From: Rhea pennata
Taxonomy: Eukaryota > Chordata > Aves > Rheiformes > Rheidae
Length of the DNA: 64,000 nt
Direction of reading: 5' to 3'
NCBI RefSeq assembly: GCF_028389875.1
Contig: NC_084678.1
Location: 15,902,899 to 15,966,898 of the forward strand
Shown: positions 1 to 64,000 of the stretch, piece after piece
Numbering within the stretch: position 1 is the first letter of the stretch
Layout of the letters: each line of letters begins with the position of its first letter
The notes under the pieces: model-generated
What the model was told of the DNA's origin: nothing
The model's database searches: none
The model's input: the letters and a program-made list of their open reading frames with translations, nothing else
Position numbers and translations under genes: made by a program

Positions 1-871
1 CTTGCAAGCACTAGGTAGCCCTTTCGGACTGATCAGTGGGCTGATTAAGAAATTAATCGGTAGAATACGCCTGCCAGTTCTGAAGAAGGGCAACTGTTAG
101 AGGCTTATTACAGTAGTAGGGAAAGATGATTTCACATGAAGCATTTTCAAACCCTACTGTCCTTGTCAATATGATTCTTTTACACAAATCATTTTGTGAT
201 GTAGACTGTGGACTTGCATTTTTGTAAGTTTGCCTCTAAAGTAAAATGCCCTTATGCATCCTTTTTTTGGGATTGTTAGGAGTATCTGAATTTCATTGTT
301 TTCTCTCCCTGCAAACCTGAAAAAATTACAAAAATCTTCTGTCACAACTGACTCTTGTGTATTGCTTAGAAACAGGGCTAGATTGTTATTAATAGATGAC
401 ATCAGCAGCCTTACAAGACAAAAGAACTGGTAAAAAAACTGGGAATGAAAACACCTCGTTCTATGAGTATTTCCATTAATTAGAAAAAGTAAGGGTAGAG
501 GAGGTTGGTTTTCTCAAATATTAAGCTGCAAGTATTAGCAAGGGGCCAATGTTCCAGGTTATTGTTGATTGAAACATTGCTTCTGCTTGCAGTGGAAGGT
601 CAGACTTTGCTTGGGCTCTGGACATTTCCCACAACCTGTGGCCATGCACATCTGGTTTTAGATTTATTTTCCTTTAATGTTTTCTGCCGCACTGTACTGT
701 ACATGCTTTCAGCTCATTCTGCTTGTTTGAATCAAAGCTTAAGGCTTTATATGTTTTTGGAGATACTGCTAAGAGAATCTTAGCAATATCTCATCTGCAG
801 AGAATGTTGGCTTTAAAAAAAAAATAAAGAAAAAAAAAACTGACTTTTGTTTTTGTTTTACTTTTAAATAG
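1..871 (+). other. ARFGAP1 intron, cut by the window start
   Basis: AT-rich intron. No sequence matching the preceding ARFGAP1 exon was found, so that exon lies upstream of the window. Confidence 0.85.
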
Positions 872-3800
872 GCATCAGAGTTAGGTCAGACATTAAATGA
901 AAATGTTCTCAAACCTGCACAGGAAAAGGTAACTTTGGAACTAGTAAATTATTAAAGAACATGATTATGATTCCTTGGGGAGTGATTGTTTCCTCCCATA
1001 ACTGGCTTGTCAATGCACCCTTCTGTTTTCATATACTAGCATAGTAGCAGAGGGGAAACATCAAATAATTCACTGCTAATATGGTAGCAAAGAAATGTTA
1101 ATTGGGCATATTTTCCCTGAATAATCTTCCCTGTGTTCACAAGTCTTCCCTTTTACACTCTTTCTCTATTAGATATATTCTTTCATAGATACGGTCTTTT
1201 CAGTAATGGAAAAGTGGACAGGATGAAGATGCATCTGAAATGGGCAGAGAAATCAGTCATAAACAAATTTTGAACGTAATACTCAAAGACATTGCTAAAA
1301 AAAAGTGTTTCCCCCATCTGCCTGCCAGTACTCCTAGTTCAGCTTAGCCTCTCTGAGCCCCATTAGATTATCTGCTGCTACATGAGGGGCAGTAGAAGAA
1401 GTTGAAGCACTAGTATATGTTTAAGATGAATAGTGACAATTTACTAATACAAATAATATGTTCTTGTAACCTTTAGAATTCTTTTAAAATCTTACGGTAG
1501 TTCCTTAATATCAAGGTTTTCATGCAGTCATAAGCAAAGTATCCTCTAAAGCAACATTCTGATTAGTCATTCTAATTGCTGTGTTATTTCTAGGAAACTG
1601 AAATAGTCTGAAGTATTTTTTTAGTTTTTTTTTTTTTTTTTGGTCTTCCTTTTACAATTGTTAATGACCTCAAACACGTAGCTAATAGCACTTTCAACAG
1701 TGCTCGGTGGAAAGTGCACATTATATTAATTTGGATAAATACTTCTTGGTGGTTGGCATGTAAAAAAAAAAAAAAAAAAAAAGTAAAGCAGTTGATCCTC
1801 CTAAGTGACTAATCACAGTTGATTCTACCTATTTTAGAAAAAGATTCTCCATAGTGTCAAATGTTACCTTCTCGTTTCATATATTTAAACACATGCGCAC
1901 ACATGTGTACATACTGTTACATCTTACTCATTTGGCATGGATTTGTTCTGTGCTTCCAGAATTTTGGATCAACTCCAAGATTTTGATGATGCCTTTTCTG
2001 AGAATGTGGTAATCTAATTACCTACATATCTTTTCCAAAACATTATTTTTAATAAAGCAGACTAATTCTTTTCATGAGAGAAGCAATGCCATCACTTTGG
2101 GATATTGAGTAATTTTCAATCTGAAAAGTATGGTTTAAGTACATCAGAAAATAATTTCCTTTGCATTACCTTTGTTAATTCAGCTTTCTTTACATAGCAT
2201 CTCAAATCACAGTGGAAAAGTCTAATTGGTTTCCTATTCCCTAGAATTATCCATGGTTTATTTTAGACTCTTTAGATATATTATTTTTAGGGTGCATTTT
2301 CTTGAGCTGACTTACATTTTGTAGGACTATTTAATGAGAAATGTACTCTACTTAAAGAGTATTTCCCTCTAGGATGTTGTGCTGTTAGTTCTACATAAAT
2401 GTTACATTCTGAAGTATGTATTCAGTGATGGCCTGGCACATGTGATAATGTCACTTGCTTTGCAATGGCTGTAATTTATTAGTTGGTGAAGGACACCAAA
2501 TTTCAAGGTCTTTTTAATATTTATGTAAGCATGTATAAAAGATAGTAAGATCTGGTAAGTTTTCAATTTTGCTTTTTTTTTTTTAACCTCCCCAAAACAT
2601 TTTTTAATGTAGTAAAACATATTCTTTATAAAAGCCAAGTTTTTTTTTTTTTTTAAGAGCTGATGTCTTTAGTTTTAATGCTTAGTGTTAATATAATGAT
2701 GCCTTCCGCAGACTGTGTATTTCAGTAGAAAATTCCCGTGAACTTCAGAGTACTGGTTCACTCCATTAGAGATCCATGTACTATATGGATTTTATTTTGG
2801 TAACCTTGTTACTTTGAATTAAATAAATTAAATATATTTGGATTCACTTTGGGTTTTTCACTTTTTATTCTTAGCTGTTATCATAAATAAGATTGTTTTA
2901 AGCTGCCACAATATCTTTAGCTCTTACCATAACTAAGCTTATTTTAAGGTATTACAATACTTCTTTTTATGATTAATTACTAATACTTTGATTCATGTAG
3001 GTGAAAGAGGGAAAAATATTTGAGGAGGTCACCGTGGGGGTATCACAGTTGGCTAGCAAGGTATGAAGTGGCCTGCTTGCCTTTGAGGAGGCAAATACCA
3101 AGCCAGTCTCCATATTCTTATCAAGTGTTTTTAGTGAAATAAAACCCCAAAGCAGCTTTAGTCTCTGCTTGTGTTGAACGTAGTTAAGTTTTGACAAAGT
3201 AGTTTTCAATGTACAGTACTTGTGCTGTGGTATTGAAAAACTCTATACAGGTATGATACAATTTCACAATGGCTACACTGACGGCGTCCCAAACGCGAAA
3301 GAGAAATACCTGCTAGAGAATATGGAGACAGCTTGCATTACATCTGTACTGTTAAACTTACTAATGTATTGCACCTTTTTTCCTTTGTTTTTCTTTTGCT
3401 TTCGTTGCTTGGTAATGTGGTAAGTGCTCTCTACAGCTGTGAAGTCTAGAGTGCTGCAGAGTTGTAATGCCTGTTTTGAGTAACTTCTGTGGTATTACAT
3501 GGGAGAGTCTGTCTTTCTAGCACAGTGAAAGTTGGCAGGGGAAGCCATATCATGTACCCACTTAATGTCTTAAATGTTGCAAATATTTGAATAAAGTAAG
3601 TTCTTACAATATTTTTTTTGCTTAAAGCCTGACAACTTGAAGTCTGAATTCTGGGACCCATCCTTAGTATCTGTGACTTAAAATAGTGACTTCTGTTGAT
3701 GTCGCTTCAGAATTCTTGTTTCTAATACAACACCAATCTAACATACCCCTAAAAGGATTCCTCTAGCAGTCATATTTATTCTAGAACTTAGCTTTTGACC

Positions 3801-6230
3801 TGTTACATGACCACTGAAATAAAACTAGTGAAAATGGGTGGAAGTAGTTTCGTAAAACAATAGAAGTATAAATACTACTTGGTAACATCAAAACACCAAT
3901 ACTATCATTAATTTGAAACTTGCTTAACATAGTCCCTAAGTTCTTGAAAATTACTATGCTCTAATAATTTAAAAGATCTAGACAAACTTCCTAATCTGAG
4001 TTTTTCTTATTAGTGCACTTTAATTTCTTTTGGCTTACAAAACCATCGTTGAATTGTTTCTCCTGTGTACTGATCAGTGACTGAGACCTCTAAATTTTAC
4101 GGTGCATCCATATAAAACTTGTTAGGAAACACATGACAGTGCAAGTTAGCTTTCAAAGTAGTGAAAGGATACTCTAGTCTGTGGAATTGGAGCTTGCTTG
4201 ATTTCTGAGCGCCTGCTATTATGCACTGAAGTGGGTACATTAAATTGAAACAAGTTCTAAAAATTTAGACGTACTGGATTCTGTTTCTGCGAACTCTGTC
4301 CCACTTTTATAGTAGTGCATAGTAGCTGGGAAGTACTACCGTTATGAATTGCTAATATTTTTGCAGCGTGCAATTTATGTAAGGTGCAGTTCCAGCACTT
4401 TTTGTCAAGAAAGCTTAGGGCAGAATTCAAAGCTCTTACTGACAACAGTAGGTGAAAAAAATGAATTTGACCTACTTTTCACATCTTCCAGCAGCATGAT
4501 GCTGTCAAATGTATTTTCATTACATCAACCTTGTAACTCCTCATCAAAAATATTAATACCTGATGAGTGAAATATTTTGATGAAATATGTTATCTTCATT
4601 TGAACAAGTGGAGGAATGTGTTGTGTTTTTTGCTATTTAGACTGTTAGAGCAGATGTTGGTTCTGTATATATGAATGGTATGTCCTTTTTCTCTAGGTTC
4701 AGGGAGTTGGAAGTAAGGGATGGCGAGATGTCACCACTTTCTTTTCTGGTAAACCAGATGATAATTCTGAAAGGTATATATATATTTTTTGTTATTGGCT
4801 TCTGTGTCCCTTTAAACACATAGTTTCATCTCCTGTATGTTCCGTTTAATATAGTTGTAGCAGATAATTTTTAAATATGAAGAAATGATTCTGTCTATTA
4901 GGAAAACTTTGATAGCAGTGCTTCTGTATGTAGTACAGGGGCACACAAAGCTTAGCTAGGTATTAGAGTTTGTTTATGCCAGTTGTTAAACCGAGAGCAA
5001 GTAGTGCACTGCACCTAGGTTTTAAATTCATGCCAAAAGCCCCTTCCTTCATATTTTAGAATGTGTCCAAAGTCTGTGTTTTGGAATATATGCCATTCTG
5101 ACCAATACCTCTAGTCTTTCTGCCTTTATCCTTAGTTTCTGTTTGAACAAAGGACAACAGCATTATCACTTTCTCTGTTTATAGTCATTTATGTCATAAC
5201 TGATTTCCCCCCCCCCCTTTTTTTTTCTTTTTCTCTATAAAAGACCAGCTGAAGGAGACAGCTACCAGAACAGTGGAGGGGAGGGCTACCAGAACAATGC
5301 TGTAGATCAAAGCTTCTGGGAGACCTTTGGCAACTCGGACCCACCAAAAGCTCATAAATCTCCAAGCAGTGAGAGTTGGACGTATGTGGACAATTCCACA
5401 GAGAAGAAGAGCTCCGATAGCTGGGATGTATGGGGTTCAGGAACAGTCTCCAACAACAAGAACAGTAACAGCGACAGCTGGGAAAACTGGGAGACTAACT
5501 GGGAAAATGCAGGAGGGGAGAGCAAGACCAAAAAACCTCCTAAGGCAACAAAAAAGGCTTCTTCAGCTGATGATGGGTGGGATAACCAAAACTGGTAGAA
5601 CTCTGTTAACCCTGTTTTGCACAGCTAGGGAAGGGTGGCTATGCTGGCTGATTGAGGGGAGACAGATTCACACACAATTGGATTATCTTGGTTGACTTTA
5701 CTGATCTGTTATTTTTGTGCTGCCTTCCCATTCATTCTCCTTTCTTCTTTCCAAGTTTAGGAAAAAATTAGTGTCGGAATCTTGTTATTACATAAAGATG
5801 ACTCCCATTTTTAAGGATAATGATAAATATAATCTCCTTGCACTATTGAAGCTGAGTACAGTAACTTTCCTAACAGGGGTGTTTACAGGAAAAAAAAAAA
5901 AAAAAAAAGTGCAAGCACATTTTCATGGCACAACCTTGCATGTGTAGTTTTATAGGTCTTCATCCAGTCTCCATATAACTTGAGATGACCTGAATAGTTT
6001 AATACAAACAAAGGGGAATGTGTATCTTAAAAAGATAGCCATTAAATAGGCAAATTGCAGTTGCATCGTTTTAGATCAAATGCCTTATAGATTGCTGGGA
6101 CCACATTAAGTCTGGCAGTTCAAAACGGTCTTTAAGATGCTTTTTATTGGATATGTGTTTTTAAACTTTGAGGTGTGAAGACTTTTAAAACTTCTCCCCT
6201 AGAATTAATAAAGAATCTAGAACTAGACAG
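1..6230 (+). CDS. ARFGAP1: ARFGAP1, ADP-ribosylation factor GTPase-activating protein 1 (3' part of gene: last four coding exons)
   Basis: The coding exons visible are 872-928, 3001-3060, 4697-4773 and 5244-5598 (stop TAG 5596-5598), giving the C-terminal 182 residues. All introns are GT-AG and the phases join without a break. The family stimulates GTP hydrolysis on Arf1 at Golgi membranes during COPI coat cycling. The zinc-finger GAP domain and first ALPS helix lie upstream of the window. What remains is the second lipid-packing-sensor region (SQLASKVQGVGSKGW, a Ser/Thr/Gly-rich amphipathic stretch) and a Trp-rich tail with a WETF motif, ending in DDGWDNQNW, which is the hallmark of ARFGAP1. 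Tail motifs of the WxxF type bind the AP-2 adaptor in mammals. The next gene on the same strand starts about 17 kb downstream. Identification is from remembered mammalian protein sequence and is very secure. Confidence 0.96.
872..928 (+). CDS. ARFGAP1: ARFGAP1 coding exon (19 codons)
   Basis: The exon follows a TTTTAAATAG acceptor and ends before GTAACT; it is phase 0 on both sides. It encodes a segment beginning ASELGQTLNENVLKP, matching the region just before the second ALPS helix in mammalian ARFGAP1. Because it is symmetric it could be skipped without a frameshift. Confidence 0.95.
929..3000 (+). other. ARFGAP1 intron
   Basis: AT-rich intron. It holds a 17-T run (1625-1641) and a 21-A run (1762-1782) about 120 bp apart in opposite orientation, which could pair as a long A/T hairpin. 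A short acceptor/donor-flanked segment at 1960-2008 was considered as an alternative exon and rejected because of phase. Confidence 0.85.
3001..3060 (+). CDS. ARFGAP1: ARFGAP1 coding exon (20 codons, start of second ALPS helix)
   Basis: The acceptor is TTCATGTAG and the donor GTATGA; it is phase 0 on both sides. It encodes VKEGKIFEEVTVGVSQLASK, the first half of the second amphipathic lipid-packing sensor. The polar face is made of Ser/Thr/Gly rather than charged residues, as expected for a helix that senses membrane curvature. Confidence 0.95.
3061..4696 (+). other. ARFGAP1 intron
   Basis: Intron with no repeat that I recognise. A small CpG-rich patch (about 3282-3300) stands out in otherwise AT-rich DNA. 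No exon with a compatible phase could be built from it. Confidence 0.8.
4697..4773 (+). CDS. ARFGAP1: ARFGAP1 coding exon (second ALPS helix, C-terminal half)
   Basis: The acceptor is TTTTTCTCTAG and the donor GTATAT. It encodes VQGVGSKGWRDVTTFFSGK followed by an acidic turn, and ends in phase 2 (AG of an Arg codon). The peptide is nearly identical to mammalian ARFGAP1. The phase-2 end constrains which downstream exons can be joined in frame. Confidence 0.96.
5244..5598 (+). CDS. ARFGAP1: ARFGAP1 terminal coding exon (Trp-rich tail)
   Basis: The exon starts after a long pyrimidine tract (poly-C then poly-T, from about 5210) and runs open to TAG at 5596-5598. It encodes about 118 residues rich in Asn, Ser, Gly and Trp: SFWETFG, DSWDVWG, DSWENWETNWENAG and a final DDGWDNQNW. 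The first three bases of intron pairing restore an Arg codon. Compared with the mouse tail as I recall it, there is an extra Trp repeat before the Lys-rich linker. Confidence 0.96.
5599..6230 (+). other. ARFGAP1: ARFGAP1 3' untranslated region (to first candidate poly(A) site)
   Basis: The sequence after the stop codon has no coding signal. An AATAAA at 6207-6212 is the first canonical poly(A) signal, which would give a 3' UTR of about 630 nt. A genomic A tract at 5890-5908 could cause internal priming in cDNA. Later AATAAA hexamers at 8405-8410 and 9879-9884 leave room for longer 3' ends, so the end point is an inference. Confidence 0.5.
6207..6212 (+). terminator. Candidate polyadenylation signal of ARFGAP1
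   Basis: Canonical AATAAA about 610 nt after the stop codon. It is the first perfect hexamer in the 3' UTR. Use is inferred and not shown. Confidence 0.45.
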
Positions 6231-7530
6231 TTACTTGTATACACTTATTGTTTTGACAGTGTGAGCTATCAAGGGATATTTAGAATGGCTCTGCTTGTCC
6301 TTCTTACTCGTTTGGTTAAAAGTTTACACAGTGCAGCTTTCCTACACATATAATGCAAAGCTGTGATATTCTCCTTCCTTTTCTGTACTTCTCCCCTGAT
6401 TTGAATATTGGTAGAGTCTCTTTTCTCTGTCAAATTTTCTTCCTTCTACTCTTCTATTTTATCTATTCTGATAAAAAAAAATTGCATCTTTTCTGCTGCT
6501 TATGGCCTTTTGGATGTTTATTTGGCAACTTGGCAATGAAACGAACTTATTAGAAAAATACAGTTAGATGAAATAGGTGGAAAATGTGAGAACATCGAGG
6601 AGCAAGGCTGGCAGCAAGCCCATTTCCAGATAAGTAAATGTCTGGATTTAATAGTCAAATTTAAATTAAGCAGATGTTTTCTAAATTAATCATTAATTTG
6701 TCCACTATATCTCTGTTTCTGTTATGTCTTTCTCCAGATTTTCTTCCTGGATCTTATTAAAAGGAACATACTTTTGGAAACTTTTAGAAACTTCTTGTCA
6801 GCATTAAGGAATGAAATGAGATTCAGTCATGTTGCAATTTTGACCCCACAAACTGGTTTGCATGACATACACCATAACTTTTGTAGAAATATTTGGACTT
6901 CCTCCTTTATCAGCAAAGATGTCTTATGTATGCTTACTAGTTCTGTTTTGGGGAGTGGGTTATGAGCTGATTATTTTCAGATATATTTGAAAACTAAATC
7001 ATGATGTCTTTATGTAGTCTACTTTGGTACCAGTATGGAGTTCTCTACTGTGGACACTGTAGATCTTAGAACCTGTCCAGAAAACCGTTTATTTAACTGT
7101 TCAAGCAAATGATCAGCTCCAGTTGTCAGTTATCTCAAATAATGCTTCATTTCTTTGCCTCTTCACAGAGGTTTTCAAGTTTATAGTAATAGTCAAAAGT
7201 CAAGAGGCCATGTAATTGTATTTAGCAGCCAAAAAAGAAAAAGAAGGGGAAGGGGGAGGTAAATTATGAAATAAGTAGTTTTTAAAGTAGCAGTTTTTAA
7301 AGAGTTGTAGTCCAAGTAAGAACATCTCTATTTATATACCTGAATTCTGATCTTGCAGACCCACTGCTGTATTTCTATTCATATGATCTTTCAGATGGTC
7401 AAAAAAATTTTCTAGCCTTCTCTAGCCCTCTACAGCAAAACGTAGGTTTTTTTTTTGTTTTTGTTTTTGTTTTTTTTTCCCTCCTTCTCCTTATAAAATG
7501 ATCTCTGAATCTAATGCAGCTGCTGGAGCC

Positions 7531-7580
7531 AGTACTGCTCGTGACCCAAGCACCACAGTACTGCTCGTGACCCAAGCACC
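7531..7580. repeat. 26-bp tandem duplication (about 1.9 copies)
   Basis: The unit AGTACTGCTCGTGACCCAAG plus CACCAC occurs at 7531-7556 and again, without any mismatch, at 7557-7580 (24 bp of the unit). Perfect identity suggests a recent slippage or copying event. Confidence 0.9.
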
Positions 7581-10500
7581 AGTCTAGGCTGAGCCATGCC
7601 AGATGCGCAAAGCATCCTTGCTGACATGATGAACCTACAGAAGAGACAGAGGCAGGAGAGATCTAAGTTTTCAAGGCAACCTGTGCTACTCTTGGAAAAG
7701 AGGTTTACAGCCTGACCATAAAACAAGAATTTTGTTCTATGTTTTCTTCTGTTCCAGAGATACTTTTGTCATAGCTTAATTGCATGTCACACATGTAACT
7801 TTGTATTTCTATGCATACACTTTTGTTGCCTTATTCTTGTAGTTTGTCTGCTGCCCAGTACGAAACTGTAATGCATGTACTTTGAAGGCCATGCTGTGTA
7901 ATTTATGTGAACTGGCACTGCCAAGTCCTTGACTGACAGTTAATCTTTGTGGAGTGTTGCAGTAGTGGTGACAGCGTGATGCATCTAACCGGTTGTATTG
8001 TCTGACTGCTCATGTCTGTCTGAGGTGAGGTGAAGCTGATTCAGCTTCCTGTGTACAAATTTATTACAGTTTCTCTTTCATAAACCTCCTGCAATAGCTT
8101 GTAGAAGGATGAGCTTTATTTCAATCCATTCAATCAACAGTACTGTGATGTGTATGAATATGTTCTCCTCGGTTGTGTGTGTTGCCTAGGAGAAAACTGG
8201 TATCAGTTGCAGCTACAAATGGCATAAGCCATTTGTTTATTTGTCGAGTGTCGTTTTGTTTTGTTTTGTTTTGAAATTTTGTTCAGAATTAAACAACCAG
8301 AGTCCTACTAAGGCAAAGCTTTGGAATATTGATTTTCTTTTTTTTTTTCCTTCCAGTTGAGTAGATAGTGACAGAGAAGTTGCCTTTTCTACATAATGCT
8401 GTAGAATAAAAAGCTAGGCTACAACTTCTAGAACAGAAAGGTGTTAGTGGAAAATACTAAAAGACAATATAAAGAGCTGGCAGAAATCAAAGCTACAGTG
8501 ACAAAACTAACATGCTGACTGGTCTCAGTTTAACAGATGAATCAAAATTTTTTTACTTGTTTGAATCTGAATAATTTACCATGTCTTCCAGAGGAGATGA
8601 TGGAATGAGGGCATTTTCTGTTGCAAAGGCTCTGTTTTGATTTACTCTTTCAAAGAGGAGGTGACTAGGAATTTTCTGCTTTGGAAAGCAGTTTGGTAGA
8701 AGGCATACAATCAAGTTGGATGTGTGGAGGGAATATTTGGGAGTCAATTTTCATTATGAACTGGACTTCTTTAAAACCTCTCCTGTCCTTTCTTTTTTTG
8801 GCTCAATTGTGAGCACTGTTGATAGGTACTGATTATAGTTTGGCAGAGCTGAGGCTGCCTCCCTAAAGATATGGCTTGGTGGTGGATTTGAGTCAGCGTC
8901 TGGTGGCTCTAATGTCCCTATACTTCACTTGTATGGACGATGAATAGGGTTCCACTTTCCATTCAATCCTGCATCTTTCATGGACACTTTTAAAGGTCAT
9001 ACAAGCAGGTCAGATTGTTGGGAGAAAGGGCTGTAGGTGAGATGACACCTGGTATTTGGCAATGACAATTGGACATTGTAACATTTGTTTCAAATTTCAT
9101 AGTGTTTCAAACTTTATTTTATTCCTTTGTATGGCTTCAACTTTAGAAGATACCGAGCAGCTGGATTCCTGCCAATGATCTGAAATCAGAGAAATTTCAA
9201 GACATTCAAATTAAGTGCCACTTGCAAAGGACAGAAGGTCTTGGTTAGTGTTCCCAAGCCAGGAACAGAGCCTAATTCTAGGAGTTGGGGGTTATTTTAA
9301 AATATTTCATTTTTGTCTTGGAGCCTGTTAATAACTATTACATTTCAAGAAGTGTTTGGACAACTCTCTCTCATGGTTGAGATTTCAAGGATAATGCTGC
9401 TGCTTTTATTTTTTTAGTCCAAACTATGTAACATTCCGTGGGTTCATAATGTATTTATCAGTGTAATAGTCTGTGCAATAATTTAACAAGTATAGGTAAA
9501 GCCTTTGTTATTTAATCCAGGATATATATTTAAAGATACAGTGGTGGTCTTTGAGAATAGCAGTCAACCACAGTATTTCAGTTTTTACCTTGCTTTGACA
9601 ATTAAATTCCAGTAACCATGTCAAGGAGGCAGTTATTTAAACAGAAATCAAGAAACACTGTAATGGCTGTTAGAACTTTACAGTAATGACTTAGAGTGAC
9701 CTCTTAAAACCCTTTTTAATTTTCATGCCAGTAGTCAGTGTGGAGTACTGTATCTTTAATTTTCCTGATGTGTTTTATGTGAAATTCACAGGAATGGCAA
9801 TTTCAGTGAGTGCTCTTCATTGTTCTGTAGAGTGGTACCGACCTTGAATGGCAGTGTCATCTCTTAAAAGAGCATTGAAATAAAGCAAAGAGATACAGAG
9901 CAGAATTGTGTTTAGCTGTTTTTCAAGAAACTTCAGTTAATTTTAAAAACTAGGAAAAATAATCAATTTGCATCAGTCTAACTTGCCTAGAATGAGACAG
10001 TGTGGCTTAACATGACCTTTGGTTGGAGGGATGGCTAGAACTGGCTCCATTGGTTCAGTGGAACTGGTCTCTCTAAGAAATGAAGTAGCTTAGTTCTCAG
10101 TATAGTTGGATCATAGAATAAGTCAAATGGGATGCTTCATTGTTAAGAAAGTAGGAAAGTATCACTACAGTATCAATGTGAAAATTGTCATCCTGGAGAG
10201 TAACTGACATATTGATCGTTAACATAACATTGCAGGGCAGTCGAACAGTATAAATATATGTCCTGATGTCGTACACATTCTTCACTGGAGATCAGGGGTT
10301 ATGTTGTGAACTCTTCTCTGCCAGTGATGAAGGAGAAGGGAAGCTGCCAGTGTTGATGACAGAACTGAGAGCAGGTATTTTGTCTTTCCATTTCATAGTC
10401 TAACTTTAAATACCAGTTAAAGATTTATTTAGATTAGGAACAGTTTAAGACAATATTGGTTGCCCCTTTATTTAAACTAAACAATAAAACAGAAATCAGG

Positions 10501-13500
10501 TAGTTGTACACAGATTTATATACCACTGGATTTTATTAGTTTATCTGCAAAGGTACTTACCACCATGACAAAGCAAAATTTTAAAAGGATTTTTCCCATC
10601 CAGGAAGTTCCTTTGAGTACTTCAGCTGGTGGTGATTCTTCATAATCAGATTCCAATTTCTTTAATTAGCCAATTGTGTGGGTACTGTAGATGACTCATC
10701 ATTGCACTGAACTTTATGTAAGTTTAAAATCTCTTTACTATATTATCAGTCAGCAGGATTGAACCTTGCTTGTTTTGTACAAGTAACTATATTATTTTTC
10801 ACACAGAAAAGTGGATGTTTGGGTAACTAAACTAGCATTGTTCCACTGATGCACTGTCTGTTCTTGACATAACATCCTGTGGTAAGGTTTCCTGTGTGTA
10901 TTGGATACAAAGCCTTTAGCAGGAATTACATCAAAGAGAATATGCTATTTTTAGATGGAGGTTTTGGGGGCACTTGCTTCTGAAAGCATATGGAGACCAG
11001 TTACCTAGAAACATAGAAAATACCATGAAAAGCAATAATACATGTCTGGAGTTTCAAACTGAGCACAATCGGCAAAAGCTGATAGTGTGTAGATCAGAAA
11101 ATACCATAGTCACTGACTTGAGGGAAAACATATCACGCTTCTACTGGGTAACTTTTCTTTGTCCCTTCTCAACCATCTTTTTGTGCTGTGATCCCAATTG
11201 CACGAGCAAATTCATTTTCAAGCTCCTTTACCATTATATAGCTGTTTATATATGCTTTCATAGCAGACACAGGCTCAGAAGAAGGCTACTTGGGTCGTCT
11301 TGAGTTCACAGCCCATTTATTTTTTTTAAGGAATCAAGTGGTTTTGCATTCTATATTTTTTGAGAACAGACAGTTGGGAAGCATCCTGGATGTGCTGAAT
11401 TAGTGGCAGACTATATTAGCATGACTGCTTTCCTGAGATGAAGTCCCAAGCTACTAACTATAAAGTTGGAGGTTCCCTTTTATACACTGTAGTTATGTCA
11501 GTAGTTTCTTCAACATGAGCTCTTCATTTTGAGAGGTCAACCCAGAGCTGGTTGACTTCCATATTTTCCCCAAACTGCTCTGGCTTACACTAGTACACAG
11601 GTACCCCAGTGACTCTTCCCTTTTCTGCTGCTTTGACAAAGGATAACTGGATGTGGCAACTGTGTGAAAACTGAAAGTCTTGAAAGGAAATTGATATGGA
11701 GTAAAGGTGTCCTGTTCGGAAGCAATTCCAACACAAACGCAGAACAACCATTCATTATCCTCTAAGTCACTAATCTGCAAGTAGGCCAAGACATGTTGCC
11801 TTGTCTGCTTTAGCTCCAGCTGTTGGTGCTCTTCCAGCAAGAAGCTCTATGTCATCAAGAACACAGGAAAAGAAGCAATAATATACGTCACCTTCCTCTC
11901 TTGAGCAATTCACTGATAATTCTTTGAAACAAGATGAAGTTCTATCTTTTTTTTTTCCTTTTTTTTTTTTCTTTCAATCCTCACATTGCACTCTTCCTCC
12001 AGGCTCTGAATTTCACTGCTTCTAGAATGGCCACATTTAAACTGGCCATGAATGGAGGGGATGAAATAAATACCAAAGAAACCTCATCAGGAGAAAATTA
12101 CTTGTGCTTGCAGTCATTGAGTGCAGGTGGGGGAGACTGATTCTCTCAGGCTGTGGTGATTACAAGGACTGCCAAGACTACAGTTGTGTTGTGCCTCACT
12201 AGGACTGTGCTTGCTGCTTAAACAGGAAAATCCAGTGCTATCAGCTTTTCACAGTTCCTATACCAGTCTTTCCCTTTAAGCTCTGCCAAACTATATTCCC
12301 TCTGAAAGGCTATTCAGCTTTGAGGCTGGTGGATTTTATAATACATAAATTGGCTCTTGTCCAGAAACACGAAGATTGGAATGTGTCTCTGAAAAGAATA
12401 TTTTGTCCACTTCTGATTGAAGTGTTGCTGCTTAGTATCTGCAGTTCTTCACTAGACTGCTCAGATTGTCTTTTATGTAAGTGTTTAATCTTGACTATAT
12501 AAGGCAAGTATATGCAGTTTATTCCTACTCTTCTGAGAAGTATGTTTAATATATGTAAAAAGTTATACCAGACCATGTGAGGGATGTTGTGATCAAGGTC
12601 AAACTTGGAATTATTTTTCTCCTTACAGAAATCTTTGTGTTTGTTTACTGTATGTAAGCCCATTATACGCTATAGTTAGAGTGAATTGCTATTTTTTACT
12701 CTTATCTTGACAAATTTCTATTGACTCTAGCAATCAGCTGTCACTTCTGTCATGGACATCGGTACAATGCAGTGGACTTGAATTTCAAATTCAATCCACC
12801 TGGACAGGGCTTTCTGTTAACCCCCAGCTTTGACCAGACTTTTCTGTTGAAATTGGTGTGAGCCTAACCACGAGATTTGCTGGAAACAGAATCAGTTCAA
12901 CAGGCAGTCATAAATATGATGATGTCTTAATGCTCTACATTGTATTATTTCTGAGATGCTATCTAACCCTACTCAGACCAAGTCTAAATGATATGATGGT
13001 TACAACACTGACACTACTCTTGATACCTTGTAGTCATAACCACCGAACTTCGATACAGCTTCATTACATAAGATGTTTATAGGTAATATGCAATTCAACT
13101 GATATGAAGCTTGACTCAAGCTCTTATTCTTTCAAGTACAAAGAAATACCAAGATTGCTTTAGAAAAGATGAAAAGTCTTGAAAGCAAAACAGTGTTGCG
13201 GTGAAATGTCTCCCCTGCCTTGGTAAATAAGCAATTACTCTGTGTTTTAATTCAAACTGCCTTTTCTGCAGTTTGGGAGGTGGTAGTGGAGTTGGTTGGA
13301 AACATTCCATTAAAATGGTCTTCTAGAAGGAGATGTTGTCTTATTAAAAAGGAAACTCTTCGGAGGGATGTGCTAATTTCAATGATAATTCCTTGGAGTT
13401 TTAGGAGGGAGTTTTGAAAGCTCTCTTTCACGCTCGCTGACATGCTATGGGATATGGCCCAAGATTACGTAGAGAATATTCATGTTCAGTCCCCTGCACT

Positions 13501-14061
13501 GCTGTTCGTCAACATTCTTCCTGTGTGCCCTCGCCTTTGTCCTGTACCCAAATGCAGTCCTCCTTTCTTCACTAGATCCAAAGCTGTGCAGTGCTGTTCC
13601 CCATTGATCACTGAAAGGACTGCTTCTATTAAAGATGCTTACATAGCTTGTTTTGCAAGTTGACTGTATATTCTACATGTGTACAGCACTTCCCATTCAA
13701 CCCAGCTGTTACAGCAGTATGGATAATAGAGAATTTGACCCTCAAACCTCTGGAAGGTCCCTTAAGCTTGACAATATCAAGGTGTGTTTCTAAGCTGGTC
13801 ACAGAACTTTGGTATGGAGCACAAAATATGTCAAAAAAGTGGAATACTTTTTTGTGTAGCCTAGACTATTAGCAATATCCAAACTAGTTAACTGCTGCAA
13901 AATAGACTTTTTTTCCACATCTCTTAAAAGCCTGTCTTTTGCATGATGCTGTTTATGTAGAGCTTCTTTCACCTATAAAAGACCACATACACTGGGCACT
14001 GCTTGTGATGCAGTCCAGAGGTTCATCTGCCTTTTATCATTTGTGAACAATCTCTTTCCAG

Positions 14062-14133
14062 AATCCTCAAGGGATCGGAGGTGAAACCGTTCTGCTACAC
14101 TTGGCCACTGCTGTCAGAGGAATGGGAGATGAA
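14062..14133 (+). other. Candidate alternative or orphan exon
   Basis: A strong acceptor (CAATCTCTTTCCAG) precedes 72 bp that are GC-richer than their surroundings and are followed by a strong donor (GTAAGA). Two frames are open. In frame 0 all 24 codons are open (ending ATAVRGMGDE). In the frame that fits a phase-2 upstream donor, the peptide begins ILKGSEVKP and ends in TAA at 14135-14137. That phase matches the donor of the ARFGAP1 exon at 4697-4773, so it could be an alternative last exon of ARFGAP1. No canonical AATAAA was seen within the next several hundred bases. Whether it is used is unknown. Confidence 0.3.
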
Positions 14134-17100
14134 GTAAGAAAACTGTAGGTGATGCGTTAAGGTGAAGTGTGTTTGAATATCAGTGCAACTGGGAAATAAT
14201 CGTGCTGTGAATAGCCTCCTTATGGCAGTAGCTTAGAACTAGTGAATTTTCTCTGGGTCATTTTCTATTTGCATTTGTAATCTTAACGCTAGCGAGGCTC
14301 CATAGAGTGCATTCCTTGGACTGAAACATCTTCATATCAAGTGCATACCATCTTACTTTGCACAGGTTGAGATAAAGGACTGCAGCAATGTACAAGCTGT
14401 CACAGAAGATGCCCTTTTTTGGGAGCTTGAAATCAGAGTTAACGATTGCTGGTTGAATAGTCTCACTTCTCCATCCTTCCTCTAGAGGGAATTATTTTAC
14501 TGTATATAGCTTAAATGAAGGTTTGAATAGCTGGATGCAGGGTTAGAAACTTGCTTCTGCTTGTGTATCTGCTTATCCATGGTACCATCCTGTCCTCTGC
14601 CTTTGACTTACATGCTGTGTTAAGCTTGTGTGATGTGAATTCCCTGTCCTCAATCACACACACTTACACCTTTGGTTTTACTACTTATGTTGTGATTTTG
14701 GCTCTCCTGTCTCTCTGGCTCAATGTACTCAGCTGCATAAAGCCTGTTTCAAGTTTAGGTAATAACAGGTATCCAGGCTGTTTTGTTAACCCCTGTTAAC
14801 ATAGGTCCTTTGCTGTTAAAACACTGCAACAGCCCTTTTTCATGACAAGGAGGTACTAGGCTTTTGTGACAGAGAACCGGGGACAGAGCTTTCCTCTCCG
14901 TTGCTTCTGATACAGGCCTGCTGTAGCAGTAGTAGTAGCAGCTGACAGTTCTTTTACATGAGATGTGATAGGATCACTCTTAGCCTGCAGTGCAACACAG
15001 TTCCTGCTGCTTCCTCAGCATTAAGGCTGCCTTTAATAGCTGTAAGACTGTTCCCTTAGCTACGTTTCCCTGAGCACTGTTGATTGAGAGATGCTCGTGC
15101 AAGATGGCTCTAGTATTGCTGATCTGATATGTTAAATGCTCTTCTACTGTTGCACAGTATGGAGGCATGTGCTGGGAGCTGGCTTCCAGTATTTGTTATT
15201 CTGGGGCAGGCATCAATGAGTTAAATGGTGCCTAGCCTGGGAGTGGATTGTGAGCTTCATATCCAAATACAAACTTCCTTCAGAAAGCAGCAGGGAGAGC
15301 TTGACTTCCAAACAATGCCCTGCCTTCTACTGCCCGGCCCTGCTGGCAGGACTCCAGGCTAGGTTAAACACACCTTGCTCAGGACAAAGAATTACCCCTA
15401 GGGAAAATGGTCTCTGGCAAGAAAAGCTTGCTGCTAGCTGGTGTGGGGCACTCTTTCATGCTGAAGAGGAAGCCCAGGCCTGACAAAATCAGGGATTTTA
15501 TTGTGTTGATGTTGGCTGTGAACTGCTTTTTTTGCTAAGCTGAATCAAAATCAGTTGTGGGAGTGGGGGAAGGGATGGCTGACGGCCAGCTGCTGGTATT
15601 GCATGTGCCAGCTTGGAGCAGGAAAAAAGCTTAATCTCAGGATGCTGCCAGGCTCGCTGCATGGAATATTTCTGCAGTTCTCTGCCTGCCTGCTCTGCAT
15701 GCAAACCCTGGCCTGCCATGTGGAGGATGAAGTTTAGGTAAAGAACTAAGGCAAACTTTGCACTCAATATCAAAGATGACTTTGACAGATTATGGTGTCC
15801 TCTGTGCTCATTTCTGCTGTACTGCTGCATAAAAGAAATACTTTACAAGCAGTTTCCCCCCCTTTTGACAACTTATAAATGTATAATTTAAAAACAAGCT
15901 CTAATTCCCTCCTTTGCTTTCTTCAGCCCTGCTTGAAACAAGTATCAGCGGATGTTAAAACTTCTGCTTGATGTTGTAACAATGCGGGGAGTTAAAAAAC
16001 AAGAGATCTTGCTGTAGCCAGAGGCCCCTCTATCTTTTCTGAACACTTAATGAGACAAACTACTTTCTAGTCTATTGAAACAGAGAAAAATCAGACACTT
16101 CAGTTCCTCTGGAGAGGAAACCTAGATGAAATGACTCTGTGGTCGTGTATGCATATTCACTGTAGCCTTGGACTCCTAAACTGTACTGCCTATGAATAAC
16201 ACCTTTCATCTGTGGATCTAGCTGATAACTAATTAAGTCTAACTAATCCCTGCATATATGGGAAGTGGGGAAGACACATCCAGGGATCGTTTTTCCCAGT
16301 CCTGAAATGCTGCCATCTCTGGGGTAGAGTTTAACAGCAGCTTGCTGGGTACGTACCCTCCAGTGCCACGTGTCAAAACTGTAAAGGACACTCCTGAGGT
16401 TAAGTAAGATCTCTGTGCTGTGAGCATGGGGCATGTTTGGCTTTGATTTGACATTCATTTTCTCTTTAATTAATGAGATACTTGGGGCTCCTTCCTTCCC
16501 CTTTCTCCATTCCAAGTGCCATGTGTAAATGCATAAAATCATGACATTTAAACTAGTATGCTAACAGAGACCGAAAGTTCTTTCAGGCCTGGATCCTTTC
16601 TATTATGTGGCTAATAGCAGAAGCCAGGGAAAAAGGATAAGAAACAGTGAGTAACCTTTTCACTAACATTCTTTCAGCTTCCAGACATCAAGAATCAGAG
16701 ATTTCCCCAAATGGAAGCAGCGTATGGATTATTGTGTTCAGTAGCTAGACTTCTCCTCTATGAATTTACATAATCCATTTGTGAATTCATTTAGATTTTG
16801 AGCCTTAATATCTTGTGGTGATAAATCACACAATTCAATTTTATATTAGTAAAGGGGAAAAACCTGTAGTTTGTTTCAAGCCTGCTCGCTCATTTTATGG
16901 GCTCTGCCCTGGTTCTTCTGTTGAGAGAATGCCTATTACATAGTCACCTTTTCTGTAACAGGTGTGACTTTTATAATGACTCTTTCCTCTCCTGACAAGT
17001 TCTAGTCTATTTGTCTGTCCCTCGTCCATATAGATGTTTCAGGTCTCTGATCATCCTCAGTTTCTCTTGGGATGCTCTTTCCAGTTGTGTCTCCTTGTCT

Positions 17101-19562
17101 TTTTGGATGAAGAATCAGAACTGCATGGTGCTTTCAACCTCTGGAGATGCAATGGATCATTGAAGAGGAGTCATGGTGGTTTCTGTTTTTCCTCTCAAGG
17201 AAGAACAAAAGCCAAGAGTTCCTCTTTAGCTGTCTCCAGTAGTGGGAGACAGGCAGGACAGCTCCCTGAGTATCCGTGATCCTCAGCAGACCTAGGCATC
17301 TCTAGCTTTATTGGGAGCTGGAGCACTGTGCCTTCCCTCTGCTTACCAGTCAAGTACTCTCAGGAATTGATTAGGAGAGAGAGTATGTTTTAGTAGCTTC
17401 ACTTCTTTGTTTTTGTGACTTAGGTAAGACCATTGATGTCTAGCTTAAATGGTACATTTTACAAGGTTATTTATAGAAGCAATAAGCTTTTTTCCCCACC
17501 TGTTTTTTCATGAACAAAGTTGGCAAGAACTGCAATCCTTTACATTGTTACTATAACAGCAAAATATTCACTCTCAGCCTTGGAGCTATACTTGAAATAG
17601 TCTTTTGTGTTATTTTTTTTTTTCAGGAAGGCATATAAAATCTGATGAATAAAACACCAGCAGTTTCTCATTAGTTGAAGTGAAGAATACCAGACCCAAG
17701 AGGAAAGCAAAGGGGGAATCCTGGTCACTTCTGCACTTCCACACTGATAGCACACGATTATGGTACAGATCAGAGAAATGGCATAAATGAGAACTAACTT
17801 GGGAGTTTAATAAGATGGCTGGTGAGTCCTCTCAATCCTTTGTGCTTGTAATGATATAGTGTTAGCCTTACACCTTTCTGGTGTATGCTATTGTTTCTAC
17901 CATAAAAAGCATCCCACTGTGCACAGTGGATGTGGGAAAGCCAGCTGGCTACAGGTACTGTTGCTGGTCAAACTATAAACTAGCTAAGGGCCGGGAGAAA
18001 AGAAGCGAACTGTGATAGCTCCATGGGTTGGATGGCTCTGGGTGCTGAAGAATGAGAGCTGAGCTTGAGCTTTGATGTCCTGAGGTTGAATACAGGTTTA
18101 GCTGAGCAACATGCTGTCACCTGTGTGTGTAGGCAAGGTGTAGGGAGCTGGCTACACTACTCACATGCTGTGATGAGTGGAAGTGATGGGATAAGCAATT
18201 CTGAGGAAACTTTCCACAACAATATACAATCACACCATAGCATCATGTTACCAATGAAGGATGTCCCAGTGCTGGGCAGTGGCAAGCTATGCCCTGCCTT
18301 AAGAGCACTTTAAAGGTTCTTTCCCTGAGATTAGAATAGATGCATCAGCAATGTTGAAGTGGATCCCTTCAGGAGACAGCCTGAAAGCTGCCCTACGGCT
18401 GGGGAAAGGGCAGTCAGCTAAGCCTGCCTATGTGCACAAGGGGAGCCTGTTTTCCTAGGTTGATGATGTGGCATGATGAGCAAGACAAGCAGAGCCAGGA
18501 CGCTCTGTGAGGTGCCTGGATAGAAGAAGCCTTGTTGATACAGTCTATTGCTGCAGTTCTTTGCACAGCCAGACTGCAGCAGCTGTTTGACTTGGACTTG
18601 ACACTGACTGTCTTCAAATTTGTTCAGTCTGCTAGCTGCATTTCTATTGCTCCCTCTTGGCCAAAGAGGGCCACCAGAGGTGCTGGCTGGAGGAAAAACG
18701 TGCTGCAGGGGTTCCTTTACCCTGTGTCAGTTCCTTCTTGCTGAGCTTCTGTCTCTGCATGTACAGAAATGTTTTCTCCTACGTTCTTCCCCTGTGCTCA
18801 GAATAAGGTGAGTGCTTGGGTCAGCTGGAGATGGATGATGCCTGTCAACATCTTTCCATATGCACTCCCCAAATGTTTGCACAGGAATAATGAAATTCCT
18901 CTCAGTGTCAGATGCCTGTCTCTCTCCAGGCAGATAGTAGTACTCTCTGGAGGAAGGCCACTGCTTGCATTCCAAACGATGGAAAGGATATAGGCCTGGT
19001 GGAATAAATTTTTTTGCAAACCTGTGAAAGCCTGATGTAGGGCTCCTCTGTAGGGGAGAAAACCTAGAGGATATTTTTGGAACTCAACAGAATGAGCAGC
19101 CATCCAAGCAGGGCGGAAGAGAATGCAACTGGGCCCTCAGCCTTCTGCCAGGGAGCATGTGGAGCTGGTGTTGGGAAGGCAGCTTTCCAAAGGGAAGGTC
19201 CAGCAGTGTTTGCACCCCTCAGCAAAGTGATTTTGCAAACTCTACTCTGAGGAAAAAGCTGCATGAAATGTAGTTGTTATAAAGATGTGCCTTAGCACCT
19301 ACAGAACAGCAGGCTTGCGAGAGTTAAGTCTCTCCTGGCACAATGTGAAAATCCCCATCTGGGTTGGCAAGAATTAGCAGTGTCTGTCAGTGACCTTATC
19401 AACAGCCAGGTATTACTGGCCCCTGCATCCCAACCCCCTCCAAAGATAGGGGCCTATCTTCTTCTCTGAAGTCTTTTCATCATCCGCATTATAGGAATCA
19501 AACTGCCATCTTAAATCTCACTTCTTATGACTTGGTGACAAAAAGAGTGAAAGAGTGTTGCA

Positions 19563-19566
<4 letters not shown>

Positions 19567-19598
<32 letters not shown>
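19567..19598. repeat. Poly-T tract (32 T)
   Basis: Uninterrupted T run in the intergenic region. It could be the poly(A) end of an old minus-strand retrocopy, but no recognisable retrocopy body lies next to it. Confidence 0.95.
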
Positions 19599-19599
<1 letters not shown>

Positions 19600-20659
19600 A
19601 TGGAGAGGTCAGGAAAGGTAAGGAAGATGTTAGGGGAGTGGAATGGACAGTTCAGGGTCAGCTCAGCCATGACAGGAGGCATTCTGTAAAAGCTGGTCCT
19701 TCTCTGTTCACATGCCATCCAATAACCACAGACGGCGAGTAGTAATTTAAGACACGGAGCTCATTTGGGAGAGCCAAGAACATGTGGTTCCACATGCCAG
19801 CTCACTGCTCTTTCAGTGCAGAAGGCACACAGCTCTCTCTTTGATTTCAGATCTTGGCCCTCACTGCAGCATATAAGGCTTCTTGAAATGCTAACCCGAA
19901 CTTGTTTGATTTAGCAGTATTATGGTATAGGGGGAATATAAGCCTGGAAGGATTTGCTTGTGTGAGTGCAGCCCCCTGCCCTCAAGGACACTGAGTCACA
20001 GAGTATCTGCTGCAAACAGATCAGGCTCTGTTTTAAAACCAGCTCGGCTGTGTGCTTCTGCTAGCGCTGTAGAGGATCGTGCCAGAGCCTCCTGCCTCTC
20101 GGGTGGTCAGCAACCTCCTTCCTAGACTAATTTTTTATAGGCCCATTGGTCTTGTGTTAGCATGTTCCTTACCTTAGATTTCTTCTTCTTTTGGGCTCTA
20201 TATCCTTCAGGTATTTTAAAGAGGAAATTAGATGGCATTTAGTGATAGAGAAGGTGAGATGGAACAATTGCTGGACGCTGCCTATTAAGCAGAGCTGGGA
20301 ATACAGCCTGCCTCTGCTCAGTGCTCTGCCTACTACCGGGGAGCCTGAAGACAGAGTTACTGTTCTGCTTAACAAACTGACAGCCGAGTCTCATTTGTGT
20401 TAAAATTCCTTTGTACAGTGCTTTGGCATTGCTGTTGTTATACCAACGTAAGAGAGTTTTAGGGTAAATAAACTCCTTGTTTCCTTTAATAACCAGCAGG
20501 GATTCCTGCTAGCCCAGGAAACAATACGGCAAATTGTGTTAGTAACACAAGACTGAAACCACAGGAGGAAAGGAAGGTGGTTTGAGGCCGGATGCAGATT
20601 CCCTTGTTCAGCTGGGTTATTCCTAACTCCATAGACCGCTTACTTCCTTCACGTGTTAA

Positions 20660-20701
20660 ATTTTTATTTATTCATTTATTTTTATTTATTTTTATTTTTA
20701 A
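20660..20701. repeat. TTTA-type low-complexity tract
   Basis: Imperfect tetranucleotide repeats of TTTA with ATTT variants. Confidence 0.8.
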
Positions 20702-23394
20702 GAGAAAGGTGTTACTTAGCAGGGCAGAGTATCAAAATCTGAGCTTTGGTGAAACAAAGCTGTGCAACTCTGAGACATGATGAAATGTATTTTAGCTGAA
20801 GCCAGATTCCCAGAGAGGATTAGACCTCACTGAATAACTGCTATAGGGGACACCTGGACTCAAGTGGTTTCTCAGTGCCCTTCCTCAGACTATCCTCCCT
20901 TGCTTGCTTGTCCCTCACTGAGGAGTAAAATAAGAGATCACTCATTATTGATAAAGTCATAGCTTTTGTTTATTAATAAAATGAGAATTTTATGGGTTCA
21001 CCTTAATAATTCACTAGCCCCATAGGATATAGCAAAGATCATGCAAACGAACCAGAGTCCCTATTCCTCATCCTCTATTACTCTGTAGCAGTGAGTGCTG
21101 CAGAGTAATCCTAACTGGTGGCTGCTGGGGAGTTTTCACCAGGCACTAACCCAAAGTTGGCTCTAAGGCACTGTTAACTTGATGAGAGCAGTACAAATGG
21201 ACTAAGAAGCAGCTTTCCTGGTTGACCATCCCTTCTCTGTTGTGCTGTATTCTCTGCTCTAATCAGAGACTACTCCTCTTTTTCATGTTCATCAGCCTTC
21301 ATACAGACTTGGGATATTGGCTAACTAGCTCCTGGCTGATGAACTGCTGCTAAGGCTGATGATTAAACACAGTATCTAGTTTACTGCTGCTTTATTAGGC
21401 TTCTAATTGAAGCAAAGAACCTTCTTAGCTAATATGATTTCCTTCCCTTCCCTGAACCCCATCTTCTCTGTGTTGTGTTTTGTTAGAGTTTTCTCCCCTC
21501 CTTTGCATCTCTGGGTTTTGGTACTCTTTACCAGCCTGTATTTTTTCACTCTGAATTTAACTAATAAGAATATAATTACATATGCATACAATGGCAACAG
21601 TAGATATTATTAACCAGCTTCATATCGTAGTTCCTCTGCCTATTTCATTACTGAACATTATCACTTCCAGGCTGGCCTGTAAAAAACATGTCTTGAATAA
21701 TAGAAATGGTTAATGGTAGCTGAGTAAGGTGTCAGATTTTAACACCCAAAGCTAGGAGCATCATACAGGCGAACAGTTTGGCAGCAGCAAAGTCCCAAAT
21801 TCATCAGTGCCAGGTCTTGCTAATTAGGTCCTGGTGCTGCATGTATTTGGTATCAGTGAGCACAAATTTAGTGGTAGTAAGTCTTCACAAGACCCAGATC
21901 TACAGTTGTATTTAAGCCTCTAACTTCTATTTTAGGATACAGCTCCTGTGGATTTTGTGAGGCTGCAGTAGAAGTTAGATGGTAAGTGAAAAGTGCAAAT
22001 GAAGGAAATGAAGGATGAAGGAATATTGCGTATCAATATTTGAATAATTGCATTATTTTTATTGTGTATATACTTCCTGTGTCAGTGTGAACTCTACTAA
22101 GTTCTGACTCTGGGCGTAGGTCATTTGAAAGGCTTAGGACTGTACTGAAGGTCTAAAGCTGGGCTGTTAAGTACTGCAGAACTAGACAGTGGAAAACCAT
22201 GTATCTGCTAACAGCTGAAGTTAGTAGGAGACTTGGGATGGTATGGTGAAAGCTGTACTTGACCTTAAGATTCCTTCTTGAGTACTTAAAAGATACTTGG
22301 TAAATTCTGTGGTTTTGTTTTGGTTATGCTAAATCTCTCTGATGCCAGCTCTGTGCACAAAACTGACTCGGGACTTGCAACCTGCCGAACTGCTAGGAAC
22401 TGTGCTCAGGTTTTAAGCCTTCCCTAGCTGCAAAGCAGTTGATTTCAGTGATACTGGTTAATTTGAGAACAGAAGCCTCAATGGGTTTGATTGCTGGCTC
22501 TGAGCGGAGAATTATGTCTTTATGCAGTGAAAGAGCTGCTGATACGCAGTCTGGCCATACTCCAGTGGCCTTTCCAGTACAAACACAGATGACTGAATCA
22601 ACAGTGAAGCTCTCACCTGTGCTAGCTAACCTGAAATAACAGCAACTTTTATTCCTGCATTCAGGGGCATCCTCTGAATCAGGCTTCTGCACCATTTGCA
22701 TGGTACCTGTGTGCCTTAACAGCTGCATTGCTGCATGCCGATTTTACGTATAGACTGATTGACTTTGTTTCCTGCCAGAGACATGGCTAAAGCACCTATC
22801 TGGATGCTGGTACAGTTTGGATCTTTATTTTCTGTTGGGAATGATAGGATAAGGCTTTAGATTTCTAGGGAGAAGAGGGTCTCTACCAGGCAGGCTTTTT
22901 CTGCAGGTAGTAGGGATGTAGGTTGGCTCTAGATTCTTTTCTCCTACAACCTATGCTCTTCCATCTGACTTCTGTGGGAGTTGTTAAAATGAGAAAGAGG
23001 CCAAGCAGTTCTGAGCCCATTTTTTAGCAAGTATTGGCCATGGTGTTAGATGCAGCCCACTCTGGGAAGAAGGCTATTAGGGAAGAGGTGGGAGCCAGTC
23101 CCCAAGTCAACACTGTGCATGAGAAAAGGCACTTCTTGAAACCTTTGTGGGAAAGTAACAGCATGAGGGACATGTTGGCTTTGTCCATGTTGCCGCTAAT
23201 CGAACCACTCAACTAACTGTTTCCACAGAGCTTACTGGAGTCATGTCTCATTTGCACGCAGCAAGCAGAAAGGATACCATCTCCAGCTTGCTGAAAACCC
23301 AGCTTTGCCACCCTGCAGGAGCTGAGAGGGGGCCTAGGAGACCTGAGGGTAGTGGGAGCTCTCCCTCCCCTAGGAAGAAATTGTAGGCTTTCAG

Positions 23395-23668
23395 CAGAAG
23401 CCTTGCTGGAGATGTGCCTGTGAGAAACCAGCAAAGCCAGGATCAGATTGCAGCAGGCTCCTCCTCCAGACAACAGAAGGGAAAGGAGAGGCAGGGAGCC
23501 CGGAGCCAGCAACTTCACACTGCCTACCTGCACCTTGCCAGCCGGGCAGAGGGACCGAGGTGGGGGCGAGCATCTTTGAAACCTGCATCCCCTGGAGTGT
23601 GCCAAGTCTCCCAGCACTCCCTGCTACCCAAAGCACATCTTCCCACCACCATCTGCTTCCAGCCTGGC
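23395..23668 (+). promoter_or_regulatory. Probable 5' UTR / promoter region of the DEPTOR paralogue
   Basis: This is the GC-richest stretch in the area and lies directly upstream of the chosen start codon. CpG density is moderate, so it is not a classical CpG island. The frame of the start codon stays open upstream to another ATG at 23414, so part of this segment may be coding. No TATA box is evident. The transcription start is an inference. Confidence 0.4.
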
Positions 23669-23754
23669 ATGGAGAGCCTGAGCAACAGCCTGAAGAAGAA
23701 AGCAACAGAGAGGCACCACAGGGCAGAAGTGATGATTGCTGGAGAACAACTGAG
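23669..23754 (+). CDS. DEPTOR-like: DEPTOR-like exon 1 (N-terminus, 28.7 codons)
   Basis: The ATG at 23669 has G at -3 and G at +4. The exon encodes [20 protein letters not shown], then VMIAGEQL and AG of an Arg codon before donor GTAGGA. The end matches the human GEQLR sequence just before DEP1. An in-frame ATG at 23414 would add 85 residues. I prefer 23669 because it gives a length close to the family. Confidence 0.87.
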
Positions 23755-26700
23755 GTAGGAGGCAACGGGACTCAGATGCACTCCTTCTGTCTTCTAGGCT
23801 GAGGCAGGGGTGTGCTCAGTGTTAGTCCTTGGGACTCTTGACTGCTTCCCGTTAGCAGGAGGCTCAAAATATTATCTTAAGCAAGCACTTTTGTCCCAGT
23901 TGGTAGGATCTCCTCCTCCCCTTTGGCAGCTGACTCTCCTCTCTCCCACCAGTTCCTTTCCCTTGTTACCTTGTTCCGCTCCTCTCAGCGCGACTGGGGC
24001 TCACCTGCCCTCCACCTGCAGGTATCTCAGACAGCAGATGTTTTTAGATGCAAACAGGTTTTCTGCTCCCCTTACATCTTGTCTCAAACTTGGACCTAGA
24101 TGTGGCGAGGTGCCCAGTTCTCAGCTGCATGGGAGCAGTACTGCCTGTATGCAGTTTGGGTGCATGGTTGGACTTTCAAAGGTGATTCAGGAGGCCGTCC
24201 CACGGGTGCCATGTTCCTGAATCATTTCACATAGCAAAATGTAGGGTCCTCTCTTTCAAAAGTCACTTGTGAAAATTTGCTTTTTTGTTATCACAATTCT
24301 TGAGTAACTTAAAAGATTTTTTCTTATGACAATGAAAATATATTCTACTATACAGAAAAACCTGCAAGACTGAGGAAACATTTCCCTTTTCCTTGTGGAT
24401 CTGAGGTTGGAAAAACAAAACTACTTCTAGGTATCTGACTGTAGGCTTTTCTAGCTCTTCAGCACAGTTTGCTTGTTTGCATCTGGGTCCATGCTGCTTC
24501 ATTTCAAAATGCAGGTAGAAGCTGGGAAATGCATCCTTGAATAATTTAAACAACCCAGAATGTAAGATTGCTAATGCAAGATCTGTAAAATTAGCCTTGT
24601 GTATCTATGTTGTCCATCCTCAGTGAGTCATATTAGCCTCAGCTTTATTTATTTGTATCATATTAAGGATTTATAACTTTCAAATAAGGATTAGGGCTCC
24701 ATCTTGCAAATACTGCCCATGTCCAAACTGACTGGATTTTAAATGTGTAGTGACAGTCAGCTGCATTTCCAGTCTGTTATCTTTCCCCAATACTGCTGTC
24801 CTGGCTCCAGAAATTAAATCCTTTCCGTAGGTAACAACTAGGAGAACTGCTGTTAGGGAGTGGAGGACTGCATCAAACCTTTCTGCTTTTGCAAGATTTG
24901 CAGCCCAAATTATAAACCAAGTTTAGAAAATGAGCTTAGTTTTTTTATAGGGAAAAGCAGCTGTTGATCTTGGAGTGAGTAGCTTCATTTCAATAATTGA
25001 GGGGTAAAGTTATTACTTTTTCTATCCTATGGGCAGAGCAGGCTTATCCATATATATATTTTTTTCTGATTTGCCCATCCCAAGTGATTGCAGTTTATAA
25101 ATGGTCTAATAGCGTGGGCTAAAGAAGAGGGGTCAGGTACTCAGAGAGACAATAAGATTATCCACCCATGTGTTAAAGCTGCAGTCAGATTCGTGCAAGG
25201 GGAATGCTGTGCCTTCCTAGGTCTTTTTACAGGAAACCAGCATATCAGATTGCCTATCAGTCTGGCAGCTGTGTGACTGTAAAGAGGAGAAAGGGATACA
25301 ATAAATCTGTTTGTTGAATAGAACTATTCTCCTATACTGCACAATGCTCTAGTTCTTAGAAGCAAGGAAAAGACATAGTACAAATGTTACACTCTTTGGA
25401 TAATTGATACTATGAATCCTTTTTTTTTTCCTCCAAATATTTGTCTGGAAACTTAACTCCTCACTGCCAGCCTGAATGTGCCGTGAACCTTTAAAAAGGA
25501 TGCTGAAATCCTAAAGGAAGAAAACATTTGTGCAGGAAGGGAATATTTTTCTGTTAGAGTGACTGAGATGATCTTGGAGAGAACTTGAAACAAGCAGACA
25601 AACTTTTTGGTGCACTCATCTCCTCCCCCCCCCCCCCCCCAACTAGAGTTCCTTGGAGAATCCTTGCCTGAGTTAGGGAGCTCACAGAATCTCAGATGGT
25701 TTTTGGGCTGAGCCAATTGCAGTGAGAGTGCATTTTGAATTGCCTCGTCCTCTCCAATCTTTTATGTTATGATGAGCTTGGTGCAAGTTACTTCTCTGAG
25801 CAGCATGGTAGAGGGGTAGGAGGAAGCACAAGCCATGATCAGGAATGTAGAGACAAGCTCTCACCTCAGAGGTTAACATACACTAAAAACAACAACACTG
25901 GCAGACACATGCTGTTTTGCCAACACTTGATTGTAGAGAGCAAACCTGTTCTGCCCTTGGGCAGTCTGGATTGCATCACACCTCTGACCTGCTCTTGAAC
26001 ACTTGCCTAGAGAACAGCAGGTGGATTTCATCCAGTACAACTGCTCTTTTCCTCAGCTGTGTTTTGTGGGTGACAGATCTGAATGCCAGTGAAAGACCCT
26101 AAGGTGTCCAGTGCTCACAGTGATGGAGAGGTGAGTGGGATCAATAATCTTTCTGCTGGTGCCTTGGCAAGGAGCAGTCACATCCTTCTCCGTTAAGCTA
26201 GGCAAGAGCCTCTTCTCAGCGTAGAAAGACTGGAAAGACAGCTGCTGGATAGCAAAGAGTTTAAAAGCCTGGGGAGGAAGGTGAAGAGAGAGACTCCACT
26301 AACCTGCTGGCTCCCCTCCTTCTTTCTGTTGCAGCTAGTCCAGCTGAAATGAGAATTACCTGAAGCCAGAATACAGGGTGCTGAGTGTTTGAGCCTGTCT
26401 GTCTCTTGCACTTCCAGGAACTTCAGTTTGACATGTAGAGAGCAGCTGTGTTTCAGAGATGATACGAAGCTTCCCAGGGCTCTGGGCGTCCGATAGGTAG
26501 GGATGGGGAAACGGAGGCAGGGAGGCTGGAGGACCTTGCCTCAGGCAATAGCAGAGGGAAGCAGAATGAAATGTCTGCATTGTGCTCTGCAGCTTATGCC
26601 CACATAAGCAATAAAGGAGCCTTGCAGTCATTCTGGGAGCTGCTTTTCGAATGTGAATTCTGTAAGCCTTGATCAGCAAATAATGCTGCTGTATCTATAT

Positions 26701-29700
26701 AAAATCCCAAACATTTGTTTTCTCTACTTTCCACTTCCTGCCCTGCCTCCTCCCCACTGTTTTGTTTAACGAAACAAACCTTTGCTCCATCCTCACGATT
26801 CTTTGGCTTCCAAGGAAGTTTGCAAATCCCTCTCAGTTTGGTTTGGCCAGAGGGATGAGTCTGTTCAGTGTTGGGACAGCTTTCTGAGCCAGAAATAACT
26901 GCACAATGGAGGGGTAAGGGAAAGGTTCGTGGGGATGACCAGGAACGAAACTGATCCTAAATAGATCAAGGGGATACTGGATGACAGCATCAGACACAGA
27001 GTCTGTGAGGGCCCCACAGCTTCCACAGGGATGCTGCTTTCCAGCCCACAAAGAGGGAAAAGAGGAATTTGGCCGTTGGTCTCTCCTCATCAGAAAGATT
27101 AAGATTTCCACTGCTATCTTGATATTGTGTTTGACAGAGCTGTTGTGTCAGACTCTCATTCCTTATATCTTCTGCTGTTACTCTTTTTGTTCCAGGCACA
27201 CACTCTTGCATGAAAATCTCTCTAGGTGTACTAGGTGTTGTGTGTGTGCAGCAAAGGGCAGGAACTGGGTTTCTGGGTGGCACTTTGTAGGAGTCCAGTT
27301 AGTCTTGTAGCAACAAATGGCTTATGTGCACAGAGCTATTCTGGAACAACTACTGTACTTTAAATTCACACTATTATAATCTGAGTTTCTTCAAGTATAG
27401 ATGAGTCCTCATACAATCTCTCTCCCAGGTGTTTTTCATGGTCAAGTGAACCAGCAGTTCTTTAATAACTGCATTAAAAGCATTAATCACTCTTAGATGT
27501 AAAATACACTCAGTAGATCTATTTCTCAAAGAAGTAAGAGGGAAGATGGAAGGTTTTCCCCTATGAGGAAAACAATTGTGAGTTCAAGTACTGTACAAGA
27601 TGTTCAAAGGTAATGAATGATTTATTTGGATACCCAGATTGAGACACTGTTAAATGCTAACATTAAGTGCTAATGTTGTGATGCTCTGAAAATTGGACTC
27701 ACTTAAAGATATCTAGTCGAACTGCTAAAGGTTATATGCCTGGCCAAAATACTGGGCCCACAGAAGGTTTTGGTAGCTCTCTGTTGAATTCAGATCCTTC
27801 AATGAAGTGAAGATGTCTTTCTAGAAGAATCGTGTAACACAACTTGATGTGGGAGTCAGCAGGTAGAATCTCTAGGCTATGTTCAGAAGATCAGACTAAA
27901 TGATCGGAGTGGTCTTGTCTGGTTTTTAGCCCATTAGTAAGTTTTCAGCGCTGATAAAAGTGAAGACTAGAAAGTAGACTTGTACTTGCAGGGATTTTTT
28001 TTTTTTTTTTTGAGATTCAGGTCCCGTGCTCCTCTGTGTACATTTAAATGAGTGGAAATAAAACACTTCTGTACCACTTTGGCAGGGCTGATACAGTCAT
28101 GCCACGCTTTCCCCTTCTCTCCGGAATGCACCTGTGCTTTTGCAAACATGGAGCGTAGCAAATGGGGTTTTACTGCTTGCAATGCTCACTCTGCTGTATG
28201 GCCCACATTGTGCCTCTAGCAGCAATTTTGCAGAGATGCCGTTGTGGCTATTCCTGCATTTTATGGATCATTTAAAGATAGGAATAAAAAAGATTCTTCT
28301 GAAGTATCTTTTCAAGGCTGTTCATTTGTATTTGATTGCTGTGGGAATGTGAACTGAAATTAATAGCCTTGAAAGATCCACCTTGACATTTGAGATGCCC
28401 AAAGTCTGTTTAGGTGGGTAGGAGGTGAAGGGAAGCTCGGAAGAGCTATTCGCCACCAGCCCCTGTGGAGGCATTCCTACTTCACACAGACATATGGTCT
28501 GTGCCCAGTGACTGCAGCTCAAGGAATTGCTCTGACTGTCCAGTAACACAGGAGAACTAGCACCTTTTCCATTACAAGAAAGCCTCTCGCTTCTGTGTCC
28601 GCCCTGGATTCAGACTCTCTGTTGTAGGAGCACATGAAATGTGAATCCTCAGGAGAGGAGCTGCTTGGGTTGCTCCAGCGGTGGACTTCCGAAATACCCT
28701 TGGAAGAGTGACTGCCTTTGGGAAGAGCAGGGGAGGCTCGTGCCAAGAGTACAGCTTGGCCTGTTACTTGTGAAAGTCCTTTCAGAGGGAAGACAGCTCT
28801 CAGGCACTTCAGAGACTCTCTTCACAGCAGAAGTATGCTGCCAGCCTGTGTAGTAGAGGGTAGCTATCTCAACCTAGAATTTGAATGGAGAGAAAGAGTA
28901 GGGCTGTTTTCATGTCTGAAAGTAGCTGTGATAAATATTCACATGCCTGGCAGAAGGGAAATGCCAAGCCATTGTACTGAAGGAAAAATATTTCAAGTCT
29001 TACCTCTACTGATTTTATGTCATTAGTTACAGGGATGCCAAAAAAAAAGACACAATGCTTTTCTTTTTCCCCAGGAATGTAGCACCTGCAGTAATACAGC
29101 CAGAAATCCATTGCAAAAAAGTTCAAATGAGCTAATCCACACCTTGGCTTACAGAATAGTATAATTAATTTTTCACTGGAAATAATCCTGTGAAATGGTA
29201 CAAAAGCCTTTTGATGCAATATACAAAATCTAATTAAGGCAAGTGCAATTGGAAGGGAAATATAGCAGAAAAAATGATTTCTGGGTAACACCTTGCATTT
29301 ATTTAGATAATTAATAATTTCACCTCCTTTACAGTCATTCAGTGGCTGACCAAAAATCATTAGGGAAGGCTTGATTCTAGTCAGGTATACTGTTTTCATA
29401 AAAATAACTACCTGGAATAGAAACAATTGCTAAGAAGTATCAGGAGATGAAGTGAATAGTCAAAATGTTCAAAAATGCAAAGGAAAGATCTGTTAAAAAA
29501 AATCTATTTTTTTTAGGAAGATAACAAAGAATATTTCAACTTTGGCAAGGAACAATAATAAAAATAGAGCTTGTATTTGTGAAAACCTAGAGGAGATTGA
29601 GAAAGACCTGTTGACAGATTTGAATGGAAAGTATGTCTGGAGCCACTCTGTGTGAGAAGGACAAATGCAGAGAATTACAGTACTTTAAACCAGCATAGGA

Positions 29701-32700
29701 AAATTCCCTTGTTCTGGCATCCTCTCTAAAAATTGAATGTGTTGGAGCAGATGTTTGTGCCTGCACCAAGCTCGGTCAACAGAACAAGCCTCCCAGTAAT
29801 GCTGTCTGTAGCATTTGGGATATAGTTTCACCTAAATAGGGGGAAATACAAACCAGGGAAGGGACACAGCAAACAGGAAAAAGCTGGATCCAAGAGAGGG
29901 AACATCTCAGATTAGGAATAGAAAACCAATCTGACTTCCAATCCATGACAAATTCTATGTCATATTTGTAACAACTAAAGTGACCTACACACTGAATCCT
30001 GTGATTTTTTTTTTCTACTTACACTGCTGCATATTTGCCTTTCCACAAGGTTACAGAGAATGAATAATAATGCCTTTTTAGCAACCTTGACAAAGAAACA
30101 GTTTGGTTACCCAAAGCAGCCTGTCCAAAGCAAATGCATGTGAAAGCAGCACGCAGACCGCGAAACGAGAGGAGTGTTTCGTAACAGTCGATTCTCGTGT
30201 TCCAGCAAGCATATCCTTGTGTTATTCCATTCTCTTTATTTTTCCTTTTGAAGAGGTAAAATGTACACAGGGAAGGTTTTGGCGTTTAGAAAAGTCATCA
30301 TATTCAGTTACACATCCTTCCGTAACAATTTTTATCTGGAAGCACGACTGTAAACCAGCCAGTTTCATTAGCTTTGTTTTTCCAACATAATTTTTTGGTT
30401 GGTTTATAGGGAGTCAGCTGAGCTGTTCGAAGACGCAGTTGGGTTTATGTCCTTCTGTATGTGAAGGACAACATTTTTGTTTCTCTTTTGTTGACAGGAA
30501 ACAGTAAAGGAGAGGAAAATTAGCAAGGACACAGGGACACTGAGTAGTACATCTTCTGGTGCCTTCTGCACTGATTCTGAGGGCAAAATGGCAACTTTCA
30601 CATGAAAACAGCATGAAGTGCCAGGACGTTGCTGCTCCAGAGACGCTCAAATACTGCTTAGGTTCTTGTCTTGATAATTGTTTATGATGGAGTAGCTTGC
30701 AGAATATATAATAGATTTTTAAAATATTTAAGATTCCTAGTTTTTTAATGGTATTCATTTGTTGAAAATCCTTTTTCCCCTTATTCATAAGTTATGTACG
30801 TTTTCTCCAGTAGTCTGAAAAATGGAAAGAAAGTGTGGTGGAAACAGTTTTTTTTCAAGCCAGTTTTTATTCAGGCCTTGTGTGATTATGCTCTGTGTCA
30901 TTGTGGGTGAAGATATATACATACATACATATACGTATATATGTTACAACATATATATGTGTATATATGTTACATATACAGTGTTTATAGACTTCTGCAG
31001 ACACTCAACAGCAATGGAGTACTTTTGGTTAAACAAAGTGGAAAAAATAAAAATAAATTAAAAAAAATAAATTCTCAAGTTCTCTGAACTTGAGAATTTG
31101 AGGCAGGCCAGTTGAAAGCAGGATGTCTCTTTCTAAAGATGCTCAGGAACTGGGTGTACCTGAAATTTTTGGTTTAGTTTTTCAAATTGCTTTCCTTATT
31201 TGTCTGCACTGAAAAATTCTAATGTGATTTTTTTTTTTTTTGTATGTTACCTGGAAGGTCATACATACAGCAATATACATATGTCCTTGAAAGTCTTTAA
31301 GAATTATATTTGCTCATAATAACCGGAACATTATTTGCAATGATCAGTGAAAAAATATTCTTCACCAGCCAAGGGTCTTAACTTTATGACTTCTGAGAAC
31401 CTACTATTCCTTAATCCTATAATATAGAATAATCCATTGTTTTCTGTTAGATTTCAGGATATTTAGAAATTCTTGTATGGTTCCTGAAAGCATTGTCCAA
31501 CAGACAACATCATGTATGATGTGCAATACAGATAGTTTTGTCAAAAATACTAGACAGGACAAAAGAACCTGAAGCATTAAATAAAGAAATGATCCAGTGA
31601 TTAATGCCTTTTTAAAATATACTGGCCCAAGGCAAAACTGTGACTTGAAATGAGTAATTTGAAATGTGGAAAAAAAAAGAGTTAGGGAGGGGATATTAAT
31701 TAAACATCTCCTCTCTGAATCTGCTGCGTGCACTGGGCATTTTCCAGGGTTAGTATTTTGAAAACAGTAATGACTACAGGGCACACATTTGGCTTCTAGT
31801 TAGATCTCATGCCAAATTTGGTGAGCTTTGGCCTGAATACATAAGATGTCTGTGCTTTGCAGTTTGCTCGTGTTAAGATCCTTTTAAAAGTAAAAGCCAT
31901 TCTCACCTGAGTAATCTTTATTCAGCTATATCTTCCCATCAGAGTCATCAGGGTTCGCGGAATAGGGCTCTTGCAGATACGTTCTAATAAACTCCGTCCC
32001 AGTCTATCCCAGCGTGAACCAGAAAGCGTCAGGAGTAGCCATGGGGTTGAAGGCCATGCTTTCTGTGAGCGAGACGTCTGGTGTGCGTTCACTGGCCAGC
32101 ACTAATACACGTGAGCAGGACTAGTCCGATACTGTGCGCTGTATATTAGTGGGTACAGGAACGCAGCATGGAATTAGCCTGATGTTCCTCTTTGTTGGCT
32201 ACGTACAGAAACAACAAATACTCCCATTTATGTTCCCACCCTGAGCTATGACTAAGACTTCAGCCTTTGTCCTGGGGGAAGCTACTCTTACACAGTTATG
32301 GGGAGAAGAGAGCTAGGTACAGAACTGTGCCAATAACATTTTTTTTAAAAAATAAAACCTTTTTTGGCCCTTTTTCACAAGCTCCAGTTAGCTGCTGTGT
32401 TTTTTTAGAGGCTTTTTTAGTAAGATTCAGAACAAGTCTGCTGCTGACAATTACAAAAGCTGTATAGTGATAGTAGGAGAGAGGGGAATTTTGAAGAGAG
32501 GCTCCTTAGAATTGACTGATGCAGTTTTGCAAAGCAAAAAGGTTTAGCTAAGCTTATAAGTCTCTGAGTACTTGCCAGAAGTCCCAAAACATGAGTGGTT
32601 TCTCCAGGCTGGGTAGATACTGAGCTGTTAGACTCTAATGTCCCTGTAACTCCAGCTATGTTCAAAGGTGTTCTTTCACTCTAGGCTTCGCCTCCATGAC

Positions 32701-35700
32701 GGGAAGCTCATTAAGGACAGACGTTACCACCTCCGAACATACCCAAACTGCTTTGTGGCAAAGGAGCTCACAGACTGGCTGATTGACCACAAAGAAGCAC
32801 CTGACAGAGAGACGGGTATCCGCCTAATGCAGAAGCTAATGGACCATTACATCATCCATCATGGTTTGTGGATTTTTTAGCTACTTTTTAAGTCTCCCCA
32901 GAGAGGACACCTGAGTATCTGGTCACAGTGTTTGTCAGTCAACCCAGGAAATGGGAGCAGTTAAGTCCCTGTTTTATGACCCTCACATGGTGCGGGCTCC
33001 CAGAGGAGCTAGAAGATTACAGGCAAGTAAGGCCACACAGAATTGAATCTCTGTTAGGTTGTAATACTTTGGAGGATGTCTTAATTCCCTGTGCCACAGA
33101 GAAGAGAATAGGGCTGTGTACTGGTAAAAAGACATCTTAAGTGTCTCTTATTTGAAAGCAAGTTCAGTAATATCTGACCTGTATTCCTTACAGCAAATGC
33201 AGCCACCTAAATAGAGTGGTGGATATTTTTGCAGATGCTTGTCTTAGCCCATGTTTGCATCATGCAGAAATGGAAGCTGAATGATAGTGGATACTTCATG
33301 TGTGCATCAAAGTTTATTTTTCACCATATCTGCACAGCACCCCTGGTTTCTCAGTATATGTTGGGGTGGGAGAAGTAGGGGTGTGGAATCCATGCCAATC
33401 AGTGCAAAAGGTAATCCAATCCCTTTAGACTTGAGGCCAAAGTATCCTGCAGGAATGTCTCCCTTAGAAATTGTGTGTGATGCCATTTTAAAGACTTTTT
33501 GAGTCAGATTCAGACAGCCTCTGCTGAAGTCTTCCTGTTCTCTCGATTCCTGTGTGATGCTGATATGGAGAAAACACCATTTATTGCATGACAGTTGTCC
33601 ATATCCATACAGGGCCGTGCTTAAAAGACCAGGTGTTTAACCAAGTCTGGGACTGTTTCCCTGCCTTGACCTTTTCTGCCTTTGACAACACATCTCCTAC
33701 TGACAGGCCAAGAGCAAAGGTTCCTAAATAGGAAGGTTTTCAGTTTCAATGAAGATTTCTACAGTTTTATCTTAATTATGGTTTTCTGTAGACATATCAG
33801 GGCTTTGCACAAAAACATTTTTGCTAATAAAAGAAGAAAATAATTTTCTGGGTTTTTTTTGTTTTGTTTTTGTTTGCTGTGCATAGAAAGGCCTTTACGT
33901 TAAAGAACTACATGTCAGTGGCATGGTGGGGGACCCGGCTTTTCTGGGTACCGTTGGAAGGGAAGCTTTATGTTACTGTAAGTTTATATGGAGAGTAAAT
34001 GACCAAAAGGATTGTTGAATAGTTATCTAAAACATAAAGACTCTAACGTGCTTTAGTGCTTGCTGATAAGGAACTGTATGTTTAGGACAGGAAATAGCAG
34101 TACTTCAAATCTGTGAAGAACTTCCCCTCCCTGGGATTTCAGGCCCAAGTAGGCTCCCATTAAGGAAGAATGAAGTCCTAGTCTTTCCAATAGATCTGGG
34201 AGACCATTGCCCTCCCTGGGAAGGTTTGTGACTAGGAGTGGCTGAGCTTGGAGAAGAAACCTGCTTACTCTCCTTGGCTGAGCTCTCTTGCAAACCTGCT
34301 TCCAAGTCTTCAGGACAAGAGATGTGGTAAGCTGGAGTTGGTAGTTTATTGCAAGAGGATGCAGCTGAGGAGATATAAGCAGATGACATTCAATCTGATT
34401 TTCCTCCCCCTTCTACAGAGCCCAGAAATAGCTGTCTTTGCCCACTGCAGTGCAAACATTCTCAGTTGCCATCTGCTGCTTGCTGAGATTAATGCCTTTT
34501 ACATTAAGGTACCTTGAATAAAAATAAGCTTTGCTGCTGTGCTTTATCGCAAAAGAATAAAGCTGAAGCAGTTAGTTCTTGGTTAACCATTAACTCTCAA
34601 AACTGATTATTTTTCCATCTTTTTCAGTGATTTCTTCACAGCTAGGCTGTTAGGTTCAAATAAATCCATTAGTTGATTAAACCTATGCAGCACTGAGTAC
34701 CAGTGCTGTTTTGATTGCTTATCATGGGCACGTCCCTCCTATTTCTGTGATAATTCCTTGCAGAACACAGAAGCTGACTTTCTAACTTGTCTTATGACCA
34801 TTAATTTTCATTAATTCTATGGTAACAGGCCTGCCTGCTAACCACAGCACTGTGCTAAGTGCTTTGCAATTGGCTGTCTAAAGTGTTTGCACTCTTCTTT
34901 GCTGGGATCTAGAAGGCACTAATTATCTCACGAAAATCATTGTCTGTGCTGATTCTTAATGATCTGATGTGGTTTGAGCTGTTACTCTATTAACATGCTG
35001 GAAACATGTTGAAATTGGTCTTCAAGTAACAAAAATCGTTTGGCTTTCCAAGAACTCAGTCCTGTAAGGTACTCTGCTCAGTTTCCAACAATCAACCAAC
35101 TGTAAATGGCATCTGATTCATTATTCCTTTCAGTTAAGAACATGAAAACTTTCACCTTTTAAAGCAATGGTCTGAAGCTACATGATTGTCTGATGAGTCC
35201 TGTGTTTTTCAATGTCCTGATTTGGCACTATGAAGAGTGTTCAGGAAGAATTTTGAACTCCAGATAATCTGATAGTTACGGACATTGAGCTGGTTACCAA
35301 AAAGTAAATGAAGCTTTGCAGTGTCATTCGGTTCAGAAGAAATGAACAGCTATTACTTAAAATTATCACAAGAATGTCTTTTGTCTTTTTTTTAAATGCA
35401 CAGTATTTTAGTGAGGAAATCTCTCTTTTTCCCCCCTCTTTGACTTTTTTTTTTTGTTTGTTTTTTTTTTTTTTTGTTTTCTGGGCATATTCTTACTTTA
35501 CTCTTTTTTAACCCCTGAAACTAAGCAGGAAATAGCACTTTTCTCACTTCAAGTAGGTGAACCTGAAGAAAGGCAAGACCCATTTGATAACTGGACTGTG
35601 ATTTTTAGGGGAGGTTTAGTCTATGAATCTATTGCAGACAAGTTTAATCTCAAAACTGAATCTCAAATATTTGCCCGTGAAATATTGCATATACTTAACA

Positions 35701-38700
35701 GCCATGCATCCATAGACTGTGCTGTCATTCCCAAGATAATTGTAAAAATTAGGCTTTTCATATTGATTGAATTATTCCAGTGGTATGCATCTAGCTTTAA
35801 AACAATCTCTCTCTAGAGATCAGCCTGCCATACAAATAAATTAGGCAAGATTGGCACAAAACAATGTGGAAAAGTTGATGTCATTATGACATTTTATATA
35901 CAAGTATTTTCAGCAAGGACAACGGTGATCTAATGGGGTTTTGGATGCCCTGTTGGAGGTCCACCCCCTGAAGTTTGCTTATGCATGGCAGTGGCAGTTC
36001 TGTTTGTTTCCTTTTTGTCTAGACTGAAAAAATATTAAAAAAAAAAATTTTAATGGATCAAAGGGTAGACTGGGATTCAAGCTTCCCTAAGGAATTCTAT
36101 ACAGTGGGAGTGATTTCTCCCACCAGCTGGGCTGCAGGCATTTGTAAGCACCTAATTTGGGCACCGAAGGCTCAAATGCTAGTTCCAGTGTGGACTGGTT
36201 GATGCACAGATGGCTTCAGCAGCATGGTGCGAGAGGCCTAGAGAAGGGCATCACACACAAGCCTCCATAGATTTTAACTTAGAGATAACTAAAACTGATG
36301 AGTCTGTGCTCTGTGTAGCTCTGTTGTCTGCCTGTTATGGGCTGAAATCTAGGCTGTGATGTTTGCACCGTATATTACTGATGTGCCTGCTCTGGACTCC
36401 TTTCAGTTTGCGACGAGCACTCAGACTACAAGGATGCCAAGCTGCTGTACCGTTTCCGCAAGGATGATGGGACCTTCCCTCTCAATAAGGATGTGAAGGT
36501 GTTCATGAGAGGACAGAGTCTTTATGAGAAGTATGTGAGTCCTTTCCTTGCAAAATAATTCTTAGCAAAGGCTTTGGAAGTGCAGTCTGCTGGTTCCACT
36601 TGCTGCTGATGCTTTGCACCTGAGAATCACCACTACAGCCGGCCTCTTTCTTCCTTTCGTTTTATACCTCATGCTTTAGCATCAGGATATACTGTTTCCA
36701 AAGTCTTGTCACAGCAACAGAAAAATAGGGCTTTTTGGAGCTTAGAGAGGGAGAAAAGCTGGAATCTGAACTCACTGATATTTTAAAGGGCTCCTGCGCA
36801 GCTGCTAGTTCCGGGATTTAGTACAAAGAAGTACTGTGATCTCGTTCGCAGTTAAAGTGCTGGTTGGGACAAGCACATCTAGTGTGTTCTTACCTCTCCC
36901 GCAAACTCCCTGGCTGAGTGAATTTTCCACCAGCACTTAGGAGTTATATCCCACTGAAATCAGCAGGATATAGGATTTTCAAGGTCCTTCTGGACCTGGA
37001 TCCCTATACTTCACTTAGTCTATCTGCAAAATTTCCAGTGGAAATATCAATTCTCGTACACTAAAGAAATTTCTGTGTACCTAGGCATTAATGAGAAATG
37101 TTTTATTCTTCTTGATTGATTCTGATTCTAAATCCAGATGATCCTAACACACCTGATAAGTCCTTTCCTTAGATTGAGTTCAACTTCAAAGCTCTCTCTG
37201 GACCTGTCTTCTTTAACAGCCTCCTAATATTTTCTTGATCCTTAACAGACTGGAAGTCAGATTCACAAATTAGTACTGAGGGAGAATTCCTTCTTCAGGC
37301 AAACAGATGGGTGATTTTTGCTGTCTCCCTACCATTCTGGCAGAAGTGCATCGTTTGTATTTTGCTTTTGCACAGCTATGGCAGAAGAAATTGGGCAGTG
37401 GAGAAGAGCCAAATGCTCTTCTCATGACTGAGGTTGCTGCACCCTCTCGTGGATGTACTGGATTTAGCTTTCACATATGTAGCAAACAATGAGCTTATCC
37501 TTACTGAAATGCATCTTCTCCATCAATTTGAATTATCTGACATTTAGACATACATTTAGTTGCTTATTTGGCTTTTCCCCTGCAGTCTTTAATTGAGGTT
37601 CCAGCTGAACTGATTTTGCTGAAATTGCTTCCTCCTTTGTGATAAAGATATACAAAACTACCTGATTAGCATAGAAACGTGCATCTGTGCATTTTCCCCT
37701 CCCTTCCCCCTGATTCTAGACAGAAATATTTTGTCTGGAACAGTTTGCCTGCTTCTCTTGGTCTTGTTTTGGCTGGTTTCAGCTCCCGCTGAGCTCCTTG
37801 TGTAAGTAGACAGGGTTTCTAAGGGTCACTGGAGCCATGTTTCACCTCTGTACCAGGCTGATCAGTCTTGAAGATTCAATTCTGAAGGTGAGAGAGGAAA
37901 ACTCTGTGAAGTACCAGAGGACATTCTTGGGCTGTGAAATGATTGACTGGCTCATTCAGGAAGGAGAAACAGCAAACCGAAAGGAAGCTGTGGAGCTGGG
38001 CCGTGCACTTCTGGAGCATGGGATCATTCAGCATGGTGAGTGAAGGTTCAAGCTGATGCAGAGAAGGAAAGTAAAAGATGAGCATAGCTACCAAGGCTTT
38101 GCTAGGAACAAATCCTCATTCATGTCATCCAACAAGTGCTGGTCAAGTGCCCACTTGGAGATGGTAATGGGTCCATTTAGTTCTATGTTTGGAGTTTGTG
38201 ACCTTTGAAATGGGAGCAATCTGACATCGCCTACAAAGGCTTTGAGATGAAATTTGAGATGAAGTTATTTCTCTGCAGTTCTTCAAAGCCTCAGGCTGGG
38301 GGAATCCTCCCCTAGTTTTGAAGGCTGTTTGTGAAGATGTGATGTTCAGTTCTGCTTTGCTGGAGATAACCTTCTGCAGGAATTGGATTTTCAGTACAAA
38401 AGGTATTGCCTTGGGTATGGCACAAGTTGAGGACTGTGACTCAAAGTGGCCTGCCTCTGGGAGATGGTATCTCTGAAAAGCCTGGCTTGCTGTTCCAATT
38501 TCCCTGTGGAGAGCCAAGGGACTGGCATCCTCAAACAATCAGAAAGATTAAAATATATCATAAAGGCATTAAAAATAATTAATTTGGGTCCCTCAGTGTA
38601 TTTGCTGTGTATATATATATATTTTTTACACATCCTCAGCCTCTCTCCCCTCTTCTGTTCTCTCCCAGTGTCCAACAGACATCACTTCTTTGACAGTAAC

Positions 38701-41700
38701 ATCCTCTATCAATTCTGGATCAACTTCCGCCGGAGGCGTCGTCTCACAGAGTTACTCAATGAGAACTCTTCTCGTGCTCTGTCCGAGAGCCCGGACAGTC
38801 CCTTCTGTCTTCGCAAGCTCAACCCAGACCAAGGCAACACCAGCTTTCTTTCCGGTAATGTGGGTGTATTTGTGGAAGGGTGCAAAAGCAAGCCTGTCGT
38901 GACCAGAGTAAAACGGAGCCTAGAATGTTATTTTAGGCATACTACGAAGTAACTACTCATCCCAAGGATTGGTTTGTGGTGGATATTATGATGCAGTGGC
39001 AGTTTCTTCCTCAGTTGCCCATCTCAGGAAAATAACTTCTCAGGTCTCTAGTATTACTATTTCTAATAGTTATAAGCTCCCTGCCATATATAAATGATAT
39101 GATGGAATGACTGGCTGGGTGGATGAGGGGAGAGCAGTGGATGTTGTGTACCGTGACTTCAGCAAGGCTTTTGACACTGTCTCCCATAACATCCTCCTAG
39201 ATGAGCTCAGGAAGTGTGGCTTAGACGAGTAGACGGTGAGGTGGATTGAGAACTGGCTGAAAGGCAGGGCTCAGAGAGTCGTCATCAATGGCGTGGAGTC
39301 CAGTTGGAGGCCTGTGGCTAATGGTGTCCCCCAGGCCTCAGTCCTGGGTCCCATCCTGTCCATCTTATTCATCAGTGACCTGGATGAGGGGACAGAGTGC
39401 CTCCTCAGCAAGTTTGCTGATGATACCAAGCTGGGAGGAGTGGCTGACACACCTGAGGGCTGTGCTGCCATTCAGAGAGACCTGGACAGGCTGGAGAGTT
39501 GGGCAGAGAGGAACCTCATGAGGTTCAACAAGAGCAAGTGCAGAGTCCTGCACCTAGGGAAAAATAACCCTAGGCAGAAATGCACCAGGACAAGCTGGGG
39601 GCTGACCTGCTGGAGAGCGACTCTGAGGAGAAGCAGCTGGGAGTGCTGGTGGATGACAAGTTGACCATGAGCCAGCAACGTGCCCTTGTGGCCAGGAAGG
39701 CCAATGGTATCCTGGAGTGCAGTAGGAAGAGTGTTGCCAACAGGTCGAGGGAGGTGATCCTGCCCCTCTCCTCAGCCCTGGTGAGGCCTCATCTCAAGTA
39801 CTGTGTCCAGTTCTGGGCTCCCCAGTACAAGAGAGACATGGAGCTACTGGAGAGAGTCCAGCACAGGGCTACGAAGATGATCAGAGGGCTGGAGCATCTG
39901 CCCTATGAGGAACGGCTGTGAGAGCTGGGCCTCTTCAGCCTGGGGAAGAGAAGACTTGAGGGGGGATCTTATCAATGTGTACAAAGTACCTGAAGGGAGG
40001 GTGTCAAGGGGACAGGGACAAACTCTTTTCAGTTGTCCCATGTGACAGGACAAGAGGCAATGGACAGAAACTGAAGCACAGGAAGTTCTGCCTGAACGTG
40101 AGGGGGAATTTCTTCCCTGTGAGAGTGACGGAGCGCTGGACCAGGTTGCCCAGAGAGGTTGTGGAGTCTCCTTCTCTGGAGATCTTCAAGGCCTGCCTGG
40201 ATGCAACCCTGTCTGACATGCTCTAGGTGACCGTGCTGAGCAGGGAGGTTGCACTAGATGATCTCCAGAGGTCCCTTCCAAACTTATTGATTCTATGATT
40301 ATTTCTTTTCCAGGAGGTGAAGGAATTTGTATTTTGAAGCAGGACTTTATCTCGACTCTTGGTCCTGATCCAGTTGTCCCACATACCTCAATTTCCCATA
40401 GACTGATGTGGGCTGTCAGGAGACAGTAATGCCAGACTGGCATGGGAAAGCCTCCAGTTCAGCTTTTGAATGAGAAAAAAAAATCAACACTTAGGCAGAA
40501 ATAAGCAGGAGAGGAAACTGAAAATGAACAAATATGGGGATGTACGTGTATAGGGGTGTGTGTCTGCCTTTAAGAGCTAGAAAATCTGATTCTTGTCTTT
40601 CCAAGGACAGCAAAGAACAATTTCAGCAGACACAGACCATTCTCTAATATATGCAAAACTCCTCTAACCTCAAAACATGACAGCAATTTTGTATTTAGAA
40701 TTCCACTATGCCACACTACATTGTTTTTTACCCCTGAAATCTCTTCTTTAAAGCTGGTTTTATGCTGTCTGTGTTCAACTGCCACCTTCAGTGTGTGTTT
40801 ACCCTTCAGATGTGGGCCAGACTGATGGAGTAATTTTATTGTGTTAGGCTAGTTTATTCCTTTCTTAGTTTTTTTTTTTTTTTTTGTCTCTTTCAGTCCA
40901 GCCCACCAAGGAGATTAAAATTGTCTCAGCAGTTCGAAGGAGCAGCGTCACTTCCCTGGCTGGAAACTCCAATCCCTACTTCAGTGCTACTCCTACATTG
41001 GTTTTCCCTCCTGTGGCTGAGTGCAACCCAAAATCAGGTCAGAGCTTCTGCATTGCCATGTTATTGTGTAAGATATATCTACATCCCTAGGGTATGGGCT
41101 GGCTCTGGCCTTAAGTACAAACCTATCCACCATTTACTTGGTAGTATGCAAGAGGGGAGGGTCAGCCTCTCTTCTGGGGCTTGATTTGAGAAGTTGTGTA
41201 ATTATCTTGGAAAAAAATTGAGATGAATTCAAAGATTTCTGTGTGTAGTAGTTGTAGCTGCTTCTAACATCTGTTCCTCAGCCTATGGTAATCCCCATGC
41301 TTCCTATTAAGCACTTTACTGTATGAAACCCTTGATTCTGATAGGATCTGTCACCTTCCTCTCTAGTGTTAAAGAGACCAGTTACCAATGAAGAGCTTCT
41401 GTCCCCTGGGGCCCCCTACATCAAGAAAACACTAACTGTAAGTGATCAGTATGAGCAGTATTGCTAATCTAATAGTACTGAACTCTCTGACCACTCTTTG
41501 ATAGCTTTGTATCTGCTGCTGTGACCTCTGTTCGTTGAAACTTTGATTGCATGTCACATCATCACACTAACATTGCGAGTTTCAGCGGGTTGATGTCTTC
41601 AGATATTCTTGAGAGTGAAACTGGTGTTCACTCTCTGCAGCCTCTGTTTTAGTGTGGTGTATATTAAAGAGGTAGAATCAGGAAAGGAATTGTTTCCTGG

Positions 41701-44700
41701 GCAGGAAAAGTCCCATTTATATTTCATCCAGCTCCATGCAAACTGAAGATTCAGTCAAACCTTGTGACAGTTGAGACTTTGATATCCCTTATTCTCTCAG
41801 TCACAAAGATGTCACCTTTCTGCACTGTCTTATGCATTTTTTTGGCTTCATGCTACAGACTAGATGTGGAAGGTGTCACTAGGTTTATGAAAACGTAGAG
41901 TTGTGTGGAAAATGGTTGTATGGAACAGAAGTGAATGGGGAACATTTGAGGGCCACTCTGCTCTTCCTCATAATGGGCTGTATCTTACTTTTTTTTGTGT
42001 GTGTGTGTGAACAAAATAAATACACTGCAAAATCTCCAGGATGCTAGTGAAAACCTTAGTTTTGGGCTTTTGTTCTTCGAATTATTTATAGAGATATAGA
42101 ACCTGATAGTTGCAGTCAGTCAAAGCAGAGCTTGTGTGTGCTGCCCTGTAGATCCTGTTATGCTTGTTTATTTTTGTGTAAATGATCACTTGTCGAGAAC
42201 TGACACACTTCCTACTTCTCGGACCTTTCCTATCTGGCTCCATTAGGGGAAATTCTGTAAAACCAACTTAGGGAGTGTGATGGCTGCCTTGCCTTCCTAG
42301 TTTGATCCAAGTGAGGTTATAGAAGGGAAGGGCTGAGGATCAGGTCCCCAGATTAACTCTGCCGTAGAAACTGATGATGGGAGAAACGAGCAGATGATCG
42401 GTGTGAGATGTATGAGGACATGCCGTTCATTCTCCTGCAGAATGCTCTTGCCTTGCCCTTCAACTCTGCCAGGCTGTGCTTTTCATGGCTCATTTCCTTC
42501 CGCTTAGCTGTGCAGTTGCTTTTGTTTGTTTATATGGGTAATACACAGAGTGCTTTGAGAATTTGTTTTCTCTTTAAGTCACATCAGATGGACAACATAT
42601 TACAGTAAACTGCTCTGACAAGCTGAGAACAGAGTGGGAAAAGTTGAAGGAGTGGATAATTCTATCCTGGAAATGCTGTCCTGTGCCAGTAAAAAGGCAA
42701 ACACTCTGTGTGTGTTCTCTAGAAATGTCCTCAACATGTTCTTAATACATGTCCTGCATTTAACTTCATGTTGCTTGTGCTTCATTCTTCTATACTTACT
42801 GGCATGGCACATTAACCAGAAAACAGCTTTTCAGATAGCAAGTAATTCTGCATCTCATATGACATACAGCCTAGGAATATTCCATCATACTCTTCCAAAT
42901 GATGGTAGTGTAGGATTAAATGGTAAGTGGAGGATTAAATATTTCTTAAAAATATATATTTTGCCCAAATGTAGCAAGACACTGAACAAAGCAAGGAGAA
43001 GTGTTAATGATACTTGCAGATAGAGAAATAAACAATCCAGAAGGGGAAAGCAATGGTTGACATGGTTGGATTTGCAGATGTTGCCTGTTTGAAAAGTTTC
43101 ACAACCTCAAAAAATGAAAGCAAGAACTATCTACAGCTGAGCATGACACACACGAGAAAATGGAAGGGATGTTTAATTGCCAAGGATGCTCTCTGAAACA
43201 CCACATTGGCACAGGTGAATGAAAAGGTCCACCAGAATAAAAGCAGAGACAGAAGAACTCTTCTTGAAGACAAGATTCCCAGGAGGAATTAGAGCCTAGT
43301 TGCCATGCTGAGAACTGTCAAGAGATTTATAACTGGAGATATGGAAAGCTCACTAGTGCCCAAGTATGTCTTCCTCCACCGGAGAGGCTGAGAAAGAACT
43401 GTTGGGTGACACTGACTATTGCTAACAGAGCTGGAAGCAGGACATAAAGGTCCTTTTTTTTTTTCTTAATGGTCAGAGGAGCCTTGAGGTAAACCCTTTT
43501 TTCTCTCCCACTCATCACAGAGACTAGGATCTTGAGGAGAATTCTCCACACCACTAGAGCTGTTACATCTCATCTATCCAGGTACTGCAATTGGAATTTG
43601 GTTGCATGTCATTGCTCTGTGGTAAGGTGAGCCATTCACTTGTGGAAGTGTTTAAGCTGATCAGTTAACCTTAGCTTCAGTACAGCAGAACCTCTTCCAC
43701 GTGAAGAAAACAAAGCCCATTCCTTTGTTTTTAAAGCCATTTTATTCTGCTTGTAGATTGTGGGGGATGCTGTGGGCTGGGGGTTTGTGGTCCGAGGAGG
43801 AAGACCTTGCCATATCCAAGCTGTGGACCCAGGAGGACCTGCTGCTGCTGCAGGGATGAAGGTACTTCTTGATCATGGTAACTTAAAATGAGAGAAGCTT
43901 TACGTTCTACTTGAGCTTTTCAAGTTGAAAGCATCCTCTGTGCTAATCCTACCACCTGCAACAGAGAAAAATCTGCTTGTGTTAGCTCAGGAAACTTCAA
44001 TAACATTGTGAGAGGCAGGGTGAAAGACATACTGTCCTGCAGGCAGTGTACTGTGTGTTTCTGTTCCATGGGCGGGGTTTGACTTTTGCCCCAGCAGTTC
44101 AGAGACTGGGCAGCTAAAATAGTCAAAACTAAGCTGTCCTGTGGCAAACTTTAGAGCTGTTGAAACTATTTTAGGTACTGAAAGCAGGGAATTCCCAGTT
44201 CAGCTCTAGTAACTATATATAACTAAAGGAAAGCAGGAAAGGAGCAGATCTTTATCATGAATTATTTGTTCTTACTGCTTCTGCGATGGTAATGTATTTT
44301 GTATTTGCCTACTATTAACAACATTGCTCTGTGCAGAACTGTTCTTTATGTTCAGGAAAGCTGAATAACTTTGTATCGATAATTTCCTCTCGATTTGATT
44401 CCTCTGGTAATCTCCAGTATTTTCAGCTCAGTTGAAATGAGCTGAGGTCTTGAATATAATTTTAGACCAACTATTCAAGCATATATGGGCTGTGTGTTGA
44501 GCTGCAGGCCTAGTTTTAGGAGTGAATGAAGGAAATAGTAGTTTCACAGTTCTGCTGTAAAAACCCTAACAGGGAGGGAGTAATTTCAACAAGCTAGTAT
44601 AACTCTAAAATCACTTGGATATTTAAAATAATGGGTTTCTTCAGAGGAAGAGTTTGACTCTGCTTCAGGCAGCTTTGGAAGGAGATGGGTGAATTTGTTT

Positions 44701-45175
44701 CATTTACTCAGGAGCCTAGTTCATCTCTCCCCTACTAATCTCATTTGCTACCAAACTGCCAAATGTTAATATTGTGTCTCATTTCCATCTGTGAAATGAA
44801 CCACTGCTCATAAGTGAATCTTTTTACTTTCTGCTAGCTCACTGTTTAAATCCCCTTGGTCCTTTTCTTATGATACAATGATTATAGCACAGTGATTATT
44901 ACTGTTGCTCATAGAGTAGTAATGCTTTCTGGTTTGTAGGATTTTTGTAGAAAGTTATTTGCTTTACAAAGTCTGGCTGTAGTTAGTCATCAGCAGTAGT
45001 TGCCTGCATGCATCAGTTCAAGGTAACCAGCCCTTCATCTCCCTTGCAGGTGTGTCAGCTTGTTTTCTCTGTGAATGGCATGTACGTTTTGCACTTGGAC
45101 TATCAGACCATCAGCAGCCTCATCATGACAGGACCGCGAACTCTTGTCATGGAAGTCATGGAAGCCATTGAATGA
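23669..45175 (+). CDS. DEPTOR-like: DEPTOR paralogue: DEP-DEP-PDZ mTOR-interacting protein, complete, nine coding exons
   Basis: Exons: 23669-23754, 32685-32863, 36407-36530, 37857-38035, 38669-38854, 40897-41037, 41367-41437, 43757-43861 and 45050-45175 (stop TGA). All introns are GT-AG and every phase joins, giving 398 residues against about 409 for human DEPTOR. Order: short N-terminus ending in GEQLR; DEP1 (about 30-112, with KTYPNCF-like [16 protein letters not shown]); DEP2 (about 137-210, [11 protein letters not shown] and HGIIQH); basic RRRRR patch (about 210-214); Ser-rich linker; PDZ (about 323-396, carboxylate-loop GWGF). DEPTOR binds the mTOR FAT region through its PDZ and restrains mTORC1 and mTORC2; the tandem DEP module binds phosphatidic acid and mTOR. 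The protein follows human DEPTOR along its length but differs at very many positions (for example NPYFSATPT in the linker), so I read it as a paralogue and not the orthologue, helped by its position next to COL20A1. The coding frame is intact, so it is probably functional. Confidence 0.93.
25625..25640. repeat. Poly-C tract (16 C)
   Basis: Uninterrupted C run in intron 1 of the DEPTOR paralogue. Long C runs are uncommon and can form i-motif or, on the other strand, G-quadruplex-like structures. Confidence 0.95.
26498..26556. mobile_element. MIR-like SINE relic
   Basis: The stretch GGATGGGGAAACGGAGGCAG followed by a GGAGG and a CTTGCCTCAGGCAATAGCAG-type motif resembles the conserved part of MIR elements (GGAAACTGAGGC ... 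ACTTGCCCAAGG). It is heavily diverged; recognition is by eye only. Confidence 0.35.
27888..27930 (+). mobile_element. Possible ancient CR1 3'-end fragment
   Basis: AGATCAGACTAAATGATC followed by a GTGGTCTTGTCTGG segment resembles the CR1 3' motif (GGACTAGATGATCT...AGGTCCCTTCCAACC) seen cleanly elsewhere in this window. It is strongly decayed and may be chance. Confidence 0.25.
30912..30979. repeat. ATATAC-rich low-complexity tract
   Basis: Alternating purine-pyrimidine repeats of ATAC and ATAT, including an inverted repeat TATATATGTT-AC-AACATATATA. It could extrude as a cruciform. Confidence 0.9.
31069..31099. repeat. Perfect inverted repeat (14-bp arms, 3-nt loop)
   Basis: AAATTCTCAAGTTC, then TCT, then its exact reverse complement. 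An A-rich stretch lies just before it. In RNA from either strand this would fold into an uninterrupted 14-bp stem. Confidence 0.95.
32685..32863 (+). CDS. DEPTOR-like: DEPTOR-like exon 2 (DEP1, main part)
   Basis: Acceptor TTCTTTCACTCTAG, donor GTTTGT. It encodes [20 protein letters not shown] through [19 protein letters not shown] to MDHYIIHH. It is 179 bp, the same length and phases as exon 4, which encodes the matching part of DEP2. Confidence 0.96.
32864..36406 (+). other. Intron 2 of the DEPTOR paralogue
   Basis: 3.5-kb intron. It has T/G tracts (33853-33877; 35447-35478) and a possible DNA-transposon coding relic (35550-35816). The rest shows nothing I can name. Confidence 0.85.
35550..35816 (+). 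pseudogene. Possible DNA-transposon transposase fragment
   Basis: An open stretch of about 88 codons reads as well-mixed protein rather than AT-driven noise, with [18 protein letters not shown] near its start and [14 protein letters not shown] near its end. The W-x(4)-RGGL-x-Y core followed by a basic, aromatic K-x-RLF segment recalls the C-terminal part of P/THAP- or hAT-type transposases as I remember them. There is no start codon context; upstream the frame runs into T-rich low-complexity DNA. The family assignment is tentative. Confidence 0.35.
36407..36530 (+). CDS. DEPTOR-like: DEPTOR-like exon 3 (end of DEP1)
   Basis: Acceptor CTCCTTTCAG, donor GTATGT. It encodes [20 protein letters not shown] then [20 protein letters not shown], which closely follows human DEPTOR. 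It ends in phase 2 and joins to a Lys codon. Confidence 0.96.
36531..37856 (+). other. Intron 3 of the DEPTOR paralogue
   Basis: 1.3-kb intron with no repeat or exon that I recognise. Confidence 0.85.
37857..38035 (+). CDS. DEPTOR-like: DEPTOR-like exon 4 (DEP2, main part)
   Basis: Acceptor CCTCTGTACCAG, donor GTGAGT. It encodes [19 protein letters not shown] through [19 protein letters not shown] to LEHGIIQH. It is 179 bp, like exon 2. Confidence 0.96.
38036..38668 (+). other. Intron 4 of the DEPTOR paralogue
   Basis: Short intron with a small TA repeat (38610-38623) shortly before the acceptor. Nothing else was recognised. Confidence 0.85.
38669..38854 (+). CDS. DEPTOR-like: DEPTOR-like exon 5 (end of DEP2, basic patch, linker start)
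   Basis: Acceptor TTCTCTCCCAG, donor GTAATG. It encodes [20 protein letters not shown], a run of five Arg, LTELLNEN, then a Ser-rich linker with [10 protein letters not shown]. The basic run follows the second DEP domain as in human DEPTOR. Confidence 0.95.
38855..40896 (+). other. Intron 5 of the DEPTOR paralogue
   Basis: 2.0-kb intron; more than half is a sense-oriented CR1 LINE (39105-40305). A 19-T tract (about 40868-40886) forms the extended pyrimidine tract of the next acceptor. Confidence 0.9.
39105..40305 (+). mobile_element. CR1 LINE, 5'-truncated copy with broken reverse-transcriptase frame
   Basis: The coding strand shows the C-terminal half of the CR1 reverse transcriptase: [24 protein letters not shown], the catalytic FADDTKLGG box, [33 protein letters not shown] and [14 protein letters not shown]. 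The frame is broken by a stop in place of the usual Trp (about 39230), a frameshift near 39580, a TGA near 39919 and a further frameshift near 39963, so it is inactive. It ends with the CR1 3' motif CTAGATGATCTCCAGAGGTC, CCTTCC and a TTGATTCTATGATT tail. It lies in the sense orientation in intron 5. Confidence 0.96.
40897..41037 (+). CDS. DEPTOR-like: DEPTOR-like exon 6 (linker with altered degron region)
   Basis: Acceptor after a long T tract (TGTCTCTTTCAG), donor GTCAGA. It encodes [13 protein letters not shown], as in human DEPTOR, then [17 protein letters not shown] where human has the phosphodegron SSGYFS and the following Ser-Pro sites. It ends in ECNPKS. Confidence 0.95.
41038..41366 (+). 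other. Intron 6 of the DEPTOR paralogue
   Basis: Short intron of 329 bp, nothing notable. Confidence 0.85.
41367..41437 (+). CDS. DEPTOR-like: DEPTOR-like exon 7 (linker to PDZ)
   Basis: Acceptor CCTTCCTCTCTAG, donor GTAAGT. It encodes [20 protein letters not shown] then KTLT, collinear with human DEPTOR. It ends in phase 0. Confidence 0.95.
41438..43756 (+). other. Intron 7 of the DEPTOR paralogue
   Basis: 2.3-kb intron with a short GT repeat (about 41996-42010). The open frames within it are short and lack splice support. Confidence 0.85.
43757..43861 (+). CDS. DEPTOR-like: DEPTOR-like exon 8 (PDZ, first half)
   Basis: Acceptor TTCTGCTTGTAG, donor GTACTT. It encodes [20 protein letters not shown] then [19 protein letters not shown] takes the place of the GLGF carboxylate-binding loop, as in DEPTOR. 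Confidence 0.96.
43862..45049 (+). other. Intron 8 of the DEPTOR paralogue
   Basis: 1.2-kb intron separating the two PDZ exons. Nothing was recognised. Confidence 0.85.
45050..45175 (+). CDS. DEPTOR-like: DEPTOR-like exon 9 (PDZ, second half, stop)
   Basis: Acceptor CTCCCTTGCAG. It encodes [20 protein letters not shown] then [20 protein letters not shown] and Glu, stop TGA 45173-45175. The end MEVMEAIE parallels human MEVMEELEC. Confidence 0.96.
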   Translation: MCQLVFSVNGMYVLHLDYQTISSLIMTGPRTLVMEVMEAIE

Positions 45176-45330
45176 ATGGAGGAGTCTCTCATCCCATCAC
45201 TATTTAGAAAAGCAGGACACTTGGCAAAGCAAGGATGGACTCTGGGGAGGGACCAAGCATGACCTTTCATTCTGAAATATTAGCCGGGCATTTTAACATA
45301 TCTTCAAATAAATATGTTCTAATGGACAAG
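45176..45330 (+). other. Short 3' UTR of the DEPTOR paralogue with AATAAA
   Basis: The canonical AATAAA at 45307-45312 lies about 130 nt after the stop and is followed by a GT-rich patch (GGATGTCGATGGTGGTGAG, about 45335-45353), as expected for a cleavage site. Longer 3' ends are possible. Confidence 0.6.
45307..45312 (+). terminator. Probable polyadenylation signal of the DEPTOR paralogue
   Basis: AATAAA followed about 25-40 nt later by a G/T-rich element. Confidence 0.65.
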
Positions 45331-46211
45331 TTTTGGATGTCGATGGTGGTGAGATATTTGGCTTTACCTGATTTTGAGAGGGTCTGAACTCTAACAGCTT
45401 CTTTTTAATGCCAGTGAGAGAGTTGAGCACATCTCAAAACAAAGTCTTTAGAACAAATGATTCTTTCACTCAGCCAAGCTGCAAGTCAGGCTGTACAAGC
45501 TGGTAAGTACCAAGAAGTTTGGTATTGAGGAAGTGAGCAACGAATGCCAAGAGATGGTCCAATAAGTCATACTGTGAATTGTCTCGAGAGAAGAAGGAAA
45601 TGCATGCAATGATGAATTATCTTTTTTTGTAAAGAAAGTCCACTCTTGGCTCACCCACAATTACAGTTAGGAGTGGTTACATTTCCTAGCTGAGTTTCTT
45701 GAAGAGATCAGACATCTGTGATTGTAATCTGTGTCATCCCCTCTCCTTCCCCCTGCCAAACAACTGCTTAAATTCATTGGCCAGTTTTGCATGGAACAAG
45801 GGAGAGGTCTGGAAGATTTTTGGCTGCTACCAACCTAGTGACAGCAGGCAGTGGGGGAAAACAGAGACCCTAAATACTGTCTGTCCCAACTGCATCACTA
45901 GATACTGGAAAATCCAAATGGAATGAAACAGATACAAGTGAAAGCCACCCAAAACTTGCCCTCCTGAGCCATCTGCTCCCAGAATCATGTCATTTAAAGG
46001 CAATACAGAATATTCATATGCAGCCTACCCTGCAAGTGAATTAAATATAGAATAACAGGTAATAACAAGAAAACGGGAGATTTCTTGCTTTCCAGGTCAC
46101 AGAGCATCTTGCTTATAATTGGCCTACAATGTTGTGCATACAGCAGGATGATTCCCGGCACTCCTGGTTGGGACAGGTCTCTGAATGCAGCTCTATTGAT
46201 TGCCAGCCAAA

Positions 46212-46213
<2 letters not shown>

Positions 46214-46250
<37 letters not shown>
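46214..46250. repeat. Poly-T tract (37 T)
   Basis: Uninterrupted T run with no retrocopy recognised beside it. Confidence 0.95.
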
Positions 46251-46253
<3 letters not shown>

Positions 46254-47775
46254 CTAGTCACTTTGATTTGTGTTAAAATGGAAGCTGACTTTCCTGGAAA
46301 ACCTGGTGCCAGCTGTTTATTAGGTAGCATTACATTACTGCTGACTGCTTTCTTTTCCTTGGCATAAAGGAATATTTACTCTCCTAATGCTGCTGCAGAG
46401 GTAGTAGTCCTAATTGCAATGGTATTACTGGAACATGGTCCAAGTAAGATGTTTGAATTGATACTCCACTGGGGTCCTTCCAGGCCCTATGTGAAACTAG
46501 ACAATCTTCCAAGCTATTTGTCAACATGCAATTATTATTTCCAGCATTTCAGTGCACAAAGAAAGCAAAGCATATTTATCTGCCTGTTTGCTTTCTAAAT
46601 TCAGTTCTGTGTTGGCATTTTGGTTGGGCTTCTGTGATGGCGCCAAGGTTTACTCTGGAATATTGGGCTTGTTCTGAAGCAAGACAAAGCCAAGAGACTG
46701 TACAGTATTGTTTATATACCTTGGGAAGAGTAGTTAATGTTAACATAAAGACTGGAAGCAACTCTAGATTTTTCTGAGATGAACAGAGCATGAATTTTGC
46801 CTCTGGGTCTGAACTTCCCCGAAAGTGAAATGCAGGAGATATGTGGTCTTTCCTTTTTCACCTCCTCCTAGTTGCAGAGTAAACTGGCAAATGTAAGCAA
46901 CTATTAAAATGCAACAGCAAGTACAGTAAAGGTAATCTGTAGGATAGTAACAATTCTGTTTCTGCAGACTACCAAGTGCTCTCTATTCTGTTTTAACAAG
47001 ATTAGCAAGATTAAGCATTTCATTTTAATGTTACCCTCTGACTTGTATATTGTGATACCTTTAAATACTCATGCATAATGCTAAAGTTGCAGAGAAGTAT
47101 ATAATGTTTGTCTTGTTGGGGCATATTTAAAAACTCTGCAGACTTATTTACAAACTGTAATCTTTTCTTCCAATCTGACAATTTAGAAAGTGTCTATATT
47201 TCCTGCAGAATGGCAATTGTGAGTTTCCTGTAGCTTGTTCTGTTGCAATATGAGAGTGATGCTGTAGTTCCTGGGAGTACAGCTGAAAATCTGGTCTCCA
47301 ATTAAAATGAGGAATGCCACTGTCAGTTGTTCTATTCTTGGCAATGAGGACAAAATCTTTCAAAAAATGTTTTGGCCCAGAGCTGGGTGGCTCTCTCAAG
47401 CGCTCTTGGGGCGGGGAAGCACATACTATTTGAGGTCAGAGCTGTATCAAACAGCTGTGAAATCTACAGCAGCATCAAGCCCCCAGTGCATGATTCAGAC
47501 TCTGGCCTTGCAAAATGTACAGATGTGCTTAATTTCCTTGGACAAATGTGATACTGTATGCCGTCAGTGCAAACTCTAGGCTCTCAAAAATATTTAATGA
47601 GATGTGAATGTGTCCAAAGGGACTTTATTCCTGAGAGTATAACAGTGGGTGGGAACCATGACTTTTTGCTGCACTCTAGGAAATCAGTATGCAATTTCCT
47701 ATATAGAAATTACGTATTTGGTTCATCCTAGAAAAAACAGTAAAAGCTATTTACTGCGCTTCACAGAAGCGGGCT

Positions 47776-47812
47776 CTTCCTCTCTCTCTCTCTCTTTTCT
47801 CTCTCTCTCTCT

Positions 47813-47871
<59 letters not shown>
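47776..47871. repeat. Compound microsatellite (CT)n-(T)45-(GT)n
   Basis: A CT-repeat block with two T interruptions (47776-47815) runs into 45 T (47816-47860) and then GT repeats (47861-47871). The long pyrimidine-only strand could form triplex (H-DNA) structures. Length is probably polymorphic. Confidence 0.95.
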
Positions 47872-49887
47872 CTTTATTTAGCTGCATGTAGCAGGCCATG
47901 CGTAGAGTACTGCTCTCTGCTACGTGGTGAGAAGGAGGTGGGGGAATCGCTGTCCCTCTCCCCCTTATCTCCCTCCCCTTCCTCCCCTTTCCTAGCTGTC
48001 CTGACGTATGGGCTTGAAATCCCTCTAAACACTCTGAGAAGCAGACATGGAGCTGAGTTCTCTCACAATTTAAGAATGTAGCTGGATTCTTCACACCTCC
48101 CATCTGACTTCAGAGAAAAACAGCACTGCTCAGCAAAGGTTTGTGACTGATCCCCATCTGGGGCTGAGTCTGCCTGGATGTCACTTGGCTGGGTTGGGGG
48201 GGCTGCATGGTTTGGGGGGATGTGTGCGTACTGACAGAACAGGGAACTTCTGCAGACTTTCCAACTGGGAGAAACTTTGAGCTAGTGCAGTGGTGCAGCT
48301 CAGCTCAGGGGCAGCACCTCCAATGTCATGTAAGGAAGGCAGGTCCTACGAGTCTGATCCTTGCAAGGTGAAGTAGCTTCAAGACTCAGATTCACTGGAG
48401 GTAAGGTCTAAATGTCAAAGGACTGGTTTTATAGAGAGCAGGAAATTCTTTTAGAGTGATGGCAGTGGGAAATGGAGTTTGACTGGTGTTTTTATTGTTT
48501 TCCTTCAGTTGTTAATGGGTAAAACCTGGGGGAAATTTCAGCAAAAGAAGACAATAATTGGAAGAGCTTGCTAACTTGTGGCTGAAATTGCAGTTGTCTA
48601 TTTTTTTTTCCCCCCACCTATAGATGTGATGTGTGTCTGCATCAAGCCAGTATCTTAAAGCGTGTCTGGGTCATGGGGAGCTAAAAATGCTCAGTCCCAA
48701 AGTGAACTTTGTACATTATTTTTAAGACAAGTGCTGATATAATTGAGGCTTTTGGTTCAATAGTTAAACAGAAACACAGAAGGCTTTTTGGAGAGTAAAG
48801 GAAGGGCAGGCTGAACATGTTTTTTTTCTCTTTTAGGTCCTTTAACTAGCAAAGTGTTCAGGGAGTGTGGGCCAGATTGATTTTCTGTAGCTCTGGCAGA
48901 AAATCCAGCTCTCCTAGGGTTGCTAGTTTCTTCTGTGTGGTTCTCCCATAAGAATCTCCCCTCATGCATGGACCAGCTCCAGGGAACCAGTCTGGATTGG
49001 GATTTGCTCACAGGCTAACTCTGATGTAGCTTATTGTGTTTTGCTCAGAGGAGGTGAGGAACTGCTCTTCAGGTTCATTCGAGGAATGCTTCTGAACAGA
49101 TAAACGCTGCTCAGTGCTGCACTGGCTCCCGCCAAGGTGGAAGGAGCAGAAGGCCTCATCCTGCTCATGTGACTGGCAGTGAGTAGGCTGTGGAGTGGTG
49201 TTGCTCCTGCCAGTGCTTTGTGGCAGTCAGTGATGCCCTCTGGGATGAGGAGTGGTAGAAATGTCCTTAAAACTGTGAGCTAGCCTCTGTGGCTGTGGAG
49301 AGTGGCATTAGTTCACGATGCTCCAAAATCCTCACCTTCATTTGCGCTGAGTTAAAAAAGTGACGGGCTTTTGGAGAAAAAAATCTTTTTTTTTTTCTTT
49401 AATTAAAGTGACTATTTTAGAAATTTCCTGTACAAATAAGGTGACGTCAGGCTGATTTAACCTCCAGATCCCTTCTGACCATGTAGCTGGGGCAAACGGG
49501 AAGTCACGTTCAGCCCACTTGGGGAAGTGGTGCTTCCCTCATACACATTTTCTGGGCCCTGCAAGTTCTTACCATGTGCTCCGTGTGTTGCTGTCTCCAG
49601 ATTCTTTCCCTGAGCACCTAATGGGAGAGAGGAATTGGCATGTGGGAGGTTCCCTGCCCCCGGCAGGGTGATGACACTGAGGTCCTGCTGAGCCCAGTGT
49701 CTGTGGTTCAGCCTGGCTGGATGGCTGCACTAGCGAGGACAGAATTGGATGGGAAGGGACCACAGACACTCAGGTGGGGGCCTGGGATGTAACCGGTATC
49801 CTTTGGAGTAGAAAGTACTGTGAGGTGGGGAAGCATACCTCCTCCAGACATATATCTTCAACCATCTGAAACAGGTGCATGTTTTTC

Positions 49888-49935
49888 CATCCCTGCTTTA
49901 CAGGCAGGAAAATGAAACTTGGAGGGGAAGCAAAA
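49888..49935. mobile_element. MIR-like SINE relic
   Basis: The segment CCCTGCTTTACAGGCAGGAA followed by AATGAAACTTGGAGGGGAAG resembles the ATTTTACAGATGAGGAAACTGAGG part of MIR. Diverged; recognised by eye only. Confidence 0.35.
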
Positions 49936-51411
49936 TATCTGTGGGCTTGTCTCTGAGTGAGGAAAGAAACATCAAGACCCTGTTTCTTGCCTTAGATGCA
50001 ATGCTGTAAGAGTGAAGATTTACATTCTTGGGAACTTGCTTTGTGCAACCTGAGTTAATATTGAATTCTTCCTTAATGACACATCAGAGGTGGAAGCTGA
50101 TGGCTGAATCAGACCTTACAATAAACCTGATTCAGTGTAGGTTGGAGAAGTCTGTGCCGTCTTTTCACTGGACTTTGGACCCTCTATAACGCTTGTCAAT
50201 ATGAGAAGGTCCTATGCAATCCAGTGTTTCTGTCTGCAGCTGACATCCTATGGCCACAGGGAAGTTGCAAGGAAGTTTAGCAGCTTTGGTGGCATTGCAA
50301 AATGACAAAAATAAACTTTATTAATGATTCAGGGAATTTTTCAAAAATGTAGATTTCTCTGTTGCTCGGCACAAGTGCCTGCTTTGCTTTTCTGGGTATG
50401 ATAGTCAGATTTCTAAAACCTACCTGTAAAATGTTTGCTGTTTTTTTTATAAGCAATGACTTAATTTTATTAGCTGGAATTAAAAAAAAAAAACAACAAG
50501 CATTTCCCATGGCTAAGGGCTACAGTTACACTGCAGTTGTTCCATATAACCTGATATTCAATCAAAGGGAAAAAAAAAAACAAAAAAAAAACTCAGACTG
50601 AGTAGTGAGCATATGTGTGTCTGTGTGTCTGTGTATGGGGGTAGGGTGGTTGTTAACATCTGTCCGTTATAACTTGCATATTTTTCCATTCAATCTTACA
50701 ACATTTTAGAACTTCTGATTTAAAAACTAGCTGGATCATTCACTTAGATATATTTTTCCTTTTAATCACTAAAAAGCTGACATATTTGATGGGAAATAGG
50801 CATTTACCAGGAGCCTCTAAATACCTGTCCATCAAAATGAACAAAACCGAAATGTCACTGCAGACTGCAATGAAAGAAACTCGTGTATAGTCTGATCCTG
50901 CCAAAAGCAACAAGGCTGAACTGGGTAGCACAAAAATGACAGATGCCAATGATGCGTTGCAAAGGCCAACAGCATATGTTTTAAACCCTGTATACTGAGA
51001 CTGAGGCAAGGGGGAGGCACTGTTTCCATCAACTGAGATGGTTTTATGCTGGTGTAGCTTTTCTGAGCCAAACTGAGTAAAGGTTAAATCCAGGCCAGGG
51101 AAGATGAGACAGGGACTTCCCTTGAAGTCAATGAGCTGTAGATGGGGGTCTGTCTGTAAGCTAACCAGCCCTGGGAATGCAGCAAAGGTTACTTTTTGGT
51201 CAGAGTGATTCACTGACATGGTTAAGTCTGTAATAATTACTTATATATTACTTGAAACAACAGTTGTTCTGGAATCTCTGTCTAATATTTCTGCAGGGAT
51301 GAAGAAAGGAGAGAGATTCCAGGGCAACAGAATTAGTCAAAAGAATGAAAGTGGCTTTTGATTTGGTAAATGCAACTTTACTTCTCTTTCCTGATGTTTA
51401 CCTTCATGTAG

Positions 51412-51499
51412 GTCCTGGTCACCATGCGGATTCACACTTGCTTCTTTTTTACCTGCCTGACTGTCGTGAGTGATGTCTGCGGCCGAGTGAGCAGCCAAG
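51412..51499 (+). CDS. COL20A1: COL20A1 first coding exon (signal peptide)
   Basis: ATG at 51424 lies in a good context (CACCATGC). It encodes [20 protein letters not shown] then RVSSQ: a hydrophobic core followed by small residues suited to signal-peptidase cleavage. A pyrimidine tract ending in CTTCATGTAG at 51411 suggests an acceptor, so the 5' UTR likely continues in an upstream exon. The 12 nt before the ATG (51412-51423) are untranslated. Donor GTAAGG. Confidence 0.88.
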
Positions 51500-54400
51500 G
51501 TAAGGAGCTTGTCTGTGGTTGCTCTGAAAGAAGCACTAGGCACAATCCCTTAGGGTATGACTGTCAGCTGCGCTAACCTTGTGTGTGAGGACCACTTCTA
51601 AACACATACACAATTTCAGGGGGCTGCTAGGCTTCAGTGTCTATTGGTGGAAATTCAAACAGGTGGTTTCCACACATAAGAGCAACAGGAGACCCATTCA
51701 GGGAGAATACCTTAGTCCCTCCCTATCCTGCAATGCCTGTCTTCATCACTGGCAGTAATCCAGCATGCTACTGCCTTACGCTAGGGATGCGTTTCTACCT
51801 ATATAAGCAATGAGGGATGCTTATGTGATCTGCAAATAGAGCTTAAAAAATTATTATTTTTTTAAATGATGTTGCTTCTATTAATCACTGCATTTGTCCT
51901 GCAGTCTGAAACTATTTCTTTGAAGCAATATGTCAATATATGCTGCAACATCTGGATCAAAAAGTACACAAGGTGTATTCCTTCTGTTACATACAGTGTT
52001 CCCATGGTTTCACAAGTGGACAGAAAATACCCGTAGAACCTCATCATCTGCTTTTTGATGTTAAAGGATCTACCTTTATCTACTCCTATATAAGTGGTTG
52101 ATACAAGGGCTTCTTAACAAGTGGTAGTACTTTAGGATTTGGACAAATGTATCTCCATGCTGTGTATCTTCTAGACCTCTGCAGATGCCTCTGCAGCATC
52201 TCTGGACTTAACTCTGAATCAACTGGAGAGCAAGGTTACAGCATCAAATAGTGCACATCCAACACCGGGAAGAGAAACAGTAGCGCTTTCATGGCACTGG
52301 CATTCATTTGCATCCAGCACATAAAGGAGCTTTAGAAGATGTAGTCCTTTCAGATCTGTCAGTGGACATTCTTGCCTTTTTAACTTTTGGGCTCCTAGAG
52401 TGATGGCTGAGGAGCTGGACCATATGTGTCCAGAAGAAGACAGCTCCATGTTTCATCCAAATATGAATTCCCCTCATTGTTCCAAGATCTTTTACCATTT
52501 CTCTTAGACATGATTCTGGGACTTGATTTTACCCCTAACCCCCCTTCCTTATGTTTTCTTTCTTTCCCTTCATATTTGTCTGGGGTGAGATGTGAATCTG
52601 AGCTTTGTTTTCCTAACATAGTTATCTGCTTGTTGGGCAGCCTGCAGGAAGTGTCCATGATGAGAAGCTAAGGCACAGATGTCAGGCTGAAACAAACAAG
52701 TCCTCACTGCCAGCTATCAATGCTCTTTTGGGTTGTGGCTTCATGGAAAAGATGTCAGGAGATGTCTGGATTCTGTGCAAGACCAGATTAGGAACCCAAG
52801 GATTCCTGTGCAGCACAGTTTGCCAGCACTGAGCAGAAAACTCCATGTCTTCCTAAGCTTTTTTTGACTAATGATGAAGAGAAAAATATGACTTTTGTCA
52901 TTTTGAAAAATATTTAGAAATTTCGTATGTCTGAGTTCTGTCCACAGTGTGTTTGGATCAAGACTATCAGTCATTCTTACCTTTCTTTCTGACTCTTCTT
53001 TCCCCAGTGAATGTCCATGCTTTTACTACTCCCTCCCTCAACCATCTATTTGTATTTGCAAAACACGTGCTAGGTTATGTCACACTTCTACACATAGCTC
53101 AGTGTTTGTGTCTTTGGTTGTCCATTTTCCATGCACTTGTCAGTTGTGGGGCTAATCTGTGTCCATGCTTATTGCAGCTGCATGTGCAGTTCTGGTAATC
53201 GTGCGTGCAGCTGAGTGCAGTGTGGCCATTTTTGGCACAGATGCAAACGAGTGCAGATATTTACAGTATGCAGGCAAAGGATGTGCTCATCCATTGCATA
53301 TTGCACCTTGCTTCAGCAGGAAGTCTACTGAAAAGGCAGTTATAGATAAAATGTAAGGAAAGAGAGGAGATAAATCTGCCGTTCTTCATCCAGTGAAGTG
53401 AAAATGTTTCATATGGTGATGTTCATACAATGGTACAGCTCTGTTCTATTGAGGAATCATTGTTTCAGAGTGACATGAGTTCAAAAATCTCGTTGAGGTT
53501 TAAAAGATCTCTCTGAAATCTGGAGATGCTAAGGGAGTGGGCTAGCCCTATTTCTCTTTCTTTTTACTTCTTTTTCTGATATTATTTTTCCCTCAAGATT
53601 TGTCTTTTCAGTTTGCTGCTCCCTGCAGCAAACTGGTACAAGCTGGCACCCATGTGTTATGGTCCTGTCAAGAACTATTATTTACTCTTTATGAGATTTT
53701 TCTTGTTCTTTCCTGTTCTTTTTAAGCTGGTCCTTGGAGCTGCCTCTGAAATGATCTTCCTGTCGAAGTATGGAATCCATCACCTTGGGAATTTTTTTAT
53801 TGCTCCACGGCCCAAGTCTACTGAATAGCCTTACTGATCCCTTTTACCTGTCTCCTGCCATCTCATTTACTAAGTGTGCACTCTAACACGCTTGCTGAAT
53901 TCCACACATAAAAGATGCTGCAAAAAGTTCTTGGAAATGAGCCTCCTAGGATGTTTGGGGTGCAGGGAAAGCCACCACTTCTATTCCAGACTGTTTCTTC
54001 TGTTTGCTGAAGTATATACTGAGTATATACTCACTCAATACACGGAGAAACTCTCTTTGCGTAGGGTGAAGGCTGCAGATTTGACAGAGTAAATCTTGTT
54101 AGATTTCCTGGCAGAGGTGCAGAAGGACCACAGGAGTTGAAGAACAGTGTCAGGGAATGCAAAACACTTGATGGGACAGCAAAGGTTTCCTCTATGCTGA
54201 AATTATTCTCATGTCCCCAGAGGAGATAACTCACGAGGCGTTTTGTACATGGGCATGTGGGAAGAATTCTGTATATAACAGCCTGACACTTCTCCTCCAG
54301 GGTCAGGTCGACTGAAACTCACTGTCCTTTCGGAAGACAGACTCCAAATGAAATGGAAAGAAACTGAAGGGAACATCAATGGCTACAAAGTTCGGGTAAA

Positions 54401-57400
54401 GCCCATGGCAGGTATGTGCTAATGAGTCACACTTTAGACCAAGCAAAAATTTCTGTGTGAGTGGGGACCAAGCCTCAGTTTTTATCTGGTGTGTATCTTG
54501 GGCAGCAGAACTTAATTACAAGCATTAGTTTGTGTGATAAAACTAAGGAAAAGGGAATTACATACTGCTTATTTTCATTTTAAGTGCTAATTAACCTAGA
54601 TCAAAAATTTCCATGGGGCTGTACATAGCAGTCTGGACAAGGAGCCTTTCTGGCTAGCGTAAGAGCAATCAGTAATAGTGCTCTGTTAATGTACACGTAG
54701 GAAAGATTATCAAATCACTGTATCATAGATTCACAAGACGTGAAACTGTCCATTTCGTCCTAAGGGAATGCCTTAGCGAGAAACTCTTACTATTTGAGAC
54801 TGTGTGAAAGAAAAGATTGGGAAAGGTTTGTTGTTTTATTCTTCTATGGGAGCTGTTCCACTTCTGTATAATTAATTATGTGTTCACTGAATTCTCTTTT
54901 CCTCTTGCCTGGCACTACTGAGTATTTATCCAAAGTGGAGTGAAAGAAGAAAACAGGTTCAAGGTGCTGCGGTTATAACTGGCTAGACATGGCTGCAGGA
55001 TGTCACTGCCCCTGCTCTGATCCCCTTTGCTGTTGTATCCTCTCTCATTACAGCCGCTGTGCCTGTACTTGGCTTGTCTGGGGATTCCTAGTCAAAGTCC
55101 TTGACCCTGCAGTGTGTGTACTGTAGTGGGGCTCAGCCTCTTGGCTCCCTGCCCTGGCCAGGCTCCAATTCTCCTGAGTTTTTGACACTGAACTTGGTGG
55201 TATTGAAAGGACACTACATCCTTCGTCAGGAGCAATGGTTGGCAGCAAAGGGAGAACCTTAGTCTTGGCTGGCATTTGGTTTTCAGAAAGGTCTGCAGTC
55301 ACTGCCCTTATCCCAGTTAGCCAGAAGAAGGGTGCTATGAGTCAGGAATGCATGTTCACAGAGCCATTGATGAGAGGACATTTGCTCCTCTGCCTGCTTT
55401 TAGCTCAGCCTGCACCTGTTTACTGAGCAGGAGCAAAACATTTCTCATTCCTGCCTTCCCTTGTTCCTCCCCGGGCCTTGGTGCTGGGTTGAGAGCAGTG
55501 AGCATCCCGGGAATGCAGGGAATTCCCTTTCTGCACTCAGGCACGCGCTCTGTGATACATGCCTAAGGCTTTCCCCACTGCATAGGCTGGGGAGCTCCAT
55601 TTCTAGCTCTCCAACTAGGCATGAGCACAGGAGCTGAGGTGTCAAACTCATCCATTGCCACAATTACAGAATCATGGATCTTAATCAGAGGATTTTAGGA
55701 AGCCAGTTTGATTGTCTTTCCCTTCATTTTGTTCCTGTGATCCTAAAACTTCCCCATATCAGCTGGGATAGTCTAACCACTCCAATAACAGAGAGATCTC
55801 TGTGCTGCATTTGACCACTGCTTTCAAGAGCTGTCTTGAGCCATCTACTTGCTGACAGGTTAATGTGGAAGTATTCCAATTCCCAACGGATCAGAGGGAT
55901 CACAGCCCCAGGACAGCTTCCACGGGCTATGAGGTATTGCTGGAAGTCCAGGAATCCACTGCAGGAGGAGTCTGGCCTCAGAAACATAACAGCAGAGACA
56001 AGGAGAGCCAGATTTAAAGGTCCTTGCCTGGACTTTACGTGCTCCAGGTGATCCTGCTTGAGCAGGGGGATTGGACTAGATGATCTCCAGAGGTCCCTTC
56101 CAACCTCAACCTTCTATGATTCTGTGACTCATAGGCAGCAGTAAGCGTAGGTCCTGTGTGAGCAGTGCTTCTATGTGCCACTGCCAGACCGCTGGCAGTT
56201 CCCTTACAAAGTGTCACTGCAGCTGTAGCCAAGTGCAAATGCCTGTTCCCATAATGCAGATGCGCTGGACGATGTGTTCCGGGTCAGGGCCTTAGTGCCT
56301 TAGTCTCTTCTGTTCTCCTCCCTTTTCCTTACAATCATTTCTCTCCCTGTGCGCTGCTGTTACTGAAGCACCACAGGCTAAGGAAGGAAGGAGCCAGAGT
56401 GAGCTTCCCTTCCAGTGCATAACTGAGTCCGAACAAACCTGCCTACATTTGGAGAGCGGGGAGGCCTATCAGGAGGCCTGGTGATGGCAGGAGCGTGAGC
56501 GAGGGCAACAGAGAGCTGGAAGCAGTGCTGATTCCAGAAATGAGCTGTCTATCTGCAGACAGCAGCTGATCCTCTAGAGATAGAGGAGGCTTGCGAGGAT
56601 AGATAACATGGCAAGAGCAGCAGAGATAAGCAAAGTGAATCCCAAGTGCCATCTAGGACATCATGCAAAGCCAGTTCCTCACTTTGTCACATGTGACCTC
56701 AAGCAAATCACTTGGCTGTTTTTGTAAGTGGTCTTTCTGAGCAATGGCCCAACCTGCAGCCTCTGAGGACTGGCTTTTCAGAAATTTAAATATCAGCAGC
56801 TCCTGGAGAAGTTGATGAAAGTCACACTAATGCTAGGTGGAAATTGATTTTCTGTTTTGGGCGTATATCAGGGATTTTAAAATACTTTCTCAACCCTGGA
56901 CTGGGGAAAAAAGTCAAAATCATTAAGAGATCCACAAAATTAAATAGGAAATTAGAGTTGATTGAGCTATTCTCTGCATTTCAGCTATGCTTTTGCTACT
57001 CTCAGCATAAATTTAATCTGTAACAGACTCTGAACTGTGGCTTCATCCTACCTCAGGGGACTCAGAGCAAGAAGTTATGCTGAAAACCAAGACTCCCAAA
57101 GCCACAGTTGCAGGGCTGAGCCCTACCAAGGAATACACGTTGCAGGTCTATGTGCTTAATGGCTCCCAGGAAGCCCTGTTTGCCAAAAGGAAATTCGTGA
57201 GTAAGTAGTGTGCTACTTTTCTTTCTCCATGCAGAGAGCTCCTTAGGCTCTCAGAGACTTGGTTTTTCAGAGTTCATCTTCTGTTATGTACCTTGTAGAT
57301 TGTGCTGCAATAACAGCACTGTCTGTTATCCCTTTGATCAGAGGGTTAATAAGGGAGTGATGAAGACCAAAGAGTAAGCGAAGAACTGTGAAGCTCACAG

Positions 57401-60400
57401 ACCTGGATACATTGGTATCTTTTTTGCTGTTCCTGTAGTTGAGGAGCTCAAAAATGCCTCCCAGACTAGAAGTAACCGAAGAAACTCAGGAACCATGTCA
57501 GAAAAGAATCTCACTTCTTCAGGGAGTTCGGCAGCTGAGCATAGTTCAGTGGCAGAGGCCACTCTACCACCCCTGAATGCAGTCTTGACACAGACAGGTA
57601 GGTGCACAGACCATTGGGGGTCAGTGCCCAGAGGCATGGTGGACTGCTGGTTGGGAAAAAATGTGTAAGGGTGTGAAAAGGGCCATGTAACTAGTCTGGG
57701 TTCATGTAGCATCTTTCACTAGGCATCTCTGAGCCGGAGCATCTGCTGTGCTACAAGTGCATGTAAGAAATAGAAATCTAGTCCGCAGGGGGACAGCCCT
57801 GTTGGGCTTGGAGTGGTCTTCAGATAACGGCTCCTGCTTTAGCATCAGGCATGTTTTGCAGTCCAAGTGTCTTGTGGAATTGAGTCACAAGGGCTGTTTT
57901 GAGGGTAAAGTACAACTGTCCCCCAGCATCACATCCACCTTTCCCCAGACAATCCTTATCCTGTCAAGGGCACTCGTACAGTAAGATGTCATCTTACACC
58001 TACAACCTTATCCTTCACATATCTCATCCTAACTACAAAAACCGCTGTAAGCAGCCTGAGATATTTATCCCTCATTCCAGACAAACAAACTACATCCATG
58101 CATGCCTGGGACTGACAAGTATTGAAATTCAACAGATACCGTCACATCCTTTAACGGAGCACTGATTCTTTGAGAACAAAGTTGTTCCGTGAGCAGCGGA
58201 GCTAAAGATGCTGATTTCCTAAGCTTTGTATCCCAAGTCTGCCTGCAATTGGTCTCCAAAAAAGTGTGAGCTTGCCCCTATGGCTGAGTCTTGTACACAA
58301 CCCACATAGATTCTCTTTTGCCTAAGAACAAGGTTTTCATTTGTTTAAAAAGCAATTATTGATATTCATGGAAGAAAGATCTGTCAGGGTCCATTGTACA
58401 TAAAACCACTGTTTGCTCATGATGTTTCTGAGTCCCAGATTGCTGAAGTCTGAAGAGTACACCAGATAACAGATGTCATGGTATTTTCCCTAGTTTTATA
58501 CTTTATAAACATTCATTATTCTTCAATGTCAAAGACAATGGAATGGACAAACTTTTGATGTGATCAACATTCTTATGCTAACTTATGAGCCCATGTACAG
58601 CCTTTCAGAGAGGCATGAATGGAGATGGTTTTCTTTACCTAGTCACCTGTTTTCATAAAGCTTAAAGCTTCATAAAACTTTTATCTTCTCTGTGTCCCTT
58701 AAACTTCTATCAAACGTGGCTGAAATCAGCCATCACACCATCACATATTGTTATGCAGCAGTTTTTGTGGGTGATAATACAGCCAGAGATGATGGGGTTT
58801 TTCTTTTTGGAGCACAGCAAAGGACAGAACTGAAAAGAAAAGGCAGAAAGGGAGTCAATCAAAGGTCTCAGGTGAAGCTGTAAGAAACCAACCCAGTGCC
58901 AAAGCCAGTGTGACAGAAGCAACACCAGCAAGCACTAAATCACCACAGCGCACCTCTGCAAACTCAGGACGAGAGTCTCTAGGTAAAGAAAAACCCACGA
59001 AGGATTCATTGAGGAGAGGTGAGTGGGGTTTAGAATTCATTCCTTCTTTTGCACTGTGTTCCCTAAGGTTTTTGAATACAAGCCTGCCAGCCCACTATCT
59101 GTCACCAAGATTTTCAGGAATGAGAGTGCTGTTGATTTTGCTTTTATTTGCTATGTGACACTTTGGGGAACTATCACGGATCACTGGAAAAGTTTGCAAT
59201 TCTGCAAAACATCACAGATTTTAGGGCAAAATGGAAATAGGCCAAAAATTCCATCTGGGAGGCTTCATTTATTCTTTGTCCTCTATTCATGATTTTCCAG
59301 CTTACAGATTTGTGTTATCCATTGAAGAAGCAGAGTAGTACCATGTGATTAGGTGAGCTGTCCCAAACTGTGAGGGATGAGTAGTCTTAATATGAACTGT
59401 GAATTTCTTATTCAGACTCTCTAATCATTGTCTCAATTATCCTGATTTATTAAACTATGAAGAGGAAGAATGGTCTATGTTTGTGACAGAGGCAACCTCG
59501 ATTCAACTCATATTCTTCTATCATTTCTGCACTTATAAAATAGGATGTATAGCACTCCCCAGTCACAGCTGCTGCTCTCCAACATGGGCCATAAAATGAC
59601 ATCTGTAGCTAACAGCTTTTATCAGTACAGCTTTTAAAGAACAATCCAAAGCTAGACTAGACTGATGATGATTTTCTAGCTGGAAAAAAAAGGACTTGTT
59701 CTGCAGCTGATAGCACTGGCAGTAACTCCTCTGGCTGGCAGCAAACTCCTGCTTGTTTTAAAGGTTTCTTCCAGTCTTCAGAGGCCTTGTTTTCACAAAT
59801 GTACGAATTTGTGTTGCTGACATATGTTGTCACCTCCCCGGACTTCTGAGAGATGCATGTAGGGGTTTGCATTCTTGAGGAGTCCCGCCCAGCCATGGAC
59901 TTACCCAAAGGACAAATAACTCTTCAGAAGGTTAGGAGTGCATCAGTGTTGTTGATTACCCAACCTGCTCCATGTCCTGCCTGGAGTGGTTCTTTGTGTT
60001 TTCCCAGATGACTGACTTGTTCTGATCCTTCGGTTTTGTCAGTTGAGAATATGGCAGGGTAGAAGGTTCACAGCACTTTTGAAGAGGACTCTTAGTGGTG
60101 AAAATTGGATTGGCCAAAGCATTTGCATTTGGTCCCTTGAGACGGGTAGGAAGCCATGGCTGTGAAAGAGATAGGAGAGTAACTTGTTTGCAGCCTGCTT
60201 AATCTTGATGGTATCATCTGTTTCATTCCACCACAGATGTAAAATCCCCCATCTGAAAAATATTCAGGGAAGATGCATTTGATCAGCAACATGCCCTATC
60301 TTATCCTCTGTTAAGCTGCAGGCCTGGGGTGGAGAGAAAGGCAGGGCTGAGTATCTGTGATGCCAGCAGGGTTTTAGGAAGAGATTGAATTTAATATAAA

Positions 60401-63400
60401 GCCACTAAATAATTATAGCCCACAGGGAATCTTGTGGTGGAATGGAATTAAACAATCACCTGCAATTCTTTTGAGACGTAGAGCGAGATAAAAGGGAAGC
60501 ACTAGACTGGGGCTGAGATATAATCAAGCTGACAGTTTGCAGAGAGAAGTGCCTAGGTTAGGAGCACAGTTTCTCATAAGTTTAACCCCTTAACTGCAAA
60601 AATGCAACTGCTCGCCACTCAGCTGCTTGGTACTGAGACCTGTTACCCTTAGCTACATGGTTTTTACCAAGAGGGTGGAATGGGTCAGGCTGGCAGATGG
60701 TCCAATCTGCCATCCAGACAAGGCTTTACGCTTCAGATTTGTTTCTAATCTTAAAACTCAAGCATTTTTTTCCTCCTTTTTCCTCCTTTAAATATCAAAC
60801 ATTATCTCCCTCAGGTTCCCAGTTTCAGTGCGACACATCGGCAATGACTGATATTGTTCTGCTTGTGGATGGGTCTTGGAGCATTGGACGCAACAATTTC
60901 AAGCTAATTAAAGAGTTCCTGAGCACTTTGATTTCCCCATTCAATATCGCCCAGGACAAGATAAGAGTAGGTAGGAGACCTTCCTGTTTCCTGAGCTTGG
61001 GAAATTTATCTGAAAACATAGCTGTATTTGAAGATGCTGTGGTCTCTGTTCCTGTGTTTATGTGCTAATCTGAGCAGCTTTTATTCCTCTAGGCTGGGGT
61101 GTGACAGACCACTCTTGACAGCTTTTTCTGCCTGGTAGCAAGCTCTGGCCTCTAGTGGCTGTAAAAAACAGTTGTACAGTGAACAGAAGCAATGTCTTCT
61201 GATTAGCACCAAGTCAGGCATTTAGGGAGCACTCAATGCTCGGATACATTTAAGGTTTCCTGCCCAGCTATGACGAGGTGCTCAGTTTACACAGCAGTAA
61301 ACAGAATGTTGTTGGTGACACACTACAGTTGCTTTGGTTCAGAACAGTGCTGCTTTCAGTTCTGAGCGACACTCAGTCCAGCTGACAACACTGGGCAGCC
61401 TGTGCACGAAACAGGAGACCCTCAGTGCAAAAGCTTTGGTTGAAAATTTGGCTCATCTCAGCTAGAGAGAAAACTGACACAAGTATGGAGTGGAAAGGAG
61501 AAAGATTAAAAAGAGCAGAATGTACGTGGCCTTGGGGACAGTGCAAATCCTTCCTACTCCTTGCAGCTGCTTAGTTTGACCTGGGAGCATTCCTGAATGA
61601 TGCTGAGACATTGTCAGCTACTTCAGAGCACCACTGCAAGGGTAAGTAACACTGCACCCAATGAGACTTGAGGCATCACCTAGTTGTCTGTGTGCTTAGG
61701 ACCATGAAGAGAAGTGGAGCTGGAAACCAGGTCTGTTGGCCCCCAATACAGCACTCTATTCACTATTTTCTGTCATCCTACCATGACAAGCCTGTAAACT
61801 CCTCCTCCTGAAACCAGTCTCATCTTCTAGCTTGGCTTGCATGATGCTAATAGCTCTTGCCTTCCCCAGGGTTGTCTCAGTACAGCAGTGATCCCCGCAC
61901 AGAGTGGGATTTGAACACTTACACTACAAGGGAGGAGGTGCTGGAGGCCATGAGGAACTTGCGGTACAAGGGCGGCAACACATTTACAGGTAACTCCAGC
62001 TCTCAGATGTCTGCTAAATGGTTTTTAAGGCTGCAAGCCAGAAAGCTGTTCTCCTATGAGAATATCCTCCATGGGGAGCAAAGCTATTCTATGGCTAGAA
62101 AAAAAAAAGGAAAGGTTAAGGATTATCTGTGAGGCTTTAGTGTACCATCCTTCTGTGTTCCTCTCCAGGCCTTGCTTTGACCCATGTCTTGGAACAGAAT
62201 CTAAAACCAGAATCTGGTGCCCGAGTGGAGGCAGAGAAATTTGTGATCCTCTTGACTGATGGAAAATCCCAGGATGACGCCAACCTGGTTGCTCAGACCT
62301 TGAAAAGCATGGGTATAGAGATATTTGCCATTGGTAAGAACACAGCTATTGAAGAGCTATTAAGCTCTAGGAAAAGGCTAGACTACTTTCACTCATGTTC
62401 AAATTGAAGGCTATGTTTCTTCAACTTTGATAGGAGCAGCCTGAAGCTGTAAAACTAAGATAGTGGGCAGGACTGCGTTGCATTGTGGCTAAGATGAAAA
62501 TTAACTCGTTTATTCATCACACAGTGTTTTGAATGGGGATTTTGTTTGTTTAAAAAAAGTGAACGTGAACCGTTCCTATACATGCAGTGGGGGCACAGTT
62601 GCTCTGAGCTGTGTGGAAGGGTGAAATCAGGGCTGCATATGAGTGTAACAGGTTGAGTTGTCATCTGATGAAGCAAAACATCCTTAGAGGGTTAAGCAGT
62701 TAGTTTAGTTTCCATGGCTCTACCATTCATGTGAATGTTGTGAAAAGTGAATGTGAAGGAGGAGTAAACCCTGATCTACTCTCTCTAATGCTGTCTCTGA
62801 ACTGTGAAACAAAATCTGTGGTCTGTGGTAGGGCTTGATTTGCAGAGAGTTAATGAGAAAGGAGAGCAGAAGGGTAGGGACAAAGGATGCTCTGCACTGG
62901 TAAAGTTCTGCAAAATAAATGATGTGCTTTTATTCCATCTCCAACTCTTTGAAATACAATGTGATGTTCTGATGAACAACAGACTCTCTGTGGGGAATAC
63001 TGGCACCTCATAAATATAAAAAATGTTTATTCATTCACTTCTTCCCCCATCTATGCCAACTACATCCAAGGGTGAAAGATATCTGCCTTCCTGGTAGCAA
63101 AACCTGCAAGCGATGTGAAGGCAGGAAAACACAAGAAGGATTCACTAGACTGTCTCCAGGCCACAACAGACCTTTTGACCCCACAGAGTTTAAAGCCATT
63201 TCCAGACTGGACTGAGGCTGTAGCTTCAGAAAAGGCCAAGGCCATTCTTGGAAACCACCATCCCACTGGGAAGGTGGATAGCTCTGCTTGGAGAGCACAA
63301 GGATGTCCTCATTCTGGCCTTGTAAAAGCAACATGTAAACAGGGGGAGGCCTGAAAGCTGCTCGTCTCTGGGGAATTTTCTCAGTCTTGTTTTTTGCTTA

Positions 63401-64000
63401 CCAGGGGTGAAAAATGCTGATGAAGCAGAGCTGAAGCAGGTGGCCTCAGAGCCACTGGAGCTCACAGTGTACAACGTGCTGGATTTCCCCTTGCTGAGCT
63501 CTCTGGTTGGCAGGCTCATCCAGGTCTTGTGCATCAGGATCAAAGAGAAGAGGAACAGTGAAAACACAGGTGAAATGAAACCTGCTCTGTGTGGGCTTAG
63601 CTTCCTCCCTGCTGGCCATATGTCTTCCTCACCGCCTGGCTGGATCTTTTCTCCTATTTTTCCATCTATGAGCTCTACCATCTTCTCAGCTCTGCCTAAC
63701 TCTTCTCTCATGCTGGTCTCCTTGCTCAGCTCTGTTGCTGCCTGACAGTGCTCCTGCTTTGTCCTCTTTCTGGCCAGTTTCACATGTGGTCATTATTTTC
63801 TGCAAGACCCTTTGGATGTAGTTCTTCTCTCTTACTCGACTGCAGGCTTACTACTGTCTGTAACAAGCCACAGAGAGATGTTACCTATGTTTGTTTCCAA
63901 TCAGCTGCTCTCAATTGAGTTATCTATTCTTGGACTATGTGTCAGTATAGGCAAAGACTGTTCTTACTAGTGATTTGGATTGCTCTTAGTGGATATAAAT
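51424..64000 (+). CDS. COL20A1: COL20A1, collagen type XX alpha 1 chain (N-terminal 414 residues; gene continues past the window)
   Basis: Coding exons: 51424-51499, 54301-54411, 57057-57200, 57439-57597, 58872-59018, 60815-60970, 61870-61989, 62169-62333 and 63405-63569. All introns are GT-AG and every boundary is phase 1. Order of the product: signal peptide (1 to about 24), fibronectin III domain (about 27-110), Ser/Thr-rich linker (about 111-212) and von Willebrand A domain (about 219-405). MIDAS metal-binding residues are intact: DGSWS at 231-235, Thr302 in GGNTFTG and Asp335 in LLTDGK. Collagen XX is a secreted FACIT-type matrix collagen first described from chick embryo; further FN3 repeats, a thrombospondin-N-like domain and the triple helix should follow outside the window. 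FN3-then-VWA at the N-terminus separates it from collagen XIV, which starts similarly but is a different gene. The position after ARFGAP1 supports XX. Confidence 0.92.
51500..54300 (+). other. COL20A1 intron after the signal-peptide exon
   Basis: 2.8-kb intron; no repeat or exon recognised. Confidence 0.85.
54301..54411 (+). CDS. COL20A1: COL20A1 exon (FN3 domain, first half)
   Basis: Acceptor CTTCTCCTCCAG, donor GTATGT. It encodes [20 protein letters not shown] through [11 protein letters not shown], with the conserved Trp of FN3 strand B. Confidence 0.95.
54412..57056 (+). other. COL20A1 intron inside the first FN3 domain
   Basis: 2.6-kb intron carrying a CR1 3'-end fragment (56046-56127). 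Nothing else was recognised. Confidence 0.85.
56046..56127 (+). mobile_element. CR1 LINE 3'-end fragment
   Basis: GGTGATCCTGCTTGAGCAGG, then GGACTAGATGATCTCCAGAG, GTCCCTTCCAACCTCAACC and a TTCTATGATTCTGTG tail. This is the diagnostic CR1 3' UTR end, lightly diverged and extremely 5'-truncated. Confidence 0.93.
57057..57200 (+). CDS. COL20A1: COL20A1 exon (FN3 domain, second half)
   Basis: Acceptor ATCCTACCTCAG, donor GTAAGT. It encodes [20 protein letters not shown] then [15 protein letters not shown], containing the L-x-P-x-x-x-Y core of FN3. NGS is a potential N-glycosylation site. Confidence 0.95.
57439..57597 (+). CDS. COL20A1: COL20A1 exon (Ser/Thr-rich linker, part 1)
   Basis: Acceptor TGTTCCTGTAG, donor GTAGGT. 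It encodes 53 residues starting [18 protein letters not shown] and rich in Ser, Thr, Asn and Ala, with possible N-glycosylation sites NAS and NLT. No fold is evident. Symmetric 1-1 exon. Confidence 0.9.
57598..58871 (+). other. COL20A1 intron between linker exons
   Basis: 1.3-kb intron with nothing recognised. Confidence 0.85.
58872..59018 (+). CDS. COL20A1: COL20A1 exon (Ser/Thr-rich linker, part 2)
   Basis: Acceptor AAAGGTCTCAG (weak pyrimidine tract), donor GTGAGT. It encodes [20 protein letters not shown] then [15 protein letters not shown] and a Lys-rich end, a mucin-like hydrophilic linker. It is open only in the required phase-1 frame, but the weak acceptor makes optional inclusion plausible. 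Confidence 0.82.
59019..60814 (+). other. COL20A1 intron before the VWA domain
   Basis: 1.8-kb intron with nothing recognised. Confidence 0.85.
60815..60970 (+). CDS. COL20A1: COL20A1 exon (VWA domain, MIDAS DxSxS)
   Basis: Acceptor TATCTCCCTCAG, donor GTAGGA. It encodes [20 protein letters not shown], with the metal-site motif DGSWS, then helix 1 and DKIRV. Confidence 0.96.
60971..61869 (+). other. COL20A1 intron inside the VWA domain
   Basis: 0.9-kb intron with one CTCF-like motif (61146-61160). Confidence 0.85.
61146..61160 (-). promoter_or_regulatory. CTCF-like motif
   Basis: The minus strand reads AGCCACTAGAGGCCA, close to the CCASYAGRKGGC core with one mismatch. It lies in an intron of COL20A1. 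Motif match only. Confidence 0.3.
61870..61989 (+). CDS. COL20A1: COL20A1 exon (VWA domain, MIDAS Thr)
   Basis: Acceptor TTGCCTTCCCCAG, donor GTAACT. It encodes [20 protein letters not shown] through [11 protein letters not shown], typical of collagen XII/XIV/XX VWA domains. Confidence 0.96.
62169..62333 (+). CDS. COL20A1: COL20A1 exon (VWA domain, MIDAS Asp)
   Basis: Acceptor TTCCTCTCCAG, donor GTAAGA. It encodes [20 protein letters not shown] through [20 protein letters not shown] to GIEIFAI. Confidence 0.96.
62334..63404 (+). other. COL20A1 intron before the last VWA exon
   Basis: 1.1-kb intron with nothing recognised. Confidence 0.85.
63405..63569 (+). CDS. COL20A1: COL20A1 exon (end of VWA domain)
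   Basis: Acceptor TTTTGCTTACCAG, donor GTGAAA. It encodes [20 protein letters not shown] then [20 protein letters not shown] and a basic tail KRNSENT leading toward the next FN3 domain. The next exon lies beyond 64000. Confidence 0.95.
63570..64000 (+). other. COL20A1 intron, cut by the window end
   Basis: Intronic sequence after the GTGAAA donor. The open frames here are chance. Confidence 0.8.

Follow-up and report, generated by a model that had tools for sequence, protein, structure and literature searches.

A probable whole-genome-duplication sister of DEPTOR in Rhea pennata, with mTOR-contact segments kept and the beta-TrCP degron lost

In a 64,000-nucleotide stretch of the Rhea pennata genome (contig NC_084678.1, positions 15,902,899 to 15,966,898; hereafter the window, on chromosome C16), we found a complete gene for a second DEPTOR-type protein, DEPTOR being a restraint on the growth kinase mTOR. 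The gene is a DEPTOR paralogue; the place of the DEPTOR orthologue, which is defined by grouping with human DEPTOR and by lying beside a COL14A1-type collagen, is filled by the bird's own DEPTOR on chromosome C2. The best reading of the window gene is that it is the whole-genome-duplication sister of DEPTOR, and from its sequence the product of this ohnologue is probably an mTOR brake that would escape the beta-TrCP route.

The gene occupies positions 23669-45175 of the forward strand, to which all window coordinates below refer, and was rebuilt in the form originally predicted, with nine exons in perfect phase, GT-AG boundaries at all eight introns, and a frame open across 398 codons. The 398-residue product has the layout DEP-DEP-linker-PDZ, in which Pfam recognizes two tandem DEP stretches (154.6 bits against a cut-off of 32.7) and, C-terminal to a long linker, a PDZ_6 domain (27.7 bits; cut-off, 27). 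Exon 1 (23669..23754, 86 bp) carries the start codon; upstream, the same frame has a stop at 23384 and no ATG between that stop and 23669. The first DEP domain is encoded by exon 2 (32685..32863, 179 bp), which is followed by exon 3 (36407..36530, 124 bp; donor, gtatgt) and by exon 4 (37857..38035, 179 bp), assigned to the second DEP domain from Pfam and from comparison with the bird's own DEPTOR. Exon 5 (38669..38854, 186 bp) contains the end of the DEP tandem and the start of the linker, exon 6 (40897..41037, 141 bp) the linker, exon 7 (41367..41437, 71 bp) the N-terminal extension of the PDZ domain, exon 8 (43757..43861, 105 bp) the PDZ domain, and exon 9 (45050..45175, 126 bp) its end and the stop codon. 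An AATAAA at 45307..45312 is the likely polyadenylation signal. Among solved structures, human DEPTOR (DEPDC6) matches best (E 6e-183, 611 bits), and the match to 7owg_O is full length (query residues 12-398). Pure chance is excluded as the source of the gene, and a retrocopy is ruled out because all introns are kept.

The separate DEPTOR-collagen locus that the original prediction required in the same genome is present on C2. There, the bird's own DEPTOR encodes 397 residues in nine exons with every intron phase as in the window gene, and its exons 1 to 5, 7, and 8 are identical in length to their counterparts, while exons 6 and 9 measure 135 and 129 bp; the exon 3 donor boundary is also the same. 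Both proteins share their domain layout with human DEPTOR, and downstream of both genes lies a FACIT collagen in the same orientation. The own-genome search gave 27 matches (all 9 window-gene exons, 8 of the C2 gene's 9, and 10 weaker ones elsewhere), and no third DEPTOR-type copy was found among its best-scoring candidates. A tandem DEP and PDZ region is also seen in P-Rex1 and P-Rex2 (PREX1 and PREX2), with 35% identity over the DEP tandem and a phase-1 intron that directly follows the DEP-domain motif IIHH. The P-Rex proteins differ in being Rac exchange factors of ~1,600 residues, and we used them as the outgroup.

The gene had been predicted to lie between ARFGAP1 and COL20A1, a position that sets it apart from DEPTOR, and ARFGAP1 was confirmed on the upstream side. 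Two of its catalytic exons, in open frames that begin 8 to 10 kb ahead of the window, score 213.8 bits against human ARFGAP1 (3dwd) and 95.7 bits against ARFGAP3; within the window, the open frame at 5200..5595 holds what we take to be the ARFGAP1-like C-terminal exon of the same neighbor. Downstream, three fibronectin type III (FN3) exons were searched against solved structures, and two of them match COL20A1 best. A von Willebrand A (VWA) exon of this collagen lies in the open frame at 60637..61065 (aligned with C2:150710852-150711031, 55%), the next two VWA exons in the frames at 61854..62129 (C2:150711750-150711878, 67%) and 62141..62404 (C2:150715038-150715220, 57%), and the end of the VWA domain in the frame at 63326..63742 (C2:150715604-150715783, 46%). 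The best C2 matches of 9 of the 10 collagen frames follow one another in increasing order beyond DEPTOR, so that the proposed mirroring of a DEPTOR-COL14A1 pair holds for strand and collinearity; the name COL14A1 for the C2 collagen is based on where it lies and on its having two VWA domains rather than on human sequence. In a published hg19 gene list, human ARFGAP1 and COL20A1 are adjacent, as the original prediction had stated (PMC5024517).

The pairing extends beyond these loci. A PREX1-like exon is found on C16 and PREX2-like exons on C2, and KCNQ family exons lie on the minus strand at both C16:16.09-16.10 Mb and C2:155.59 Mb. Four families, DEPTOR, FACIT collagen, PREX, and KCNQ, are therefore paired between C16 and C2. 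The collagen frames supply the paralogous neighbors in the same order and orientation that are looked for in a pair from the two rounds of genome duplication (2R), and the KCNQ and PREX pairs are on the same chromosomes. Together with the rooted tree below, the separate C2 locus, the collinear collagens, and the PREX and KCNQ pairs support the earlier claim of an ancient second copy of a DEPTOR-FACIT-collagen pair. We propose that an ancestral block of DEPTOR and a FACIT collagen was copied in the genome duplications of early vertebrates, with one copy now lying beside COL14A1 on C2 and the other beside COL20A1 on C16. An alternative is an equally ancient duplication of the block by a segmental event; segmental duplications have been argued to underlie the paralogy blocks of human chromosomes 1, 2, 8, and 20 (PMC6585022). 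We regard this origin as improbable in view of the pairing of all four families and of the assignment of vertebrate chromosomes to duplicated ancestral linkage groups (PMC7269912), although no statement on chicken chromosome 20 was found there.

The window protein differs from DEPTOR at many positions, as had been noted, with 72.2% identity (285/395) to the bird's own DEPTOR and 69% to human DEPTOR, while the two DEPTORs share 89.4% (346/387). In the P-Rex-rooted tree, the window copy branches outside a group formed by the bird's own and the human DEPTOR (bootstrap of 85 with 192 columns and 81 with 243 columns), rather than nesting within bird DEPTOR. The tree has five sequences and a very long outgroup branch; the comparison drew on a single bird genome and human chains, so the dating rests on synteny and this tree. 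The AU test excluded neither of the two alternative topologies (P values of 0.08 to 0.28; LG+G4 with 192 columns, four models with 243 columns). As it left the topology undecided, we ran a parametric bootstrap with 500 replicates per tree. The observed likelihood advantage was reached in 1 to 3 of the 500 runs simulated under a bird-lineage duplication and in 3 to 9 under the other topology, and the simulations disfavor the alternative trees. A duplication older than the bird/mammal split is thus supported by the bootstrap values of 81 to 85 and the parametric bootstrap, with the AU test leaving the other trees open.

Under the alternative of a later, fast-evolving duplicate of DEPTOR in the bird (or sauropsid) lineage, the AU test gives P values of 0.19 to 0.28. 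At 26 three-way sites the window protein matches only one of the two DEPTORs, the bird's in 20 and the human in 6, an excess that this origin would also produce, though part of it is accounted for by the longer human branch. Such an origin would, however, require the window branch to have evolved about 12 times faster than that of DEPTOR (0.283 versus 0.024), besides the rarity of the observed advantage in its own simulations, and would leave unexplained why the gene sits, in the same orientation, next to the sister of the collagen linked to DEPTOR. We consider it very unlikely.

Silent sites are saturated in the comparison of the window gene (NG86 dS undefined, maximum-likelihood dS of 4.1; 41 of 115 fourfold sites identical), while dN is 0.17 to 0.20, showing that the gene is under strong amino acid constraint. 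A decaying or silent gene whose frame is intact by accident might be suspected, given that no DEPTOR sister is listed between ARFGAP1 and COL20A1 in the published human gene list (PMC5024517), but it is scarcely credible for a gene whose 398 open codons are spread over nine exons, whose splice sites are all intact, whose silent sites are saturated, and whose dN is low.

The contact sites with mTOR and the 13A phosphosites were defined from two studies (PMC8439657 and PMC8439649). The window protein is identical to human DEPTOR at 9 of 10 residues of the PDZ NMR interface with the mTOR FAT domain (338-342 and 358-362) and at all 5 residues of the linker groove (304-308; motif CNPKS), and 15 of 17 residues of the PDZ extension are kept; the bird's own DEPTOR shares this likeness. 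The examined PDZ and linker contact segments of the predicted protein are thus nearly unchanged. In contrast, the linker beta-TrCP phosphodegron SSGYFS, intact in the bird's own and human DEPTOR, reads SNPYFS in the window protein (NSNPYFS codons at 40965..40985), with the S-G core lost. No D/S-S-G-type degron pattern was found in the window protein, and 8 of the 13 13A phosphosites are still S/T, compared with 13 of 13 in the bird's own DEPTOR. What is new here is this loss of the SSGYFS degron with the contact segments kept in the deduced sequence; the original prediction had not noted it, and it alters the functional prediction for the protein.

We propose that the window protein still docks on the mTOR FAT domain through its PDZ domain and linker groove motif and restrains mTORC1 and mTORC2 as DEPTOR does. 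Beta-TrCP, primed by mTOR-dependent phosphorylation, should fail to read SNPYFS, so the protein would be spared that route when mTOR is active. DEPTOR is a brake that mTOR can release, and the window copy would be a steadier, degradation-resistant brake with its level set mainly by transcription. The degron consensus for beta-TrCP is DpSGX(1-4)pS; non-consensus degrons are also accepted (PMC4474599), so turnover of the window protein may persist.

The same ancient duplicate might instead have ceased to be a general mTOR brake. Its role could be new or even reversed: it might, for instance, bind through the PDZ domain only and activate mTORC1 mildly, shield mTOR against DEPTOR, or act with a partner confined to certain tissues. 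DEP2, the least conserved domain (43/74 identical to human), and the linker (62/95) have changed most, compared with the PDZ domain (66/85), and DEPTOR that is bound solely through its PDZ domain is reported to activate Rheb-bound mTORC1 mildly (PMC8439649). DEP1 (65/84) and the contact segments are nevertheless well kept, and the entire DEP-DEP-PDZ layout is intact, which makes a change of role a serious but unlikely alternative to the steadier brake.

Among the open-licence PubMed Central papers that the narrower searches listed, no title or abstract opening describes a second DEPTOR gene; PMC10313321, which came up repeatedly, mentions DEPTOR once. The two titles listed for DEPTOR together with COL20A1 concern ageing matrix biology and head-and-neck cancer. 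Automatic annotation presumably already holds a predicted model of the gene. We suggest tentatively that some vertebrates, including Rhea pennata, may keep a second DEPTOR in which the mTOR-docking surface is kept and the beta-TrCP loop dropped, so that mTOR restraint would be two-layered, the non-releasable layer having been lost in mammals. The degron-less second copy would be a natural experiment on the purpose of the degradation loop. If this is true, nutrient signals would set growth and metabolism differently in birds than in mammals, and results of DEPTOR loss of function in mouse and human would not be transferable to birds without weighing the second gene.

The original prediction of a complete DEPTOR-type gene proved right. 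The gene lies at 23669-45175 on the plus strand and has nine exons encoding 398 residues, with GT-AG borders in every intron. Its frame is closed upstream by a stop at 23384, with no in-frame ATG in between, and an AATAAA is found 3' of the gene at 45307. Pfam results showed two DEP stretches and one PDZ domain, and the closest solved structure is human DEPTOR (611 bits, E 6e-183), followed by P-Rex2 and P-Rex1 (151 and 142 bits). The protein is identical to human DEPTOR at 65/84 residues in DEP1, 62/95 in the linker, 66/85 in PDZ, and 43/74 in DEP2; DEP2, on exons 4-5 (37857-38854), is the least conserved part. Intron 5 contains a relic with broken frames (39098-40310) of what we take to be a CR1-type retroelement. 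Among the matches listed, its translated matches in the region of chromosome C2 that holds the bird's own DEPTOR lie at 150588.7-150589.4, 150713.9-150714.2, and 150753.6-150754.3 kb, and many of those on C2 are 80-95% identical.

The window covers C16:15902899-15966898, and the window gene is not the bird's DEPTOR, which is a separate gene on C2. We assembled the latter from 200 kb of C2 (C2:150573996-150645968, plus strand; nine exons, 397 residues), and its match to human DEPTOR scores 788 bits, with 346 of 387 residues identical. The window protein is identical to own DEPTOR at 285/395 residues (286/395 in a pairwise alignment) and to human DEPTOR at 268/386. All intron phases agree between the two bird genes; exons 1-5, 7, and 8 are of equal length (86, 179, 124, 179, 186, 71, and 105 bp), and the lengths of exons 6 and 9 differ by multiples of 3 bp (141/135 and 126/129 bp, window gene/own DEPTOR). 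A protein search of the bird's 1.27-Gb genome gave 27 matches, comprising the nine window-gene exons, eight of the nine C2-gene exons, and 10 further ones, none above 35 bits.

We examined the neighbors of both genes. Open-frame exons starting 8 to 10 kb before the window match human ARFGAP1 (213.8 bits versus 95.7 for ARFGAP3), and the window frame at 5200-5595 presumably resembles the ARFGAP1 C-terminal exon. Downstream, frames from 60637 on encode a VWA domain and then FN3 exons, which lie past the window end in L030, the DNA beyond it. Three of the six FN3 frames seen were searched against solved structures; COL20A1 was best for two (5kf4 and 2ee3), and for the third COL20A1 (2dkm) ranked below fibronectins. 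For comparison with C2, we used plus-strand frames of at least 25 residues beyond 56300 and matches of E 1e-4 or better beyond C2:150646000. Ten frames matched. For nine of them the best matches follow one another in rising order between C2:150710852 and 150728550, and the remaining one (72086) has its match in an FN3 repeat lying earlier. A second C2 match of the VWA exons starts at 150749150, which gives the C2 collagen two VWA domains, the number expected of COL14A1; by these domains and its position it is a putative COL14A1. Since the collagen frames are collinear with C2, where the bird's own DEPTOR also lies, both loci share the order DEPTOR-type gene, then FACIT collagen, on the same strand. 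The excerpt of the published human 20q13.33 gene list used here reads NKAIN4, FLJ16779, ARFGAP1, MIR4326, COL20A1, CHRNA4, and KCNQ2, and thus has no entry for a DEP gene in the ARFGAP1-COL20A1 interval (PMC5024517).

In a DEP-tandem tree with P-Rex1/2 as the outgroup, the bird's own DEPTOR and human DEPTOR group together, with bootstraps of 85 (192 columns) and 81 (243 columns, 51 PDZ columns added). AU tests did not reject the two other topologies, with p values of 0.28 and 0.11 (LG+G4, 192 columns) and 0.19-0.27 and 0.08-0.16 (four models, 243 columns). A parametric bootstrap (LG+G4, 500 alignments per topology, three gamma shapes) was used to judge the observed 2.30-log-unit advantage. An advantage of this size was reached in 1-3/500 alignments simulated under a bird-lineage duplication, 3-9/500 under the third topology, and 217-251/500 under an old duplication; a smaller run of 60 replicates gave 0/60 and 39/60. 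Among 386 three-way gap-free sites, 262 are common to all and 15 differ in all three, and the window copy stands apart at 83, human at 20, and own DEPTOR at 6. Branch lengths in the best tree (LG+G4, 243 columns) are similar on the two sides of the node that joins the window copy to DEPTOR, with 0.17 to the window protein and 0.13 (bird) and 0.19 (human) along the DEPTOR path. Saturation is seen at silent sites (41/115 fourfold sites identical; ML dS 4.1), and dN is 0.17-0.20. Judged by its sequence, the window gene is old and under constraint. Tree, simulations, and synteny support, for one bird genome and human, the predicted origin as an ancient duplicate of a DEPTOR-FACIT block.

Human PREX1 is matched by an exon at C16:8.70 Mb (88% identity over 34 residues) and human PREX2 by one at C2:125.4 Mb (94% identity over 31 residues). 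KCNQ-family exons (PF03520) occur on the minus strand at C16:16.09-16.10 Mb and C2:155.59 Mb, with further ones on C1, C3, C5, and C23; the C16 and C2 genes are named KCNQ2 and KCNQ3 by position only. The former (G000:C16:16091892-16101098, minus strand; G000 is the bird's own genome) lies about 125-134 kb past the window end, a position that fits the human order COL20A1-CHRNA4-KCNQ2. KCNQ3 at 8q24 and KCNQ2 at 20q13.3 both belong to the Hsa1/2/8/20 paralogon, for which the authors of PMC6585022, in the part cited here, favor segmental duplications over genome duplication.

Each DEP domain of the window gene (32863 and 38035) and of own DEPTOR has a phase-1 intron directly after its IIHH/IIQH motif. 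PREX1 and PREX2 each have the same intron in one DEP exon (1510-1611 of L032 and 1526-1627 of L033, stretches of DNA holding these exons), and C2 and C16 each carry a PREX copy linked to a DEPTOR copy. The common intron and this linkage suggest a proto-PREX gene as the source of proto-DEPTOR, which would have arisen on a single chromosome that was duplicated afterwards.

In published structures, DEPTOR sits on the mTOR FAT domain through its PDZ domain and linker 304-308, and the DEP tandem is a second contact credited with the inhibitory effect (PMC8439649); the account in PMC8439657 instead gives linker-PDZ as the minimal inhibitory unit. Compared with human DEPTOR, the window protein is identical at 9/10 positions of the NMR-mapped PDZ interface, 5/5 of the linker groove motif CNPKS, and 15/17 of the PDZ extension. 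Four FRB-touching linker patches are kept at 15/21 positions in the window protein and 19/21 in own DEPTOR. Because the PDZ interface, groove, and extension are kept, the window protein would likely dock on mTOR through these PDZ and linker contacts.

mTOR-dependent phosphorylation marks DEPTOR for degradation through SSGYFS, its consensus beta-TrCP site (PMC8439657); the consensus degron is DpSGX(1-4)pS (PMC4474599). SSGYFS is kept in own DEPTOR, the window protein has SNPYFS at the same place, and a scan of the whole window protein found no D/S-S-G-type degron pattern elsewhere. In the published 13A set of DEPTOR phosphosites, 13/13 are S/T in own DEPTOR and 8/13 in the window protein, a count that hinges on an alignment of three sequences in which a gap of two residues adjoins the degron. 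Of the seven mTOR sites named in the part of PMC8439649 used, site 296 is leucine in the human chain used; the other six are all S/T in own DEPTOR, and four are in the window protein. As described in PMC4474599, beta-TrCP tolerates degenerate degrons, and other ligases could act on the window protein; both count against a release-proof brake. The lost degron is a new point beyond the original prediction: with SNPYFS for SSGYFS, the window protein would likely be a brake that mTOR is unable to release through beta-TrCP.
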